Shown here: one piece after another, positions 1-64,000 of the stretch
How the letters are laid out: every line of letters starts with the position of its first letter
Numbering within the stretch: position 1 is the stretch's first letter
Source: Bacteroidales bacterium
GTDB lineage: Bacteria; Bacteroidota; Bacteroidia; Bacteroidales; M50B96
Reading direction: 5' to 3'
DNA: 64,000 nucleotides
NCBI GenBank assembly: GCA_021740905.1
Contig: JAIOYV010000016.1
Location: 18,828 to 82,827, forward strand
Position numbers and translations under genes: made by a program
Notes under the pieces: model-generated
The model's database searches: none
What the model saw: only the letters and a program-made list of their open reading frames with translations
Told to the model about the DNA's origin: nothing

Positions 1-2
1 CA

Positions 3-773
3 TTCAACGGCACCGATGGTGACTCCCTTTTAAATGTACTTATTTCGGGGTATCCCACCCACGATGCCTCGGTGCTCGAATTCGATCTTGTCCCGGTGGG
101 CAACATTCTCGAATTTCAGTATGTATTTGCTTCGGAGGAATACCCCGAATATGCCGGGTCTGCATTTAATGATGTATTCGGATTTTTTATTAGTGGACAA
201 GACCCATTGGGCGGCAGCTATGCCAATCAGAACATTACCCTTATCCCCGGGACAAGTTCAGTGGTGAGCATCAATAATGTGAACGCCACTACCAATGCTA
301 CATATTACATCGACAACCAGGCAGTTTCACCCGGCACCATTGCTTTCGACGGCTTTACAACTGTTTTGCTCGCCCAACTTTCTGTCGTTGTAGGACAGAC
401 CTATCACCTGAAAATGGCGGTGGCCGATGTGGCCGATGGCATATTTGATTCGGCCATCTTCCTGAAAGCCCAAAGTATGAAAAGCTATAGTACGACAGGG
501 ATTGACGAATCCGCAGAGCAACTGTTTACAATTCCCAATCCTTTGAAAAGTGGAAATGAAATCAGTTTTAATTTTGAAAAAAGTGGAACCTTGACCATTC
601 AATTATTCGATTACAGCGGAAGGGAAATAAGCACGACCAGCCGGAAAATTGATTCCCCCGGAACGTATAGCATCAATGCCAACGATGTATTTGGGAACTC
701 GCCCATTGGCCTCTACTTTTTGAGCACCACCTTCTATGAAAAACGACAGACCGTAAAGTTGTTTTGGGAGTAA
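3..773 (+). CDS. Choice-of-anchor L domain protein with T9SS type A sorting domain (5' end outside window)
   Basis: Frame 3 is open from the window edge (FNGTDGDSLLNVLISGYPTHDASVLEFDLVPVGNILEFQYVFASEEYPEYAGSAFNDVFGFFISG), typical of anchor-L domains; C-terminus resembles a T9SS CTD (NPLKSGNEISFNFEKSGTLTIQLFDYSGREI). Confidence 0.85.
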   Translation, partial: FNGTDGDSLLNVLISGYPTHDASVLEFDLVPVGNILEFQYVFASEEYPEYAGSAFNDVFGFFISGQDPLGGSYANQNITLIPGTSSVVSINNVNATTNATYYIDNQAVSPGTIAFDGFTTVLLAQLSVVVGQTYHLKMAVADVADGIFDSAIFLKAQSMKSYSTTGIDESAEQLFTIPNPLKSGNEISFNFEKSGTLTIQLFDYSGREISTTSRKIDSPGTYSINANDVFGNSPIGLYFLSTTFYEKRQTVKLFWE

Positions 774-900
774 TACCAAATTCATTTAGAAATGCGCTGA
801 ATGACATTTCTAAATAGAATTTGTAAATGCCGATACTGAATTGATGTGGCTTTAGAAGAGAAACAAACTAAAGGCGCATTTCAAATAGTAATCGGTATAA
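771..900. repeat. Candidate MITE-like element with imperfect ~29-bp terminal inverted repeats
   Basis: TAATACCAAATTCATTTAGAAATGCGC at the left and the inverse of TTATACCGATTACTATTTGAAATGCGCC at the right; strong internal hairpin AAATTCATTTAGAAATG/CATTTCTAAATAGAATTT (778-822). Confidence 0.5.
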
Positions 901-998
901 GCACCCAGTTCGTGAAAACCTGTTTCTACGCTTTAGAGAAACGCTAGATACGAAAGATCCCGAAATGATCGGGACAGGCTCTGTCATCGTCCTCAGAC

Positions 999-1087
999 CT
1001 GTCATCGTCCGAAGGACATGACAGCGTCGAAGTTAAAAGCCTGGCATCCCAGCCGCAAACGCTGACAGATCCTTCGGACGCTGTCAG
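999..1087. repeat. Paired REP-like hairpins sharing the core CGTCCGAAGGA in inverted orientation
   Basis: CTGTCATCGTCCGAAGGACATGACAG (999-1024) and CTGACAGATCCTTCGGACGCTGTCAG (1062-1087). Confidence 0.65.
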
Positions 1088-1117
1088 GTTTTTCTGCTTC
1101 CCCTGCAATTCAAACCT

Positions 1118-4100
1118 TTATCGCATCTTCACCACCCTTATGGTTTCTATTTCCTTGCCTGATATGGATTGAACAAAATAAATCCCCGGCCTCAACCCTT
1201 TTGCGTTCCAATGGATGGACTGTCCTGAATTCGATTTAAAAGTCTCGATCAGGATTCCATGTACATCGAAAATATTAATTTCGACAGGCTCATTTCCCTT
1301 TCCTTCAAGGCCAATTACACAGTTTGTGTTGAATGGGTTTGGATAGGCATACAACCCGGTGTTTTGCGTGAGAGCAATTTCATCCACCGAAACAAACAGC
1401 GATTGGATTACGGGCAGGGTCACATAATCGATCCAGGCGGCATCAAGGGCTGTGTTCACCGAATAATCCTTCTGATAGCTCCAGCGGAGAATGTGTGGAC
1501 CTGGGTTTAACATGTAGGCTTCGTGGCCCCAGTCGTGGTTGCCGGCCCATTCGTCCATTAAGTTTCCATCGACATAAAAGCGGAGAAAGTCGTAGGTTGG
1601 TTCCGACGATACCTTTTTATAAAAGCCCAGTTCTCCCTGGTCGGCCACATCGATTTCATAAATCAAGTCCGATTCTTCGAGGTGGGTGATGAAACCCGAA
1701 CGGGCCGAATAAAGCCCCTCGTAAACCACCGTGTCGTCGGCCATCCAAAAGGCATCGCCAGCATTCAACCAACCAAAAGGCTGGAGGCTGCCCGATTCAA
1801 AATCGTCGCCGAGAAACTGGAGAGGAAGGAATTCCACATCGCTTGACGAGTAGGTATAATCGGCCAAAAACGCAACCTGCAAATTGGTCACCACACTAGC
1901 CAGGCTCGACACATATACGGGGAAGGTAACCGAATCGACCTGGCCCGCATTAAGCAGGGCGAACGAGGCAAGAGGGTTCATGATCATGAAATAGGGATCG
2001 CTGCTCGAAAACGTAAGCCCCAGATTGGAGGCTTTTGCACCGCCCAGATTTTCGATGTAAACCCTGAGATTGGCCGACACACCCGGTTCGAGATAGCCGT
2101 TGGCACCGCCCACTTTCACTTTCTTTATTTTGATATCGGGGGCATACATCGGCAGGTCGAAATTCCCGACAAAAGTATCTGTGGCAGAAAAGATAAGGCT
2201 TTCGAATTCCACCTCCACATTATTGCCAATGTGGGCAAGCAACTGAAACGCTATTGGAAAAACCAAGTGGACAGTATCGTGGGCAGCTATCGTACCCAAC
2301 CATTCGGTGCTGTCGGAAAACTGGATTTGGGGCACAAGACAATTTATAGCCAGGTGGACATCCGTAAAAATTTCATTCGTAATATTATGAACATCGAAAC
2401 TAAGCTGGGTCTGTTCTCCTGCCTCGATCAGTTCATCGCCGTTTGAGATTACCTGGATGTTTTCGATCAGCAAACTATTTACCCCGTGGGTGGAATAAAT
2501 CAATTCCTTTTTGCTCACCAGGTTGGCGGCATCGATCACTTTTATCCGCACCGGAACGGGAGCCTGCAAGCCTTCGGGCGTTCCTTTTATCAGGCCATCG
2601 GAAGTACACAACAGACCTTCGGGCACGGTAGTAGGCAAAAAAGAATAATGGCAGCCGGGAGTAATACTGGTGGAATCGTTTAGGCCGGGATACTGGATCT
2701 GGTTTGGGTTTCCCTGGTTTATAAAACTTTCCCACGGTGCGCCTGCCGGGATGTTTAAGGTTCCGTAAAAAAACTCGACCTTCCCTGAAGGAAACAATTT
2801 CAACCCAAAATCGGCAGTATCGGCAGCAGTAAAATTGTTGAAATAAGCCTTCCACCTAAACTGGGCGTAGCTTGAATTTCCTTCGTACCAGATGCCATGC
2901 CCCTGCGCCAGGGTGTATTTAAAATCGGCATAAAAAGGCGCAATCTTGCCAATATATTGATTGAACAATTCGGAGCTGACGAGATAGGGCCAGGAAAGTT
3001 GATCTTCTTCAAAAAAGATATACCCATCGGTGTGGATAATAATTTCGCTGTATTCCTTTCCTCCAAAGGGAAAAGAAAAACTGAGAGGTACAACGGCTGT
3101 CCCATCGTCGTTGTTGCTTGTTACAATGGCTTGTTGGTTTATGGCGGGATAGGCCTGGGCTGAATATTGCTCGGCGAAATCTTTGTCGAACTGAAAAAAA
3201 TATGGCGAAACCCCACCTGTTGCAAGGACTTGTTCGGAATAAGCCTGCCCTAATGTGGCAAGAGGAAGACTGTCGCCGGTAATTTCGGGGAAGGTAAATA
3301 CCGGGTTGCTAGTCATCGAAAAAGTACTAAGGCCATTTTCAGTCAAAGCGATTGGGGCATAGCCCGAATTTGTTTCTGTGCCCCCGTTGGAGTAATCAAT
3401 CATCGAAAACGAAAGCAATTGACCTGTGCCCAAATTGGTCGGGTCGTCTTCATCGATCAACAGAAAAAACCTGGCAGGGCTGCCACTTTGATGGTAATTC
3501 AACAAGTCTGAAACGTCGAGGCCAAACTCCAGGGTTTTATGCTCTTCAAGGGTTCCGCCCTGCATGTAATAATCGCCGCCCTGATAATTAAATGCTGAAA
3601 ACTCTTTGGAATATTGTGGGTAGGTGAGGCTGGTATCCGTAGAAATACCTGCCGTTACCTTTATTTTGCTGCGGCATGAGTGCTTCATGCTAACTTTCAT
3701 TGTAAGGCGTGGGTCAACTGCTTTTCGGGTTTTCAATACATAGCCGGTCTGGTTCCAAATCCCACCCTGCTCGTTGGGGAAAGCAAGCACCCGGTACATC
3801 ATCCAGGCAAAGCCATTGTCGCCCCAGCTTGGGCCGCCTCCATAATTATTTGCAAAGCGAAAGGCCCCTTTTTCCCAATCTTTCAGATTTACAACCCCAT
3901 CGGCATTGATGTCGATATCGTTGGTGTATTGGCCATCGCCATTGTAGTCGTAGCGGATGGAGTCGTTGTAGCCCATAATGGTCATGGCATGGTTTGAATA
4001 ATTGGCCCACTGCACCACACAAGGTTTTCCAGCTTCAGGCGTACCGGCAGCCAATGAAACTGTGGAAGGCACGTTGGCATAGAAATTCGCTACTCCCCCA

Positions 4101-4726
4101 TCGCCAGCCCCTTCGAGGTGGTCGTTCAGCCAATGCTTAAGGGTGATAATGCCTTCTTCCGAACCAAGATAAATAGAATATACCCCTTCGATCCGGTTTT
4201 GCATGGCATTGTAATAATAGGCATAGCCATCGACCCAAATCCGGGCCATGCCTGCGGGGATATACATGCCCCCATACGTAGTTACATCGGGAGTACCAAA
4301 ACCCCGGATAACTTCCCACGAATCGAAAAAACTGACCCCATGGTTGTAACCGGAGTTGGCAAAGTTCCAGGCAAAATGAGTGGGGTATTGATTGGCAGGC
4401 AAACTGCCATTGGCGTTGCGCTCGTAATTTATTTCGTAGGTAAAACCCTGTCCAATACCGCTTGCCTGGCCACATTCCAATTGTGCCTGGTTAAAGACAG
4501 GCCGCCAATAAAGCAAGTCCGAATTATCCAGTACCGCCGGCAGCGTATCGAAAAAGTTAGTGGTGTACAATTTCGGCAACTTCAGGTCAGGAAGCATCGA
4601 GGCTTTCATCGAATCGGCCGAAGTTAGTTTTAGGGCTTGGTTCTCGAGGCTTTGAATTTCGTTTTGCGCAATGAGCAAAGCCATCGGAATTAGAACCAAT
4701 AGAATAAGGGTAAATATCTTTCGCAT
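1118..4726 (-). CDS. Secreted papain-like (C1) cysteine peptidase with T9SS type A sorting domain
   Basis: Signal peptide MRKIFTLILLVLIPMALLIAQ gives a start at 4726 (ORF track starts further upstream at 5113). Peptidase signatures: NQAQLECGQASG (Cys), YSNHAMTIMGYND (His), FRFANNYGGGPSWGDNGFAWM (Asn). C-terminal ...YPNPFNTNCVIGLEGKGNEPVEINIFDVHGILIETF... sorting domain. Confidence 0.85.
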   Translation of the reverse strand: MRKIFTLILLVLIPMALLIAQNEIQSLENQALKLTSADSMKASMLPDLKLPKLYTTNFFDTLPAVLDNSDLLYWRPVFNQAQLECGQASGIGQGFTYEINYERNANGSLPANQYPTHFAWNFANSGYNHGVSFFDSWEVIRGFGTPDVTTYGGMYIPAGMARIWVDGYAYYYNAMQNRIEGVYSIYLGSEEGIITLKHWLNDHLEGAGDGGVANFYANVPSTVSLAAGTPEAGKPCVVQWANYSNHAMTIMGYNDSIRYDYNGDGQYTNDIDINADGVVNLKDWEKGAFRFANNYGGGPSWGDNGFAWMMYRVLAFPNEQGGIWNQTGYVLKTRKAVDPRLTMKVSMKHSCRSKIKVTAGISTDTSLTYPQYSKEFSAFNYQGGDYYMQGGTLEEHKTLEFGLDVSDLLNYHQSGSPARFFLLIDEDDPTNLGTGQLLSFSMIDYSNGGTETNSGYAPIALTENGLSTFSMTSNPVFTFPEITGDSLPLATLGQAYSEQVLATGGVSPYFFQFDKDFAEQYSAQAYPAINQQAIVTSNNDDGTAVVPLSFSFPFGGKEYSEIIIHTDGYIFFEEDQLSWPYLVSSELFNQYIGKIAPFYADFKYTLAQGHGIWYEGNSSYAQFRWKAYFNNFTAADTADFGLKLFPSGKVEFFYGTLNIPAGAPWESFINQGNPNQIQYPGLNDSTSITPGCHYSFLPTTVPEGLLCTSDGLIKGTPEGLQAPVPVRIKVIDAANLVSKKELIYSTHGVNSLLIENIQVISNGDELIEAGEQTQLSFDVHNITNEIFTDVHLAINCLVPQIQFSDSTEWLGTIAAHDTVHLVFPIAFQLLAHIGNNVEVEFESLIFSATDTFVGNFDLPMYAPDIKIKKVKVGGANGYLEPGVSANLRVYIENLGGAKASNLGLTFSSSDPYFMIMNPLASFALLNAGQVDSVTFPVYVSSLASVVTNLQVAFLADYTYSSSDVEFLPLQFLGDDFESGSLQPFGWLNAGDAFWMADDTVVYEGLYSARSGFITHLEESDLIYEIDVADQGELGFYKKVSSEPTYDFLRFYVDGNLMDEWAGNHDWGHEAYMLNPGPHILRWSYQKDYSVNTALDAAWIDYVTLPVIQSLFVSVDEIALTQNTGLYAYPNPFNTNCVIGLEGKGNEPVEINIFDVHGILIETFKSNSGQSIHWNAKGLRPGIYFVQSISGKEIETIRVVKMR

Positions 4727-4851
4727 AATCCAAATTTTTAAGGGGTTTAAGATAGTAAAAAAGTGGATTGGGTGAGTAAGGTGTGTGAGGTAAGAAGGAA
4801 GGAATAGTTGAGTAGAATTTAATGGGAGAAATTGTTTCGATCTTTGGTTAA

Positions 4852-4941
4852 TGAGACGCAAGGCTTGCGTCTCTACAATCCGGATAAGAAATAGTGTAGG
4901 TTCATTTAGCACTTTGGTAGAGACGCAAGGCTTGCGTCTCA
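4852..4941. repeat. Inverted pair of 25-bp REP-like palindromes
   Basis: TGAGACGCAAGGCTTGCGTCTCTAC (4852-4876) and its exact reverse complement GTAGAGACGCAAGGCTTGCGTCTCA (4917-4941). Each contains the palindrome GAGACGCAAG-G-CTTGCGTCTC. Confidence 0.85.
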
Positions 4942-4965
4942 GTGATGATGGGATTTGGTGGCAAA

Positions 4966-5002
4966 AAAAAAGCTTACCTCTGCATAAGAGACAAGCTTTT
5001 TT
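4966..5002 (-). terminator. Putative intrinsic (possibly bidirectional) terminator downstream of the LruC gene
   Basis: AAAAAAGCTT...AAGCTTTTTT stem-loop just after the stop at 5023 (minus strand). Confidence 0.5.
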
Positions 5003-5022
5003 ATAGATCGTAAAATTACAAT

Positions 5023-6888
5023 TTATGGCTGGACAAAAATATTTGATGTGCTTCTGTAACCCGTTTGGTTTTGATACCAATTGGGATATGAAACCCCATT
5101 TGTGCCGGCCCATTCATTAAATTTTAAATGTGCATTGTTGATGGCAGCTTTCTCTATGGGATAATTAAAGGTTTCATAAATATTGATTGCCCATGGCAGA
5201 TTGCTGTTTGTTTTGTAATAGCGGTTAATAGACGGGTTGCTATCATCTGCTCCGGTTCCGAACAACTGTGAATCGGCCTTGTCGGTTGGTGCATAATTGG
5301 GCAAATGGACTTCAATGCCTCGATTTAAATTCACCATTAAGAAGGGATTGAATTCGGAGATGTTCAAATCGTTCAATGTATAACTGCCAGTATTGAAAAG
5401 AATGGTCAAACGCAATGTGTCAGGTGTAACATAAGGTGCCGTTTGTACCGTATTTACACCAATGCCGCCACCAGGATGAGGCATTTCACTAAAGGCATTG
5501 TCGAAAACAATGAAAGTGGGTTTGGTCTGTCCTGCTTCAAGTCCATTGCTTGCCAGGGTTACATAGTTTTCAGACAGGCTATATCCACTGACACTTAAAT
5601 CGGACTGATTGATCGAGGCATCGAACTGAAAGCCAAAACCATTGGAATAGGTAGCCCCAAATGCCTTCAAAATAAAAGTGGCTTCCACTTTACTTACAAT
5701 ATTGGATTGATTGGATGTGATTTCAAATTGATAATCGACTACCAGGTCGTTGAAATCGTAATCGCCTTGTGCAGGCCACATATCTTCAAATGCAAGAGTG
5801 CCATACCCTCCGGCAGGGAAGTAGTTTACAATATCAGTCGATCCGGTTACATCAACAGTAACAGTGGCCACATCGCAATCGGTTTGGGCCGAAACCATGC
5901 AAATTTGATAGATAATGTAATACGTGCCAATGGGCGTTCCGGCTGCCACAGTGACTTCTCCTGTATTTAAATTCAACACAACACCCGGATTGGAAGCCGC
6001 TGTCACCAGCGAAATGTCAACGGTGCTGAGGCTAACGCTATTCCCATTGTAACTGTCGTTGGTAAGCACGTTTGCCACAGCAATGCCTCCTACTGCCCCA
6101 TCAACCGGTACACCTACATCATCGACTGCCAAAGGAAGAGGGTTTTGTACCGTCACGGGGTTTGTAAAAATACCGCCCGGCGCTCCAAATTGCACCGAAT
6201 AATAACGTGATGAGTTTTGCGCTGTTTGACCTAAAGCAAATGTGATTATGTTGTTTGGTGTAGAAAAATTGGCTATAAATGAAGCCGTATTGTCAAAAGT
6301 CACTCCGTTCAAGCTGTTACTTATGCCAAGGAATTTGGTACGCCCACTTACTTGGTTGGTCGAAATGGTGAGTCCACAATTGCTATTTACCTGATAGCTG
6401 GCATATCCGCCTACTTCAACATATTCCCTGTTCGAGCTTCCATTGCCGTCGATGTCGATCCCTGTCATGTAATAATCGTAGAGAAAAACAGACTCGTCAT
6501 CGGCTGCATCGAAAAACTCCAATTGATAAACAATAAAACCACCACCCCAATTGGATCCGATTCGAGGTTGAAAGCGATTGATCTCGCCAGTTTGGCTATC
6601 ATCATCAAACATATCGATAAAGGCATTGTTTATATCCTCAATGGTAAGCAAGGCATAAACAGTGACCCCGCTTACAGTTACCACATTAGAGTACTTATGA
6701 ATAGCGCCTTCACTTTCGCCACCGTTGTTCCCTGGGTCATAAATCACTGTTCGGTTAGATTCTTTAAACGACATGGCGTTATTCTGGAGAGCCAAAATAA
6801 AGGATTGCGCGATGATCGATCCACTCAATCCAATCCATAACAAGCCCATCACAGCTATTTTCAATCTGATTGTATTTCCTATTTTCAT
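5023..6888 (-). CDS. LruC domain-containing secreted protein
   Basis: Signal peptide MKIGNTIRLKIAVMGLLWIGLSGSIIAQ; LruC signature FEDMWPAQGDYDFNDLVVDYQFEITSNQSNIVSKVEATFILKAFGATYSNGFGFQFD. Confidence 0.85.
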   Translation of the reverse strand: MKIGNTIRLKIAVMGLLWIGLSGSIIAQSFILALQNNAMSFKESNRTVIYDPGNNGGESEGAIHKYSNVVTVSGVTVYALLTIEDINNAFIDMFDDDSQTGEINRFQPRIGSNWGGGFIVYQLEFFDAADDESVFLYDYYMTGIDIDGNGSSNREYVEVGGYASYQVNSNCGLTISTNQVSGRTKFLGISNSLNGVTFDNTASFIANFSTPNNIITFALGQTAQNSSRYYSVQFGAPGGIFTNPVTVQNPLPLAVDDVGVPVDGAVGGIAVANVLTNDSYNGNSVSLSTVDISLVTAASNPGVVLNLNTGEVTVAAGTPIGTYYIIYQICMVSAQTDCDVATVTVDVTGSTDIVNYFPAGGYGTLAFEDMWPAQGDYDFNDLVVDYQFEITSNQSNIVSKVEATFILKAFGATYSNGFGFQFDASINQSDLSVSGYSLSENYVTLASNGLEAGQTKPTFIVFDNAFSEMPHPGGGIGVNTVQTAPYVTPDTLRLTILFNTGSYTLNDLNISEFNPFLMVNLNRGIEVHLPNYAPTDKADSQLFGTGADDSNPSINRYYKTNSNLPWAINIYETFNYPIEKAAINNAHLKFNEWAGTNGVSYPNWYQNQTGYRSTSNIFVQP

Positions 6889-6931
6889 ATTTTTCTATTT
6901 TTGAATGTTTAACGACGTATTGGGTTCAAGG

Positions 6932-7297
6932 TTATTTAAAGTTCCATGTTATGACATCAGAGGTGATTTCAATATTGGCTGTTTTGCCCTTAAACCGCAA
7001 TACTAGAAATTTTTCGTGGGTAGGAATTGTTACTTGCATTTCATATTGTTGCTTTTTCTGCAGGTATGCTTTCTGATATACAACCCCATCCGTTGACATA
7101 ACTTCAACCAGGCCATTGGTGTAGCCTGTCATAACTACCTCTATGTTTCTATAGGTTTCGAAATTGAAGTCGGGAGAAACCACAATTTGCCCCAAGGTAT
7201 TGGTTGGCTCCTGATTTATCGGCTCCATTTCTTTTATACAGCTACTTAGCCCGGCTACGATAGCTGCTGACAAAATGATAAATTTGAGTGTTTTCAT
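6932..7297 (-). CDS. Small lipoprotein, probably co-transcribed with the LruC protein
   Basis: Lipoprotein signal MKTLKFIILSAAIVAGLSSCIKE; 44 bp upstream of the LruC ORF on the same strand. Confidence 0.7.
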   Translation of the reverse strand: MKTLKFIILSAAIVAGLSSCIKEMEPINQEPTNTLGQIVVSPDFNFETYRNIEVVMTGYTNGLVEVMSTDGVVYQKAYLQKKQQYEMQVTIPTHEKFLVLRFKGKTANIEITSDVITWNFK

Positions 7298-7551
7298 AAA
7301 TACTTTGTTTTAGTTTATTTTCACATTTAAAACAAATTTAACGAAAGCTGAACTTTTAAGTTTCAGGCATTTGATGAATGGGCAAATATTCCTGACGAAA
7401 CGATATAAGAGAAAGAATTGCGGATATAAAATAATCAGGTGACTGTTCTCATTCATCATTAGAAATAAAACACACTTTGCCATGTATCTTGGATTCCCTA
7501 ATATTGTAAAATATAAAGAGGGTACTATTTTTAAACTAACTCAGTAGAACG

Positions 7552-8199
7552 ATGACCCAATACGAGAGGATTTTTGAGAACAACAAAAAATGGGTAGCTG
7601 AAAAAAAGGCCACCGATAAAGATTTCTTCGATAAGCTTTCACACGGCCAAGACCCCGATTTTCTATACATCGGATGCAGCGACAGCCGGGTTACTGCCGA
7701 AGAAATAATGGGGGCACAACCGGGCGATGTTTTCGTGTACCGCAACATTGGCAATATCATCAGCAATACCGACTTTAGCTCGATGAGCGTAATTGATTAT
7801 GCCGTGGCTCATTTACATGTAAAGCACATTGTTGTTTGCGGACACTATGATTGCGGTGGTGTAAAAGCGGCTATGCAATCGCAGGATTATGGAATTTTAA
7901 ATCCATGGCTACGAAACATCCGGGATGTCTATCGCCTGCACAAGGAGGAGTTGAATGAGATTTACGATGAAGACGAAAGATCGCATCGCCTGGTTGAATT
8001 AAATGTTGAGGAACAATGCATTAATGTGATAAAAACCGCAGTGGTCCAGAAAACCTATCTCCAGCACGGCTACCCTACTGTGCATGGATGGATTTTTGAT
8101 GTCCATTCGGGCCATCTCATCGATCTCAAAATCAACTTTGAGGAAACGCTACGGGATATAATGGAAATCTACCATTTAGGAACCTGGGGTTCGGAATGA
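7552..8199 (+). CDS. can: Beta-class carbonic anhydrase
   Basis: IGCSDSRVTAEEIMGAQPGDVFVYRNIGN and HIVVCGHYDCGGVKAAM zinc-ligand motifs. Confidence 0.95.
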   Translation: MTQYERIFENNKKWVAEKKATDKDFFDKLSHGQDPDFLYIGCSDSRVTAEEIMGAQPGDVFVYRNIGNIISNTDFSSMSVIDYAVAHLHVKHIVVCGHYDCGGVKAAMQSQDYGILNPWLRNIRDVYRLHKEELNEIYDEDERSHRLVELNVEEQCINVIKTAVVQKTYLQHGYPTVHGWIFDVHSGHLIDLKINFEETLRDIMEIYHLGTWGSE

Positions 8200-8358
8200 T
8201 GAGAAATGATAGGATCAGACTTTTTAGGGAACATATTATCCTCCAAAATTATGTGTCAGACTCCTATGATTTATAACCTGGTTAATTCCTGGGGGGCTAT
8301 ATCAAAAGTACATCAAAATGCGTTGAAATAATATTCTATCAACGCGAAGGGCTTATCC

Positions 8359-8778
8359 ATGGTAAAATTTATGTCAATAGTTGCTTTATTTTGTTTATTC
8401 TTAGGTTCAGTTAATGCACAATATAGTACAACTTACAAATTGTTCTATTATTCTGATTGCAGCATTGCATCCATGTCCGAAAAACAAAAATTTTTACAAG
8501 AAACCAAACCCTTGGAAACTGTCCTGATAACTAAAATTCTTATTCGAGGATATTGCGATGATGTTGGAACTATGGGGCATAGCGATTCCCTATCAGAGAA
8601 AAGAGCTTTTCAGGTGGAACATTTTTTATTAAAGGAGGGCATTCCTTGCGATTCGGCCCCGGTCGTGAAAGGCATGGGGGAAATCCCACTAAATCCTTCT
8701 TCCAGTAAAAATATTGAAGAGCAACGTGCCAATAACAGGCGTGTTGAAATTGAGATTACCAAAACAGGAGAAAAATAG
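8359..8778 (+). CDS. OmpA family protein (small, signal peptide)
   Basis: GYCDDVGTMGHSDSLSEKRAFQVEHFLLKEGIPCDSAPVVKGMGEIPLNPSSSKNIEEQRANNRRVEIEI resembles an OmpA-like domain. Confidence 0.75.
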   Translation: MVKFMSIVALFCLFLGSVNAQYSTTYKLFYYSDCSIASMSEKQKFLQETKPLETVLITKILIRGYCDDVGTMGHSDSLSEKRAFQVEHFLLKEGIPCDSAPVVKGMGEIPLNPSSSKNIEEQRANNRRVEIEITKTGEK

Positions 8779-9068
8779 GGAGTGATTCTTTGTGATAGGA
8801 GATTTCATAATCCACACAATCGGAACTTCGAGTAAGCAAATGAGCATAAAATTGAAAAAACACTTTGGATAATTCACATCCCAATCTTGCAAATCAATTT
8901 ATATTTAGGTAATTAAGACCTTGTTTTGATAATTATAAGTTAAAAAAGTCTTAAAATCAGCGAACCTATTGTAGCAATAGGTTTTAGCCCATTTCTAATA
9001 GAATTAAACTACTATATTTGCCGCCTGAAAATTAAATTTTTTACAAATAACTAAAAGTAACAAAAGTA

Positions 9069-10310
9069 ATGATTAAGAAAGTTTTACCTGTTTTGACCCT
9101 TCTCCTTGCCCTTAATATCAGCCTCTCCGCGCAACTTGTTTCCGATTCGGTAAGCATGGCAAACGGATACGCCAACGATGTTTTTTATAGCTTTCAAAAT
9201 GGCGAAGTTCTGAATAGCGACCGCGCAGTTTGGGATATTGCCTTTACTACAAATGCCATGAGTGCCGCCATTTTGGTGAATGTTGCTGCCGGTATCGAAG
9301 CCTACGAATATACCAATGGCGATACCACCGATTGGGCTACATTCGACACAACTGGTTTTAATACATGGCCTCGTCTCTTTAATTCGGATACAACCTGGGA
9401 AGAAGGTGCTTTCAACCAAAATGCTGCCGGACACCCTGATTATGGATGGTGCATGTACAATTCGGTTACCCATAATCTACACGGATATAAGATGTACTTG
9501 GTTAAATGGGCAAATGGTGACATGAAGAAATTCTGGATCAAGAAGAAATATTCATTGGCAAAAACATTTGTTTTCACCTATTCTGATTTGGATAACAGCA
9601 ACGAGCAGGAAATTACCCTCGATTGTGCCCCTTACAGCACAAAGAATTTTGTCTATTACTCCATGATGAACAATCAGGTACTTGACTATGAACCAGCATC
9701 GGACGATTGGGATATAGTTTTTACACGATACCAAGATCTTGACACGAATTATTTTGTGACAGGCGTATTGATAAACTACAATACGATGGGAGCTTTGGTT
9801 AATTCAACAGACCACACGATCACCGACACTACAAATGTTGGATTCACCGAAAAAATTTCCATCATTGGTTCCAATTGGAAGGCCTTTAATATGGGAACCT
9901 TTTCATGGGAAATTCCCGACAACATGGTATTCTTTGTGGAAACCCAAAATGGCGATGTGTACCGTTTGGTATTTACAGGTTTTGCTGGAATGGGCACGGG
10001 TTATATATATTTCGATAAGGAATTGTTGTATACTACATCCATTTTTGAGGCCGAGGCTTTACATTTCGATATGAAAATTTATCCCAACCCGGCAAGCGAT
10101 CAAATCAACATTATTTATTCTTTGCCTGAATTGAAGGCTGAAGCAGAGATCAGGATTTATGATTTAGCTGGCAGGTTGGCCTATTCCAACAGTTTTGCGA
10201 ACCAAGGCAGGATGCTTTCGATAAGCAATTTGGATTTAAGCCAGGGAACTTACATTCTCGAAATGAGCTCAGGTAATTCTTCGGCTCGCCAAAAATTGGT
10301 GATCGAATAA
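9069..10310 (+). CDS. HmuY-like secreted protein with T9SS type A sorting domain
   Basis: Signal peptide ...LNISLSAQ; SVSMANGYANDVFYSFQNGEVLNSDRAVWDIAFTTNAMSAAILVN HmuY-like; C-terminal MKIYPNPASDQINIIYSLPELKAEAEIRIYDLAGRLAYS...GTYILEMSSGNSSARQKLVI. Confidence 0.75.
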   Translation: MIKKVLPVLTLLLALNISLSAQLVSDSVSMANGYANDVFYSFQNGEVLNSDRAVWDIAFTTNAMSAAILVNVAAGIEAYEYTNGDTTDWATFDTTGFNTWPRLFNSDTTWEEGAFNQNAAGHPDYGWCMYNSVTHNLHGYKMYLVKWANGDMKKFWIKKKYSLAKTFVFTYSDLDNSNEQEITLDCAPYSTKNFVYYSMMNNQVLDYEPASDDWDIVFTRYQDLDTNYFVTGVLINYNTMGALVNSTDHTITDTTNVGFTEKISIIGSNWKAFNMGTFSWEIPDNMVFFVETQNGDVYRLVFTGFAGMGTGYIYFDKELLYTTSIFEAEALHFDMKIYPNPASDQINIIYSLPELKAEAEIRIYDLAGRLAYSNSFANQGRMLSISNLDLSQGTYILEMSSGNSSARQKLVIE

Positions 10311-10330
10311 ATACATATCAATAAAATAAC

Positions 10331-10360
10331 AAAGCCAGCCCACACAAGGGTTGGCTTTTT
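10331..10360 (+). terminator. Rho-independent terminator after the HmuY-like gene
   Basis: AAGCCAGCCC acacaa GGGTTGGCTTTTT: 10-bp stem with one G-T pair, followed by a T-tract. Confidence 0.8.
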
Positions 10361-10388
10361 CATATTTACATAGTAGCATGTCCGATAT

Positions 10389-12644
10389 ATGGTAAAATTG
10401 AAATCCACTCTACTTCTTACCTCTCTTCTCTTCTCCCTTAGTTTTGACTTATTTGCTCAATCGGGCGAAAATCCAGTAACCCAAATCACTGTTGTAGATA
10501 TTAAAACAGGCGAGGTGATCCCTTTTGCCCATGTATTGTTCAAAGGGAAATCGGAAAAGGACAGCCGTTGCTATACCACCAACCTGGAAGGCAAGGTCGA
10601 AAACAGGGCATTGGACAAAACTGCCATTATGATTACCTGTATTGGTTACGTAGACTACCACGATACCATCGAGGTGGGACAAAACCTGCGGGCAGAAATG
10701 TACCCCTCGGTGTTCGATATCGATGAAGTAGTTGTGACCGGACAGTTTACCCCACAACGCATCGACAAATCGATCTATAAAATTGCGGTGATCAACAGCA
10801 AACAAATCGAAAGTAAGGCAGCCACAAACCTGGCCGAGCTGATGAAAGGGGAAGTGAATTTTCGGATTACCCAGGATGCTGTATTTGGCAGTGGATTGAC
10901 CATTCAGGGTATGCGTGGGAACAATGTAAAAGTATTGATTGATGGAGTACCTGTAATTGGCCGTATGGGTGGCGACGTTGATCTTAGCCAGTTGAATTTG
11001 TCGATGATCGACCACATTGAAGTAGTTGAAGGGCCAATGTCGGTAATTTATGGTAGTAATTCTCTTGCAGGGGCCATAAACCTTATCACCAAAGAAAACA
11101 CCCGCAACTCGATTACCACCAGTTTAGATGCGTATTACGAATCGGTTGGTGTGTATAATTTCAATGCTTTGGCATCGGGGAAAAAAGACAAACATAGTTT
11201 TTCGGCCAATTTGGGAAGGGATTTTTTCGGTGGGTTCGATACAAACAAAAACACCCGCAGCAAAAGCTGGAACCCAAAAGAACAATACAAGGCCGATGGG
11301 TATTATATCTTCAAAGATAAAAGGCAAAAGTTGAAACTTCAGAACACCTACATGCGCGAATTAGTGCTCGACCAGGGCGATCCATACTTTTATGGGGAAA
11401 GGGTGCGCGATAGCTATTTTTATTCATACCGAAACACCACAAAAGGGCAATACAACCGCGATCTGTTTAAAAATCATTACCTTGAACTAATTGGGGCATG
11501 GTCCTATTATTCGAGGGTAAAACGTACCTACTCGAAAGATTTGACAACCTTGACCGAAATATTGGCCCCGGAAGCGAGCGACCAGGACACTTCAAAGTTT
11601 ACATCAACCACGCTACGTGGGACTTTCAGCCGTCAGAACAATGAAAGCAAGATTAATTATCAAATGGGTTTAGATATAACCCTTGATGCTGGGACCGGCA
11701 AACGTCTTCTAAGTGAGACACAGGAAATCCAGGACTATGCTTTCTTCCTGAGTGTAAACCATCAACCAACAAAGAATTTTTCGTTTCAGCCTGGTTTAAG
11801 GGTGATATACAATACTAAATACAATGCCCCTTTGGTCCCTTCGTTAAACATCAAATGGAAACTTTGGAACAGCCTTGACATGAGGGCATCGTATGCCAGG
11901 GGCTTCCGTTCGCCAACACTAAAAGAGCTTTATCTCAATTTTATTGATATCAACCATTACCTTGAAGGAAACCCCAACTTGAAGGCAGAAAACGGGAATA
12001 ACTTCAACCTGTCTTTCATTTACAACACAGAGAAGTTGAGCAAAATTCATTTCTCGAATTTCAAGCTCGATTTTTTCTTCAACGATATTGACGACAACAT
12101 CTATCTGGCTGCACGCGAGGATCCTAAAAAACCAATGTACGAGTATCTTAATGTTCTAAACTTTAAATCGCTGGGAGGGAGTTTCAAGTTTGAATATAAA
12201 TTTCATCCCTATTTGTTTTTTACTGTGGGTGTTGGCAAAACAGGAATATATGCAGCAATGGAGGAAAATGAATTCAAATTCTCCGATTTTGTTGTCAATT
12301 CCGATTTCAGTACCGACCTGCGATACTCTGTAGTTAAATACAATATGGACATTTCGCTTTTTTATAAATACAACGGAAGGTTCGTTGAGCTTTATATCGA
12401 TGATGATGACAAGGTTTACCAGAATATAATGGATGGCTATCACAGTCTCGATATATCTGTACTGAAACGGCTTTGGAACGACAGGATTTCAATTTCAACA
12501 GGTGTTAAAAACCTAATGGACAATACGAATGTTGGATTTTCAGGAACGGGTGGGGCACATTCAGGAGGCGATTCAAGCAATAGGATGATGGCCTGGGGCC
12601 GTACTTATTTTATCAAATTCAACATGAATTTTTCAAAATATTAA
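10389..12644 (+). CDS. TonB-dependent outer-membrane receptor (haem/siderophore receptor type)
   Basis: Carboxypeptidase-regulatory-like N-terminus, plug domain VLIDGVPVIGRMGGDVDLSQLNLSMIDHIEVVEGPMSVIYGSNSLAGAINLITK, C-terminal beta-barrel; flanked by HmuY-like genes. Confidence 0.9.
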   Translation: MVKLKSTLLLTSLLFSLSFDLFAQSGENPVTQITVVDIKTGEVIPFAHVLFKGKSEKDSRCYTTNLEGKVENRALDKTAIMITCIGYVDYHDTIEVGQNLRAEMYPSVFDIDEVVVTGQFTPQRIDKSIYKIAVINSKQIESKAATNLAELMKGEVNFRITQDAVFGSGLTIQGMRGNNVKVLIDGVPVIGRMGGDVDLSQLNLSMIDHIEVVEGPMSVIYGSNSLAGAINLITKENTRNSITTSLDAYYESVGVYNFNALASGKKDKHSFSANLGRDFFGGFDTNKNTRSKSWNPKEQYKADGYYIFKDKRQKLKLQNTYMRELVLDQGDPYFYGERVRDSYFYSYRNTTKGQYNRDLFKNHYLELIGAWSYYSRVKRTYSKDLTTLTEILAPEASDQDTSKFTSTTLRGTFSRQNNESKINYQMGLDITLDAGTGKRLLSETQEIQDYAFFLSVNHQPTKNFSFQPGLRVIYNTKYNAPLVPSLNIKWKLWNSLDMRASYARGFRSPTLKELYLNFIDINHYLEGNPNLKAENGNNFNLSFIYNTEKLSKIHFSNFKLDFFFNDIDDNIYLAAREDPKKPMYEYLNVLNFKSLGGSFKFEYKFHPYLFFTVGVGKTGIYAAMEENEFKFSDFVVNSDFSTDLRYSVVKYNMDISLFYKYNGRFVELYIDDDDKVYQNIMDGYHSLDISVLKRLWNDRISISTGVKNLMDNTNVGFSGTGGAHSGGDSSNRMMAWGRTYFIKFNMNFSKY

Positions 12645-12649
12645 TACTT

Positions 12650-13651
12650 ATGAGAATTCAACATATTATCCCAATACTTTTTGCCCTACTCTTTTTTACT
12701 TCTTGCTTTGAAGAAGACAATCGTGTAACACCGCATGTGCCGGGCGATGAGCTTACCGTAGAATTGAACTTTAGTATTTACGATACCATGCAATATTTCG
12801 ATTGCAGCTCTAATCAAGTGGTTCGGGCTTATGGCAACAAGGAATGGAACCTGGGGTTTGAAACGGCCAGGGATGGCTGGCATATCCTCCTTAACTCGGC
12901 CCCCAATTACTACATCAGGCACACCGGTTCGAGCGATTTTGATGCACTTACCACAATCCCCGATGGCTACGAATGGATATTCGACAGGCCCGATGGCGAC
13001 CCGGATTCAACGGCCATCGACAAATGGGTGAATTTTACCGAAACCGACACCAGCTACACCAACGAAGTTATTTTGCTTGGTCGCTACGATGGAATCAATT
13101 ATTCGGTGATAAAAAAGTTTACCTTCACTTATGTTGATGCATACAACTATGAGTTTCGTTTTTCTAACCTCGATGGAAGCGAAGACATAAATTTCAGCAT
13201 CGAGAAAGACACCACCGTGCAATACATCTATTTTTCGATTGCTGATGAAGGGAGCATTGTGCCCCAAATTGCAAAAACCGATTGGGACTTGCTTTTCTGT
13301 CAGTACTCAACCATCCTTTTTGATGATGATGGAACCCCGACACCCTATTCCGTGCGTGGCGTATTGCTCAATTCTTTTGGGGTAGAAGTTGCCGTCGACA
13401 CCACCATGACTTTTGCTGAAATAACGTTGGCGGATATTGAAAACCTCGATTATAGCAACCGTATCGACATTATTGGCTGGGATTGGAAAAGCTTTGAAGG
13501 TGCTGTTGGCAAAGGCGACTATGTGGTAAACCTTGACATCAATTATTTTATCCGCGATTTTGCCGGGTACTATTATAAGCTTCGATTTATAAACTACTAC
13601 AACGCCCTGGGGCAAAAAGGCTACCCGGTGTTTGAATATCAGCAGTTGTAA
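12650..13651 (+). CDS. HmuY-family haem-binding-like lipoprotein
   Basis: Lipobox FTSCFEEDN; GNKEWNLGFETARDGWHILLNS and second-half repeat KTDWDLLFCQYSTILFDDDGTPTPYSVRGVLLN typical of HmuY-like proteins. Confidence 0.75.
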   Translation: MRIQHIIPILFALLFFTSCFEEDNRVTPHVPGDELTVELNFSIYDTMQYFDCSSNQVVRAYGNKEWNLGFETARDGWHILLNSAPNYYIRHTGSSDFDALTTIPDGYEWIFDRPDGDPDSTAIDKWVNFTETDTSYTNEVILLGRYDGINYSVIKKFTFTYVDAYNYEFRFSNLDGSEDINFSIEKDTTVQYIYFSIADEGSIVPQIAKTDWDLLFCQYSTILFDDDGTPTPYSVRGVLLNSFGVEVAVDTTMTFAEITLADIENLDYSNRIDIIGWDWKSFEGAVGKGDYVVNLDINYFIRDFAGYYYKLRFINYYNALGQKGYPVFEYQQL

Positions 13652-13711
13652 AGTTTTGGGGATTAATTTATAAGGATAAATATTCTGAATAAGTTATTCT
13701 GAAAGTCTCCC

Positions 13712-14665
13712 TCATTTTCCTGGTAACAGGATAAAGTTGGTAAATGCACCAATGGCATTCCCGCCGTTTAGTTTGTTTTCAATCCAACTCAAAACCCGGT
13801 ATTTTAGCATTTCGTGTTTGTGGGGAGGACGGGCTTTCGATGGTTTTCCTGAGTACTGCAATTCACCGGCCCAGTCGAATTTTTCGATCCATTCTTTCAT
13901 CACTGCCGGATGAGTGCCTTCAAACTTTGCGATTCGGTTCAACGGGCCATAATCGTAATTGGCAACCTTGTGTTTTTGCTGATTGTCCACCCAATCTTTT
14001 CCTTTGTGGATAATGTCGAGTGCCTTGTTCTTGTCGCGCATTAATTTGGGCGGTCGTACCCATCCGTAATGAAAAACCTCTGCATCAATAGCTGCAACTT
14101 TTAAATTAAACGCCCCTTTTTGAACACGGTAATTCAAACCATCGAAACCGGGGATACGTCGAAAGGATTGTGCCGATTCCCAACTGTGAATATCAGGATG
14201 GTTGCGGACAATACGGATTTCCTGTTTGTACCACTTGTGCGAATTATGATAATGCCAATAGTCGCCCCAAAAGTGTTTGTAGTTAAGCACGAATCCCTCC
14301 ACCTCGGCATCATCAAGCAACTTGGTGCATCGTTTTTTAATTTCGGGAAGGTATTTTTCGTGTATTACTTCGTCGGCTTGTAGGTAAAAGAGCCAGTCGC
14401 CGGAGCAGTGACTTTTGGCTATGTCGGTTTGGTGGGCATTTTCCATTCCTCGTGGGTATTCCTCAATGTCCCAAACTGTGTCGATGATCTTAATTTTGTC
14501 GCTCCCGATGCTTTCAATTTCCAGCCTTGATGTATCGTCCGGGTCGCAATCGCCCAGGGCAACCACAAACTCATCTACGATAGGCAAGATCGACAGAATG
14601 GCCTGTTTCCAGGGATAGTATAATTTGGCGGCATTTTTTGCCATTGTAAAACCGCTGATAGTCAT
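13712..14665 (-). CDS. Glycosyltransferase family 2
   Basis: FTMAKNAAKLYYPWKQAILSILPIVDEFVVALGDCDPDDTSR; GDWLFYLQADEVIHEKY. Paralogous to the adjacent ORF. Confidence 0.8.
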   Translation of the reverse strand: MTISGFTMAKNAAKLYYPWKQAILSILPIVDEFVVALGDCDPDDTSRLEIESIGSDKIKIIDTVWDIEEYPRGMENAHQTDIAKSHCSGDWLFYLQADEVIHEKYLPEIKKRCTKLLDDAEVEGFVLNYKHFWGDYWHYHNSHKWYKQEIRIVRNHPDIHSWESAQSFRRIPGFDGLNYRVQKGAFNLKVAAIDAEVFHYGWVRPPKLMRDKNKALDIIHKGKDWVDNQQKHKVANYDYGPLNRIAKFEGTHPAVMKEWIEKFDWAGELQYSGKPSKARPPHKHEMLKYRVLSWIENKLNGGNAIGAFTNFILLPGK

Positions 14666-15564
14666 AAACCCCGTGAATTTGAATTCCTCAATTTTGCAAT
14701 CCTATAGTTTTTATACCCCCAAACAATCCCAAGCTTTTTACTCAGGAATTCCTTTGCTTTGTCTTTAAAAGTTTTTCGGGAGAAAGAAATGTCGAAGTCG
14801 AATTTCCAGTTCTTTGAGGCTATCCGATTCTTCATCACTTCGGGATGTGTACCATCGAAAAGCCTCAATTCCCTTACTTGTTGGCTGTAATCAAATTCAT
14901 CGGATTTACGCACATTTTCTTCCAGCCAGTTGTCGTCGTGCCAGTACTTATTAAAATTTTCCTGTTTTAGCTGCATGGCCCTCGGGTCTTTCACCCAACC
15001 GTAGTGATACATATAGGCATCGATTGGCTGTACCCTTAAGATTTTATTGTCCTCTTTCCGAAAGCCTTGTGCATCGCGAAACGAGCGCATCGCTTTGTTA
15101 TTTCGAATTACCCTGATTTCATGGCTGTACCAACTGTAGGATGCACCTACATAATCGTACGAGCCGTAAAAATGCAAATACTTGAAAAGTAGGCCGTCCA
15201 CTTTGGGTTCATCCTTAAACCGCACCATGCTTTGATAGATAGTATCTAGGTATTTTTCATGAACCACCTCATCGCCCTGGATGTAAAAAGCCCAATCGCT
15301 CTCATCGGGTATCTGAGCAAAAGCTTTGTCAGTTTCCAGGGCCAATACGCGTCCGCCCTCTCTCAAGCTTTCATCCCATTTGGTTTCAACGATTTTTATT
15401 TTGTGCTTGTCAATCTGTCTAATCAAGGCGAGGGTGTCATCGTCCGATTCGCCCACAGCCACAACGAAATCATCACAAATTGGCAATATTGAAGTAATCG
15501 CCTCCACGATTGGATAATCGTAGATCAAAGCATTTTTTATAAAGGTAAAACCTGTTACTTTCAT
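14662..15564 (-). CDS. Glycosyltransferase family 2 (paralog of preceding)
   Basis: MKVTGFTFIKNALIYDYPIVEAITSILPICDDFVVAVGESDDDTL; DWAFYIQGDEVVHEKYL. Internal ATG at 15564 preferred over ORF-track start at 15585; 4-bp overlap with next gene. Confidence 0.8.
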   Translation of the reverse strand: MKVTGFTFIKNALIYDYPIVEAITSILPICDDFVVAVGESDDDTLALIRQIDKHKIKIVETKWDESLREGGRVLALETDKAFAQIPDESDWAFYIQGDEVVHEKYLDTIYQSMVRFKDEPKVDGLLFKYLHFYGSYDYVGASYSWYSHEIRVIRNNKAMRSFRDAQGFRKEDNKILRVQPIDAYMYHYGWVKDPRAMQLKQENFNKYWHDDNWLEENVRKSDEFDYSQQVRELRLFDGTHPEVMKNRIASKNWKFDFDISFSRKTFKDKAKEFLSKKLGIVWGYKNYRIAKLRNSNSRGL

Positions 15565-15741
15565 GTTAAAAATTTTCACCGCCAAGACACGGAGTCGCCA
15601 AGAATCAAAAAAAACAATGGGTTGGCAAATCTTCTTTGTGAAATTTTGTGACTTGGTGTCTTTGTGGCATTTTTATCTTTCTTTTATCGTTTGGGGTGAA
15701 CTCATATTTATATCTGAAACTACCCTCTTCCGATATTGAGT

Positions 15742-16602
15742 TTATTTTATGGGTGTTGCAAATACCCTAATATTGCTTCCAAATTTAAACATCCGGTTGT
15801 AAATCTTTCCAAACAGTGTGCTTGCATCCATGTCTTTGCGGCTATACGTATAATATTCCAACACTTTGAACCCATTAGCATGAAGAAATTTAAGAGTGCT
15901 CGGAATGGTTGGCTCGAACAAATGGTCGGGTGTACGGGTGTTGTCCTTCCATTTCAAAGTGATCAAACCCATTCTTTTCAAGAACAGTTTAAAACGCCTG
16001 TCCAACGAGTTCATGTTGGGCACGCTCATCGCCAAAACACCATCTTCATCGAGGACTTCTTTCGTTTTTAAAATCCACTGTTTGGGGTTTGGGATATGCT
16101 CAATTACATGGCTTAGATGAACACAGGAATATTTATCATCCAAAACAATATCGGTATAGTGTCCAACATATACTTTCAGCTTTAATTGATCTTCAGTAAA
16201 TTTGGCCATGTTTTCGGCCACTTCGATGCCGACACATTTTGGGTAATATTTTTTGGCTGCGTTTAAAAAGTCGCCCATTGAAGATCCAACATCCAATATG
16301 GCTGTGCGTTTCTTGTCAAATTTAAGGATCTCGACCAGTTCTTTGTCCCAGATATTCATTGTCCTCTCGGCATAACTATAAGTTGGGTCGAAAACAAAAT
16401 ACTCCGAATAGGCATCCTTCAAAAAGGTCTCGTCGTATTTTGGCCGGGGCGATTGATAGATCAACCCACAACCCAAACATTTGGTGTATGTGTATTGCAA
16501 TTCGGGGCCAAATTTTTCGTGCAACTTATGCCTGCCCGAATCGCAATAGGGGCAATTTACGGTTTCCCAGGCGTGGGGTATGTATTTTTTCTTTCCCTTC
16601 AT
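15742..16602 (-). CDS. Class I SAM-dependent methyltransferase with N-terminal CxxC zinc-ribbon-like motif
   Basis: CPYCDSGRHKL...CLGCGLIYQSPRP; AILDVGSSMGDFLNAAKKYYPKCVGIEV. Confidence 0.8.
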   Translation of the reverse strand: MKGKKKYIPHAWETVNCPYCDSGRHKLHEKFGPELQYTYTKCLGCGLIYQSPRPKYDETFLKDAYSEYFVFDPTYSYAERTMNIWDKELVEILKFDKKRTAILDVGSSMGDFLNAAKKYYPKCVGIEVAENMAKFTEDQLKLKVYVGHYTDIVLDDKYSCVHLSHVIEHIPNPKQWILKTKEVLDEDGVLAMSVPNMNSLDRRFKLFLKRMGLITLKWKDNTRTPDHLFEPTIPSTLKFLHANGFKVLEYYTYSRKDMDASTLFGKIYNRMFKFGSNIRVFATPIK

Positions 16603-16782
16603 AAACAGATGAGTTGCCTTTAGGGCAATTCCTTTTTTTGATTCAATTTAAAAAGCCAAAGATAGTTGTTTATAAATTTGTAAATTTGTGGATCATTACT
16701 GTAACATTTCCCATCAGGATTGCATTATTAAATACAAGGTCGATGAAAAGACCTGCCAATACGAACTAAAAAATGGGTTATT

Positions 16783-17217
16783 ATGAAAAATTCTGTTTCA
16801 GTCCTAATCATCGCCAGCCTAATGGTGGCGGTATTTTCGGTACAAACCAGTGTGGGCCAATCGTGTCAAAAACCCTCATTTGCGATAAAAGGAAAATACG
16901 AGGCTAATTGCGCCCAGAAGATGATTAGTTTTTCAAGCTTTCAATATTGCAGCCTTTGTCCCACTAAAATAAGTGAGGATAAAAAATCAATTTCATTTCC
17001 CAGTTTCATTATGGATTTTGGTGAAGGGGAAATGGAAATCACCATGAACGATGTGGTTACTCCGGTGAGTTTTACAACCGGAAAAAAGTTCAACTATCTG
17101 AAGTTCGAGTTCAACAAGAAAAAATACAAGTTCAAACTGTATCATGGCGATGGGAATGTCGATTTCATTTTAAAAGCTAAAACAGGAAATCTAATTACCC
17201 TGAAAAAAGTTGAATGA
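16783..17217 (+). CDS. Small secreted hypothetical protein
   Basis: Signal peptide MKNSVSVLIIASLMVAVFSVQTSVGQ; no recognised domain. Confidence 0.55.
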   Translation: MKNSVSVLIIASLMVAVFSVQTSVGQSCQKPSFAIKGKYEANCAQKMISFSSFQYCSLCPTKISEDKKSISFPSFIMDFGEGEMEITMNDVVTPVSFTTGKKFNYLKFEFNKKKYKFKLYHGDGNVDFILKAKTGNLITLKKVE

Positions 17218-17309
17218 AAAGCTCACCAAATTCAACTTCAGCATAATTTCGACCTAAACATTTTTGCACTTCCGTTTGTTTTTGGGTGATAAATCAAAAC
17301 CTGATAAAA

Positions 17310-17687
17310 ATGAAAAATGTAGTGAACTGGTTCGAGATATTTGTTGATGATATGGACCGGGCTAAGAATTTTTATTCCAAAGTTTTCCAGAAAGAGATGA
17401 TTGATCTACCTACCATGGGGGATGAAGTGATGTGTGCCTTTGCTTGGGTCGAAGGGGGTGAAGGTTCCAGCGGATCCTTGGTAAAGCATCTGAAAGGGAA
17501 AGGAAAGCCAGGCGTTGGCGGAACAACAGTCTATTTTACATGTGAAGATTGTGCCGTTGAACAAGCACGTGTTGAGACAAATGGAGGGAAAGTCCTCATG
17601 CCAAAAACCAGCATTGGGGAATACGGATTTATATCCTTATTCAAGGATTCCGAAGGCAATATGGTTGGCTTACATTCGAGGAAATAA
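17310..17687 (+). CDS. VOC (glyoxalase/bleomycin resistance) family protein
   Basis: MKNVVNWFEIFVDDMDRAKNFYSKVF...FISLFKDSEGNMVGLHS. Confidence 0.9.
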   Translation: MKNVVNWFEIFVDDMDRAKNFYSKVFQKEMIDLPTMGDEVMCAFAWVEGGEGSSGSLVKHLKGKGKPGVGGTTVYFTCEDCAVEQARVETNGGKVLMPKTSIGEYGFISLFKDSEGNMVGLHSRK

Positions 17688-17790
17688 TTGTTTTTTGGTT
17701 GGTCGACCCTTCTGGGAATATGTTACGAAATAATACCTACCTGATAACTGTGGGTATCATATTCAAATAAAGACTTAAATTCATTGTTTA

Positions 17791-18162
17791 TTAAATACTT
17801 AACGAATAATCTTGTATCAATACGGAATATGGAATCTTTAATGCTTTATGAAGCTTCCTTATCATTTCGATACTTAGCTTTCTTTTTTTGTTAAGGACCT
17901 TCGAAATATTACCTTTATGACCTAAAATTGCAGATAAGTCCTTCAACAATAGATTGTTCTGTTCCATGATATATTTAATTGCTTCAATTGGATCGGGGTC
18001 GGGAATTGGATAATGTTCCTCTTCATATTTTTCAATTATTAATGCTAAGAGTTCCGATTCATCACCTTCCTGTGTTCCGAATGGAGCATCAAAGATTTCT
18101 TCAAGCCTATCGAGGGCCATTTCGTATTCCATTTCTGTTTTTAGAACTTTTATATTTTTCAT
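17791..18162 (-). CDS. higA: HigA-type antitoxin with HTH domain
   Basis: EEEHYPIPDPDPIEAIKYIMEQNNLLLKDLSAILGHKGNISKVLNKKRKLSIEMIRKLHKALKIP; directly downstream of HigB-like ORF. Confidence 0.85.
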   Translation of the reverse strand: MKNIKVLKTEMEYEMALDRLEEIFDAPFGTQEGDESELLALIIEKYEEEHYPIPDPDPIEAIKYIMEQNNLLLKDLSAILGHKGNISKVLNKKRKLSIEMIRKLHKALKIPYSVLIQDYSLSI

Positions 18163-18164
18163 GT

Positions 18165-18479
18165 TTATATATTTTTGATGTCTTTAATATTGTCATATTC
18201 AGCATGAGTACCAATAAATCTTACAAATACCCATCCTTTCGTAAAATTGAATTTTGCAATCAACCTATAATCATTTCCTTTAATGTTAAAAACGACTCTT
18301 TGGTTTCCAATGTGTTCCGCGCTGTTAAATACTTGCTTGATGTCTTCAAAAGAATTCCATTGTACATTCTTAACAACTTTGTACCATGTTAATAATTGCA
18401 ATTCACAAGCAGGCTGTTTTTTCCAATATTCCTGCAAAGTCTTTTTGGTAAATATTCTCACACTAAATATTTTAGACAA
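18165..18479 (-). CDS. higB: HigB-type mRNA interferase toxin
   Basis: LQEYWKKQPACELQLLTWYKVVKNVQWNSFEDIKQVFNSAEHIGNQRVVFNIKGNDYRLIAKFNFTKGWVFVRFIGTHAEYD. Confidence 0.85.
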   Translation of the reverse strand: MSKIFSVRIFTKKTLQEYWKKQPACELQLLTWYKVVKNVQWNSFEDIKQVFNSAEHIGNQRVVFNIKGNDYRLIAKFNFTKGWVFVRFIGTHAEYDNIKDIKNI

Positions 18480-18727
18480 AAATAAGCAAATGTTGTCAAT
18501 ACGGCAACTTTAGTTCAAATATCTGAATAGCAACGTAGATATAAAGACCTCAATTAATTCCAGCATGCCTTCAATTGAACATCAATAGAATCCAAATTCT
18601 ATTGTAATTCATTTGTTTTGTGATAATTAAATCATTTAATGTATTAATCAGCATAAATGTTGTTTTCTGAGGCAAGCCCAACAATAGTGTCAAATCACCC
18701 AGGTTTATTCACATTAATCTTTACCAT

Positions 18728-20602
18728 CTACTTTTGAAGCACCACCTTCTCCCAATACACCTTCTCTTTCGAAACAGCTTTAATAATGTAAATACCTTCT
18801 TTGAAGGACTTTAAGTCGACTTTGTTTCCAGAGGGATAAGTTTCAGCATAAACCTGCCGCCCGGTATTATCAAAAACAGTGATATTTGAAAGGGCTTGTC
18901 CTTTAGGAAGCTGAATGGAAAAAATTCCGTTTGAAGGATTGGGGTATGCCATCATAGTGGATGAATTGCCGGCTTCTTCAATCCCATTTGGGCCATATTG
19001 AATCACAATGGTATCGCTACCTACACACCCATACTGACTTGTTACTTCTACCCATACAATCAATTCGCCGGTACCGGTTGGAGGAATATCAACCCCAAGA
19101 CTTTGCGTGGTTTGACCTGTTGACCAGAGATACAAACCAGAGAATGGTGGGGCAGTAAGCAAAAGCGATTGGTTCGACACCATTACTGTGTCGTTGCCCA
19201 GGTTGAAAAAAGGGGTTTCGTGCACCTCGATTGGGGTTGAAAAAACATCATTGGTCAAGTCTATATCAACCATCCCATTGGGGTTTATCGTGTAGCCATA
19301 AAAGAAATAATAGGTGCCAAACACAAAATCAGTAGTCCCTAAATACACATCGGCACTTTGCCCGGCAGGTATCATTGTGTTGTAATTTACCATGGGTTGA
19401 ACCACCCCGTTCATTTCCCAAACAATAGAAACATTGTCGATGAGGCCATTCCCATAATTGGTCACAGTCACCACAATCGGGTACGTACCTTCACAAGGCT
19501 CAATTGGCTCGACTAACTGACTGATACCAGCATCGTACGAAAGGACTTTATACCGTGCAATTCCCCCTACAGTGCTGCTTTCGTTTTTCAAACCTGCCCA
19601 TCCGGTTTGGTTTTGAAAATTGCCGAGGCAGGTAAATCCCACTCCAGCTGAGCCAGGAATATCAGTCCAGGTGTCGCCGAAATCGTAGCTGATGCTTGAA
19701 CCGGAAAGTGCCGTGGCATTGCTGGTTGAAATGAGTGTGCCAGGTGTGCCGGGGACGTACGAAATACTGCGCCCATAGACCGTTCCGGTAGGGGTTATTG
19801 GTTGCCAGGTGGCACCCCCATCATCTGTTTTGTATAATGAAAAGGTATTGTTGGTTCGGTCGCCAATAATCCCATTTAAAGTATCTGTGAACTGGATAAT
19901 CCGGATTTTTCCAATATTTAAAAATGGGTTAGAAATAGACGACCAGGTATGCCCCTTGTCGGTGGTTTTGTAAATATTGCCTTTGCTGGTGCCAAACCAA
20001 AACGTATTGTCAACTACTGAAAAATAACCTGCATAACCCCATTCACCTGGTATCAGCATAGGCATATTCGTAGAATCAACCCTCGTCCATAAATTTCCTC
20101 CATCCGAGGTTGTATAGATTTCAAAGTAATCGTTGGTAGGATCGCCCATGCAGAAACCATCGTTTTCGTTCCAAAAATAGATAAGATTGGGGTAGGCTTC
20201 GAGCGTATCGACAAAAAGGGCGGTCGGTTGATGTACCCAGGTTACACCACCATCGTTTGTCCGAAAGACTTTTCCGCCATCAGTGTCGGGATTATACAAC
20301 AGTGTCCACGCTGTGTCGGCATTCAAGGCAAATATTCCGGTAGGTGTCAATCCAACAGCCCCGTTGATAATCCCGGGTGTCCATGTAGTACCACCATCGA
20401 TCGTTCTTGTAAATTCTTGGATAATGGAGTCGTTCCCACTCCCATCGTTGGCAATAGCCCATACGATGTTGTTATCGACTGCCCATATCTGTTCAAGCCC
20501 ACGAAGACTATCGGCAAAACCGGTCGATTGTATTTCCCATTGTCCAAAACCCAAGGCTGGGATTAATAATGTCACACATAGGTAGAATATTTTTGCTTTC
20601 AT
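18728..20602 (-). CDS. Secreted Ycf48/BNR-repeat-like beta-propeller protein with T9SS type A sorting domain
   Basis: Repeated TxDGGxTW motifs (FRTNDGGVTWVHQPT, YTTSDGGNLWTRV, YKTTDKGHTWSSIS, YKTDDGGATWQPI); C-terminal MMAYPNPSNGIFSIQLPKGQALSNITVFDNTGRQVY. Confidence 0.85.
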   Translation of the reverse strand: MKAKIFYLCVTLLIPALGFGQWEIQSTGFADSLRGLEQIWAVDNNIVWAIANDGSGNDSIIQEFTRTIDGGTTWTPGIINGAVGLTPTGIFALNADTAWTLLYNPDTDGGKVFRTNDGGVTWVHQPTALFVDTLEAYPNLIYFWNENDGFCMGDPTNDYFEIYTTSDGGNLWTRVDSTNMPMLIPGEWGYAGYFSVVDNTFWFGTSKGNIYKTTDKGHTWSSISNPFLNIGKIRIIQFTDTLNGIIGDRTNNTFSLYKTDDGGATWQPITPTGTVYGRSISYVPGTPGTLISTSNATALSGSSISYDFGDTWTDIPGSAGVGFTCLGNFQNQTGWAGLKNESSTVGGIARYKVLSYDAGISQLVEPIEPCEGTYPIVVTVTNYGNGLIDNVSIVWEMNGVVQPMVNYNTMIPAGQSADVYLGTTDFVFGTYYFFYGYTINPNGMVDIDLTNDVFSTPIEVHETPFFNLGNDTVMVSNQSLLLTAPPFSGLYLWSTGQTTQSLGVDIPPTGTGELIVWVEVTSQYGCVGSDTIVIQYGPNGIEEAGNSSTMMAYPNPSNGIFSIQLPKGQALSNITVFDNTGRQVYAETYPSGNKVDLKSFKEGIYIIKAVSKEKVYWEKVVLQK

Positions 20603-20753
20603 AATAATTAGTTTAGATTCACTTCAATATCAATAGTTTCAATGTTATTCTCAAAATTAAATAAAAAACAGAATTGTGCAAAAGAAATCCAGGTTTTTAA
20701 GCGTGAGCTTTCAGAGAACCGGTGTAATGATTATCTTGCCGCAAAAAAATAAA

Positions 20754-21524
20754 ATGAAGATTGTATCATTTAATGTGAACGGTATCAGGGCAATTGCCCA
20801 AAAGGACTTTTTCAAAGATTTTAAGGCGATGTCGCCCGATATATTTTGCCTTCAGGAAACCAAAGCCCAAAACGATCAGGTGGCCGAAACACTCGAACCT
20901 ATCAAAGACTACTTTGTGTATGCACATTCGGCAGAAAAGAAAGGGTATTCAGGTACTGCCATTCTTTCGAGACAGGAAGCACTGAACATTTCGCGAGGGA
21001 TGGGTATTGAAGAACACGACAACGAAGGCCGTGTATTGTGCCTTGAGTATGAGGTGTTTTTTCTTGTTAATGTGTATGTTCCTAATTCGGGGAACGATTT
21101 GAAAAGATTGGGTTATCGTCAGACCTGGGATTTGGCTTTTTACAATTACCTGAAAGGGTTGGAGAAGGAAAAGCCGGTGATTGTTTGTGGTGATTTTAAC
21201 GTGGCTCACAGGCCCATCGACCTGGCCCGGCCAAAACCCAATTATAACAAGTCAGCCGGATATATGCAGGAAGAAATTGATGGCATGGACCGCTTCACCA
21301 ACAATGGTTTAGTGGATACCTTCAGACACTTCTACCCAACAAAAACAGATGCTTACTCCTGGTGGAGTTACCGTGCCGGAGCAAGAGAGAAGAATGTGGG
21401 CTGGAGAATCGATTATTTTTTGGTAAGCAAGGATTTTATTTCTTTGGTGAAAAGCGCATCTATTTTAAATGATGTAATGGGATCGGATCATTGCCCTGTG
21501 AGTATTAAGTTGGACTTAAAATAA
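20754..21524 (+). CDS. xth: Exodeoxyribonuclease III / AP endonuclease family
   Basis: MKIVSFNVNGIRAIAQKDFFKDFKAMSPDIFCLQETKAQ...CGDFNVAHRPIDLARP...GWRIDYFLVS...GSDHCPVSI. Start at 20754 preferred over 20676. Confidence 0.95.
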   Translation: MKIVSFNVNGIRAIAQKDFFKDFKAMSPDIFCLQETKAQNDQVAETLEPIKDYFVYAHSAEKKGYSGTAILSRQEALNISRGMGIEEHDNEGRVLCLEYEVFFLVNVYVPNSGNDLKRLGYRQTWDLAFYNYLKGLEKEKPVIVCGDFNVAHRPIDLARPKPNYNKSAGYMQEEIDGMDRFTNNGLVDTFRHFYPTKTDAYSWWSYRAGAREKNVGWRIDYFLVSKDFISLVKSASILNDVMGSDHCPVSIKLDLK

Positions 21525-21529
21525 GGATT

Positions 21530-22069
21530 ATGAAGAATATTATAAGGTTGTTTATTGTTGCGATTGTTTTGGTGGCTTGCAATTCTAATGCAGATAATAA
21601 AGAAAAATCAACAGTGGATACTCCTGCTGAAAAGGAAACTGTGGCAAATGATACCACTCCAAAAGTAACCGGGATTGGAGGTATTTTCTTTGCTTCTGAA
21701 AATCCTCAACAAACGATGGATTGGTACGGAAAGCATCTGGGATTGGCCATCGATCCGTATGGTTCACCTTTCGAATTTCGGAATGCCAATCGACCAGAGG
21801 AAATCAATTACCTGCGGTGGAGCCCTTTTAAGAAAGGGCGCGATTTTGCTGCACCCTCCGAAAAAGAATTGATTATCAACTACCGGGTGCAAAACATCGA
21901 GGGATTGGTTCGGAATCTTAAGGCTTCCGGGATAACCATGCTCGATTCTATTGCCACGTATGAATATGGTAAGTTTGTTCACCTGATGGATCCCGAAGGA
22001 AACAAAATTGAATTGTGGGAAGCGAATGATGCGTATTTTACGGAGATGGGCGGGGCAACTACCAAATAA
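21530..22069 (+). CDS. VOC-family lipoprotein
   Basis: Lipobox VLVACNSNADN; GGIFFASENPQQTMDWYGKHLGLAIDPYG...FVHLMDPEGNKIELWE. Confidence 0.8.
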   Translation: MKNIIRLFIVAIVLVACNSNADNKEKSTVDTPAEKETVANDTTPKVTGIGGIFFASENPQQTMDWYGKHLGLAIDPYGSPFEFRNANRPEEINYLRWSPFKKGRDFAAPSEKELIINYRVQNIEGLVRNLKASGITMLDSIATYEYGKFVHLMDPEGNKIELWEANDAYFTEMGGATTK

Positions 22070-22123
22070 GATAAAAGTGCAGCTACTATTCTCTGCTATA
22101 TACAACTTTTTATGGGAGTAGCT

Positions 22124-23101
22124 TTACTTTTTTCCGATGAAAAAAGTAACAATCAAATCCAACACATCCCCACTCGATTCAATCCTGCATGGCAAATAGC
22201 CAACCGGGTCGCCATCAAGCTCAACTTCGGGGTTCACCGAATTGTGCAAAACTTGAAGGTCTTGGCAATAATCCAGGGAGATAACTTCTGAGTTTTTGAA
22301 TGGCTTTCCGCTGTATATCTTTTTTATGATTGACGGAAGGTTGAAAATACTAAGTTTTTTAACGACAAGAAAGTAAAAGCCTTTTTCGGATAAATTGATG
22401 TCATTGGACACTTTGATGCCGGATGCAATGAAGGTAGTCCTACCAACGGACATATTATAAAGCTTTTCAAGTCTTTGCTTTTTGCCATCTACCATAACTT
22501 GAAAATCGCTTGCCTTGTAAGCAAATACCGAAGATAACAAGGCTATAAAGGTACCCAAGGTATCTCCCAGATATTTCCTTATCCCACCATTCGCTTTTCT
22601 GGCTACTGATGCACCAAGCCCAATATTGGCACAACAGGCAAAATAGGTAGTTTTTATAGCATCAAACTGCGGCACAACTATTGAATCCTCCTGAATTCTT
22701 GTATTACATACTAATTTTCCGAGATAGATTTTTCTTGAAAAGTTATCGATAATCACATTTATAGCTTCATCGGTATTGGTTGGGATATTATAGCTTTTAC
22801 AAAAGTCGGGGCTGGTGCCAGTGTAGATCACAGCCATTTTGGATTTGGAAATTCGGTTTCCCTGGCTGTCAAAAAAACCATTTATTACTTTGTTGATGGT
22901 TCCGTCGCCACCCACTGCGACAATCACATCGTACCCCATCTTATTTGCTTCCACAGAAAAAGTATAAGCATCGTCGAGGGATTCCGTCATTTTATAATCA
23001 AAAGCAAGATCAGCTTTTTTAAAAGCATCAAATATGCGTTCGAAGGACTTTCGACTTTTTCCTCCTTTCGAACCTGGATTCAGAATTAAGAAATACCTCA
23101 T
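22124..23101 (-). CDS. Diacylglycerol/sphingoid-base kinase family (LCB5/YegS-like) protein
   Basis: NPGSKGGKSRK; DVIVAVGGDGTINKVINGF; ELDGDPVGYLPC. Confidence 0.9.
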   Translation of the reverse strand: MRYFLILNPGSKGGKSRKSFERIFDAFKKADLAFDYKMTESLDDAYTFSVEANKMGYDVIVAVGGDGTINKVINGFFDSQGNRISKSKMAVIYTGTSPDFCKSYNIPTNTDEAINVIIDNFSRKIYLGKLVCNTRIQEDSIVVPQFDAIKTTYFACCANIGLGASVARKANGGIRKYLGDTLGTFIALLSSVFAYKASDFQVMVDGKKQRLEKLYNMSVGRTTFIASGIKVSNDINLSEKGFYFLVVKKLSIFNLPSIIKKIYSGKPFKNSEVISLDYCQDLQVLHNSVNPEVELDGDPVGYLPCRIESSGDVLDLIVTFFIGKK

Positions 23102-23102
23102 G

Positions 23103-24278
23103 CTAAATCGGCTTCAAAGTTTTGAGTATTTCTATTGCCTTGTCCAGGGTCGGTTCTTTGAGATTTGCCCCAACAATCATTCTGATCACCCCCTGGTTTT
23201 CAGGAACCGATGGATAAATAAAAGGGGTTGCTAGAATCCCTTTCTGGTATAGATGTTTTGCAAACAAAATGGTTTCTTCCGATGAGCCTGTCAGGATTGA
23301 AGTGATGGGTGCTTCTGCGTGCTTCACATCAAAACCGAATTCGATAAGAGCATCTCTAAGCTTATTTCGATAGTACCACATACGTTTACCTATCACATCA
23401 AATTCACTCTCGATAATTTCAATTACTGCCTGAATTCCGGCCAGAATGGATGGGGTGATGGCCGTAGAGTAGATCAAATGGGATGAATTATATTTCAAAT
23501 AATCAATCAAGGATTTCTTTCCGCAAACAACACCACCCTGGTTGGCCATTGCCTTGCCCAAAGATGCTGTGTAAATCCCCTCATAGTTGACAATCCCGGC
23601 GTGTTCTATAATCCCTCTCCCCCTTTTACCAATAACTCCCAAACCATGTGAATCATCAATTACCGGCACAGCATCATATCTTTTACAGAGTTCAACAATC
23701 CCGGCAAAGGGGGCAATGCTTCCTTCGGTTGAAAACACCGATTCTGTCACCACAAAAATTTGTTTGTGTTTGGAGCTATGCTGAAGGTTCTTCTCTAAAC
23801 TTGCCATATTATTATGCAAGAAAGGCCTTAGTTTGCACCCTACTGTCCTTGCACCTTCAACCAAGGATGAATGGGAGAATCTGTCGATGATAATAACATC
23901 GTCTTTCCCGGCAATGGCTTGAAACAATCCGTTGTTTGCCTGGTAACAGGAAGGGTAAAATACGCTTGATTCCAGTCCGACAAAATTGGATATCTTCTGC
24001 GACAGGCTTTCAAACAAATCGGCACAGCCTGATGCAATGGGTGTGGCACAAAGCGATTGTCCATATTTCTGGATGGCATTGATGGCAGCTTTCTTGAGCC
24101 GTTCATCATTTGCAAGACCAAGGTAATTATTGGCAGCCAGGTTAATAAATTCCTTTCCATCAATCATTAAAGCATCATCCAAGCCCGACTGAACATTAAC
24201 ATAGTATGGATTAAATAATGTTTTCTGTTTTAAAGAATCATCGAATATATGATTGTCGTAAAATTGTTTTAGGCTCAT
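23103..24278 (-). CDS. Alpha-oxoamine synthase family PLP enzyme (serine palmitoyltransferase/KBL/BioF-like)
   Basis: FINLAANNYLGLANDERLKKAAINAIQKYGQSLCATPIASG; VPVIDDSHGLGVIGKRGRG; Lys motif YTASLGKAMANQGG. Confidence 0.9.
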   Translation of the reverse strand: MSLKQFYDNHIFDDSLKQKTLFNPYYVNVQSGLDDALMIDGKEFINLAANNYLGLANDERLKKAAINAIQKYGQSLCATPIASGCADLFESLSQKISNFVGLESSVFYPSCYQANNGLFQAIAGKDDVIIIDRFSHSSLVEGARTVGCKLRPFLHNNMASLEKNLQHSSKHKQIFVVTESVFSTEGSIAPFAGIVELCKRYDAVPVIDDSHGLGVIGKRGRGIIEHAGIVNYEGIYTASLGKAMANQGGVVCGKKSLIDYLKYNSSHLIYSTAITPSILAGIQAVIEIIESEFDVIGKRMWYYRNKLRDALIEFGFDVKHAEAPITSILTGSSEETILFAKHLYQKGILATPFIYPSVPENQGVIRMIVGANLKEPTLDKAIEILKTLKPI

Positions 24279-24341
24279 CTTATTGAATTAAATGTATTGA
24301 ATCTGTCATTTTAAAATACTCATTTTTAGATCTCTCTTTTT

Positions 24342-24445
24342 CTCCGTGTAACTCTGTGGTTCTTTGTGTAGCTCTGTGCAACAGCTTATTTTTTCACAAG
24401 GCTATATCACAGAGCTGCACAGAGATTTCACAGAGTTACACAGAG
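24342..24445. repeat. Long imperfect palindrome (REP-like)
   Basis: Left arm CTCCGTGTAACTCTGTGGTTCTTTGTGTAGCTCTGTG (24342-24378); right arm CACAGAGCTGCACAGAGATTTCACAGAGTTACACAGAG (24408-24445). Confidence 0.8.
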
Positions 24446-24492
24446 AGGTATTTAATTGATCCTACACTTTTCATCTCATACACTTGGAATCA

Positions 24493-24723
24493 TTATAAAT
24501 ACCTGGATTCTATTGCAATGACAATATCATTCACCGTTTTGAATTTTTCAATATCGCTGGTGTTAACCTCTATGGAATACTCATCTTCAATTGCATTGAC
24601 GATCATCAAGCGATCGAACGAGTCGATGTTAAGATCGTCGATGATGTTGGAGTGGCGATAGATTTCGCTTTTACAGTTCGAATTCTCCTTGATTAGATTA
24701 ATAATTTTTTCTTCCAAATTCAT
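24493..24723 (-). CDS. Acyl carrier protein
   Basis: 76 aa; phosphopantetheine attachment-like IIDDLNIDSFDRLMIVNAIEDEYSIEV. Confidence 0.85.
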   Translation of the reverse strand: MNLEEKIINLIKENSNCKSEIYRHSNIIDDLNIDSFDRLMIVNAIEDEYSIEVNTSDIEKFKTVNDIVIAIESRYL

Positions 24724-25925
24724 AATTCACCTCCTTTATAGCATTTCGTTGAAAATTTTGAATCGCACATTATGGCGCAATAATTACAGTTTATACACTT
24801 CGATTTATAGTTCCCATTTCGGGAAAGCTTTAATGCAAAATCGGGTTCGGCAATGAAAGGCCTCGACAGGCTTACAAAATCAACGTTCTTTTCTTTGATG
24901 GCATATTCTATTTCACTCTTTTCCCTGAATCCACCAACCGAAATGATCGGGATTGTGGTCAATTGTTTGGCTATTTCTGCATATTGCAGATTGTACATGG
25001 GAGTGAAGGGCTGAAGCTTTGTTTTGAAAAATGGAAACACAAGGCTTTTCAAAAACCACTTAGCAATTTTATTATCTACCTTATACACTTTATTGTATTT
25101 CAGAATAAGATTTACAGGAACATCGCCCCGGAAAATATTCAATGCATGGTCCATAGTTCCGTAGCTGATTTCAATGGCAGCAATCTTTTTTAAATCAAGA
25201 AACATTATCAGATTTGAAAATTGACTTGAGCTGAATTTCCTTTTGTAGTCATCACTCCCACTAATTTTGATTAGAATGGGGAAATCTTCGCCACACTTTT
25301 CTCTGATCTTGTCAATGACCAAATCCAGAAATTTGAGGCCCAATCCCCGCTTTGTATCTATCCCAAACTCATCTTTCCGGTTATTGATGCCTGGCAATAA
25401 AAATTGATGCACCAAATAGCCGTGTGCAGCATGGATCTGAACCCCATCGAAACCCGCTTGTTTTGCGAAATTGGCTGAGTTTCCGAATTTCTCAATTATT
25501 TCAACTATTTCAGTTTTGCTTAATTGCTTTGGCTTTTCTCTGAAGTAGGGCGATTTTTTTTGAGATGCTCCCACGACTATCCGATTGATCTCTTTTGACC
25601 TTGTTTGTCTGCCGGTATGGGCCAATTGCATAAATATTTTGCTTCCATTCTCATGGACTTTTGCTGTCACTTTTTTAAAGGGTTTTATAAAATCTTCGCT
25701 GTAAATGCCTGCCTGACCGGGTTGGATTGCTTTCCCTTCTTCCGAGATAAAGGCAAAACCGGTAATGATTCCGCCAATGTTATTTTTTGAGAGTTCGTCA
25801 TACAAGGCATAATAGCTTTCGCCTGGAAAACCATTCGCATCACACATACCTTCGAAGGTTGCCGAACGGATGGTCCGGTTTTTCAGTTCACAGCTACCAA
25901 TATATGCTTTCTCAAAAATCTCCAT
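24720..25925 (-). CDS. Old-yellow-enzyme-like NADH:flavin oxidoreductase with C-terminal Cys cluster
   Basis: FKKVTAKVHENGSKIFMQLAHTGRQ; GFDGVQIHAAHGYLVHQFLLPGINNRKDEFG; CINCNYCAIMC. 4-bp overlap with ACP. Confidence 0.9.
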   Translation of the reverse strand: MEIFEKAYIGSCELKNRTIRSATFEGMCDANGFPGESYYALYDELSKNNIGGIITGFAFISEEGKAIQPGQAGIYSEDFIKPFKKVTAKVHENGSKIFMQLAHTGRQTRSKEINRIVVGASQKKSPYFREKPKQLSKTEIVEIIEKFGNSANFAKQAGFDGVQIHAAHGYLVHQFLLPGINNRKDEFGIDTKRGLGLKFLDLVIDKIREKCGEDFPILIKISGSDDYKRKFSSSQFSNLIMFLDLKKIAAIEISYGTMDHALNIFRGDVPVNLILKYNKVYKVDNKIAKWFLKSLVFPFFKTKLQPFTPMYNLQYAEIAKQLTTIPIISVGGFREKSEIEYAIKEKNVDFVSLSRPFIAEPDFALKLSRNGNYKSKCINCNYCAIMCDSKFSTKCYKGGEL

Positions 25926-25989
25926 AATAATTACATATTTGAAACTATCGTAATAAATCCGCCAATGGACAGAGGACTATTCCCCAATT

Positions 25990-26022
25990 ACTTCCTAAGC
26001 ATTTTTGAGATGCTAAGGAAGT
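25990..26022. repeat. REP-like hairpin, copy 1
   Basis: ACTTCCTAAGCAT-TTTTGAG-ATGCTAAGGAAGT; second copy at 41702-41734. Confidence 0.8.
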
Positions 26023-26099
26023 TTCAGAGGTAAAATCCGTCCAAATCTGTGTCATCTGTGTCATCCGTGTTCAAATTTAATTTTGTAGCATTAGCTGCG

Positions 26100-27143
26100 T
26101 TATGCTTTAATATTGGTGTGCATATTAAAAAGAAACCCTACAAAAACGTAGGAGCACAAAAACAAGATCATTCCAAGCTCGGGATCAAAAAGCGCAATGA
26201 TCGTTGCTTGTCCGCAGGTGCAGGCCCTGAAATTGGTCACCAATGAATAATAGGTCATTTCTCCCTCTGGATTCTTGAAAAAGAGAACCCCGGTCCAAAC
26301 TTGCAAAAAGATGGTCAGAACTCCCAATATGATAAATGTGTTATTGAGTTCTATCTCAAATGACTGAAATCCTACGTATGATGCGATAAATAAAACGGAA
26401 GGCAGGAAGGCCAGAATGATTGCAATTATTTTATTCCTCTCAATTCCATATTTCACCACAATTGTATTTTTCCCGGCAGCTTTATCCCCAATGTAATCTT
26501 TGAAATACGTATAGTAGGTCATCAATCCATTTAAGATGGCTATCAGCACCAGGGCACTTATCCGGCTTTTGGTAAAGTAGACTTCCATTGGCCCGGAAGC
26601 CAGAAAACCAAAAAGGCCACACATCGCTATCATCAACCCAAAAACGATATTGCCCAAGATCCCATAACCCTTGGCATATTCATAAACCACATTGAGCAAG
26701 GCACCAATAGCCAATGGGATCAAAGCAACGGGTTCAAGATAGAACCAGGTAATAAAAGTCATTGCGGTCATCAGAAAAAACGATAACAAGACTGCTTTGA
26801 GAGGATGCATTTCGCCTGAAACCATGGGCCGGTCGGGTGCATTTATCATGTCTTCTTTGCGGCCCAGGTAGTCGTTAATGATTTGATTTACCCCCCATGC
26901 CAGAAACAGCATGACTAAAATAACCAGCTTCTTTTCCGCCGGGGTTGGAACTTCAATCGATCTGACCAAATCAGAAGTTCCCCTTGCCCCTTCGGCTGTG
27001 GCCACAAACTGATAATACGATACACCTATCCAGCCTGCAATTCCAGTGATAAAGGAATAATAGAGCCGCATTGATTTTATGTATGCCCTCAAAAATATAA
27101 ATGTGGCGTTCTTGCTCAACGATTCTGCAACTTGTTTAACCAT
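26100..27143 (-). CDS. UbiA-family prenyltransferase
   Basis: First motif NQIINDYLGRKEDMINAPDRPMVSG and second motif YFKDYIGDKAAGKNTIVVKYG; multiple hydrophobic helices. Confidence 0.9.
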   Translation of the reverse strand: MVKQVAESLSKNATFIFLRAYIKSMRLYYSFITGIAGWIGVSYYQFVATAEGARGTSDLVRSIEVPTPAEKKLVILVMLFLAWGVNQIINDYLGRKEDMINAPDRPMVSGEMHPLKAVLLSFFLMTAMTFITWFYLEPVALIPLAIGALLNVVYEYAKGYGILGNIVFGLMIAMCGLFGFLASGPMEVYFTKSRISALVLIAILNGLMTYYTYFKDYIGDKAAGKNTIVVKYGIERNKIIAIILAFLPSVLFIASYVGFQSFEIELNNTFIILGVLTIFLQVWTGVLFFKNPEGEMTYYSLVTNFRACTCGQATIIALFDPELGMILFLCSYVFVGFLFNMHTNIKA

Positions 27144-28435
27144 TACAAATCCTCCAGTTTTTGATAAAAATCGGTTACACTTTCTCTATCCCAACTTTCG
27201 TATACTTCTCTCGATAGCTCAGTAGACAGAGGCAAACTTTTCAGCTCATTCTCTTTTTTTAATGTATGCACCTGACATGAGTATTTTTCGCAAAGCCAGG
27301 ATTGACAAGGCTTTTCAAATACTTTTCTCATTTTACCATAGATCTCGTCAAAATCATCGGTTTGGATGTTTCCAAATGATAAATTGAGAAACTCACATGC
27401 CTGCAAATCGCCTTTTGCGTTGATGTAAAAGCGGTCGGTGCCACCCGCTGTGCAGCCAAAGTACTGCGACGATTCCTCCAAAATCATGGGTGAGATGAAA
27501 GGATAATCGCGGTATTCTCTCTCCATGTTATATCGGTGCACGAGTTTGGAAACATGGGCCACATCGGTTTCTGTAAAATCCTCCAAACCCGAATCGAGCC
27601 ATCCTCCGGCAGGTTTTGGTTTTATCAATTGAAGGATTGAACCGTTGAAATCTTTGGCCACAACCATTAGCCTTTCAAAAGTCCCATCGTAAAAAGCATC
27701 TTTCAACAAACACGTATTGAAGGTTACTGCCAGGCCAACTTTGTGGCAAAGCTCAACTCCCTTCACAAGATTCTCCCAGGCATAGTCCACGCCCATAAAT
27801 TTATTTGCCAATTCGGGCTTGTCGGTGTGCAATGAAAACATAACCCCGATAATGTTCTTATTCTTTCGCAGTTCCGACAGGTTTTCAAAAGTCATCCCAT
27901 CACCGGTCGAGTTGATCAGTATCTCCGATCTTTCGTCGATGGCATCACAAACCCGCTTTAGGCGATCAAATACCAGGAAAGGTTCACCACCTTCGATATT
28001 GAAAAAAGCGGTTCCATTGTTCTGAATTTTTTTAACTGTAGCTACCAGTACATCAATATCTACATCCTTTCCTTTGTCGTGTTTTTGATAGCAATGAGGA
28101 CACTTGTACCTGCACGCCGAAGTCAATGAAATTAAGGCTGATATGCTTGGCATTTTCTCATCAAACACAGTCACCTTGTTGCAGCCATGAAAATAGGCTT
28201 TCGATGGAAATCCGGGCAAGTACAATTGAATCTTCAACCTATTTCCAATCTTGACATACTTGTTTTGTTTCATGTAGGAGAGGAAGAACAACAGCCTTCG
28301 CAGGACCCGGAAAAAGTACTTTGGTTTGAACTTGCCTTTTAGTAACTGGCCGAGGAAATAGACAAACGTAACTAACTTGATCTTTAGATTAAGAAGCACT
28401 TTCGAATAGCCCGTATAGTTTTTAATTTTAAGCAT
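27143..28435 (-). CDS. Radical SAM protein with SPASM-like C-terminal cysteines
   Basis: SACRYKCPHCYQKH (CxxxCxxC); FFNIEGGEPFLVFDRL; YINAKGDLQACEFLNLSFGNI; CQSWLCEKYSC. Confidence 0.9.
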   Translation of the reverse strand: MLKIKNYTGYSKVLLNLKIKLVTFVYFLGQLLKGKFKPKYFFRVLRRLLFFLSYMKQNKYVKIGNRLKIQLYLPGFPSKAYFHGCNKVTVFDEKMPSISALISLTSACRYKCPHCYQKHDKGKDVDIDVLVATVKKIQNNGTAFFNIEGGEPFLVFDRLKRVCDAIDERSEILINSTGDGMTFENLSELRKNKNIIGVMFSLHTDKPELANKFMGVDYAWENLVKGVELCHKVGLAVTFNTCLLKDAFYDGTFERLMVVAKDFNGSILQLIKPKPAGGWLDSGLEDFTETDVAHVSKLVHRYNMEREYRDYPFISPMILEESSQYFGCTAGGTDRFYINAKGDLQACEFLNLSFGNIQTDDFDEIYGKMRKVFEKPCQSWLCEKYSCQVHTLKKENELKSLPLSTELSREVYESWDRESVTDFYQKLEDL

Positions 28436-28440
28436 GGGTT

Positions 28441-29490
28441 TTATATTAAGTCGTTCGATTTATACCAGTTTACAGTCCTCTCAATGCCTTCTTCCAGACA
28501 AAGCTCATTGGTAAAGTTCAGTAATTTTTTAGCTTTATCTGTTGAATATTCAATACTATCGTAGAACATATTTACCCGCCCACGGGTCAGCAAGGGAGGA
28601 TGTTTCATCTTAAATACTGTGTAAAATAGCTCCAATAAGAACCCAATGGGATAGGCAATTGTCTTAGGTAGATTGTTTGGCTTTTTCACTTTCGCACTTT
28701 TACAAAAAGTGGAAAAGATATGCTCCATCTTACCAACCTCTGCATTGCCAATTATGATCCTGTTGATCCCTTGCAATTTCCTTGAGAAGGCCAGGAAATA
28801 TGCCCTTGCCAGATCCCCTGCATACACCACATGAAACTTGTTTTTCTTACTGCCCAATAAAAAAGGAGTCCCGGCTTTGGCCGATTTTAAGTATTCAAAA
28901 AATCCGGTATTGAACTCGTTCTCGCCATAAACCCACACAGGTTCGATTACTGTCAAATTGATATGGTTTGCATTTGCAAACTGAATCGCTTCCATTGTGG
29001 CCAAAGCTTTCGTGTCCCGATAATAATTCATCTTACAAGGAAAAATCGAATCGAGAAAATATTGGTAATGCGAGTTGTAAGGCGAATCTTCGGATTTTAC
29101 TTCGATTGAGTTTTCCTCTCCATAACTTGAAATGGAACCTGTGATTAATACATTCTGAATGTGGTTTGCTTGGCAGGCTTTCAGGACATTCAAAGTTCCA
29201 ACCACATTGGTTTCATAAAAATCCTCGTAGTCGCCCCAATCCGAAACCTTCCCGGCAAGGTGAATAACAGAATCCATTCCCCTGAAAACATTTTCTAAGA
29301 ATGGAAGATAAGAAATGCTTCCATTGATGAATTTTACAGGAAGCATTTCGATATAGGTCAAAGAGCTACTTTCCCTGACCAGACACGAAACCTCGATTCC
29401 GTTTTTACAGAAACACTCAGCCACATGTCCTCCGATAAAGCCGGAAGCTCCTGTAATCATTACTTTTTCTATGTGTTTCTTCTCAGTCAT
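28441..29490 (-). CDS. NAD-dependent epimerase/dehydratase (extended SDR, 3beta-HSD-like)
   Basis: VMITGASGFIGGHVAECF; SVIHLAGKVSDWGDYEDFYETNVVGTLNVL; NYYRDTKALA. Confidence 0.9.
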   Translation of the reverse strand: MTEKKHIEKVMITGASGFIGGHVAECFCKNGIEVSCLVRESSSLTYIEMLPVKFINGSISYLPFLENVFRGMDSVIHLAGKVSDWGDYEDFYETNVVGTLNVLKACQANHIQNVLITGSISSYGEENSIEVKSEDSPYNSHYQYFLDSIFPCKMNYYRDTKALATMEAIQFANANHINLTVIEPVWVYGENEFNTGFFEYLKSAKAGTPFLLGSKKNKFHVVYAGDLARAYFLAFSRKLQGINRIIIGNAEVGKMEHIFSTFCKSAKVKKPNNLPKTIAYPIGFLLELFYTVFKMKHPPLLTRGRVNMFYDSIEYSTDKAKKLLNFTNELCLEEGIERTVNWYKSNDLI

Positions 29491-30780
29491 TTAGGCTTCA
29501 AATTTCTTTATTATCATTGCTGCATTGTGGCCACCAAAACCGTAAGAAGTTTTTAAAGCACAATTGATTTTCATGTTCATGGTTTCAGAGGCCAGGTTCA
29601 AATCTTCGAAAGTATTTTCAGCAATATTGGCATGAATTTTTGAATCACTTAACGAAAGCGCAGTCACCGCCACTTCAAAAGCACCACTGGCTCCAATCGT
29701 ATGTCCCATTATGCTTTTGGTTGAATTAATAAGAGGTTGATTAGCTTTCTCACCGAAAATTTCCAGGATTACCTTTTGCTCTACCTTATCATTCAGTTCA
29801 GTGGCTGTTCCGTGGGTGTTTAAATAATCAATCTTATGATTGCCAACTATCTGTTTTAATAGTTTGGTAATTTGCTCTCCCGATTCCTGAACCTGCACAA
29901 TATTATGGGCATCGCTATTCGATTGGTAATCTACAATCTCAGCATAAATATTCGTTCCCCGCTTTTGGGCCTTTTCCAATTCTTCCAGGATCAAAATGCA
30001 GCCTCCCCCTTCGGCAAATAAAAAACCGCTCCGGTCTCGTGAAAATGGCATGGGCCTACCATCAACAGATTTGGTCAATGTCCCCAGTGAATCGAAGCCA
30101 CGCAAAATAGCACCACTTTCATCGTTCAATCCTTCAATTCCACCTGTAATCATAGTGTCGGCATAACCATCCTTTATTTTGCGAAAGGCCTCGCCAATGG
30201 CATACGTTCCCGATGCGCAACTGGCATTCAGGGTGTAATTAAAGGCCTTGATCCCAAACAAAATAGAAACCCATGATGAGGCAGAATCGGGCATGGTTGC
30301 TGGAATTACCATTCGGTTAAACTTGGGTTGTGGATAATCGGGAGGCAGGTCGATTAGAAATTGCTTGTAGGTATGAAAGCTATAAAAACTAAACCCTGAG
30401 GCGAGGCTACTGATTCCATTTCCCAATAGGATTCCCGAATTTTCGAAGTTTTCAGGATTCAGTGGTTCATCCAGACCTGTTTTAAACCCGGCATCCATCA
30501 AGGCCAATTCAGTTCCCGTCAAAGCCAAAATAGAAGTAGATTCAAGGGTTCGGGCATATTTCTTAATGAAAGCAAAATCATCGAGGTTGATTTCGGGAAG
30601 AGGCACATAATAATCCGTTTTATAGTCGTGGTATTTCCGAAACTTATCAGGAATCCTTTCAGCCACAGATTTTCCTGAAAGGATATTTTCCCAGAATTCA
30701 TCCTTTCCAATTCCGTTTGCGCTAACAGGCCCAATGCCGGTAATGACTACCCTCCTTTTATTTCCTGTTGATTTCAACAT
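29491..30780 (-). CDS. Beta-ketoacyl-ACP synthase (FabF-like KAS)
   Basis: VVITGIGPVSANGIGKDEFWENIL; catalytic NASCASGTYAIG, NTHGTATELND, IMGHTIGASGAFE; C-terminal YGFGGHNAAMII. Confidence 0.92.
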   Translation of the reverse strand: MLKSTGNKRRVVITGIGPVSANGIGKDEFWENILSGKSVAERIPDKFRKYHDYKTDYYVPLPEINLDDFAFIKKYARTLESTSILALTGTELALMDAGFKTGLDEPLNPENFENSGILLGNGISSLASGFSFYSFHTYKQFLIDLPPDYPQPKFNRMVIPATMPDSASSWVSILFGIKAFNYTLNASCASGTYAIGEAFRKIKDGYADTMITGGIEGLNDESGAILRGFDSLGTLTKSVDGRPMPFSRDRSGFLFAEGGGCILILEELEKAQKRGTNIYAEIVDYQSNSDAHNIVQVQESGEQITKLLKQIVGNHKIDYLNTHGTATELNDKVEQKVILEIFGEKANQPLINSTKSIMGHTIGASGAFEVAVTALSLSDSKIHANIAENTFEDLNLASETMNMKINCALKTSYGFGGHNAAMIIKKFEA

Positions 30781-31771
30781 ATCTGAAAAGTTCCGTTAAA
30801 TAATACTTCATGTCATTATAATCCCGTGCACTGATATTGAAATTTGAAAAGTCAATGCACTCATCTTCGGTTTGCAAAATTTTGGAGTCCTTACTTTTTA
30901 CTTCCCCAATTTGGGTAAATTGCAATTCATGCTTTTTTGCATCAAGAAGAAATGCCTGTTTTTCATTCTCCTTGATTGTAAAAAGCAATTCATATTCACC
31001 ACATTCACCTATCAATAAAATACATGCAGGCTTACCTGTCAATTTCGACAACTCAATGCCCGCAGGAGTGTAGGGTACATTATTGACAAGGAAACCTGTA
31101 TTGTTCAATTCCGATATGGTATTAAGGGCACCCAGCACACCATCGCTGGTATCGATGCAGGAAGTAGCATACTTTTGAATGAGTTGAGATTCTTTCAGTC
31201 TTAGATTCAACTTTAGTCTGGGGAGATTAATACTACTAATCAGAGCATTATCATTCAAAAACAAGATCATCGTGGCTTCCATATTCCCTGCCCCAACCTC
31301 TCCCGTCATAAAAATAAGATCGCCTTCCTTCGCCCCTATTCTGGTAATGGGCTTTTCAGATTCGCCAATAGCCACACCCGTGTATTTCCAGGAATCGGAC
31401 CGACCCAGATCGCCCCCAATAAATCCAGCACCCACTTCTCGCAGCACTTTTGAAATACCTTCACTAAAGGCTTCGACATATTGGGTGTCCCATTTATCAT
31501 AATTGAAAGACATACTGTGCGCAAAGAAAAGGGGCTGACCACCGCTGGCAAGGATATCGCTTATTGTGGCAATGGCTACGTTTCTTCCCAATTCCTTTGG
31601 GTCATCATCCCGAAAGAAATCTTCCCGAGTGAAATCGTCCATCGAGAACAACACTTTACGATTGTGAAAATCAATGATCTCCGAATCGGACTGGAAGAAT
31701 TCGTTTTGCATGAATCCGCTTTTGGGAAGTACCCCGACTATTCTTTTAATAATGCTCGATTCCTTACTCAT
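30758..31771 (-). CDS. AIR synthase-related / thiamine-monophosphate-kinase-like (PurM fold) protein
   Basis: VLFSMDDFTREDFFRDDDPKELGRNVAIATISDILASGGQPLFF; GAGFIGGDLGRSDSWKYTGVAIG; SCIDTSDGVLGALNTISE. Confidence 0.8.
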   Translation of the reverse strand: MSKESSIIKRIVGVLPKSGFMQNEFFQSDSEIIDFHNRKVLFSMDDFTREDFFRDDDPKELGRNVAIATISDILASGGQPLFFAHSMSFNYDKWDTQYVEAFSEGISKVLREVGAGFIGGDLGRSDSWKYTGVAIGESEKPITRIGAKEGDLIFMTGEVGAGNMEATMILFLNDNALISSINLPRLKLNLRLKESQLIQKYATSCIDTSDGVLGALNTISELNNTGFLVNNVPYTPAGIELSKLTGKPACILLIGECGEYELLFTIKENEKQAFLLDAKKHELQFTQIGEVKSKDSKILQTEDECIDFSNFNISARDYNDMKYYLTELFRYVEINRK

Positions 31772-32223
31772 GTGGCCTTATAATTTATAATTATCTTCAA
31801 TTTTTTAATAAAGCAAATTTACAATCCTAATTTACGGATTTAAAATTGAGTTTTGCAATGAGAGATGGGATATTTGCACTATGAAAAAAGAAAAACCAGA
31901 ATTGCCTACTCTCCTCCCAACGATTTGCGATATTCAATAATTGACCACATCAGCCAAAGAAAAGCTGCAAAAGATGGAGTGATTTATTATTGGTTTTAGA
32001 GAAAAATGTTTTTCTGAAAATCTTATTTTCAAGAAGATCCCCCACAGAGCATCCCCCATTCTCCAAAAACGTGTTTGCTTTTTTTCAACCTGACATCAGG
32101 GTAAATGGATTATGAACTGTACTTAAAATAGTAAAGTACCGATGTTATTCTATGTATAGTAAAGGAGCAAATATTTTTCAGTGTATATTTTAATTATTAA
32201 TAATCTATTAAAAACAAGAGACG

Positions 32224-33594
32224 ATGAAAAAAATTTTACTTTTAGTTGTATCAGCATTCTTATGTGCGCCATTTTTACAAGCGCAAATGGTAGCTGATTT
32301 TGAGGACGGAACAAACGGGCCATTAACCCTCCATGTGATGGGCAGCGGTGCCTGGGATGATGACACCCAGCATCCTGTTGCCGAAACATTTATGGTAGTT
32401 GATAATCCTGATATTTCGGGTATAAACACCAGTGCCAAGGTGATGAAGTTTGTAAGAAGGGGCACTGTGAATGGGGGTATGCCCTGGGGTGGGTTTTGGG
32501 CAAATATAGTCCCAAATATAGATGTAACAACCAACAAGTACGTCCATGTGAAAGTATGGAAACCCAGAATTAGTCCACTAAAATTCAAATTAGAAGGTGG
32601 CCCTTCTGGAACACTTGAAACCGGTAGCATGTATCCACAAACCGTAGAGGGTATGTGGGAAGATATTGTATTCGATTTTACAACTATGGACGGTGCCTAT
32701 CCTGTTGTTGCGTTCATGCCTGATTTTGAAGACCCCCTGACCTTAGGTCCTGATACAAGTATCTATTTTGATGAGATTCTGGTTAGTAATGATTCTACTC
32801 CCATCATATTAAGCAATGTTATTGCCGATTTTGAAGATGGAACAAACGGGCCATTTACTTTCCATGTAATGGGTTGCGGTGCCTGGGATGATGATACCCA
32901 GCATCCGGTAAACGAAACCTTTATGGTGGTTGATAATCCTGATATTTCAGGCATTAACACCAGTGCTAAAGTGATGAAGTTTGTAAGAAGGGGCACCGTG
33001 AACGGTGGTATGCCCTGGGGTGGATTTTGGGCAAATGTACTCCCAAATGTGGATGTCACAACCAATAAATATGTCCATGTGAAAGTATGGAAAACCAGGA
33101 TAAGTCCATTAAAATTCAAATTAGAGGGTGGCCCATCCGGAACACTTGAAACGGCAAGCATGAATACACAATCAGGAATAAATATGTGGGAAGATATTGT
33201 ATTCGATTTTACTACTATGGATGGTGCCTATCCTGTTGTTGCGTTCATGCCTGATTTTGAAGACCCTTTGACTTTGGCTGATGATATAGATATCTATTTT
33301 GATGACATGATGGTCAGTGATGATCCTACTCCCATTTCACTTGGGGTAAATGAGGTTTTCTCAACAAACTTCACCCTTTACCCAAATCCATGTACTAATT
33401 CCTTCGAATTGAATAATACGGACTTTCAGGCATTAATAATTTATGATATTACGGGTCAGCAAGTCCTCAGTGCTAAAAACCTAAATACAGGAAATGTTTC
33501 TGTGGAAGTTTCTGCATTAAGCCAAGGCCTATATATTATATCTTTAGTTGATAGGAATAACAAACGTACTTCACGAAAATTAATAAAGAATTAA
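32224..33594 (+). CDS. Secreted protein with two tandem ~177-aa beta-sandwich-like domains and T9SS type A sorting domain
   Basis: Signal peptide ...LVVSAFLCAPFLQAQ; near-identical repeats DFEDGTNGP...; C-terminal FTLYPNPCTNSFELNNTDFQALIIYDITGQQVLS. Confidence 0.85.
   Translation: MKKILLLVVSAFLCAPFLQAQMVADFEDGTNGPLTLHVMGSGAWDDDTQHPVAETFMVVDNPDISGINTSAKVMKFVRRGTVNGGMPWGGFWANIVPNIDVTTNKYVHVKVWKPRISPLKFKLEGGPSGTLETGSMYPQTVEGMWEDIVFDFTTMDGAYPVVAFMPDFEDPLTLGPDTSIYFDEILVSNDSTPIILSNVIADFEDGTNGPFTFHVMGCGAWDDDTQHPVNETFMVVDNPDISGINTSAKVMKFVRRGTVNGGMPWGGFWANVLPNVDVTTNKYVHVKVWKTRISPLKFKLEGGPSGTLETASMNTQSGINMWEDIVFDFTTMDGAYPVVAFMPDFEDPLTLADDIDIYFDDMMVSDDPTPISLGVNEVFSTNFTLYPNPCTNSFELNNTDFQALIIYDITGQQVLSAKNLNTGNVSVEVSALSQGLYIISLVDRNNKRTSRKLIKN
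32293..33343 (+). repeat. Tandem direct repeat, 531-bp period, two units, within the CDS
   Basis: Anchors GC(T/C)GATTTTGA(G/A)GA at 32293 and 32824, and CTACTCCC at 32795 and 33326, both offset by exactly 531 bp (177 codons). Confidence 0.9.
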
Positions 33595-33631
33595 TTTCCA
33601 TAATAATAAATAGGGTTTCTTTTTCATAAGT

Positions 33632-33666
33632 AAAAATGCGGGCAAAATATTTTGTTCGCATTTTTT
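33632..33666 (+). terminator. Intrinsic terminator
   Basis: AAAAATGCGGGCAAAATATTTTGTTCGCATTTTTT, near-perfect stem then T-tract, 38 bp after stop codon. Confidence 0.8.
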
Positions 33667-33893
33667 ATTTTTGATTTCAATCTATTGCTTTTCTATTTTT
33701 TTTGTCCACCCCTAAAAGTCATTTTTAGCCACAGCTTGCCCTGTCATCTTTGCGGGGAGTTATTACTTGCCTTTGGCAGGTGAAATTCGATCAATTCGAT
33801 GAAGAAACTATCATCTGATGTTGAAATGGAAAATTTGTCCAACACCCATTTAAGATATATGTATATTTGTAGAAACATTATTACTTAATAAAC

Positions 33894-34466
33894 TTGGACA
33901 AGGACCTTATCCAGCGATTAGTCATAAAAGATGAACAAGCATTCGAATTGCTTTTCAGAAGATACTATTCCATGTTATGTCATTTTGCCACCCGGTTTAT
34001 TCATGATCAAGAGATGGCCGAAGATATTGTACAAGAGGTTTTTTACAAATTATGGAGGAATCCCTCGAATCTCGATTCCAAACAAAACATAGCTTCTTAT
34101 TTGATTAGGGCTGTTCAAAATCAAGGCCTGAACATTCTGGATCACCAACTTATTGAGAAAAAATATGCAGAAGTAATCCTGAATGCGAATTTTAATTCTA
34201 ATGATTTCTCATTATACGAACAAGTTTTTGGGCAAGAATTAGAAGAAAAGATTCAACGGGTTATCGTGGAAAAACTGCCCGAGGCTTGCCGTAATGTTTT
34301 TGAATTGAGCCGTAATGAAAGTTTAAAATATAAAGAGATAGCCGAAAAACTGAATATTTCTATTAAAACTGTCGAAACTCAAATATCCCGTGCTCTTGTC
34401 GTCCTTCGCAACGAGCTAAAAGAGTATATCACCTTCATCATAGCCATCATACTCCTGAATCAATAA
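33894..34466 (+). CDS. ECF RNA polymerase sigma-70 factor (TTG start in ORF track)
   Basis: DEQAFELLFRRYYSMLCHFATRFIHDQEMAEDIVQEVFYKLW; ELSRNESLKYKEIAEKLNISIKTVETQISRALVVLRNEL. Confidence 0.92.
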   Translation: MDKDLIQRLVIKDEQAFELLFRRYYSMLCHFATRFIHDQEMAEDIVQEVFYKLWRNPSNLDSKQNIASYLIRAVQNQGLNILDHQLIEKKYAEVILNANFNSNDFSLYEQVFGQELEEKIQRVIVEKLPEACRNVFELSRNESLKYKEIAEKLNISIKTVETQISRALVVLRNELKEYITFIIAIILLNQ

Positions 34467-34531
34467 AATCCGAGTAGTTTTCCAAATGCCTGTAAGGGTA
34501 AACCTGTTATTAACTGTATTATAGATAACAA

Positions 34532-35536
34532 ATGAAGAAACAAGAATTATATTCAGAACTCTGCGTGAAATTTTTTCGAAAAGAGATTTCAGATGAGGAG
34601 ATCAAACAATTGAATGATTGGTTGATAGCATCCATAGACAATAAAAAGCATTTTGACCAAATAAGCCAATTATGGTACTCAAAGCAACATAACCATTTTG
34701 ATGCAGATAAGGCCTGGCTCAAAATGGTAAATCGAATTAGAAATGGCGGACAAAGCAAACCTGCCAAAACGCTCACCATGACGCGAAGAAGGTTTTATTA
34801 TTGGGTGGCGGCGGTAGCCATAATCCTGTTCATGAGCTTACCAGGCATGTACTATTTCTTACAAACTCAAGGCGTGTTTCATAACATAGCCCTATTTGAA
34901 GTAAGTGCTCCCAAGGGTGAAAAGGCTACCTTAACATTGGCAGATGGAACAAAAGTATGGCTCAATTCGGGAAGTGCGTTAAGATATAGTAGCACCTTTG
35001 ATCTTAGGCACCGTAAGGTTTATCTTGAAGGGGAAGGCTATTTTGAAGTCGCAAAAGATGAATCCAACCTATTTACAATTGTTTGTGGCGAAACTGAAGT
35101 GGTAGTGTATGGTACTGTTTTTAATATCAGCAATTATAAAGACGATGAATTTATTCAGCTCACCTTAGTTTCCGGCAAATTGGGATTTGACTATACACAC
35201 AATGAAGAAACCGCTATTTTGGATCCCTCTCAACAACTGACCTATTCCAGAAAAAATAAAACAATCAATGTTGAAAATACCAACACTGAATTGTACACTA
35301 TCTGGAAAGACAATCAATTAAAATTCGATAATGCTCCTTTTCTCGATGTTATCAAAAAAATGGAAAGATGGTATGATGTGGATATCCACCTTGAACCCCG
35401 GATGCAATCTATTGAGAATTACACCATGACCGTAAAAACGGAGAGCCTGAGAGAGATTCTTGAAATGCTTAAATTAACCACCCCTTTTGAGTATAGGATC
35501 GATAAAGAGAATGTTTACATAAGTAATACAAATTGA
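34532..35536 (+). CDS. FecR-family anti-sigma factor
   Basis: Central TM YYWVAAVAIILFMSLPGMYYFL; APKGEKATLTLADGTKVWLNSGSALRYSSTFDLRHRKVYLEGEGYFEVAKDES. Confidence 0.95.
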   Translation: MKKQELYSELCVKFFRKEISDEEIKQLNDWLIASIDNKKHFDQISQLWYSKQHNHFDADKAWLKMVNRIRNGGQSKPAKTLTMTRRRFYYWVAAVAIILFMSLPGMYYFLQTQGVFHNIALFEVSAPKGEKATLTLADGTKVWLNSGSALRYSSTFDLRHRKVYLEGEGYFEVAKDESNLFTIVCGETEVVVYGTVFNISNYKDDEFIQLTLVSGKLGFDYTHNEETAILDPSQQLTYSRKNKTINVENTNTELYTIWKDNQLKFDNAPFLDVIKKMERWYDVDIHLEPRMQSIENYTMTVKTESLREILEMLKLTTPFEYRIDKENVYISNTN

Positions 35537-35537
35537 T

Positions 35538-38500
35538 ATGCGTCTAAAACTACTTATTTTATTTTTGATTATCAGCCAGATGACTCTTTTTAGTCAGGCA
35601 CAGGATGGAAAAATTAAACTTTCGTTCAAAGAAACATCCTTAAAAGAAGTCCTAAGGGAAATTGAGAAACAGGTTGATTTTACCTTTCTGTATAATGATG
35701 TAAAAATTGATGTAAATCAAAAAATTGACATCCAAATTGAGAGCGATCAAATAAGGGATGTCCTGGATTCAATCCTTCGGGGGACAAAGATCAATTATGT
35801 GATCAAAGAGAAACAAATTGTGTTGTCGACCCTGGAAATAAATAATGAGGGTGATCAATCCAAACCTCCACAGAAAAAAACAGTGAAAGGGACTGTTTCA
35901 ACAGAAACAGGAGAAACCCTGCCCGGGGTCAATATTATAATAAGTGGAACATCATTCGGTACAACCAGTGATATATATGGAAATTATAGCATTGAAGTTG
36001 ACGGTGAGGATGCCATTCTGATATTCTCTTTTATTGGGTATAATTCACAAGAAGTTTCGGTGAAGGGTAAAGAAACGATAAATATCGTTTTACAAGAGTC
36101 ATCCCAAACCATAGAGCAAATAGTTGTTATTGGATATGGTATCCAACGCAAAAGCGACCTTACCGGTTCGGTTACTTCTGTAAAGGGAAAAGATATTGGG
36201 AAGGTGGCAGGCTCATCGGTACAAGAAGCCCTAACGGGAAAGGTTCCCGGTATGCAGGTGAGCGCTGTGTCGGGGGTGCCGGGTACGGCACCGGTGATAC
36301 GTCTCAGAGGAGTTGGTACCTTAAACAATTCGTCGCCAATTTACGTGGTGGATGGTGTTATTTTAGACGACATCAGTTTTTTAAGCTCTGAGGACATTAA
36401 AACGGTGGAAGTACTAAAAGATGCCTCTGCCACTGCCATTTATGGTTCGAGGGGAGCCAATGGCGTAATTATTATTACCACAAAATTAGGGGTTATGGGC
36501 GAAGGTCAAAGGATTGATTTCTCCTATAGCTATGGATCGCAATACCTGCCTCACAAAATTGATTACCTTACAGGCCCTGAGTTTGCAGCTGTTGTGAATG
36601 AGATTAACCCCGGAACTTTTAATAATCTGTCGAAAGTGAAAAACACCGATTGGCAGTCTCAGATATTTCAGGATTTTTCGCCTATTCACAAAGCTCAGAT
36701 TTCTTTGTCCGGTTCAACCAAAGATAAATATCAATACTATTTTGGCTTGAGTTATATCAACCAAGAAGGAATTATTTCGAAATCGAGTTACGAGAGGCTA
36801 TCTATCAAAATGAATCAAAATTATTTTTTGTCGGATAAAGTACGGATTGGAAGTAATTTAACCATTTCACCCGATGAACAAGTGAGTGGTGCCAATGTGG
36901 TTACGCAAGCCAACAGAGCATGGCCAACATCGGTGCCTTTTAACGAAGATGGCAGCTTTAGCGAAGTGTTGGGCGCGGGAAACCCCCTTGCATCTATCGA
37001 ATATACAAACGGTTTTAATAAACGGATCCGTGGCGTAGGATCTTTCTTTGGTGAAGTGGATATCCTGAAAGATTTACGGTTTAAGTCAAGCATCGGATTC
37101 GACGAAAGTAACAATCAAACGAAAGGTTTCACCCCTGTTTTTTACGTTTCTCCGCTACAACAAAATGTGACAAACGACTTAAATGTTTCTTCAAGTAATT
37201 CTTTTACCTGGTTATGGGAAAATCTTTTAACTTATGATTTTACAAAAGGGGATCACCGATTGAATATACTTGGAGGTTATACCATGCAAAAGGTGAAATG
37301 GGAGAATACTGGCGGAAGTGTGGAGAACCTCATCGGTGAGGATGAATCACTTTGGTATCTCGATGCCGGCGAAACCAGTACCCAAAAGGCATTTAACTCA
37401 GGGAGTGTATCTTCGATGATGTCCTACCTTTTCCGGACAAATTATACTTTCCGGAATAAATATCTCCTTACATTTTCGATGCGTCGAGATGGCTCCTCCA
37501 AGTTCAGTGAAGATAATCGCTGGGGATATTTTCCTTCTGTAGCTTTGGGATGGAACATTGCGAAAGAAGACTTTTTTCCTGCCAGGAAAACGATTAGTAC
37601 GATGAAAATAAGAGGCAGCTGGGGTGTGATTGGAAATGAAAAAATCCCTCAAAACGAAAGATTTTCTTTGGTGGCCAATCAACAAAACGTAATTTTTGGA
37701 GTCAATGAAATCCTCTATGCTGGTGCCACATTGGGCAATACAGCCAATCCATTCATTCAATGGGAAAGCACAACCCAATCCGATTTGGGTCTCGAATTAG
37801 GTTTCTTTGAAGGAAAATACACCTTTGAGATGGATTATTTTCACCGCGAAACGGATGACATTTTAGTTGGGATTACAACGCCGGGATATTTTGGCAATGG
37901 CGCATTTGTAAAGGTAACTACCAATGCTGCAACTGTTTTAAATACCGGTATTGAATTGGCTTTGGGCTCGAAACATGAATTAAGCAAAAATTTAACCTTA
38001 CATCTAAATGCAAACGGTTCATTTATTAAAAACGAAGTGTTAAGCCTTGGTGCCAATACCGAAGGAGATTCATTTATACCGGGTGGCGACTTAGGAAATG
38101 GACAGTCTGTAACACGCACTGAAGTCGGCCAACCAATTGGTTCATTTTATGGATATAAAGTGTTGGGGATCCTGCAAAATCAAGAGGAAGTAAACTCAAG
38201 CGCAATTGTTTCAGGTGAGCAACCTGGCGATTTGAAATTTGCCGATTTAAACGGCGATGGAATAATCGATGCTCAGGACAGGACTTATATTGGATCGCCA
38301 ATTCCCGATTTAATTTACGGGTTCAGCGCCAACCTATCGTATAAAAACCTGTACTCTTCATTCGACTTTTATGGCCAAATTGGAAACGAGCTTTACAACG
38401 GAAAAAACGCTGTCCGCCCCGATTTATACAACTTTGAGTCGCGGGTAAAAGACCGATGGCATGGTGATGGAACCTCAAATACAGAACCTCGTGCGACAGC

Positions 38501-38783
38501 AAGTGGGGTTAATTACGAACCATCGGAATATTTTATTGAAAATGGATCCTTCCTAAGACTTAGGAATGTAACCATTGGCTATGTATTCACTGAAAAACAC
38601 CTTGCCCGTATCGGCTTTTCAAAAGTCGATATTTACGTAAGGGGATCGAATATATTCACATCCACGAAATTCTCAGGCTATTCTCCCGAGATTGGGGGCG
38701 CTGATGTAATTTCTTCGGGGATTGATTCTGGAACCTATCCCGTATCATCTGTTATTTTTTGTGGAATTAATTTAACTTTTTAA
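35538..38783 (+). CDS. SusC/RagA-family TonB-linked outer-membrane protein with N-terminal STN domain
   Basis: STN-like SFKETSLKEVLREIEKQVDFTFLYNDVKI; GTVSTETGETLPGVNIIISGTSFGTTSDIYGNYSI; VVIGYGIQRKSDLTGSVTSVKGKDI; VEVLKDASATAIYGSRGANGVIIITTK. Confidence 0.97.
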   Translation: MRLKLLILFLIISQMTLFSQAQDGKIKLSFKETSLKEVLREIEKQVDFTFLYNDVKIDVNQKIDIQIESDQIRDVLDSILRGTKINYVIKEKQIVLSTLEINNEGDQSKPPQKKTVKGTVSTETGETLPGVNIIISGTSFGTTSDIYGNYSIEVDGEDAILIFSFIGYNSQEVSVKGKETINIVLQESSQTIEQIVVIGYGIQRKSDLTGSVTSVKGKDIGKVAGSSVQEALTGKVPGMQVSAVSGVPGTAPVIRLRGVGTLNNSSPIYVVDGVILDDISFLSSEDIKTVEVLKDASATAIYGSRGANGVIIITTKLGVMGEGQRIDFSYSYGSQYLPHKIDYLTGPEFAAVVNEINPGTFNNLSKVKNTDWQSQIFQDFSPIHKAQISLSGSTKDKYQYYFGLSYINQEGIISKSSYERLSIKMNQNYFLSDKVRIGSNLTISPDEQVSGANVVTQANRAWPTSVPFNEDGSFSEVLGAGNPLASIEYTNGFNKRIRGVGSFFGEVDILKDLRFKSSIGFDESNNQTKGFTPVFYVSPLQQNVTNDLNVSSSNSFTWLWENLLTYDFTKGDHRLNILGGYTMQKVKWENTGGSVENLIGEDESLWYLDAGETSTQKAFNSGSVSSMMSYLFRTNYTFRNKYLLTFSMRRDGSSKFSEDNRWGYFPSVALGWNIAKEDFFPARKTISTMKIRGSWGVIGNEKIPQNERFSLVANQQNVIFGVNEILYAGATLGNTANPFIQWESTTQSDLGLELGFFEGKYTFEMDYFHRETDDILVGITTPGYFGNGAFVKVTTNAATVLNTGIELALGSKHELSKNLTLHLNANGSFIKNEVLSLGANTEGDSFIPGGDLGNGQSVTRTEVGQPIGSFYGYKVLGILQNQEEVNSSAIVSGEQPGDLKFADLNGDGIIDAQDRTYIGSPIPDLIYGFSANLSYKNLYSSFDFYGQIGNELYNGKNAVRPDLYNFESRVKDRWHGDGTSNTEPRATASGVNYEPSEYFIENGSFLRLRNVTIGYVFTEKHLARIGFSKVDIYVRGSNIFTSTKFSGYSPEIGGADVISSGIDSGTYPVSSVIFCGINLTF

Positions 38784-38793
38784 GAAAATCGTC

Positions 38794-40290
38794 ATGAAAA
38801 AAATATACAATAAAGTCAGTTTAACTATTTGTTTATTAGTAGTCATAAGCGGTGTTTTTATGTTCAATTCCTGCAAAAAGGATTTTCTTGAAATAAAACC
38901 CCAGGGAATTTTAACCGAAGCTGTATTTCTAAAAACTGAAAATGATGCAGTATTGGCGACAAACGCTATTTACAACTCAGCCAGGGAGTGGAATTTCTAC
39001 ACAGGCGGCTATCCAATCCTGGATATTTTGTCGGACGATGCCAACAAAGGCAGCAACCCGGGCGATGGAGCTTTCCTTAATTTGTTTGAAACATTCCAGT
39101 TTACGCCGAGTAATGGCGATATAAGCCGATGGTATTCTGCACTGTACAAAACAATCAGACGAACGAATATTGTAATTGAAAAAGTACCCGAAATAAATAT
39201 GGACGAAGCCTTGAAACTTCGCTTAGTATCAGAGGCAAAATTTATCAGGGCGTATTGTTATTTCAATTTGGTTGTGGCGTTTGGCGATGTACCCTTGGTG
39301 CTCATAACGAATCCACCTGCAGATTTGGATCGAACTTCCAAAGAGCAAATTTATAATGAAGTGATCATCACCGATCTTCAATCGGCCATCGACAATCTAC
39401 CGGAAAAAAGTGAATATCCATCTGATGATCTGGGTAGGGCAACAAAAGGGGCTGCAAGGGCAACCATGGCAAAAGTTTATCTTTATCGTGGCGATTTCGA
39501 AAAGACCGCAACGTATGCACTGGATGTGATCAATTCAAACGAATACAGCCTTGAACCAGATTTTTCAGATGCCTTTTCACTTGAAGGTCAGTTTGGGGTA
39601 GAATCAATATTCGAAATTGGTGCATTCCCCGAAGAAAACTTTACCAACGGGGGGAATCAATATGCAAATACGCAGGGAGTCAGGGGATCCCCTAACAAAG
39701 GCTGGGGCTTTAACAGGCCCTCGGTCGATTTAATCAACAGCTTCGAAGCCGGCGATCTCCGTAAAGACGCAACCGTAATTTTCCTAGGTGAGACTATCGA
39801 TGGCGTTTTAATAGAAGGGGATGTAAACACACCCGATGTTACGTATACTGATGACACTGAAACTGTGATTAAGGAAATGGAGACCTATAATCAAAAGGTT
39901 TGGACTCCGGGTATCACTACGGTTGAAGAATGGGGTTACAATGTGCGACTGATTAGATATGCCGAGGTGTTGCTCTTTGCTGCAGAGGCTCTCAATGAAA
40001 ATGGAAATCCTGCGGAAGCCTTAGTATACCTAAATGAAGTGAGAACACGAAGCGGACTAAGTCCAATTGCAAGTACCGATGTCAATACTCTACGGGAACT
40101 GATCTGGAAAGAAAGACGATCGGAATTGGCCATGGAAGGTTCGAGATATTTCGACCTGGTCCGTCAAAATCGTGCAGAAGCTGTTTTAGGTCCTTTGGGT
40201 TTTGTGAAAGGGAAACATGAATTATTTCCTATTCCGCAAAATGAGATTGATATTTCAGGTGGGAAATTACAGAAAAACCCAAACTGGTAA
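38794..40290 (+). CDS. RagB/SusD-family outer-membrane lipoprotein
   Basis: FMFNSCKKDFLEIKPQGILTEAVFLKTENDAVLATNAIYNS...AKFIRAYCYFNLVVAFGDVPLV...EARTRSGL-type and ERRSELAMEGSRYFDLVRQ motifs. Confidence 0.95.
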   Translation: MKKIYNKVSLTICLLVVISGVFMFNSCKKDFLEIKPQGILTEAVFLKTENDAVLATNAIYNSAREWNFYTGGYPILDILSDDANKGSNPGDGAFLNLFETFQFTPSNGDISRWYSALYKTIRRTNIVIEKVPEINMDEALKLRLVSEAKFIRAYCYFNLVVAFGDVPLVLITNPPADLDRTSKEQIYNEVIITDLQSAIDNLPEKSEYPSDDLGRATKGAARATMAKVYLYRGDFEKTATYALDVINSNEYSLEPDFSDAFSLEGQFGVESIFEIGAFPEENFTNGGNQYANTQGVRGSPNKGWGFNRPSVDLINSFEAGDLRKDATVIFLGETIDGVLIEGDVNTPDVTYTDDTETVIKEMETYNQKVWTPGITTVEEWGYNVRLIRYAEVLLFAAEALNENGNPAEALVYLNEVRTRSGLSPIASTDVNTLRELIWKERRSELAMEGSRYFDLVRQNRAEAVLGPLGFVKGKHELFPIPQNEIDISGGKLQKNPNW

Positions 40291-40371
40291 AAAGTGGAGT
40301 TTTCGTGCAAGCACTAAATTGTAAAACAAAAATTAGTTAACTTTATATTATTAATACTTAAAACCAAAAAG

Positions 40372-41622
40372 ATGAAAAAGATTATTAGCAGTTTAATTTT
40401 GTTAAGCTTGACCTTTGGCCTTGTTTTTTTTAATGGGTGTAAAGAAGATGATGATCCAATAGTAGAATTTACTTTGGAAAGCTTAAAAAGTGGCAATCTG
40501 GAATTAGATGGAGCTACATCAGCAACCAATGTTCCTGTAGATCAACCTATAATTGCAGTATTTGCAAACGATATAGATGAATCTACAGTAGCCAATTCCA
40601 TTACATTGACCAGAGGTACAACAGATGTTCCCTTTACAACTTCTGTTAGTGGTAATACACTGACCATTACGGTTACGGGTGGTTTACTAACCGGAGCTTC
40701 TTACAACTTGACTATTGCATCTACCTTAGAATCCATTCAGGGTGCTGCATTTTCTAGCTTAACGGTTACTTTTATAAGTATAGGGATAGGAATTGATACC
40801 CCTCCCCAAAAAGACTTCCAAACCTTGTATTTGCAATTTGATGGAAGTATTACCGACTTAGTAGGCTTTAATACAGCCGGCTTTGAGCAGGTGACTTATA
40901 CAACCGACCGGTTTGGAAAAGCCGATGGCGCCGCCAGTTTCAATGGAAGTACAGCTCCCGGAAATGGCGACATTGTTGAGCTTTCGGGCGATAAACTGAT
41001 CACTCCAAGCATGACCATAAGTACCTGGTTTAAGGCGAGCAGTGCCGATTTTACAAATTCCCGGATATTATTTGGTTTAGCTACCGAAAGAGGATACTTC
41101 ATGGAATTAGGTGGCGACGCTGTTGCCTGGATGAAATTGGCAACTTCGCACAAGGTAAGCCCCGATTCAAGCAGCCATTATTTTGGAACAGCTTGGACCG
41201 ATCCAAATGGCGACGGTTTAGTTGGTGGACAAACTGTTTATGATTATACTGGAAGTATTTCCGATTTAGTGGCAGACAAATGGTCGCACCTTGTTATGAC
41301 ATATGACGCAACGACCAGCCTTAAAACCATTTATATTGATGGAATTAAATTGATGCAGGTTGATTTGAATTTAGATTCTCCTGAATGGGGACTTACCGAT
41401 TTGGCCATTGCTGATAAAATGGACGCCACAGGTGATCCTGTAACAGGCATTGATCCTGTGCTCACTTTAGGCTATTTCTGTAGCAGGGCCAATACGGCAA
41501 CCGGATGGTCAGTTTATAGTGGAGCCGAAAATACATTCAAAGGTGCGATGGATGATTTCCGCTTATTCGAAAAAGCATTAACCGAATCGGAAGTACAAGC
41601 TCTTTATAATTCTGAAAAATAA
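40372..41622 (+). CDS. Surface lipoprotein with Ig-like (Big_5-type) and LamG-like domains
   Basis: Lipobox FFNGCKEDD; VFANDIDESTVANSITLTRG; FNGSTAPGNGDIVELSGDKLITPSMTISTWFKA...MDDFRLFEKALTESEVQALYN. Confidence 0.8.
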   Translation: MKKIISSLILLSLTFGLVFFNGCKEDDDPIVEFTLESLKSGNLELDGATSATNVPVDQPIIAVFANDIDESTVANSITLTRGTTDVPFTTSVSGNTLTITVTGGLLTGASYNLTIASTLESIQGAAFSSLTVTFISIGIGIDTPPQKDFQTLYLQFDGSITDLVGFNTAGFEQVTYTTDRFGKADGAASFNGSTAPGNGDIVELSGDKLITPSMTISTWFKASSADFTNSRILFGLATERGYFMELGGDAVAWMKLATSHKVSPDSSSHYFGTAWTDPNGDGLVGGQTVYDYTGSISDLVADKWSHLVMTYDATTSLKTIYIDGIKLMQVDLNLDSPEWGLTDLAIADKMDATGDPVTGIDPVLTLGYFCSRANTATGWSVYSGAENTFKGAMDDFRLFEKALTESEVQALYNSEK

Positions 41623-41652
41623 GCGAATACTGGTATCAAGATGATATATTGA

Positions 41653-41697
41653 AGAAAAGACATTTGAAAATGTTTTTGAGTGTCTTTTCTTTTTTTG
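41653..41697 (+). terminator. Stem-loop with T-tract, possible intrinsic terminator/attenuator inside the PUL
   Basis: AGAAAAGACA...TGTCTTTTCTTTTTTT. Confidence 0.6.
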
Positions 41698-41701
41698 ACC
41701 G

Positions 41702-41734
41702 ACTTCCTAAGCATCTCCAAGATGCTAAGGAAGT
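41702..41734. repeat. REP-like hairpin, copy 2
   Basis: ACTTCCTAAGCATCT-CCA-AGATGCTAAGGAAGT, perfect 15-bp stem; matches copy at 25990-26022. Confidence 0.85.
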
Positions 41735-41944
41735 TAATGAGGAAAAGTCCCTAGTCGATTTGGGTAAGTTAATTCGACTGTATTACTTAAGCGCTTAATG
41801 GAAAACTTCTACCCCTGAATATTCGGGGTCTAAATGTTCATCCCGCTTGCGATTTTAGTCTTGATACTTGATACTCATATCTCAATACTAATACAGAATC
41901 TTATCCTCATTTCAGAATTAATACAAAATTAAAAAACCTATTAG

Positions 41945-43921
41945 ATGAAGTACATATTAATTATTCTATTTGTCACTGCCGCCGTGCTCATGTCATCCTG
42001 TAAAAAAGAAGAAACTGTTGAACATGGAACAGTCTCCCTCGTATCGTTGCAGGCTGGCGATGTGAATATTGGTTTTACGATCAGCAATATTAATATCCCC
42101 TTCAACGAACCCTTTGTTGCAGTTTTCGACAAAGCTATCGACACGATTCAGATAGCCGACAAAATTTATCTGAGGGATGATCAAAACAATTTGGTGAAAT
42201 TTTCTTTCACCGTGTCAGAGGATGGAAAAACCCTGGAAATGTTGCCACTTCAACAAATCGCTCCGCTAAAGAATTATTTTTTTGTATTTACCGATGAAAT
42301 AAAAGGTGCTCAGCAAGAGATATTCGAAGGAATGGACGTATTGTTTACGACCATGCAAAGCACTCTTTCATTGCTTAGCGCGGTTTCTCAGGAAATTAAT
42401 CTTCTCGATGCAGAAAGAATAACTGATGTTAGCTTGATGCCATCTTTCAAAATCACCTTCAATCAGGCATTAAATAAAGAAACCATCAATGCAAGCACAG
42501 TAAGATTGGCCTATCCGGGGGCAAATATTCCCTTGGCATTTTCTTTTGAAAATGATGATCAAACTGTACTCATCACCACTACCTCGCAGCTTGACCATTA
42601 CCAAAGATTCCTTCTTGATTTATCAACTGGCATTGTGGCAGTGGATGGTTCTGTTTTCGATGGTTTTTCTGTACATTTTTATACCGAATTAGATTCAACT
42701 CCAAAATTCCCTGTCATTTCTGATGATGATCTTTTAACCCTTGTTCAGCATCAAACTTTTAAATACTTCTGGGACTTTGGTCATCCGGTTAGCGGAATGG
42801 CCAGAGAAAGAAATACTTCGGGCGACATTGTGACAAGTGGGGGAACCGGATTTTGTATAATGGGAATCCCGGTGGCTATTGAAAGAGGATTTATTACCCG
42901 ATCGGAAGGAGTAGATAGATTGGAGACCATCGTGAATTTTTTAGATCAGGCAGATCGGTTTCATGGTGCATGGTCGCATTGGATAAATGGAAGTACCGGC
43001 CAGGCCATTCCATTCGGCACGCAGGATAATGGGGGCGATTTGATCGAAACAGCCTTCCTGATACAGGGATTATTAACGGTGCGGCAATACTTGAATCCGA
43101 TGGATATTCAGGAAGGGGAAATCATCACCCTGATCAATGAATTATGGGAAGAAGTAGAATGGACCTGGTACACCAGAGGCGGACAAAATGTGCTTTACTG
43201 GCATTGGTCGCCCAATTATGAATGGGCCATGAACATGCAAATCAGGGGATATAACGAAGGTTTGATTGCGTATATCCTTGCCGCCTCATCACCTACCTAT
43301 CCCATAACAGCTGCCGTTTATCATTCAGGGTGGGCAAACAACGGGCAAATGGCGAATGGTAATTCGTACTTTGGGATTGAACTCCCTTTGGGATATAGTT
43401 ATGGCGGGCCCTTGTTCTTCGCTCATTATTCATTCTTAGGGCTGGATCCAAGAAATCTCTCGGACAATTACGCCAATTATTGGACTCAAAATACTAACCA
43501 TAGTTTAATTAATCAGGCCTACTGCGAAGCCAATCCCAAATCTTGGGTAGGCTATAGTTCCGAAGCCTGGGGGCTTACTGCCAGCGACAATCAGAATGGT
43601 TATTCGGCACATTCGCCAACCAACGACCTTGGGGTAATCACGCCAACCGCTGCAGTATCATCGCTTCCGTACACACCCGTTCAATCCATGGAAGCAATTC
43701 GATTTTTTTATTACAAACTGGGCGATAAATTATGGGGTGACTATGGATTTTATGATGCCTATAACATTACTGAAAGTTGGATAGCCGATTCTTATATTGC
43801 CATCGATCAGGGTCCTATGGTGGTGATGATAGAAAATTACAGGACAGGTTTGTTATGGGATCTTTTTATGACTTGCCCCGAACTAAGCACAGGATTTCAA
43901 AAACTGAGTTTCACCCATTAA
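41945..43921 (+). CDS. Ig-like domain + glucoamylase-family (GH144-like, endo-beta-1,2-glucanase type) lipoprotein
   Basis: Lipobox LMSSCKKEE; LLTLVQHQTFKYFWDFGHPVSGMARERN...TSGGTGFCIMGIPVAIERGFI...AHSPTNDLGVITPTAAVSSLPYTP...YIAIDQGPMVVMIENYRTGLLW. Confidence 0.85.
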   Translation: MKYILIILFVTAAVLMSSCKKEETVEHGTVSLVSLQAGDVNIGFTISNINIPFNEPFVAVFDKAIDTIQIADKIYLRDDQNNLVKFSFTVSEDGKTLEMLPLQQIAPLKNYFFVFTDEIKGAQQEIFEGMDVLFTTMQSTLSLLSAVSQEINLLDAERITDVSLMPSFKITFNQALNKETINASTVRLAYPGANIPLAFSFENDDQTVLITTTSQLDHYQRFLLDLSTGIVAVDGSVFDGFSVHFYTELDSTPKFPVISDDDLLTLVQHQTFKYFWDFGHPVSGMARERNTSGDIVTSGGTGFCIMGIPVAIERGFITRSEGVDRLETIVNFLDQADRFHGAWSHWINGSTGQAIPFGTQDNGGDLIETAFLIQGLLTVRQYLNPMDIQEGEIITLINELWEEVEWTWYTRGGQNVLYWHWSPNYEWAMNMQIRGYNEGLIAYILAASSPTYPITAAVYHSGWANNGQMANGNSYFGIELPLGYSYGGPLFFAHYSFLGLDPRNLSDNYANYWTQNTNHSLINQAYCEANPKSWVGYSSEAWGLTASDNQNGYSAHSPTNDLGVITPTAAVSSLPYTPVQSMEAIRFFYYKLGDKLWGDYGFYDAYNITESWIADSYIAIDQGPMVVMIENYRTGLLWDLFMTCPELSTGFQKLSFTH

Positions 43922-43962
43922 AACTATTCTTAATAAAATCTTCACCCTGAAAATAATAGTTT

Positions 43963-45300
43963 ATGAAAATGAATAAAATTTCTTTAATAAACACATATTG
44001 GCTTGCCATTTTAATGATACTAAGTAGTTGTGGAAGTGGCAATAAAACCTCAGCTCCCGCATCTGTCGGACCTTTAGAGGAATCACCAATACCAACCCTT
44101 TCTACAGATGAGTTATTGGATTTGGTTCAGGAGAAAACCTTCAGGTATTTCTGGGATTTTGCCGAACCGGTCAGTGGTTGGGCCAGGGAACGTTCTCAAG
44201 ACCTGGAAACGCTCACATCAGGCGGTACCGGTTTTGGCATCTCCTGTTTCCCGGTGGCTGTGAACAGGGGCTGGATATCAAGAGACCAGGCCATTCAGCA
44301 ACTAAACAAAATAATGTCATTTTTGGAAAATGCTTCAAGCTATCATGGTGCATTCGCGCATTGGTATGATAATACAGGGAAAACTAAAAATTTTAGTGCT
44401 CAGGATAATGGAGGTGATATTGTTGAAACCGCATTTTTAATACAGGGTTTATTAATAAACAGACAATATTTTTCGGGCGATAATGAGGAGGAAAAAAATC
44501 TCCGGGATAGGATTACAACGATTTGGGAAAATGTAGAATGGGACTGGTACACACAAGGCAAAAAATCTCTTACCTGGCATTGGTCGGCCTATCAGGGATT
44601 TGTAATTAACCAGCCCATTGGTGGTTGGAACGAGGCCTTAATTGTTTATGTGTTAGCCGCAGCTTCTCCCACGCACACCATCGACAAAGAAACGTATGAC
44701 AATGGCTGGGCGCGTAATGGGGCTATGAAAAACAATGCCACCTACTACGGTCATATTTTGCCCTTGGGAGAGCCGATGGGGGGACCTTTATTTTTATCTC
44801 AATATTCGTTTATTGGCATAGACCCCAGAGAGCTTGAAGATCAATATGCCAATTACTTCGATCAAAACAGGGCGCACTCGCTTATCAATTATGAATATTG
44901 CAAGGCCAACCCAAAAGGATACAAAGGCTATAGTGAAAATTGCTGGGGACTCACTGCCAGCGATGATATTAATGGCTATGCTGCCCATAGTCCAACCAAC
45001 GATTTGGGAGTTATTACGCCAACGGCAGCACTTTCAGCTTTTCCCTATACCCCTGAAGAATCAACAAAAGCACTCGAACATTTTTACTATACATTGCACG
45101 ACAAATTGTGGGGGCCTTACGGTTTTTATGATGCTTTTTCCGAGCATTTCAACTGGACTGCCGATGGTTATTTAGCTATTGATCAAGGCCCTATTGTAGC
45201 CATGATTGAAAACTATCGAACGCAACTATTATGGTCTCTTTTTATGAGCGATCAAGAGATAAAAAATGGCTTAGACAAACTCGGATTCACACAAAAATAA
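43963..45300 (+). CDS. Glucoamylase-family (GH144-like) lipoprotein
   Basis: Lipobox LSSCGSGN; LLDLVQEKTFRYFWDFAEPVSGWARERS...LTSGGTGFGISCFPVAVNRGWI...YLAIDQGPIVAMIENYRTQLLW; paralog of preceding. Confidence 0.88.
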   Translation: MKMNKISLINTYWLAILMILSSCGSGNKTSAPASVGPLEESPIPTLSTDELLDLVQEKTFRYFWDFAEPVSGWARERSQDLETLTSGGTGFGISCFPVAVNRGWISRDQAIQQLNKIMSFLENASSYHGAFAHWYDNTGKTKNFSAQDNGGDIVETAFLIQGLLINRQYFSGDNEEEKNLRDRITTIWENVEWDWYTQGKKSLTWHWSAYQGFVINQPIGGWNEALIVYVLAAASPTHTIDKETYDNGWARNGAMKNNATYYGHILPLGEPMGGPLFLSQYSFIGIDPRELEDQYANYFDQNRAHSLINYEYCKANPKGYKGYSENCWGLTASDDINGYAAHSPTNDLGVITPTAALSAFPYTPEESTKALEHFYYTLHDKLWGPYGFYDAFSEHFNWTADGYLAIDQGPIVAMIENYRTQLLWSLFMSDQEIKNGLDKLGFTQK

Positions 45301-45303
45301 GTT

Positions 45304-48300
45304 ATGATAAATGTTTTCATCAGGATATGTGCAGTTTTGGTTGTTTTGCTTTATACATGCACAATTGCTACTGCCCAGATAAGGACTCTTGATGAATGTG
45401 AAAACAAGGATGGCTGGTCGCTGATAAAATCCGATGGTGTCAATCTCAATTTATCAAATGAAGAAGGAATAACAGGCAACGCGATTCGGTTCGATTATGA
45501 TTTCACGAAAGGTACAGGCTATGGAGGAATTCAGAAACTCTTCCCGATTGACCTCCCCGAAAATTACGAATTTACCTTTTTTGTCAAAGCCGAGTCACCC
45601 GCCAATAATTTCGAAATTAAATTTATCGACAGCACAGGAAATAATGTCTGGTGGGTAAACAACCGCAATTATTCGTTTCCCGGCGATTGGAAAAAAATCC
45701 ACATAAAAAAAAGACATATCAATTTTGCCTGGGGCCCGACAAACGATCAGACTTTAAAACGTGTTGACCGCATTGAATTTACCATTGCATCGTTCGTGGG
45801 TGGCAAAGGCACAATTTGGATTGATGATCTGAAGTTTGAACCCCTTCAGCCTGAATCAACGTCCTATCCTCAACCTAAAATAAAAGTTGCTTCGTTTGAA
45901 AAGGAACATAATGCTGATTATATACTTGATAATTCAAATGCTACCTATTGGAACAGTAGGGGAATTAAAGATCAGTACCTATTGATTGATTTTACAACCC
46001 GCAGGGAATTTGGCGGTTTTCAAATCAATTGGCTGAAGGATTTTCATGCCGTAAGTTTTGAAATTCTGACTTCGGAGGACGGTGAGGAATGGGAACCAGT
46101 TTATGCTGTTAAAACAAACCAGGGGGATGTCAGTTTTATCAGCTTACCGGAAACAGAGGCGAAATTCGTGAAGATAAATCTTCTAAAGCCAAATTCAGAA
46201 AAAGGCTTTGCAGTGCGCGAACTTAAATTTCTGGATATTAAAAATTCGTTGACCCGGAACGACTTCCTGATTTACGCAGCCAAAAACTCACCGGAAGGAA
46301 ATTACCCCCGGTATTTTTCAGAACAGGCTTCATACTGGACAATCACCGGTGTTAACAACGATGTAAAGGAAGCCCTGATAAACGAAGATGGAATGGTTGA
46401 AGTGGAAAAGGCCCGGTTTTCGATCGAACCCATTATAAAAACAGGTGATTCCCTTTATAACTGGAGCAATGTGAAAGCGAGGCAATCCTTGGGCGGTTCG
46501 GAAGATAAATGGGATTTTAATTTTGTTCCCTCTGTTACCTGGCATTGCGATGATCTTAAATTTGAAACCGCTGTTACAGCAAGTGGAGAGGCCAATAAAA
46601 ATTCGAAACTTGATATTCGATACACTTTTAAAAACCTCTCGGATAAGCCAAACGATTTTGAGTTTTGTTTGTTGATCCGGCCTTTTCAGGTCAATCCCTA
46701 CTACCAATTCCTAAATCTTACAGGAGGTGTTGGAAAAATCCAATCCATCAGGGAAGAAGAAGACTATTCCATATCTGTTGATGATAAAGTTTTGCTCTTT
46801 CAGAAAAAATACGATGCCTTCGGTGCAGGTGTTTTTGATGATGGGAATATAGTAGATCTTCTTCGTTGCGGAAAAATGCCTTTGAATAAATCAGCTGTCG
46901 ATCAAAATGGGCTGGCCAATGGCGTAATTAAATACTCCCTGCACCTCAATCCTGGTGAAACTACTGAGCTATACCTTGTAGTTCCATTTTACGGCAATAA
47001 AACCGACATTACACCTGGCAATTATAATGTGGCCAATGATTTTACCCAGTCAAACGAATTCTGGAAAGCGAAAGTCGGGCATGTTAAATTTGATTTGCCG
47101 GAATCAGCCGACAGGATTGTAAATACCTACAAATCAAATCTGGTATATATCTTAATCAACAGGGATAAGGCCGGAATCCAGCCCGGGTCAAGATCGTATG
47201 AGCGAAGCTGGATCCGTGATGGCGCGCTCACGTCATCAGCTCTCCTTAAATCGGGCATCACCGTGGAAGTAAAAGATTTTATCGATTGGTACACAAGCTA
47301 CCAGTACGAAAACGGAAAGGTTCCCTGTGTAGTTGATTCAAGAGGGCCTGATCCGGTTCCCGAAAACGACAGTCAGGGAGAACTGATCTACCTGATTCGC
47401 GAATATTTTAACTTTACGCATGATACGGTTTTCCTTCAATCAAAGAATGAGCATATACTAAAAGCTGTTGATTATATTGAATCGCAGATTGCCCAACGAT
47501 CAACCGATCAGTATAAAAATGGGAACGACAGCGTGCGGGTCTTCTATGGCCTGGTGCCGGAATCAATCAGCCACGAAGGTTATTCCGCTAAACCTATGCA
47601 TTCGTACTGGGACAATTTCTTTACCTTGAAAGGTTTGAAGGACGCTGCCGAGGTTCAAAAAATTCTTGGCGAAAAAGAATCGTATGAACGCATTAGAAAA
47701 GTTCGCGATACATTTAAGGAAAATCTGTACAACTCGCTTGAACTTGCGATGAAAAATAAAAACATTTCCTATCTCCCCGGTTGTGCCGAGCTTGGCGATT
47801 TTGATGCGACCTCAACAACAATTGCCCTGACTCCATGCAACGAACTTATCAACTTGCCTGTACCACAGGTCTATAACACTTTTGATAAGTATTATGAATT
47901 TTTCAAAAACAGGAGAGACGGAAAAAAAGACTGGATTAATTATACTCCTTATGAAAATCGCTTAATCGGTTCATTTATTCTATTAGATCAACCCGAAAAA
48001 GCTCACGAGTTAATAGAGTTTTTCCTAAACGACCAACGCCCCCAGGGATGGAACCATTGGGCCGAAGTGGTTTGGAAAGATTATCGCACGCCCCGCTATA
48101 TCGGCGACATGCCGCACACCTGGTGTGGCAGCGATTTTATCAATGCCATCCGCTCCATGTTTGTGTACGAAAATGAGTACGACCAATCGCTTGTTTTGGC
48201 TTCTGCCCTTTATCAGGATTGGATTGATGCTCCGTCCGGGATGTCTGTGGAAAACCTACCCACTTATTATGGCGAGATTTCATATTCCATAAAAAAAGAC

Positions 48301-48486
48301 CGGGAAAAATATGTTTTTTCAATTTACGGAGACATCAAGCTACCTGAAAACGGGATTAAGATAAAGAGCTTTAACCGATCGAAGCTCCCGAAAAGAATAA
48401 GTGTGAACGGAGTTGAGGTTCATGATTTTGATGAGAAGAATATTCCTGTCAAAGAGTTTCCGGCAGAAGTAGTAATTTATTATTAA
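45304..48486 (+). CDS. Secreted protein with discoidin (F5/8 type C)-like domain and six-hairpin-glycosidase-like catalytic domain
   Basis: Signal peptide ...LYTCTIATAQ; NADYILDNSNATYWNSRGIKDQYLLIDFTTRREFGGFQINW; RSYERSWIRDGALTSSALLKSG...WNHWAEVVWKDYRTPRYIGDMPHTWCGSDFINAIRSMF. Confidence 0.75.
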   Translation: MINVFIRICAVLVVLLYTCTIATAQIRTLDECENKDGWSLIKSDGVNLNLSNEEGITGNAIRFDYDFTKGTGYGGIQKLFPIDLPENYEFTFFVKAESPANNFEIKFIDSTGNNVWWVNNRNYSFPGDWKKIHIKKRHINFAWGPTNDQTLKRVDRIEFTIASFVGGKGTIWIDDLKFEPLQPESTSYPQPKIKVASFEKEHNADYILDNSNATYWNSRGIKDQYLLIDFTTRREFGGFQINWLKDFHAVSFEILTSEDGEEWEPVYAVKTNQGDVSFISLPETEAKFVKINLLKPNSEKGFAVRELKFLDIKNSLTRNDFLIYAAKNSPEGNYPRYFSEQASYWTITGVNNDVKEALINEDGMVEVEKARFSIEPIIKTGDSLYNWSNVKARQSLGGSEDKWDFNFVPSVTWHCDDLKFETAVTASGEANKNSKLDIRYTFKNLSDKPNDFEFCLLIRPFQVNPYYQFLNLTGGVGKIQSIREEEDYSISVDDKVLLFQKKYDAFGAGVFDDGNIVDLLRCGKMPLNKSAVDQNGLANGVIKYSLHLNPGETTELYLVVPFYGNKTDITPGNYNVANDFTQSNEFWKAKVGHVKFDLPESADRIVNTYKSNLVYILINRDKAGIQPGSRSYERSWIRDGALTSSALLKSGITVEVKDFIDWYTSYQYENGKVPCVVDSRGPDPVPENDSQGELIYLIREYFNFTHDTVFLQSKNEHILKAVDYIESQIAQRSTDQYKNGNDSVRVFYGLVPESISHEGYSAKPMHSYWDNFFTLKGLKDAAEVQKILGEKESYERIRKVRDTFKENLYNSLELAMKNKNISYLPGCAELGDFDATSTTIALTPCNELINLPVPQVYNTFDKYYEFFKNRRDGKKDWINYTPYENRLIGSFILLDQPEKAHELIEFFLNDQRPQGWNHWAEVVWKDYRTPRYIGDMPHTWCGSDFINAIRSMFVYENEYDQSLVLASALYQDWIDAPSGMSVENLPTYYGEISYSIKKDREKYVFSIYGDIKLPENGIKIKSFNRSKLPKRISVNGVEVHDFDEKNIPVKEFPAEVVIYY

Positions 48487-48510
48487 GTGATTAATTTTTA
48501 AATCTATAAT

Positions 48511-50583
48511 ATGGCAAATCAGGAGGTGCAAGTACATCACAAAACCAAAGCGGAAGATCGGATTCCTTTTAAACAATTAGTTGCTTATGGTTTTGGAGGT
48601 ATCATTCCCATTGCCCTCTTCAACATAGCGGGACAGCTTATGGGCTTAATCGGAAATATAAGCCTTGGATTAAGCGCTCTTTGGTTGGGTGTAATTTTGA
48701 TTATTCCCCGTTTGTGGGATGCTGTTTCCGATCCTATTGTCGGCCATATCTCCGACAACACCCGCACCCGTTGGGGCCGTCGTCGCCCTTACTTACTCGT
48801 TGGCGGAATTTCCGTGGCGCTTAGTTTTGTACTCATGTGGTGGATCCCCGATGGGGAATGGGTACATTCATGGTTCCCCAGCGATGCCGGCTATCAATGG
48901 TTTCAACTTTTCTATATCCTTTTTTGGCTCCTCATCTTTTTCACAGCTTGCACTATTTTCGAGATCCCCCACGGTGCCTTAGGTATGGAAATGTCTTCCG
49001 ACTACCACGAACGCACCCGCCTGTTCAGTTCCAAAAGTTTTCTTGGTAATCTTTTCGCGATGAGTACACCCTGGCTTTTTGCCCTCGCCAACATGGAAAT
49101 TTTTAAGGGCATCGGGGGTAACGAAGCCGATGGTATGCGCTATGTTTCCATGATGGTTGCCGCCATATTGATCCCGCTTTCCTTCTGGTGGTTTTTTACC
49201 GTCCGCGAACCGGGTTTCAAAGTGGCAAAAAAACAAGAAAAAACACCCTTTTGGAAAAGTATGAAACATACTGCCAGCAACAAAACATTTCTTCGGCTGG
49301 TAATGATCATTTTCACATTGGCCATGGGCTTTAATTTCGTTAATTTGCTCGGGTACTACATTCCCATCTTTTATATTTTTGGAGGCGATAAAAGTGCAGC
49401 CGTCTACTTGCTTGGAATCAATGGTACCATCTGGGCCATCACCGGGCTGGTAGCTGTTTTTCCGCTGAATTGGCTGAGTTCGAGATTTGGAAAACGAAAA
49501 ACCATTATTATTGCCATCTCCCTCATGGTTTTGGCACAACTATCCAAAATCATCTGTTACAACCCGACGTATCCCTACCTCATTATCATTCCCACTATTT
49601 TGCTTTCAAGCGGCATGTTATTTTTCTTTACGCTGGGATCTTCCATGGTGGGCGATATATGCGATGAAGATGATTTAAAGACAGGTTACCGCTCCGAAGG
49701 AAGCTACTACTCAATCTTCTGGTGGTTTATAAAAATGGGCACCGCATTAGCCAGCTTAGTTGCCGGGTTATTGATCGTATTTACTCAATTTGACGAAACC
49801 CAAGTGACAAGTGTCGATGATTTGCAAGGAAGCATCAAAGAAACGCTGAGTATGGCCCATAATTGGGGAGGCTATGATAGTATCGACAGCACCAATACAG
49901 ATTGGCTCAAAAACACCAAAACATATAGTATGGAAGCCCTCAAAGAATCAAAAGAATTTTTGAGCTATCTTAACTTAGAATCCTTGAAGAATCAAGAGAA
50001 GCAAGACCAGGTTGCCACAACAGCTCAAATTGAGGAGGAAAATTTGATAGAAAGTTTAGTGGAAAAAACGACAACCACTATTGCTGAACTGGAACAACTT
50101 CAAACACGGATAGAAAAGATAGACACTCATGGGCAACCCAGCGAGCTAAAAAGTATTTTAGGGGAAGCCATCCCATTAACCTTGCGAACACCGCTTGAAA
50201 AGGCCCGGTTTAATTCATCAAAGCTCTTATCCCATCTTGAAGCTCAATCTTTGGAAAACGATAATAGCCAGGAGCATTACGTAAAGCTTATCAAAAACAT
50301 AACAGAGATAAATAATCGACTCACAAGTAGTAAGGCAACATTGGGTTTGGATTCCTTCACGAAAGAACTCAACAGTATTGATGAAGGAATAGTGCCACTC
50401 ACAGAACAGGCCCCTTATACGCTTATCATGATGCGCGTGGTTGAGATTGGACTACCGCTTTTACTAAGCCTCATCTCTATTATTTTCGCGTTTCGTTACT
50501 CCTTGACGGAGGATCGTTGCTATGAAATAAAAGAAGCTCTTGAGATAAGAAATAAGGCACGGTTAATTGGAGAGGCAAATTAG
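48511..50583 (+). CDS. MFS transporter, GPH (glycoside-pentoside-hexuronide:cation symporter) family, with large C-terminal insertion
   Basis: PRLWDAVSDPIVGHISDNTRTRWGRRRPYLLVGG; GTALASLVAGLLIVF; hydrophilic ~200-aa segment before last TM helix. Confidence 0.88.
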   Translation: MANQEVQVHHKTKAEDRIPFKQLVAYGFGGIIPIALFNIAGQLMGLIGNISLGLSALWLGVILIIPRLWDAVSDPIVGHISDNTRTRWGRRRPYLLVGGISVALSFVLMWWIPDGEWVHSWFPSDAGYQWFQLFYILFWLLIFFTACTIFEIPHGALGMEMSSDYHERTRLFSSKSFLGNLFAMSTPWLFALANMEIFKGIGGNEADGMRYVSMMVAAILIPLSFWWFFTVREPGFKVAKKQEKTPFWKSMKHTASNKTFLRLVMIIFTLAMGFNFVNLLGYYIPIFYIFGGDKSAAVYLLGINGTIWAITGLVAVFPLNWLSSRFGKRKTIIIAISLMVLAQLSKIICYNPTYPYLIIIPTILLSSGMLFFFTLGSSMVGDICDEDDLKTGYRSEGSYYSIFWWFIKMGTALASLVAGLLIVFTQFDETQVTSVDDLQGSIKETLSMAHNWGGYDSIDSTNTDWLKNTKTYSMEALKESKEFLSYLNLESLKNQEKQDQVATTAQIEEENLIESLVEKTTTTIAELEQLQTRIEKIDTHGQPSELKSILGEAIPLTLRTPLEKARFNSSKLLSHLEAQSLENDNSQEHYVKLIKNITEINNRLTSSKATLGLDSFTKELNSIDEGIVPLTEQAPYTLIMMRVVEIGLPLLLSLISIIFAFRYSLTEDRCYEIKEALEIRNKARLIGEAN

Positions 50584-50633
50584 TCACTCCTATTAAACTC
50601 CAAAAAACAAGAATCAAATTTCAAACTCACAAT

Positions 50634-53093
50634 ATGGCATTTAAAATAAAAGGAGATAGTTTTTATCTGAACGACAAAAAGGTGTTTCTCAATTCGGGCG
50701 AGATTCATTATTTTAGGATTAAGCGCGAGCTGTGGGATAAGCATTTAGAAGCGGCCAATGAAGCCGGTTTAACAACTATCAGCACCTACGTTCCGTGGGC
50801 ATGGCACGAATCGGAAGAAGGTATTTTCGATTTTGATGGCACATCCTGCCCGGAACGCGATCTCACTGGTTGGCTGGAACGATGTCAGGCTCATGGATTA
50901 AATTGCATTGTAAAACCGGGGCCCTTTATTCTGGCAGAGTTCCGTGGGGCCGGACTCCCCGATTGGTTTATGGATCAGTATGGCGATGCGTGTAAGATGC
51001 GCAACAGCAAAGGCGAAATTGTACAAAGCGATGGTGTCAGCCTGTTCAATAATGATTATTTGGAAAAGGTAGCTCTCTGGTATGATAAAATCATGCCCTT
51101 CATCAGTAAACGCGAAATATCAGTCGGTGGCCCGATCATTATGATGCAAATTTGTAATGAGATCGGCGTATTCTCCTGGTTGGCAAAACAAGGTGATTAC
51201 GGCAATGCGGTGAAAGACCGTTTCATTTCATACTTGACAGATAAATTTTCAAGTATTGCTGAAGTAAATAGTGTATGGGGAACCGATTATCAGGATTTCG
51301 ATCAGGTAGTTCTTCCACCGGATGGCAATCTTCCTTATGCTTCAAAGGGCGATCGTGGTCGTGATTTTGAATGGCACAATTTCTGGCGAAAGTATTATGG
51401 CGACTATCTCAGAATGTTGACCGACATGGCCCGGGAAAGAGGTGTCAGTGTTCCTCTTTATCACAATCTTCCAGGTTGGATCTATGGAAACGGCTATGAA
51501 TTCCCGGTCAATATCACCATGTACGAAGATTTATATGAAGATAAAAGTGAGATCATTTTTGGTGTCGACCACATTCCTGAATTTTGTTCCTATCGCAACC
51601 TGCACGACGACCGCATTATTAATGACATAACGTTGGCCATGCAGGGCAACAAGCCACTATTTGCCGCTGAGTTTCAGAGTGGATCGCGCGAATATCATGT
51701 GGTAACCAATCCGCGCGAGATGGAACTCTTCTACAAAGCGAGTGTTGCCAATGGCCTGGTTGGTTGGAACTACTATATGTTTTCGCAGGGTCGCAACCCA
51801 AGCCGCAAAGGATATTCCGGCGACACTTTTTACTGGTTCAACCCGCTAACACCGGAAGGCGAGCGCACCTCGGCCTTCCCTTTGGTGAAACGAATGAGTC
51901 AAATTATTAACACCTCAGAAAGCCTGATTGTAAATGCAAAACGCAAAGCGGAAGTATGCGTCCTTTTCTATCCCCCCTATTACGCAACCGAGTTGGAAAG
52001 ACCAATTGGAAAGGAATGTGGGCTACAATTCACTGCATCTGCCATCCGAAGGCCTGCCTATTTCGACGGTTTGCTGAAAGTGCTTCAGATTCTTAATATT
52101 GATTATGATATGGTTGATCTGAGTAAAGCTTCCGTAGATACATTGAGCAACTATAAACAGGTATGGGCTTTCAGCACCGATGAGATGAATGCAAAGGATC
52201 AGCAAATCCTTGTTGATTATACAAAAGCTGGCAGGAACACGGTTCTTTTCCCTTATTTGCCCGACCGTGAAATGTCGCAGAAACCATGCACAATCATCCG
52301 CGATGCGCTTTCAATAGCACCTTCCGGAAGCGAAATTATCGATTCGCCATTGATCGATGTGTATGATTTGAAAGATATTAAGTGTGCTAATCCACAGATA
52401 TTCTATTCCGAAGAGTCGCTTGCCGGTGCCGAAGTTATTGCCCGAACGATTAATGGATCTGCATGTGGATTTTCAAAATCGCTGGGAATAGGAACCGTAA
52501 TTCACCTCGGAACCTGGATAGGTTTTGACACCGAAGGGCATATACCTGTCTATGAGGCAATTCTGAATAAATCGGCTGCAAAGCTCAGGCAAGCATCAAC
52601 CAACAATGGTAATATCGTTATAAGGGAACGTTTCACAGATGATCATTCCGCCATTCTTTTTGTAGGAAATTATTACAATGAAGAACAGATTGGCAGCGTA
52701 AGCTATACCCATCCGAAAAGTGGTGAAGCCATCACAATTCCTTACTCGAAGGAGGAGATGTTATGGCCGGCAACATACAGTGTATTAACACCCGTGTGCT
52801 TAAACGTTTCTGACGGGCTTACCATTTTACACAGCACTTCCGACATTCTCGGTGTCTCAGTGATCAGCGAACAACTTGAGATTACCCTATACGGAGACCG
52901 CGATTTGGCTGGGGAGATAGTTTTTGAAGGCGAAAATGTGAAAAGCATTAAGTCTGTAACTGTTGAGGGGGAGGTTGTTAATATAGAGAAGGATGATAAG
53001 CGAGTGGCATTGTACTACCAACACAAGCACAAGGATCAAATTGTGCTAAAAATTGAAATGAAGGTAGGGACTGTAATGAAACTTTTAAAGTAA
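50634..53093 (+). CDS. GH35-family enzyme (nominal beta-galactosidase), apparently cytoplasmic
   Basis: GEIHYFRIKRELWDKHLEAANEAGLTTISTYVPWAWHESEEGIFDFDG; CIVKPGPFILAEFRGAGLPDWF; MMQICNEIGVFSW; no signal peptide. Confidence 0.85.
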   Translation: MAFKIKGDSFYLNDKKVFLNSGEIHYFRIKRELWDKHLEAANEAGLTTISTYVPWAWHESEEGIFDFDGTSCPERDLTGWLERCQAHGLNCIVKPGPFILAEFRGAGLPDWFMDQYGDACKMRNSKGEIVQSDGVSLFNNDYLEKVALWYDKIMPFISKREISVGGPIIMMQICNEIGVFSWLAKQGDYGNAVKDRFISYLTDKFSSIAEVNSVWGTDYQDFDQVVLPPDGNLPYASKGDRGRDFEWHNFWRKYYGDYLRMLTDMARERGVSVPLYHNLPGWIYGNGYEFPVNITMYEDLYEDKSEIIFGVDHIPEFCSYRNLHDDRIINDITLAMQGNKPLFAAEFQSGSREYHVVTNPREMELFYKASVANGLVGWNYYMFSQGRNPSRKGYSGDTFYWFNPLTPEGERTSAFPLVKRMSQIINTSESLIVNAKRKAEVCVLFYPPYYATELERPIGKECGLQFTASAIRRPAYFDGLLKVLQILNIDYDMVDLSKASVDTLSNYKQVWAFSTDEMNAKDQQILVDYTKAGRNTVLFPYLPDREMSQKPCTIIRDALSIAPSGSEIIDSPLIDVYDLKDIKCANPQIFYSEESLAGAEVIARTINGSACGFSKSLGIGTVIHLGTWIGFDTEGHIPVYEAILNKSAAKLRQASTNNGNIVIRERFTDDHSAILFVGNYYNEEQIGSVSYTHPKSGEAITIPYSKEEMLWPATYSVLTPVCLNVSDGLTILHSTSDILGVSVISEQLEITLYGDRDLAGEIVFEGENVKSIKSVTVEGEVVNIEKDDKRVALYYQHKHKDQIVLKIEMKVGTVMKLLK

Positions 53094-53103
53094 CTAAAAA
53101 ATG

Positions 53104-53202
53104 GAACGCGGATCATACGGATTTTCAAACGCGGATAAAACCGGATAATGATTTAAGAAATCAGCGTAAATCAGCGTTGCTTGCATCCGCGTTATCCGCG
53201 TT
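53104..53202. repeat. Imperfect intergenic palindrome (REP-like)
   Basis: AACGCGGATCATACGGATTTTCAAACGCGGAT ... AAATCAGCGTAAATCAGCGTTGCTTGCATCCGCGTTATCCGCGTT. Confidence 0.75.
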
Positions 53203-53248
53203 CAAGTTTAAACTAAACGACGTTGAATCTGTCATAAAAAACAACAAT

Positions 53249-56200
53249 ATGTCAAAACGATACATAAAAAACCCGCTGGGGCTTTCCATTCACTTTCTTG
53301 AAAATGGATTGCTGAAGAGCATTGATGTTGATCCAATCAGAATTGGCCTCAAAGCCGCAACCCCTTTTTCAAAATCAGGGGTAAACCTCTATTTGAGAAA
53401 ACGCTCACAATCTTTAAAATACAAAGCACTTTTAGGCCCCGAAAGTAATAGCCGGTTTACAATAACAGAAGATGCGTTTATTGCCAAAGGCAGTTGGGAT
53501 GGTCTTGATTATGTATGCACGCTGCAACTATCGAAAAAAAGTTTGAGTTGGCAGTGGCGTGTTGAAATCACAAATACCTCCGACAATGCTGTAGAACTTG
53601 ACATGATTTACTTACAGGATGCCGGGCTAAAACAAATTTCTGACGCACCCACCAACGAATATTATGTGAGCCAATACCTTGATCGGCTTATCCTTGATGA
53701 TCCTCACTATGGTTCTGTGATTTGCTGTCGGCAGAACAATAAAGAAGCTACCGGCAATCCCTGGTTAATGATGGCTTGTAAAAATTCAGCAACGGCGGCA
53801 AGTACCGATGGGATTCAGTTTTATGGCAAAACGTTCAAAGAAACAGGAATTCCGGAAGGTTTGCTTGCAGAGAAACTGGCAGGGGAATGTTCCGGCGAAT
53901 TATCTATTCTTGCCTTGCAGGAAAAACCTTTCACAATATCCGCGAAGGGTCATCATAAAAGTGTATTTGTGGCGACCTATTTTCATGATCATCCTCTGGC
54001 GACATCAGCAAAAGATTTGGAGCGATTATCAGCTCTGATGTTGGAATTCGAAAATAAAGATTCGGGGAACGACCCGGATGAATGGCTTTCTCCTGAAAAA
54101 AATAGTTTCACCTCGGCTGTCCTTTTAGCTGTTGATGATTTGAACAACAAAGAACTTGATCAGTTTTTTGGAAAAGACCGACGCTATATTGAGGAAGAAA
54201 ACGGACAGTTACTATCCTTTTTTTACAAGGAAAACAACCACGTTGTGTTACGTGCAAAAGAAGTGCTTGTGGACCGGCCACATGGACATATCATGCAGGC
54301 CAAAGCGGACTATACACCTGATGAAAATATTGTATCCACCACTTCGTACGCCTTTGGTGTTTTCAATTCGCAACTAACACAAGGCAACACAAATTTTAAT
54401 GCTTTGCTTTCCATAAGTGCAAGCCAGTTTAATCTCGAAAGGGAAACAGGCCAGCGAATATTTGTTCAAATCGATGGTCAGCACTATTTACTGGGTATTC
54501 CTTCCGCTTTTGAGATCGGACTAAACCACTGCCGATGGATCTATAAACAGGGCAATTATTGCTTTCAGGTTCGCAGCTGGACATCAAAAACAGCCCCGCA
54601 GGTTAATATGGACTTCAAAGTTCTTAGTGGGCCTGTTGTAAAATTGTTGATTACAAATCATTTTGATGAGGCCAATGGATGGACGTTTAGCTCTGGGAAT
54701 ACAAGGGGAGAGTACATCGTTAAACCGAACACGGGCAGTTTGATTGCAGGTAAATTTCCAAATGCCCAATTCGGTATGCTGGTTAATAGTATAAATTCTG
54801 ATTATCACGTTTATGGTGATGAAGTGCTGTATCCAAATAAGAGAAGTCATGGAGGATCGTTTTTAAATCTTGAAGTAGCGGAAACTTCAAATTTTTGTAT
54901 GAGTTTTATAGGTGAAATATCCAGCCCAACTCACACACCTAAAATTGAAGATGCAGATAAACAGTGGCTTGCCGATTGTCAGGATGCCCAAACCGCCTGG
55001 CAGGATTTGTCCTTAAATTTAAGCCTAAAAGGCAAGCAGAAAGACATCGCAGCGATGCAGGAAATCCTTCCCTGGTATGCCACAAATGCACTTACCCATC
55101 TGTTGACACCGCATGGTTTGGAACAATTTAGCGGAGCCGCATGGGGAACACGAGATACCATGCAGGGGCCGTTTGAATTGTTATTGAGTTTGCAAAAGTA
55201 TGATGAAGCCAGGCAGATACTTCGCATCATGTTTTCAAATCAAAATATGGATGGCGGTTGGCCTCAGTGGTTTATGTTTGATAGCTATTTTACCATACGG
55301 AGCGATAGCGCTCATGGAGATATTTTTTACTGGTGTATCATTGCCCTCAGTTCTTATATTAAAGCTACCGGCGATTATACCTTCCTCGAAGAAATTTTGC
55401 CTTACTACCACGAAAAGGGTGTTGAAGTCGCCGAAAAAACACCACTTAGCGAACACATCGACAGGCTTATAAAGATGATCGTTGATTCATTCATCCCCGG
55501 TACAGCATTGGTCCCTTTTGGGGGTGGCGACTGGAACGATTCCATGCAACCGGTTAACAAGGATTTAGCCCAACGTTTGATTTCGTGCTGGACGGTCGAG
55601 CTTAATTATCAAGCCTTCAACGAATATCAGACAGTTTACGAAAAGCTTGGACAGAGTGAAAAGGCCGCAAATTTAAAAGAAATTTGCCGACAGATTAAAG
55701 CCGACTTCAATACCTATTTAATAAAAGATGGAGTGGTTGGCGGGCATGGGCTGATTGAGGCGGATGGCACCATCAGTTTGTTGCTTCACCCCAGCGATAC
55801 GAAAACAAATATTCAGTATCGCTTGCTGCCAATGATCCGTGGAATTATTAGCGGGATTTTTACGCCCGAACAGGTTCGGCATCACCAAGCAATTATAGAA
55901 CAGCATTTGAAAGGCCCCGATGGTGCCCGTTTGATGAACCGGCCACCCAAATACAATGGGGGCATTCAAACGATTTTCCAGAGGGCCGAAAGCAGTTCAT
56001 TCTTTGGGCGCGAAATTGGGATTATGTACACTCATGCTCATCTTCGATATGCCGAATCGCTGGCCCGCACTGGTAAAGCGGATGCCTTTGTAAAGGCACT
56101 TCGACAGGCAAATCCTGTGTCTTACCGGGAGATTGTTTCATGTGGCGATTTTCGTCAATCAAATTGTTATTACAGCAGTTCGGATGTTACCTTCCGAAAC

Positions 56201-56602
56201 CGCTACGAAGCCGATGAACGTTACGAAGAGCTAATAGCCGGAAAGATCACCCTGAAAGGGGGATGGCGGATTTATTCCAGCGGGCCGGGTATTTATATGG
56301 GTCTTATCGTTTCGCGTTTGCTTGGTTTGCGTACCGAATTTGGAAATACCATCCTCGATCCCGTAATCCCTGTTTCGATGGATGGTCTGGAAGCCTCTAT
56401 CGACTTCATGGGGCATCCGGTAACATTCAAATATACAGTGAAAAAAAATTGTTTTGGGCCTAAAGCCATATCCATTAATGGTAAAGAGGTCGAATTTACC
56501 CTGGAAGACAATCAGTACCGTGCCGGAGGTGCAGTTATCCCAACCGATCAATTTGTGGCAATGTTAAATCAAAAGGAAAATAGGATTGAATTACAACTCT
56601 AA
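53249..56602 (+). CDS. GH94 phosphorylase, 1,2-beta-oligoglucan phosphorylase (SOGP)-like
   Basis: Start MSKRYIKNPLGLSIHFLENG at 53249 preferred over 53177 (upstream part is REP sequence). Phosphorylase-type GTRDTMQGPF, GGWPQWFMFD, ALVPFGGGDWNDSMQPV, RPPKYNGGIQTIFQRAESSSFFGREIGIMYTHAHLRYAESLA; length ~1117 aa fits SOGP rather than short cellobiose phosphorylases. Confidence 0.82.
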   Translation: MSKRYIKNPLGLSIHFLENGLLKSIDVDPIRIGLKAATPFSKSGVNLYLRKRSQSLKYKALLGPESNSRFTITEDAFIAKGSWDGLDYVCTLQLSKKSLSWQWRVEITNTSDNAVELDMIYLQDAGLKQISDAPTNEYYVSQYLDRLILDDPHYGSVICCRQNNKEATGNPWLMMACKNSATAASTDGIQFYGKTFKETGIPEGLLAEKLAGECSGELSILALQEKPFTISAKGHHKSVFVATYFHDHPLATSAKDLERLSALMLEFENKDSGNDPDEWLSPEKNSFTSAVLLAVDDLNNKELDQFFGKDRRYIEEENGQLLSFFYKENNHVVLRAKEVLVDRPHGHIMQAKADYTPDENIVSTTSYAFGVFNSQLTQGNTNFNALLSISASQFNLERETGQRIFVQIDGQHYLLGIPSAFEIGLNHCRWIYKQGNYCFQVRSWTSKTAPQVNMDFKVLSGPVVKLLITNHFDEANGWTFSSGNTRGEYIVKPNTGSLIAGKFPNAQFGMLVNSINSDYHVYGDEVLYPNKRSHGGSFLNLEVAETSNFCMSFIGEISSPTHTPKIEDADKQWLADCQDAQTAWQDLSLNLSLKGKQKDIAAMQEILPWYATNALTHLLTPHGLEQFSGAAWGTRDTMQGPFELLLSLQKYDEARQILRIMFSNQNMDGGWPQWFMFDSYFTIRSDSAHGDIFYWCIIALSSYIKATGDYTFLEEILPYYHEKGVEVAEKTPLSEHIDRLIKMIVDSFIPGTALVPFGGGDWNDSMQPVNKDLAQRLISCWTVELNYQAFNEYQTVYEKLGQSEKAANLKEICRQIKADFNTYLIKDGVVGGHGLIEADGTISLLLHPSDTKTNIQYRLLPMIRGIISGIFTPEQVRHHQAIIEQHLKGPDGARLMNRPPKYNGGIQTIFQRAESSSFFGREIGIMYTHAHLRYAESLARTGKADAFVKALRQANPVSYREIVSCGDFRQSNCYYSSSDVTFRNRYEADERYEELIAGKITLKGGWRIYSSGPGIYMGLIVSRLLGLRTEFGNTILDPVIPVSMDGLEASIDFMGHPVTFKYTVKKNCFGPKAISINGKEVEFTLEDNQYRAGGAVIPTDQFVAMLNQKENRIELQL

Positions 56603-56813
56603 TATTTATAGAAGTTGATATGTACCATCAATTCACCAAATGAACCGGGAAAGTTTCCCTATTTTTAAATTGGCCAAGAGTTGGTTATCGACTGACGTAC
56701 GATAGCCAAGGTTAGGGTTGTGGTATCAATAAGCAAATGTGGATGCTTATAAGGTAATTTATTCTTGAGAAGATATAGAAAACCATAATAAATGTTCGCG
56801 CCAGTACATAAAA

Positions 56814-56841
56814 AAAGACTTACAGCTATTTGTAAGTCTTT
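56814..56841. terminator. Stem-loop terminator candidate
   Basis: AAAGACTTACAGCTATTTGTAAGTCTTT. Confidence 0.6.
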
Positions 56842-56868
56842 AATTTTCAATGTGGGCGCTATCCGATA

Positions 56869-57689
56869 ATGGTAATATCTGTTTTAGGTGTTGTATTACC
56901 TCTTGTTTCATCTTTAATTCTATTCTTTTCCGATTACAATGTTCCGTATCAATTATGGGAAGAACAAATGGAGAATATAGTTTCGAATGTAATCAACACG
57001 GCAAAACAGAATAAAGCAACCCTATTATTTCCCGAAAATAACTATGCTTATGGAAATATTGACAAACCCATAACTGAAACTACAGTTCCGCTACCAAGCA
57101 CAAAAAAGGGAGAACTTAGGTTGAGATTAGTAAATAGTTTAAAAAAAGCAAGCGAACGGAATGATTGTAAAGTTATAATAGTTCATCTCCCCGATTTTTT
57201 CGGTCCAAATGTTACCAATGCTTTATTAAACCAATTTTCGAAGAAGCAATTCACAACAAATCTATAAAGTGGATAATAAATGCTGATGTTCCACATCAAT
57301 TTGCATTTACGCCTGATATTTCAAAATATTTCTATTCATTAACACTTGAAAATAATTTACCGAATTTCTTTTTAATCAATTATAGAGGAATTACTGTCAG
57401 TAGTATTAAAAAATTAAGTGAGCAAATTAGTGCGATTCAAGGAAATCCAATGGTGAAAATAGCACCTAAATTTATACTGAATATAATTGCTTTGTTTGTC
57501 CCGGAAGTAAAAGAATTAAAAGAAAACTTTTACCAGTTCGAGAACAGCATACTACTAGTTGATGATAAATTGAAAAACAGGTATCCAAAAGTTAATGAAA
57601 CAAATTTAGATACAGCATTAAAGATAACCCTTGATTGGTATGAAAACAATATGAAATTGAATAGTCGGAAGAAATTAGCTCCATCATAA
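56869..57689 (+). pseudogene. Truncated and frameshifted NAD-dependent epimerase/dehydratase (SDR)
   Basis: Frame 1 ...NVPYQLWEEQMENIVSNVINTAKQNKATLLFPENNYAYGNIDKPITETTVPLPSTKKGELRLRLVNSLKKASERNDCKVIIVHLPDFFGPNVTNALLNQF continues in frame 3 from ~57240 as FEEAIHNKSIKWIINADVPHQFAFTPDISKYFYSLTLENNLPNFFLINYRGITVSSIKKLSEQ...; no N-terminal GxxGxxG Rossmann motif. Confidence 0.85.
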
Positions 57690-57796
57690 GTGGGCTACAA
57701 TCTTTAGTTGCCCATTCAAAGCAATCGAACTTTTTCTGAAAATGATTTGTTGTACGATCTTGGTTTTGATGTTATTTCTACAAAAAGGTTATTGAT

Positions 57797-58285
57797 ATGA
57801 AAACATTTTCAATTACTATCGTGTTCCTAATAGGACTAATACCAATTCATGCTCAAAATATGAAGGTAGCTGTAAATAAGGATGCAAAAGCTTATGCCAA
57901 GGCTGAGATTTTAATCAATGCACCAGTTGAAAAAGTATATGAAATAATATCTGATATCCCTGCCTGGGTACAATGGCAATCGGCTGTTTCGAAAGCAAAG
58001 GTAAATGGCAACCTGAAAGAAGGGGTTGAATTTACCTGGAAGGCCAATGGGATGAAAATCAAATCGAAAATACATACGCTTGTCGAAAACTCAGCCATTG
58101 GTTGGACAGGAACAATGATTTGGATAAAGGCTGTTCATAATTGGAGCTTTTCGGAGGAAGGCGGTAAAACGATAGTTGTGGTGGAAGAAAACCTCAGCGG
58201 ATTTGGTTCCGGTTTAATGAAAAAATCGCTAAAAGAAGGAATGCTCAAAAACCTGAATGAACTAAAGGAAAATGCTGAAAAATAG
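57797..58285 (+). CDS. Secreted SRPBCC-family (polyketide cyclase/dehydrase-like) protein
   Basis: Signal peptide ...VFLIGLIPIHAQ; AKAEILINAPVEKVYEIISDIPAWVQWQSAVSKAKVNG. Confidence 0.85.
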   Translation: MKTFSITIVFLIGLIPIHAQNMKVAVNKDAKAYAKAEILINAPVEKVYEIISDIPAWVQWQSAVSKAKVNGNLKEGVEFTWKANGMKIKSKIHTLVENSAIGWTGTMIWIKAVHNWSFSEEGGKTIVVVEENLSGFGSGLMKKSLKEGMLKNLNELKENAEK

Positions 58286-58307
58286 GGCAGAAAAAGCGGA
58301 TTGACCG

Positions 58308-60107
58308 ATGGAGAATTCAGAAGTAAAAGAAAAGACAATTGCCGTGCTTCCGTTTGTGAATATGAGTGGCAGCGAAGATATCGAATACTTTAGCGACGGG
58401 ATTACAGAAGAAATCATCAATGCACTGGCCAGCATCGAACACCTTAAAGTTACCTCGCGAACATCGTCGTTTTATTTCAAAAATAAGCAGATCCCAATCA
58501 AGCAAATTGCCGAAGAGTTAAACGTCGCCAATATTCTTGAAGGAAGTGTCCGGTATGCTAACCAGATGGTACGGATTACAGCACAGTTGATTCATGCCAA
58601 AGACGATTCTCATTTTTGGTCGGAAACCTGGGACCGGAAACTGGAAAACATCTTTGAAATACAGGACGAGATCAGCCTTTATATTGCAGAGAAATTACGC
58701 GAGCAATACGGCCATTTCGAAATTCAGGACCACCTGGTGGAAAAGAAAACCGAGAGTCTCGATGCGTATGAATATTCGCTCAAAGCCCGGTATCATTACA
58801 ATAAATGGAATCCCAACGATGCGCAGATTGCCATAAATCTGTTTGAAAAGGCCCTGGAACTTGATCCAAAACACACTGATTCGTATGTGGGGTTGGCCGA
58901 TGCCTATGGGTTTATGTCATCCACCGAACTAATACCACCACTTGAAGGTTGGCAAAAAGTCAGGGATTTTACCAATAAAGCCTTTGCCCTTAATCCGCAA
59001 CATGCCGGGGTGCATTACCAGTTGGCCAACCTTGCATTTTTCCAGGATGCCAATTTTGACGAATCATTTAAACATATTTCGAAATCAATTGAGCTTAAAC
59101 CAAACTATCCCGAGGCACAACAATTTATATCCCTGCTTTACATGATTTCGGGTAACATGGAAAAAGCAAAGCATCACCTTGAGACGGCCTTGGACATCGA
59201 CCCCCTCTCGCAGGAAACTTTGTTCTACAAAGCCTTTTTCCTATATCGTAGCGAAGAGTATGGGAAAGCCCTCGACTTGTATGATATGTTGCTTGATAAT
59301 AATCCGAAAAATATTCCGGCTCATATTGTAAAAAGCTACTGCCTGCTGCAACTGGGAGAATACAATGAAGTATTGAAGAACATGGCCGGGATGCCCAAAG
59401 AACTGATAGTTCCCGGAGAAAGGCTGGGAATAGAATGCCTGGCAAATATCCTGAAAAAAGACAATGCCGAAACACAAAAATACCTTACCTGTCTGCAAAT
59501 CGAAGCTCAAAATTCAACCTCTTTTCAGGCACATTCCTACTTGTATTTAGCATATGCGAATATGGGGAAAAAGGAGGAGGCTTTTAACTGGCTCGCCAAA
59601 GTTGTACAAATGAAATCGCCGATATTGCTGCTAAGTTTCAACGACCCGCTGGCATATAACTTAAAAAATGAGGCCAGGCATCAAGAATTTAGCAGGCAGA
59701 TTTACGGCCTTACCCCATCGTTTGCAGACTCAAAAAACCAAAAACCTCCACTCATAGATGCTGAAGCGGCTAATCACTATACAGAGAAATTGATCCGGTT
59801 TATCGAAGAAGAGGAGCCCTTTTTAGTTCCCAACTTATCCTTACGGTCGCTAGCCGATCAGGTCGAAATTCATCCAAACAAACTTTCCTGGTTGCTGAAC
59901 GAAAAAGTGGGTAGAAACTTCAACGAGTTTATCAATCATTACCGGGTTGACTATTTTAAAAAGCTGGCACTCGACCCTGAGAATAGCCATATCTCGCTTA
60001 TTGGCCTGACTTACGAAAGTGGTTTCAATTCGAAATCGGTTTTCAATACCTACTTTAAAAAGGAAGAAGGGATGACACCAAAAGAGTTTTTAAAATACAA
60101 AAGTTAG
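58308..60107 (+). CDS. TolB-like N-terminal domain + TPR repeats + C-terminal AraC-type HTH protein
   Basis: IAVLPFVNMSGSEDIEYFSDGITEEIINALASIEHLKVTSRTSSFYFKNK...ANILEGSVRYANQMVRITAQLIHAKDDSHFWSETWDRKLENIFEIQDEIS; TPR-like helices; LRSLADQVEIHPNKLSWLLNEKVGRNFNEFINHYRVDYFKKL...GLTYESGFNSKSVFNTYFKKEEGMTPKEFLK. Confidence 0.9.
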   Translation: MENSEVKEKTIAVLPFVNMSGSEDIEYFSDGITEEIINALASIEHLKVTSRTSSFYFKNKQIPIKQIAEELNVANILEGSVRYANQMVRITAQLIHAKDDSHFWSETWDRKLENIFEIQDEISLYIAEKLREQYGHFEIQDHLVEKKTESLDAYEYSLKARYHYNKWNPNDAQIAINLFEKALELDPKHTDSYVGLADAYGFMSSTELIPPLEGWQKVRDFTNKAFALNPQHAGVHYQLANLAFFQDANFDESFKHISKSIELKPNYPEAQQFISLLYMISGNMEKAKHHLETALDIDPLSQETLFYKAFFLYRSEEYGKALDLYDMLLDNNPKNIPAHIVKSYCLLQLGEYNEVLKNMAGMPKELIVPGERLGIECLANILKKDNAETQKYLTCLQIEAQNSTSFQAHSYLYLAYANMGKKEEAFNWLAKVVQMKSPILLLSFNDPLAYNLKNEARHQEFSRQIYGLTPSFADSKNQKPPLIDAEAANHYTEKLIRFIEEEEPFLVPNLSLRSLADQVEIHPNKLSWLLNEKVGRNFNEFINHYRVDYFKKLALDPENSHISLIGLTYESGFNSKSVFNTYFKKEEGMTPKEFLKYKS

Positions 60108-60227
60108 GTGAGAAGCACTTGTTTTGGTTTGGAATTATAATTCCGCACCCCTTTGTAATATTCCCGAACTTCTTCCCTATATCAGTAATTTACATTTGCA
60201 GCCTATAAACTTTCAGATAACATAATA

Positions 60228-61253
60228 ATGAATAAACAAACAAAAATGATAGTACGGATAGGATTGTTTGCAGGAACCATTACCTCATTGTTTTTTGTGC
60301 CCTGGATTTTGATAAAGGTTTGGATGGTACCACTACCTGATACTATTCAGGATCAGGTTGATAATATCCCAGAATATGGCTTCGATGGAATAGTAGTTTA
60401 TGTGGACCAAGGTGACAAGCCACCCGCATTTTATACAGCTGGATGGCACGACCGAAAGAATAAAATACCCGCCCGCCCCGATGCTTTGTTCAAGATTGCC
60501 AGCATAAGTAAGTTATACGATGCCGTGGCAATCACCAAATTGGTAATCGAGGGACGATTAAAGTTGGATAATACTCTTGCCAATTACTTTCCGGAGGTGG
60601 TGGGCAGAATTGAATATGCCGATAGAATTACTCTGAGAATGTTGGTGCAGCAACGGAGTGGCATTCCTAATTTAACCAATACGCCAGACTTCTGGACCAA
60701 CCCACCCAAAAGCAGCAACGAAGCACTGGAACGGATATTCGACTTGCCGGCTGATTTTAAGCCGGATAAAAGATACAAGTATTCAAACACCAATTATTTG
60801 TTGCTCACCATGCTCATTAAAAAGATTACAGGTACCTATAAATTCCAATATATCAAGGAGAAAGTGCTGGATCCTCTTGGACTAAAAAATACCTTTGGTT
60901 CAATTCATAACGTAAATATGGACGATGTGATGAGCGGCTACTATGTGGGAGTTGAGGAGGATATCAAAACTACTGACTATGGCTCGATGATAGCCACAGC
61001 CGAAGACGTGGGCATATTCTTGCGTGCTTTAAATGATGGTTCATTGTTCGATGATGGGGAGCAGGAAATCTATTCCTCCATCTATGTGTACGAACATACC
61101 GGCCTTATACCCGGCTACCAGAGCATTGCCAACTACCACAAAGACATCGATGCGGTTGTTATTCAGTTTACAAACACAACCAACTTCGACGGTTACAACT
61201 GGAATTTATCGGAAATCATGTATAATCGCATTGTAAAAATTCTGAAAAGGTAG
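60228..61253 (+). CDS. Serine hydrolase (class C beta-lactamase family)
   Basis: DALFKIASISKLYDAVAITKLVIEGRLKLDNTLANYFPEV...YKYSNTNYLLLTMLI. Confidence 0.9.
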   Translation: MNKQTKMIVRIGLFAGTITSLFFVPWILIKVWMVPLPDTIQDQVDNIPEYGFDGIVVYVDQGDKPPAFYTAGWHDRKNKIPARPDALFKIASISKLYDAVAITKLVIEGRLKLDNTLANYFPEVVGRIEYADRITLRMLVQQRSGIPNLTNTPDFWTNPPKSSNEALERIFDLPADFKPDKRYKYSNTNYLLLTMLIKKITGTYKFQYIKEKVLDPLGLKNTFGSIHNVNMDDVMSGYYVGVEEDIKTTDYGSMIATAEDVGIFLRALNDGSLFDDGEQEIYSSIYVYEHTGLIPGYQSIANYHKDIDAVVIQFTNTTNFDGYNWNLSEIMYNRIVKILKR

Positions 61254-61274
61254 CAATTCTAATTTCAGGACATT

Positions 61275-62504
61275 ATGATAAAAGCAACTAAAATAATTCT
61301 GTTGACACTTCTTGTGCTGTTGATTGCATTCCTGGCAATTCTCTCAATCAAATATACGCCAACCTATGTGTACCGGCTAATTACAATGAATGTTGCCGAT
61401 GTATACGATTATAAGAACTTTGAAAACAGGGTAATCGAAGCTTCGAAGGATACATTTCAGTTTGCTGAAAAACTGGATGAAAGCTATGTCGAATCCTTGT
61501 TTAGCGACAGGGTGGCACAATCTGGATTTGGCAGCTTCGACGAGTGGGCCGGGAAATCACAATCAACAGCTCTCATTTTTATCCGCAGAGATACTATCCT
61601 GTACGAGAAATACTTTAACGGCTTCAGTCGCGACTCCTATTTTCATTCCCAGTCGATGGCAAAATCGTTCATTTCTTTTTTGATAGGGGCAGCCATTGAC
61701 GATGGGTTTATTCCCGGTGTTGACGACCCAATGACAAAGTACATTCCTGAATTGAAGCAGCGTGACCCAAACTTTGCTAAGATTACCCTTAGAGATTTGT
61801 TGCAAATGCGTTCGGGACTCGACTACTACGAAGGCTATTTTCCGGGTACTCACATTCATTTGCCCTGGCACGACGAGGCCATTGGTTATTATCATCCGAA
61901 TGTTCGAAAGCTATTACTTGAGAAAATTGAAATTGCCAGGGAACCGGGAAAAACGTTTCAATACTGCAATTACAACACAAGTTACCTTGGACTGATTATC
62001 GAACGGGCAACTCAGAAAACTGTATCGCATTATCTTCAGGAAAAGTTATGGTCGCAAATAATGGAATACGATGCCCTTTTCTCAATCGACAGTAAAGAGT
62101 CGGGATTCGAATATATGCCCAGCCGATTGATAGCAAGGGCCATTGATTATGCCCGCTTTGGCCGCCTTTTCCTGAACGATGGAAACTGGGAGGGCAGGCA
62201 AATTATCTCAAAAGACTGGGTGTTGAAATCTACCAGGGAAAATAAATCCATACCTCGCGATGTTTATCCTTACTGGCTTGGTGGGGATGATTGCAAACAC
62301 ACCTATTATTCCTACCAATGGTGGGGAGACACCACTTGCGATTCCACCTTTCGGTTTTTTGCGAACGGGAACCTGGGCCAAACTATTTATGTCATCCCTG
62401 ATAAGGAAATTATCATTGTACATTGCGGCAACTCGCTCATGTACTATAACGAAGGGGATTTGATGCGTGTAGCAGATAAAATTGATGCACAATCAAAGCT
62501 ATGA
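61275..62504 (+). CDS. Serine hydrolase (class C beta-lactamase family)
   Basis: YFHSQSMAKSFISFLIGAAIDDGFIPGVDDPMTKYIPEL...ITLRDLLQMRSGLDYYEGYFPG...FQYCNYNTSYLGLIIERAT. Confidence 0.9.
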   Translation: MIKATKIILLTLLVLLIAFLAILSIKYTPTYVYRLITMNVADVYDYKNFENRVIEASKDTFQFAEKLDESYVESLFSDRVAQSGFGSFDEWAGKSQSTALIFIRRDTILYEKYFNGFSRDSYFHSQSMAKSFISFLIGAAIDDGFIPGVDDPMTKYIPELKQRDPNFAKITLRDLLQMRSGLDYYEGYFPGTHIHLPWHDEAIGYYHPNVRKLLLEKIEIAREPGKTFQYCNYNTSYLGLIIERATQKTVSHYLQEKLWSQIMEYDALFSIDSKESGFEYMPSRLIARAIDYARFGRLFLNDGNWEGRQIISKDWVLKSTRENKSIPRDVYPYWLGGDDCKHTYYSYQWWGDTTCDSTFRFFANGNLGQTIYVIPDKEIIIVHCGNSLMYYNEGDLMRVADKIDAQSKL

Positions 62505-62714
62505 CAACGCATATTCGACAGCATATAATGGAATGTTGGTCATCCACTCTTCTTCTTTATAGTCTTTAAGCGAAAACCGCAAAGCTCGGTCTGGTTTATA
62601 TTTCTCGCAAAACAATTTAAAGCTTTTTGATTGTACATTTTTATCAGGATAAAAAAGGGCATACACTACATTTTTATCGACAAATGATATTTCGAGATAC
62701 AGACATTCCTCCAT
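62499..62714 (-). CDS. Small hypothetical protein (71 aa)
   Basis: ORF between convergent and divergent genes, charged/aromatic composition plausible for a real protein; no recognised domain. Confidence 0.4.
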   Translation of the reverse strand: MEECLYLEISFVDKNVVYALFYPDKNVQSKSFKLFCEKYKPDRALRFSLKDYKEEEWMTNIPLYAVEYALS

Positions 62715-62829
62715 AAATTGAAAAGGAATGACGATTTAGCCCGGATATATAATCCCGAACCTGCTAAAACGAATCCCGAACTTATACCACCTACACACCC
62801 GGTACATTTGCACCGTGAATTAATCGAAA

Positions 62830-63849
62830 ATGAATAATCAAAATCTAAAAACGAATAGTATGAAAACTAAAATGAATGCAATTGTAGCAACCGGATACGG
62901 AAATCCCGATGTTCTGAAATTAGCACAGGTAGATAAACCTAGCCCCAAAGAAAATGAGGTTTTGGTAAAGGTAGTTGCAAGTGCTGCCACCCGGGCAGAT
63001 AGTATGATCCGAACCGGAAAGCCTTATTTCGGAAGGCTGTTTATAGGATTAACAAAACCCAAAAACCCGATACCAGGCACCGGTTTTGCAGGTATTATTG
63101 AGTTGGTAGGAAGTGAAGTGTCGAAATTCAATATAGGCGACCGTGTGTTTGGTGAAACACTCTTTTCGTTTAGTGCAAATGCGGAGTATCTAGTGGTTGC
63201 TGAGAATGGTGTTGTTTTAAATATGCCCGAAGGTTTGAATTTTAACGAAGCTGCAAATTTCTGCGACGGACACCTTACCTCATACAATTTTCTTAATGAA
63301 CTGATAAAGGTAGAACCCGGGCAACATGTTTTGATAAATGGAGCTTCAGGAAGTTTGGGAACATCGGCAGTTCAAATCGCCAAATACTTTGGGGCAAAGG
63401 TTACAGCCGTATGCAGTACAAGAAATGTAGGTATGGTTGAGTCTTTGGGTGCTGATAAAGTAATTGACTATCAGAAAAAAGATTTTACAAAATCCAGTGC
63501 TGTTTATGATGTTATTTATGATACGATAGGAACAAGTTCTTTTGCGAAATGCAAACCGGCATTGAAGGAAAATGGGGTTTACCTTTCGCCGGTATTAAAA
63601 CTACCGCTTATCTTTCAGATGATTGCGACTGCGATACGAGGAAAAAAGAAAGCGAAATTTGAAGCTACCGGCTCCAATTCTCCTGAAAAACTGAGCTCAC
63701 TTCTATCCGAGGTTCTTGAAGTGTATAAAGCCGGAAAACTCAAAACAGTTATCGACCGTCAGTATCCGCTAGAAAAACTTGAAGAAGCCCATCGGTATAT
63801 CGCTTCCGGCCACAAAAAAGGAAATGTAGTAATCATGGTTCAATCTTAA
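62830..63849 (+). CDS. NAD(P)-dependent alcohol dehydrogenase / quinone-oxidoreductase-like MDR protein
   Basis: MNAIVATGYGNPDVLKLAQVDKPSPKENEVLVKVVASAATRADSMIRTG; VLINGASGSLGTSAVQIAKYFGAKVTAVCSTRN. Confidence 0.93.
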   Translation: MNNQNLKTNSMKTKMNAIVATGYGNPDVLKLAQVDKPSPKENEVLVKVVASAATRADSMIRTGKPYFGRLFIGLTKPKNPIPGTGFAGIIELVGSEVSKFNIGDRVFGETLFSFSANAEYLVVAENGVVLNMPEGLNFNEAANFCDGHLTSYNFLNELIKVEPGQHVLINGASGSLGTSAVQIAKYFGAKVTAVCSTRNVGMVESLGADKVIDYQKKDFTKSSAVYDVIYDTIGTSSFAKCKPALKENGVYLSPVLKLPLIFQMIATAIRGKKKAKFEATGSNSPEKLSSLLSEVLEVYKAGKLKTVIDRQYPLEKLEEAHRYIASGHKKGNVVIMVQS

Positions 63850-63861
63850 AAAATCAATAAA

Positions 63862-64000
63862 ATGAAAACGAATAGAATATCTGCAATAATAGCCGGGTTA
63901 TCAATTGTTTTGATGGCCCTGGCAGCCGCTTTTGCTTTTGGATATGCCCACAGCACCCTTGTTGTTCCTGGAAATCCAGATGTCACAGTCAGTAACCTAA
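63862..64000 (+). CDS. N-terminus of a membrane/secreted protein cut by the window end
   Basis: ATG at 63862: MKTNRISAIIAGLSIVLMALAAAFAFGYAHSTLVVPGNPDVTVSNL; 12 bp after preceding stop, likely same operon. Confidence 0.6.
   Translation, partial: MKTNRISAIIAGLSIVLMALAAAFAFGYAHSTLVVPGNPDVTVSNL

What the first reader, a model, noticed from the sequence alone, without database searches (positions are those of the whole stretch)
50634..53093. Cytoplasmic GH35 in a beta-1,2-glucan locus: probably not a beta-galactosidase
No signal peptide, and the gene sits between the transporter and the SOGP-like gene. From memory, a GH35 enzyme of Ignavibacterium album was reported as a beta-1,2-glucosyltransferase. 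An equivalent activity here would remodel sophoro-oligosaccharides before phosphorolysis.
Basis: partly seen in the sequence, partly recalled or inferred. Interest (0 to 1): 0.6.

Follow-up and report, generated by a model that had tools for sequence, protein, structure and literature searches.

The report
Sophorose glucosyltransferase partnering a β-1,2-glucan phosphorylase
A gene that automatic annotation would call a β-galactosidase almost certainly encodes a cell-interior enzyme that moves single glucose units between β-1,2-linked glucose sugars, and it is so tightly tied to the neighbouring phosphorylase (in one genome the two genes are fused) that its likely job is to rescue the two-glucose leftover, sophorose, which the phosphorylase cannot use.

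Summary
In detail: an intact 819-aa GH35 gene without a signal peptide lies at 50634-53093, between a GPH/MFS sugar transporter and a SOGP-type GH94 gene, in a SusCD/GH144 β-1,2-glucan locus.

"Not a β-galactosidase" is supported. The best PDB match is the Ignavibacterium album β-1,2-glucosyltransferase IaSGT (38% identity, 517 bits; GlmA ≤217, β-galactosidases ≤89). Window and IaSGT clades are sisters (100/99 support). Catalytic, −1, +1 and aglycone-pocket residues of IaSGT are identical, including R349 and L100, where 27/27 Bacteroidota β-galactosidase-type sequences differ.

New here: about 80 Bacteroidota relatives keep the order transporter–GH35–SOGP (SOGP adjacent in 65/67 testable loci; restriction-modification genes intervene in the other two). 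One locus has an in-frame GH35–SOGP fusion. In 247 same-order genomes all 15 with this GH35 also have SOGP (16 have SOGP). Characterised SOGPs cannot phosphorolyse sophorose, and I found no cytoplasmic GH1/GH3 β-glucosidase in this genome. I propose that the enzyme disproportionates sophorose to glucose plus sophorotriose for SOGP, like MalQ serving MalP. All 77 relatives replace the three +2-subsite residues of IaSGT (Q/F/Y→A/Y/S), so acceptor preference may differ. Activity itself is untested.

The parts
50634..53093 (+). GH35 protein, 819 aa, cytoplasmic; predicted beta-1,2-glucosyltransferase (SGT type)
51156..51161 (+). codons N175-E176 (-1 recognition; acid/base, = IaSGT N175-E176)
   Evidence: alignment; roles from PMC8861115
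51669..51671 (+). codon E346, nucleophile (= IaSGT E343)
51687..51689 (+). codon R352 (= IaSGT R349, key +1 subsite residue; R in 77/77 relatives, F/L in 27 beta-galactosidase-type sequences, A in PhGlmA)
50931..50939 (+). codons L100 to E102 (aglycone pocket / -1 versus +2 switch of IaSGT; L100 is C in 27/27 beta-galactosidase-type sequences)
50949..50951 (+). codon A106 (IaSGT Q106, +2 subsite): clade-specific change, A in 77/77
51813..51818 (+). codons Y394-S395 (IaSGT F391-Y392, +2 subsite): clade-specific change, Y-S in 77/77
53249..56602 (+). SOGP-type GH94 1,2-beta-oligoglucan phosphorylase (ORF from TTG 53177; homologs point to ATG 53249)
   Evidence: LpSOGP +1/+2 residues conserved where the printed alignment reaches
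48511..50583 (+). GPH/MFS sugar:cation symporter, likely importer of beta-1,2-glucooligosaccharides
   Evidence: adjacent to GH35 in 74/75 testable loci
45304..48486 (+). secreted 1060-aa protein, F5/8C-like domain plus GH94/GH116-like fold, no catalytic family assigned; co-conserved with SGT (51/57)
43963..45300 (+). GH144 endo-beta-1,2-glucanase homolog, lipoprotein-type signal
41945..43921 (+). GH144 with N-terminal Ig-like domains, lipoprotein-type signal
40372..41622 (+). lipoprotein with LamG/Big_5 domains, surface glycan-binding candidate
38794..40290 (+). SusD-like lipoprotein
   Evidence: family judged from the sequence, not searched separately
35538..38783 (+). SusC-like TonB-dependent transporter
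   Evidence: family judged from the sequence, not searched separately
33894..35536 (+). ECF sigma factor and FecR anti-sigma pair, presumed regulator of the locus
56814..56841 (+). terminator-like hairpin after SOGP (12-pair stem)

Best explanation
The gene encodes a cytoplasmic, retaining GH35 beta-1,2-glucosyltransferase of the IaSGT kind: E346 attacks the non-reducing glucose of sophorose or longer sophoro-oligosaccharides (Sopn), E176 acts as acid/base, and the glucosyl unit goes to the 2-OH of another glucose unit held at subsite +1 rather than to water. Its most likely physiological job is to work in a cycle with the adjacent SOGP: SOGP removes Glc1P from Sopn (n>=3) and stops at Sop2; the GH35 enzyme converts 2 Sop2 to Glc + Sop3; SOGP takes Sop3 back to Sop2 + Glc1P. 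Net: Sop2 + Pi to Glc + Glc1P, the same logic as MalQ with MalP. Shown here by sequence: family, residues, lack of a signal peptide, locus, coupling to SOGP, lack of cytoplasmic GH1/GH3. Inferred: the transferase reaction in this protein (about 0.85 likely), its use of Sop2 as acceptor, and the cycle (about 0.5-0.6).
For: Closest solved relatives are the IaSGT structures (517 bits vs 217 for GlmA and <=89 for beta-galactosidases; Foldseek ranks 1-12 are IaSGT, E 4e-68, then GlmA). Window clade + IaSGT clade monophyletic with 100/99 support. Catalytic, -1, +1 and aglycone residues identical to IaSGT and conserved in 68-77 of 77 relatives; diagnostic R349, L100 and the G278-W279 loop are not found in 27 Bacteroidota beta-galactosidase-type sequences. 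MFS-GH35-SOGP order: MFS adjacent 74/75, SOGP adjacent 65/67; in-frame GH35-SOGP fusion in L064; all 15 SGT genomes of 247 carry SOGP (16 have it; Fisher p=4e-23, not corrected for kinship). In the Ignavibacterium-like genome G148 the SGT sits beside the other beta-1,2-glucan phosphorylase type (CGS-type GH94, 529 bits). SOGP does not use Sop2 (PMC3960220, PMC5309861); +1/+2 residues of LpSOGP are kept here. No GH1; all four GH3 carry signal sequences, as do the GH3 of related loci.
Against: IaSGT itself is poor with Sop2 as sole substrate (Km 120 mM, kcat/Km 0.069 per s per mM) and prefers alkyl/aryl glucosides as acceptors (PMC8861115), so a Sop2-disproportionation role is not established even for it. 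The clade-wide +2 replacement could weaken rather than improve Sop2 as acceptor. Beta-glucosidases outside GH1/GH3 were not searched. A GH35 in another GH144 locus proved to be a beta-1,2-galactosidase (PMC11739564), so context alone proves nothing. No activity data.
Confidence: 0.7

Rival explanations
1. Glucoside-modifying transferase: the enzyme uses Sop2/Sopn as glucosyl donor but its true acceptors are alkyl or aryl glucosides (or a cell metabolite), making sophorosides; SOGP only shares the donor pool.
For: This is what IaSGT does best in vitro (acceptor Km 0.02-0.4 mM; PMC8861115). The hydrophobic aglycone pocket L100/V179/F180/L183 is kept, while the +2 sugar-subsite residues are not.
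Against: No glucoside-making or glucoside-using gene was seen to be conserved in the loci, whereas SOGP is nearly always adjacent, once fused. It leaves the fate of cytoplasmic Sop2 unexplained.
Confidence: 0.25
2. Cytoplasmic exo-beta-1,2-glucosidase: the altered +2 region has turned the transferase into a hydrolase that splits Sop2 to two glucoses, replacing the cytoplasmic GH3 of Listeria.
For: Fits the missing cytoplasmic GH1/GH3 and the Lin1839/Lin1840 precedent (PMC4757417).
Against: +1 residues that hold the acceptor sugar tightly in IaSGT are all conserved (77/77), which favours transfer; IaSGT shows no hydrolysis (PMC8861115).
Confidence: 0.1
3. Ordinary or beta-1,2-specific beta-galactosidase (as Bxy_22780).
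For: Most GH35 enzymes are beta-galactosidases, and a GH35 in a GH144-containing SusCD locus of Bacteroides was one (PMC11739564).
Against: Phylogeny separates it from 15 beta-galactosidase-type GH35 sequences (100/99); positions L100, N275, R349 and G278-W279 are IaSGT-type.
Confidence: 0.03
4. Exo-beta-D-glucosaminidase of the archaeal GlmA kind (the name the nearest NCBIfam model would suggest).
For: NCBIfam NF041127 hit at 229 bits; similar domain layout and C-terminal size.
Against: Far below that model's cut-off of 1500 bits; the GlcN-specifying Asp of GlmA is Asn here (N175), and R349 is Ala in PhGlmA.
Confidence: 0.02

Closest known systems
IaSGT, IALB_1185 of Ignavibacterium album (GH35 beta-1,2-glucosyltransferase, EC 2.4.1.391; PDB 7vkw-7vl5, 7x87; PMC8861115)
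   Same: Fold, catalytic pair, -1, +1 and aglycone-pocket residues, no signal peptide, placement in a GH144/GH94 beta-1,2-glucan locus.
   Different: 38% identity; +2 residues Q106/F391/Y392 replaced by A/Y/S in the whole clade; about 100 residues longer C-terminally; partner is SOGP-type GH94 and a GPH/MFS importer instead of CGS-type GH94 and an ABC importer.
Lin1839 (SOGP) + Lin1840 (cytosolic GH3 beta-glucosidase) of Listeria innocua (PMC3960220, PMC4757417)
   Same: Cytoplasmic SOGP with an adjacent enzyme assigned to the Sop2 that SOGP cannot use.
   Different: Listeria hydrolyses Sop2 with GH3; here the adjacent enzyme is a GH35 transglucosylase and no cytoplasmic GH1/GH3 was found.
MalQ (amylomaltase) with MalP (maltodextrin phosphorylase) (from general knowledge)
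   Same: Logic: a disproportionating enzyme converts oligosaccharides too short for the phosphorylase into glucose and longer ones.
   Different: Alpha-1,4 linkage, unrelated enzyme families; an analogy only.
Archaeal GlmA exo-beta-D-glucosaminidases (5gsl, 5gsm, 6jow, 8oug)
   Same: Nearest non-SGT GH35 group by sequence and fold.
   Different: Asp in place of N175, no R349, different plus subsites.
Bxy_22780 beta-1,2-galactosidase of Bacteroides xylanisolvens (PMC11739564)
   Same: GH35 in a SusCD locus with GH144.
   Different: Described as phylogenetically far from SGT; galactose-specific hydrolase.

Membership tests
GH35 (CAZy family / Pfam PF01301) | sequence similarity to GH35 over the catalytic barrel, above curated cut-off | tested here: met
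   146 bits vs cut-off 27; conserved catalytic Glu pair
beta-1,2-glucosyltransferase (SGT, EC 2.4.1.391) | monophyly with IaSGT to the exclusion of GlmA and beta-galactosidases | tested here: met
   100/99 support; the program warns of long branches, and only one GlmA sequence was used
beta-1,2-glucosyltransferase (SGT, EC 2.4.1.391) | catalytic and -1 residues Y52, E102, N175, E176, N275, E343, Y378 | tested here: met
   all identical
beta-1,2-glucosyltransferase (SGT, EC 2.4.1.391) | +1 residue R349 and aglycone pocket L100, V179, F180, L183 | tested here: met
   all identical in the window protein
beta-1,2-glucosyltransferase (SGT, EC 2.4.1.391) | +2 subsite contacts Q106, F391, Y392 as in IaSGT (a feature of IaSGT, not known to define the activity) | tested here: not met
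   A106, Y394, S395; same in 77/77 relatives
beta-1,2-glucosyltransferase (SGT, EC 2.4.1.391) | transfers beta-1,2-linked glucose without hydrolysis | not testable with these tools
   needs TLC/NMR with Sop2-Sop5
GH35 beta-galactosidase | galactosidase-type active site (Cys at the position of L100, F/L at R349) | tested here: not met
   27/27 Bacteroidota beta-galactosidase-type sequences have C and F/L; the window has L and R
Archaeal GlmA exo-beta-D-glucosaminidase | Asp before the acid/base Glu (GlcN recognition) | tested here: not met
   N175 in the window, D in PhGlmA
SOGP (neighbouring GH94) | SOGP N-terminal domains and LpSOGP +1/+2 residues (Q621, D631, D760, R907, R916, N138, Y141) | tested here: met
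   Pfam SOGP_N/2nd/4th; residues read from the alignment

The most novel reading that the evidence does not exclude
The GH35 clade is the disproportionating half of a two-enzyme (once fused) pathway that together behaves as a sophorose phosphorylase, with a +2 subsite re-shaped to accept sophorose as acceptor: a MalQ/MalP-like cycle for beta-1,2-glucans in uncultured Bacteroidales.
Probability: 0.45. Interest if true: 0.58.

Novelty: new variant of a known kind. Interest (0 to 1): 0.42.

Why it matters
IaSGT is the only characterised enzyme of its kind I found, and its physiological role was left as speculation. A clade of at least 80 genomes in which the same kind of enzyme is locked to, and once fused with, a phosphorylase that cannot use sophorose makes that role directly testable with two recombinant proteins. 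It would also correct automatic annotation, which would name these genes β-galactosidase or exo-β-glucosaminidase. The clade-specific +2 subsite is an immediate target for mutational study of acceptor choice in transglycosylases.

Tried and rejected
β-galactosidase and glucosaminidase readings: rejected on phylogeny and active-site residues. β-1,2-galactosidase (Bxy_22780 precedent): considered, not compatible with the residues. GH3 of the related loci as the cytoplasmic Sop2 hydrolase: rejected, all found carry hydrophobic N-terminal signal-like stretches. The second GH94-like hit of the genome (C80): judged from its sequence and its glycogen-synthase-like neighbour it is a debranching-type enzyme, not a sophorose phosphorylase. 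G602, the one SOGP genome without a detected SGT: restriction-modification genes precede SOGP and the contig then ends, so it is not a counter-example. L036 and L074, without SOGP: R-M genes follow the SGT and the contig ends. AlphaFold model of the GH35: good overall (pLDDT 84), but substrate loops 101-105, 351-356 and 384-399 are below 50, so the +2 site could not be modelled. Comparison with SOGP loci of Bacillota (mutual exclusion of GH3 and SGT): not possible, as only one genome-contig scan was allowed and no handle outside Bacteroidota was at hand.

Full report
What is there. The ORF at 50634-53093 (+) is a complete 819-aa GH35 gene, the only GH35 hit in its 6.5-Mb genome. It has no signal peptide. 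It lies in a run of same-strand genes: ECF sigma/FecR (33894-35536), SusC/SusD-like, LamG lipoprotein, two GH144 lipoproteins, a secreted 1060-aa protein, a GPH-type MFS symporter, GH35, SOGP-type GH94, then a terminator-like hairpin at 56814-56841. GH144 (PDB relatives CpSGL 5gzh/5gzk) and SOGP (LpSOGP 5h3z, 602 bits) identify the substrate as β-1,2-glucan.

Family. phmmer against the PDB gives IaSGT at 517 bits, archaeal GlmA at ≤217 and β-galactosidases at ≤89. The AlphaFold model (pLDDT 84) finds IaSGT structures at ranks 1-12. In a maximum-likelihood tree the window clade and the IaSGT clade (with two genomes found here, G148 and G362) form one group with 100/99 support, with PhGlmA outside it and 15 β-galactosidase-type GH35 of Bacteroidota further out (the program warns of long branches). 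In 396 phylum-wide genomes the scores are bimodal: only the window genome, G148 and G362 exceed 550 bits; the next is 91.

Active site. Numbering is that of PMC8861115. Y52, E102, N175, E176 (acid/base), N275, E343 (nucleophile), Y378, R349, G278, W279, D309, L100, V179, F180 and L183 are all identical in the window protein and conserved in 68-77 of 77 close relatives; the least conserved is V179, which is V or L. R349 and L100 matter because the IaSGT authors note that many homologs lack them; this clade keeps them. In 27 Bacteroidota β-galactosidase-type sequences L100 is C, R349 is F or L, and the G278-W279 loop is missing (this is a distant alignment, so the loop statement is weaker than the L100 one). 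By contrast the three +2 contacts of IaSGT, Q106, F391 and Y392, are A, Y and S in the window and in all 77 relatives, while G362 keeps Q/F/Y and G148 has Q/F/F. The change is fixed in this clade; its effect is unknown.

Coupling to SOGP. A genome-contig scan returned 80 loci (60-82% identity), nearly all Bacteroidales or other Bacteroidota MAGs. Where at least 1 kb of flank exists, the MFS gene is adjacent in 74/75 and SOGP in 65/67; the two misses have restriction-modification genes after GH35, in one of which SOGP follows. In L064 the two are one 1923-aa reading frame, GH35 residues 1-809 followed directly by SOGP from residue 812; it could be an assembly or sequencing error, since the genes are often only a few nucleotides apart, but the junction shows no sign of one. 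In 247 genomes of the same order SOGP occurs in 16 and SGT in 15, all inside the 16; the sixteenth, G602, has R-M genes before SOGP and then the contig end. Fisher p = 4e-23 ignores kinship. In the Ignavibacterium-like genome G148 the SGT stands next to a GH94 of the cyclic-glucan-synthase type instead (529 bits), matching the description of the I. album cluster in PMC8861115. So the transferase is tied to two different phosphorylase subfamilies acting on the same glucan.

How it probably works. SOGPs from Listeria and Lachnoclostridium phosphorolyse Sop3 and longer but not Sop2 (PMC3960220, PMC5309861), and their subsite residues are kept in the window SOGP (Q650, D660, D788, R936, R945, N160, Y163 in the numbering from TTG 53177; read). 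Cytoplasmic Sop2 is therefore a predicted dead end. Listeria solves this with a cytosolic GH3 (PMC4757417). Here no GH1 was found in the genome, all four GH3 have signal sequences, and the 30 GH3 found in the related loci all have a hydrophobic N-terminal stretch. A β-1,2-glucosyltransferase would convert 2 Sop2 to Glc + Sop3, which SOGP then uses: net Sop2 + Pi to Glc + Glc1P. This is the logic of MalQ with MalP (analogy from general knowledge). Shown: genes, residues, localisation signals, coupling. Inferred: the reaction of this protein, Sop2 as acceptor, the cycle. Weak point: IaSGT has a Km of 120 mM for Sop2 alone and favours alkyl/aryl glucosides, so either the altered +2 site improves Sop2 acceptance or the physiological acceptor is something else. 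Other β-glucosidase families were not searched.

Caution from precedent. A GH35 in another SusCD/GH144 locus turned out to be a β-1,2-galactosidase (PMC11739564). Context alone is not enough; the residue and tree evidence carries the case here.

Novelty. The activity class is known (EC 2.4.1.391). New relative to what I could read: a large sister clade with a fixed, different +2 subsite, its near-obligate pairing with SOGP, a natural fusion, and an explicit, testable cycle. I rate it a new variant of a known kind.

Noticed in passing
window 45304-48486; homologs in 60 of 80 loci: Secreted 1060-aa protein with an F5/8C-like domain and an unassigned remainder whose predicted fold (pLDDT 80) resembles GH94 phosphorylases and GH116; no Pfam catalytic family. 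Co-conserved with the SGT in 51/57 testable loci and beside it in G362: candidate new glycoside hydrolase family of beta-1,2-glucan loci.
   Followed up: partly
L036:12502-14945, L037:12585-17633, L074:12625-13363, L150:11019-13141: Different restriction-modification systems (N6-methylase/HSDR, type III-like, BsuBI/PstI + Eco57I-type) lie exactly between the SGT and SOGP genes, or just after SGT or before SOGP at a contig end, in four genomes; the repeated use of one operon junction is unexplained.
   Followed up: partly
L064:10001-15769: In-frame GH35-SOGP fusion, 1923 aa, in a contig labelled Limisphaerales although its GH35 part is 73% identical to the window protein: misbinning or transfer.
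   Followed up: partly
window 53098-53209: Imperfect palindromic element (CGCGGAT...ATCCGCG) between GH35 and SOGP; 16 matches across the genome, several over 90% identical: a dispersed repeat family.
   Followed up: yes
window 32224-33594: Secreted protein with two near-identical repeats of about 180 aa and a T9SS sorting tail just upstream of the sigma factor; similar-looking repeat proteins occur in several of the other beta-1,2-glucan loci, so it may be a glycan-binding part of the locus.
   Followed up: no
L036:4523-8086, L037:1-3477: Secreted GH3 fused to GH144 in one polypeptide (1188 aa in L036), in the closest relatives of the window locus.
   Followed up: no
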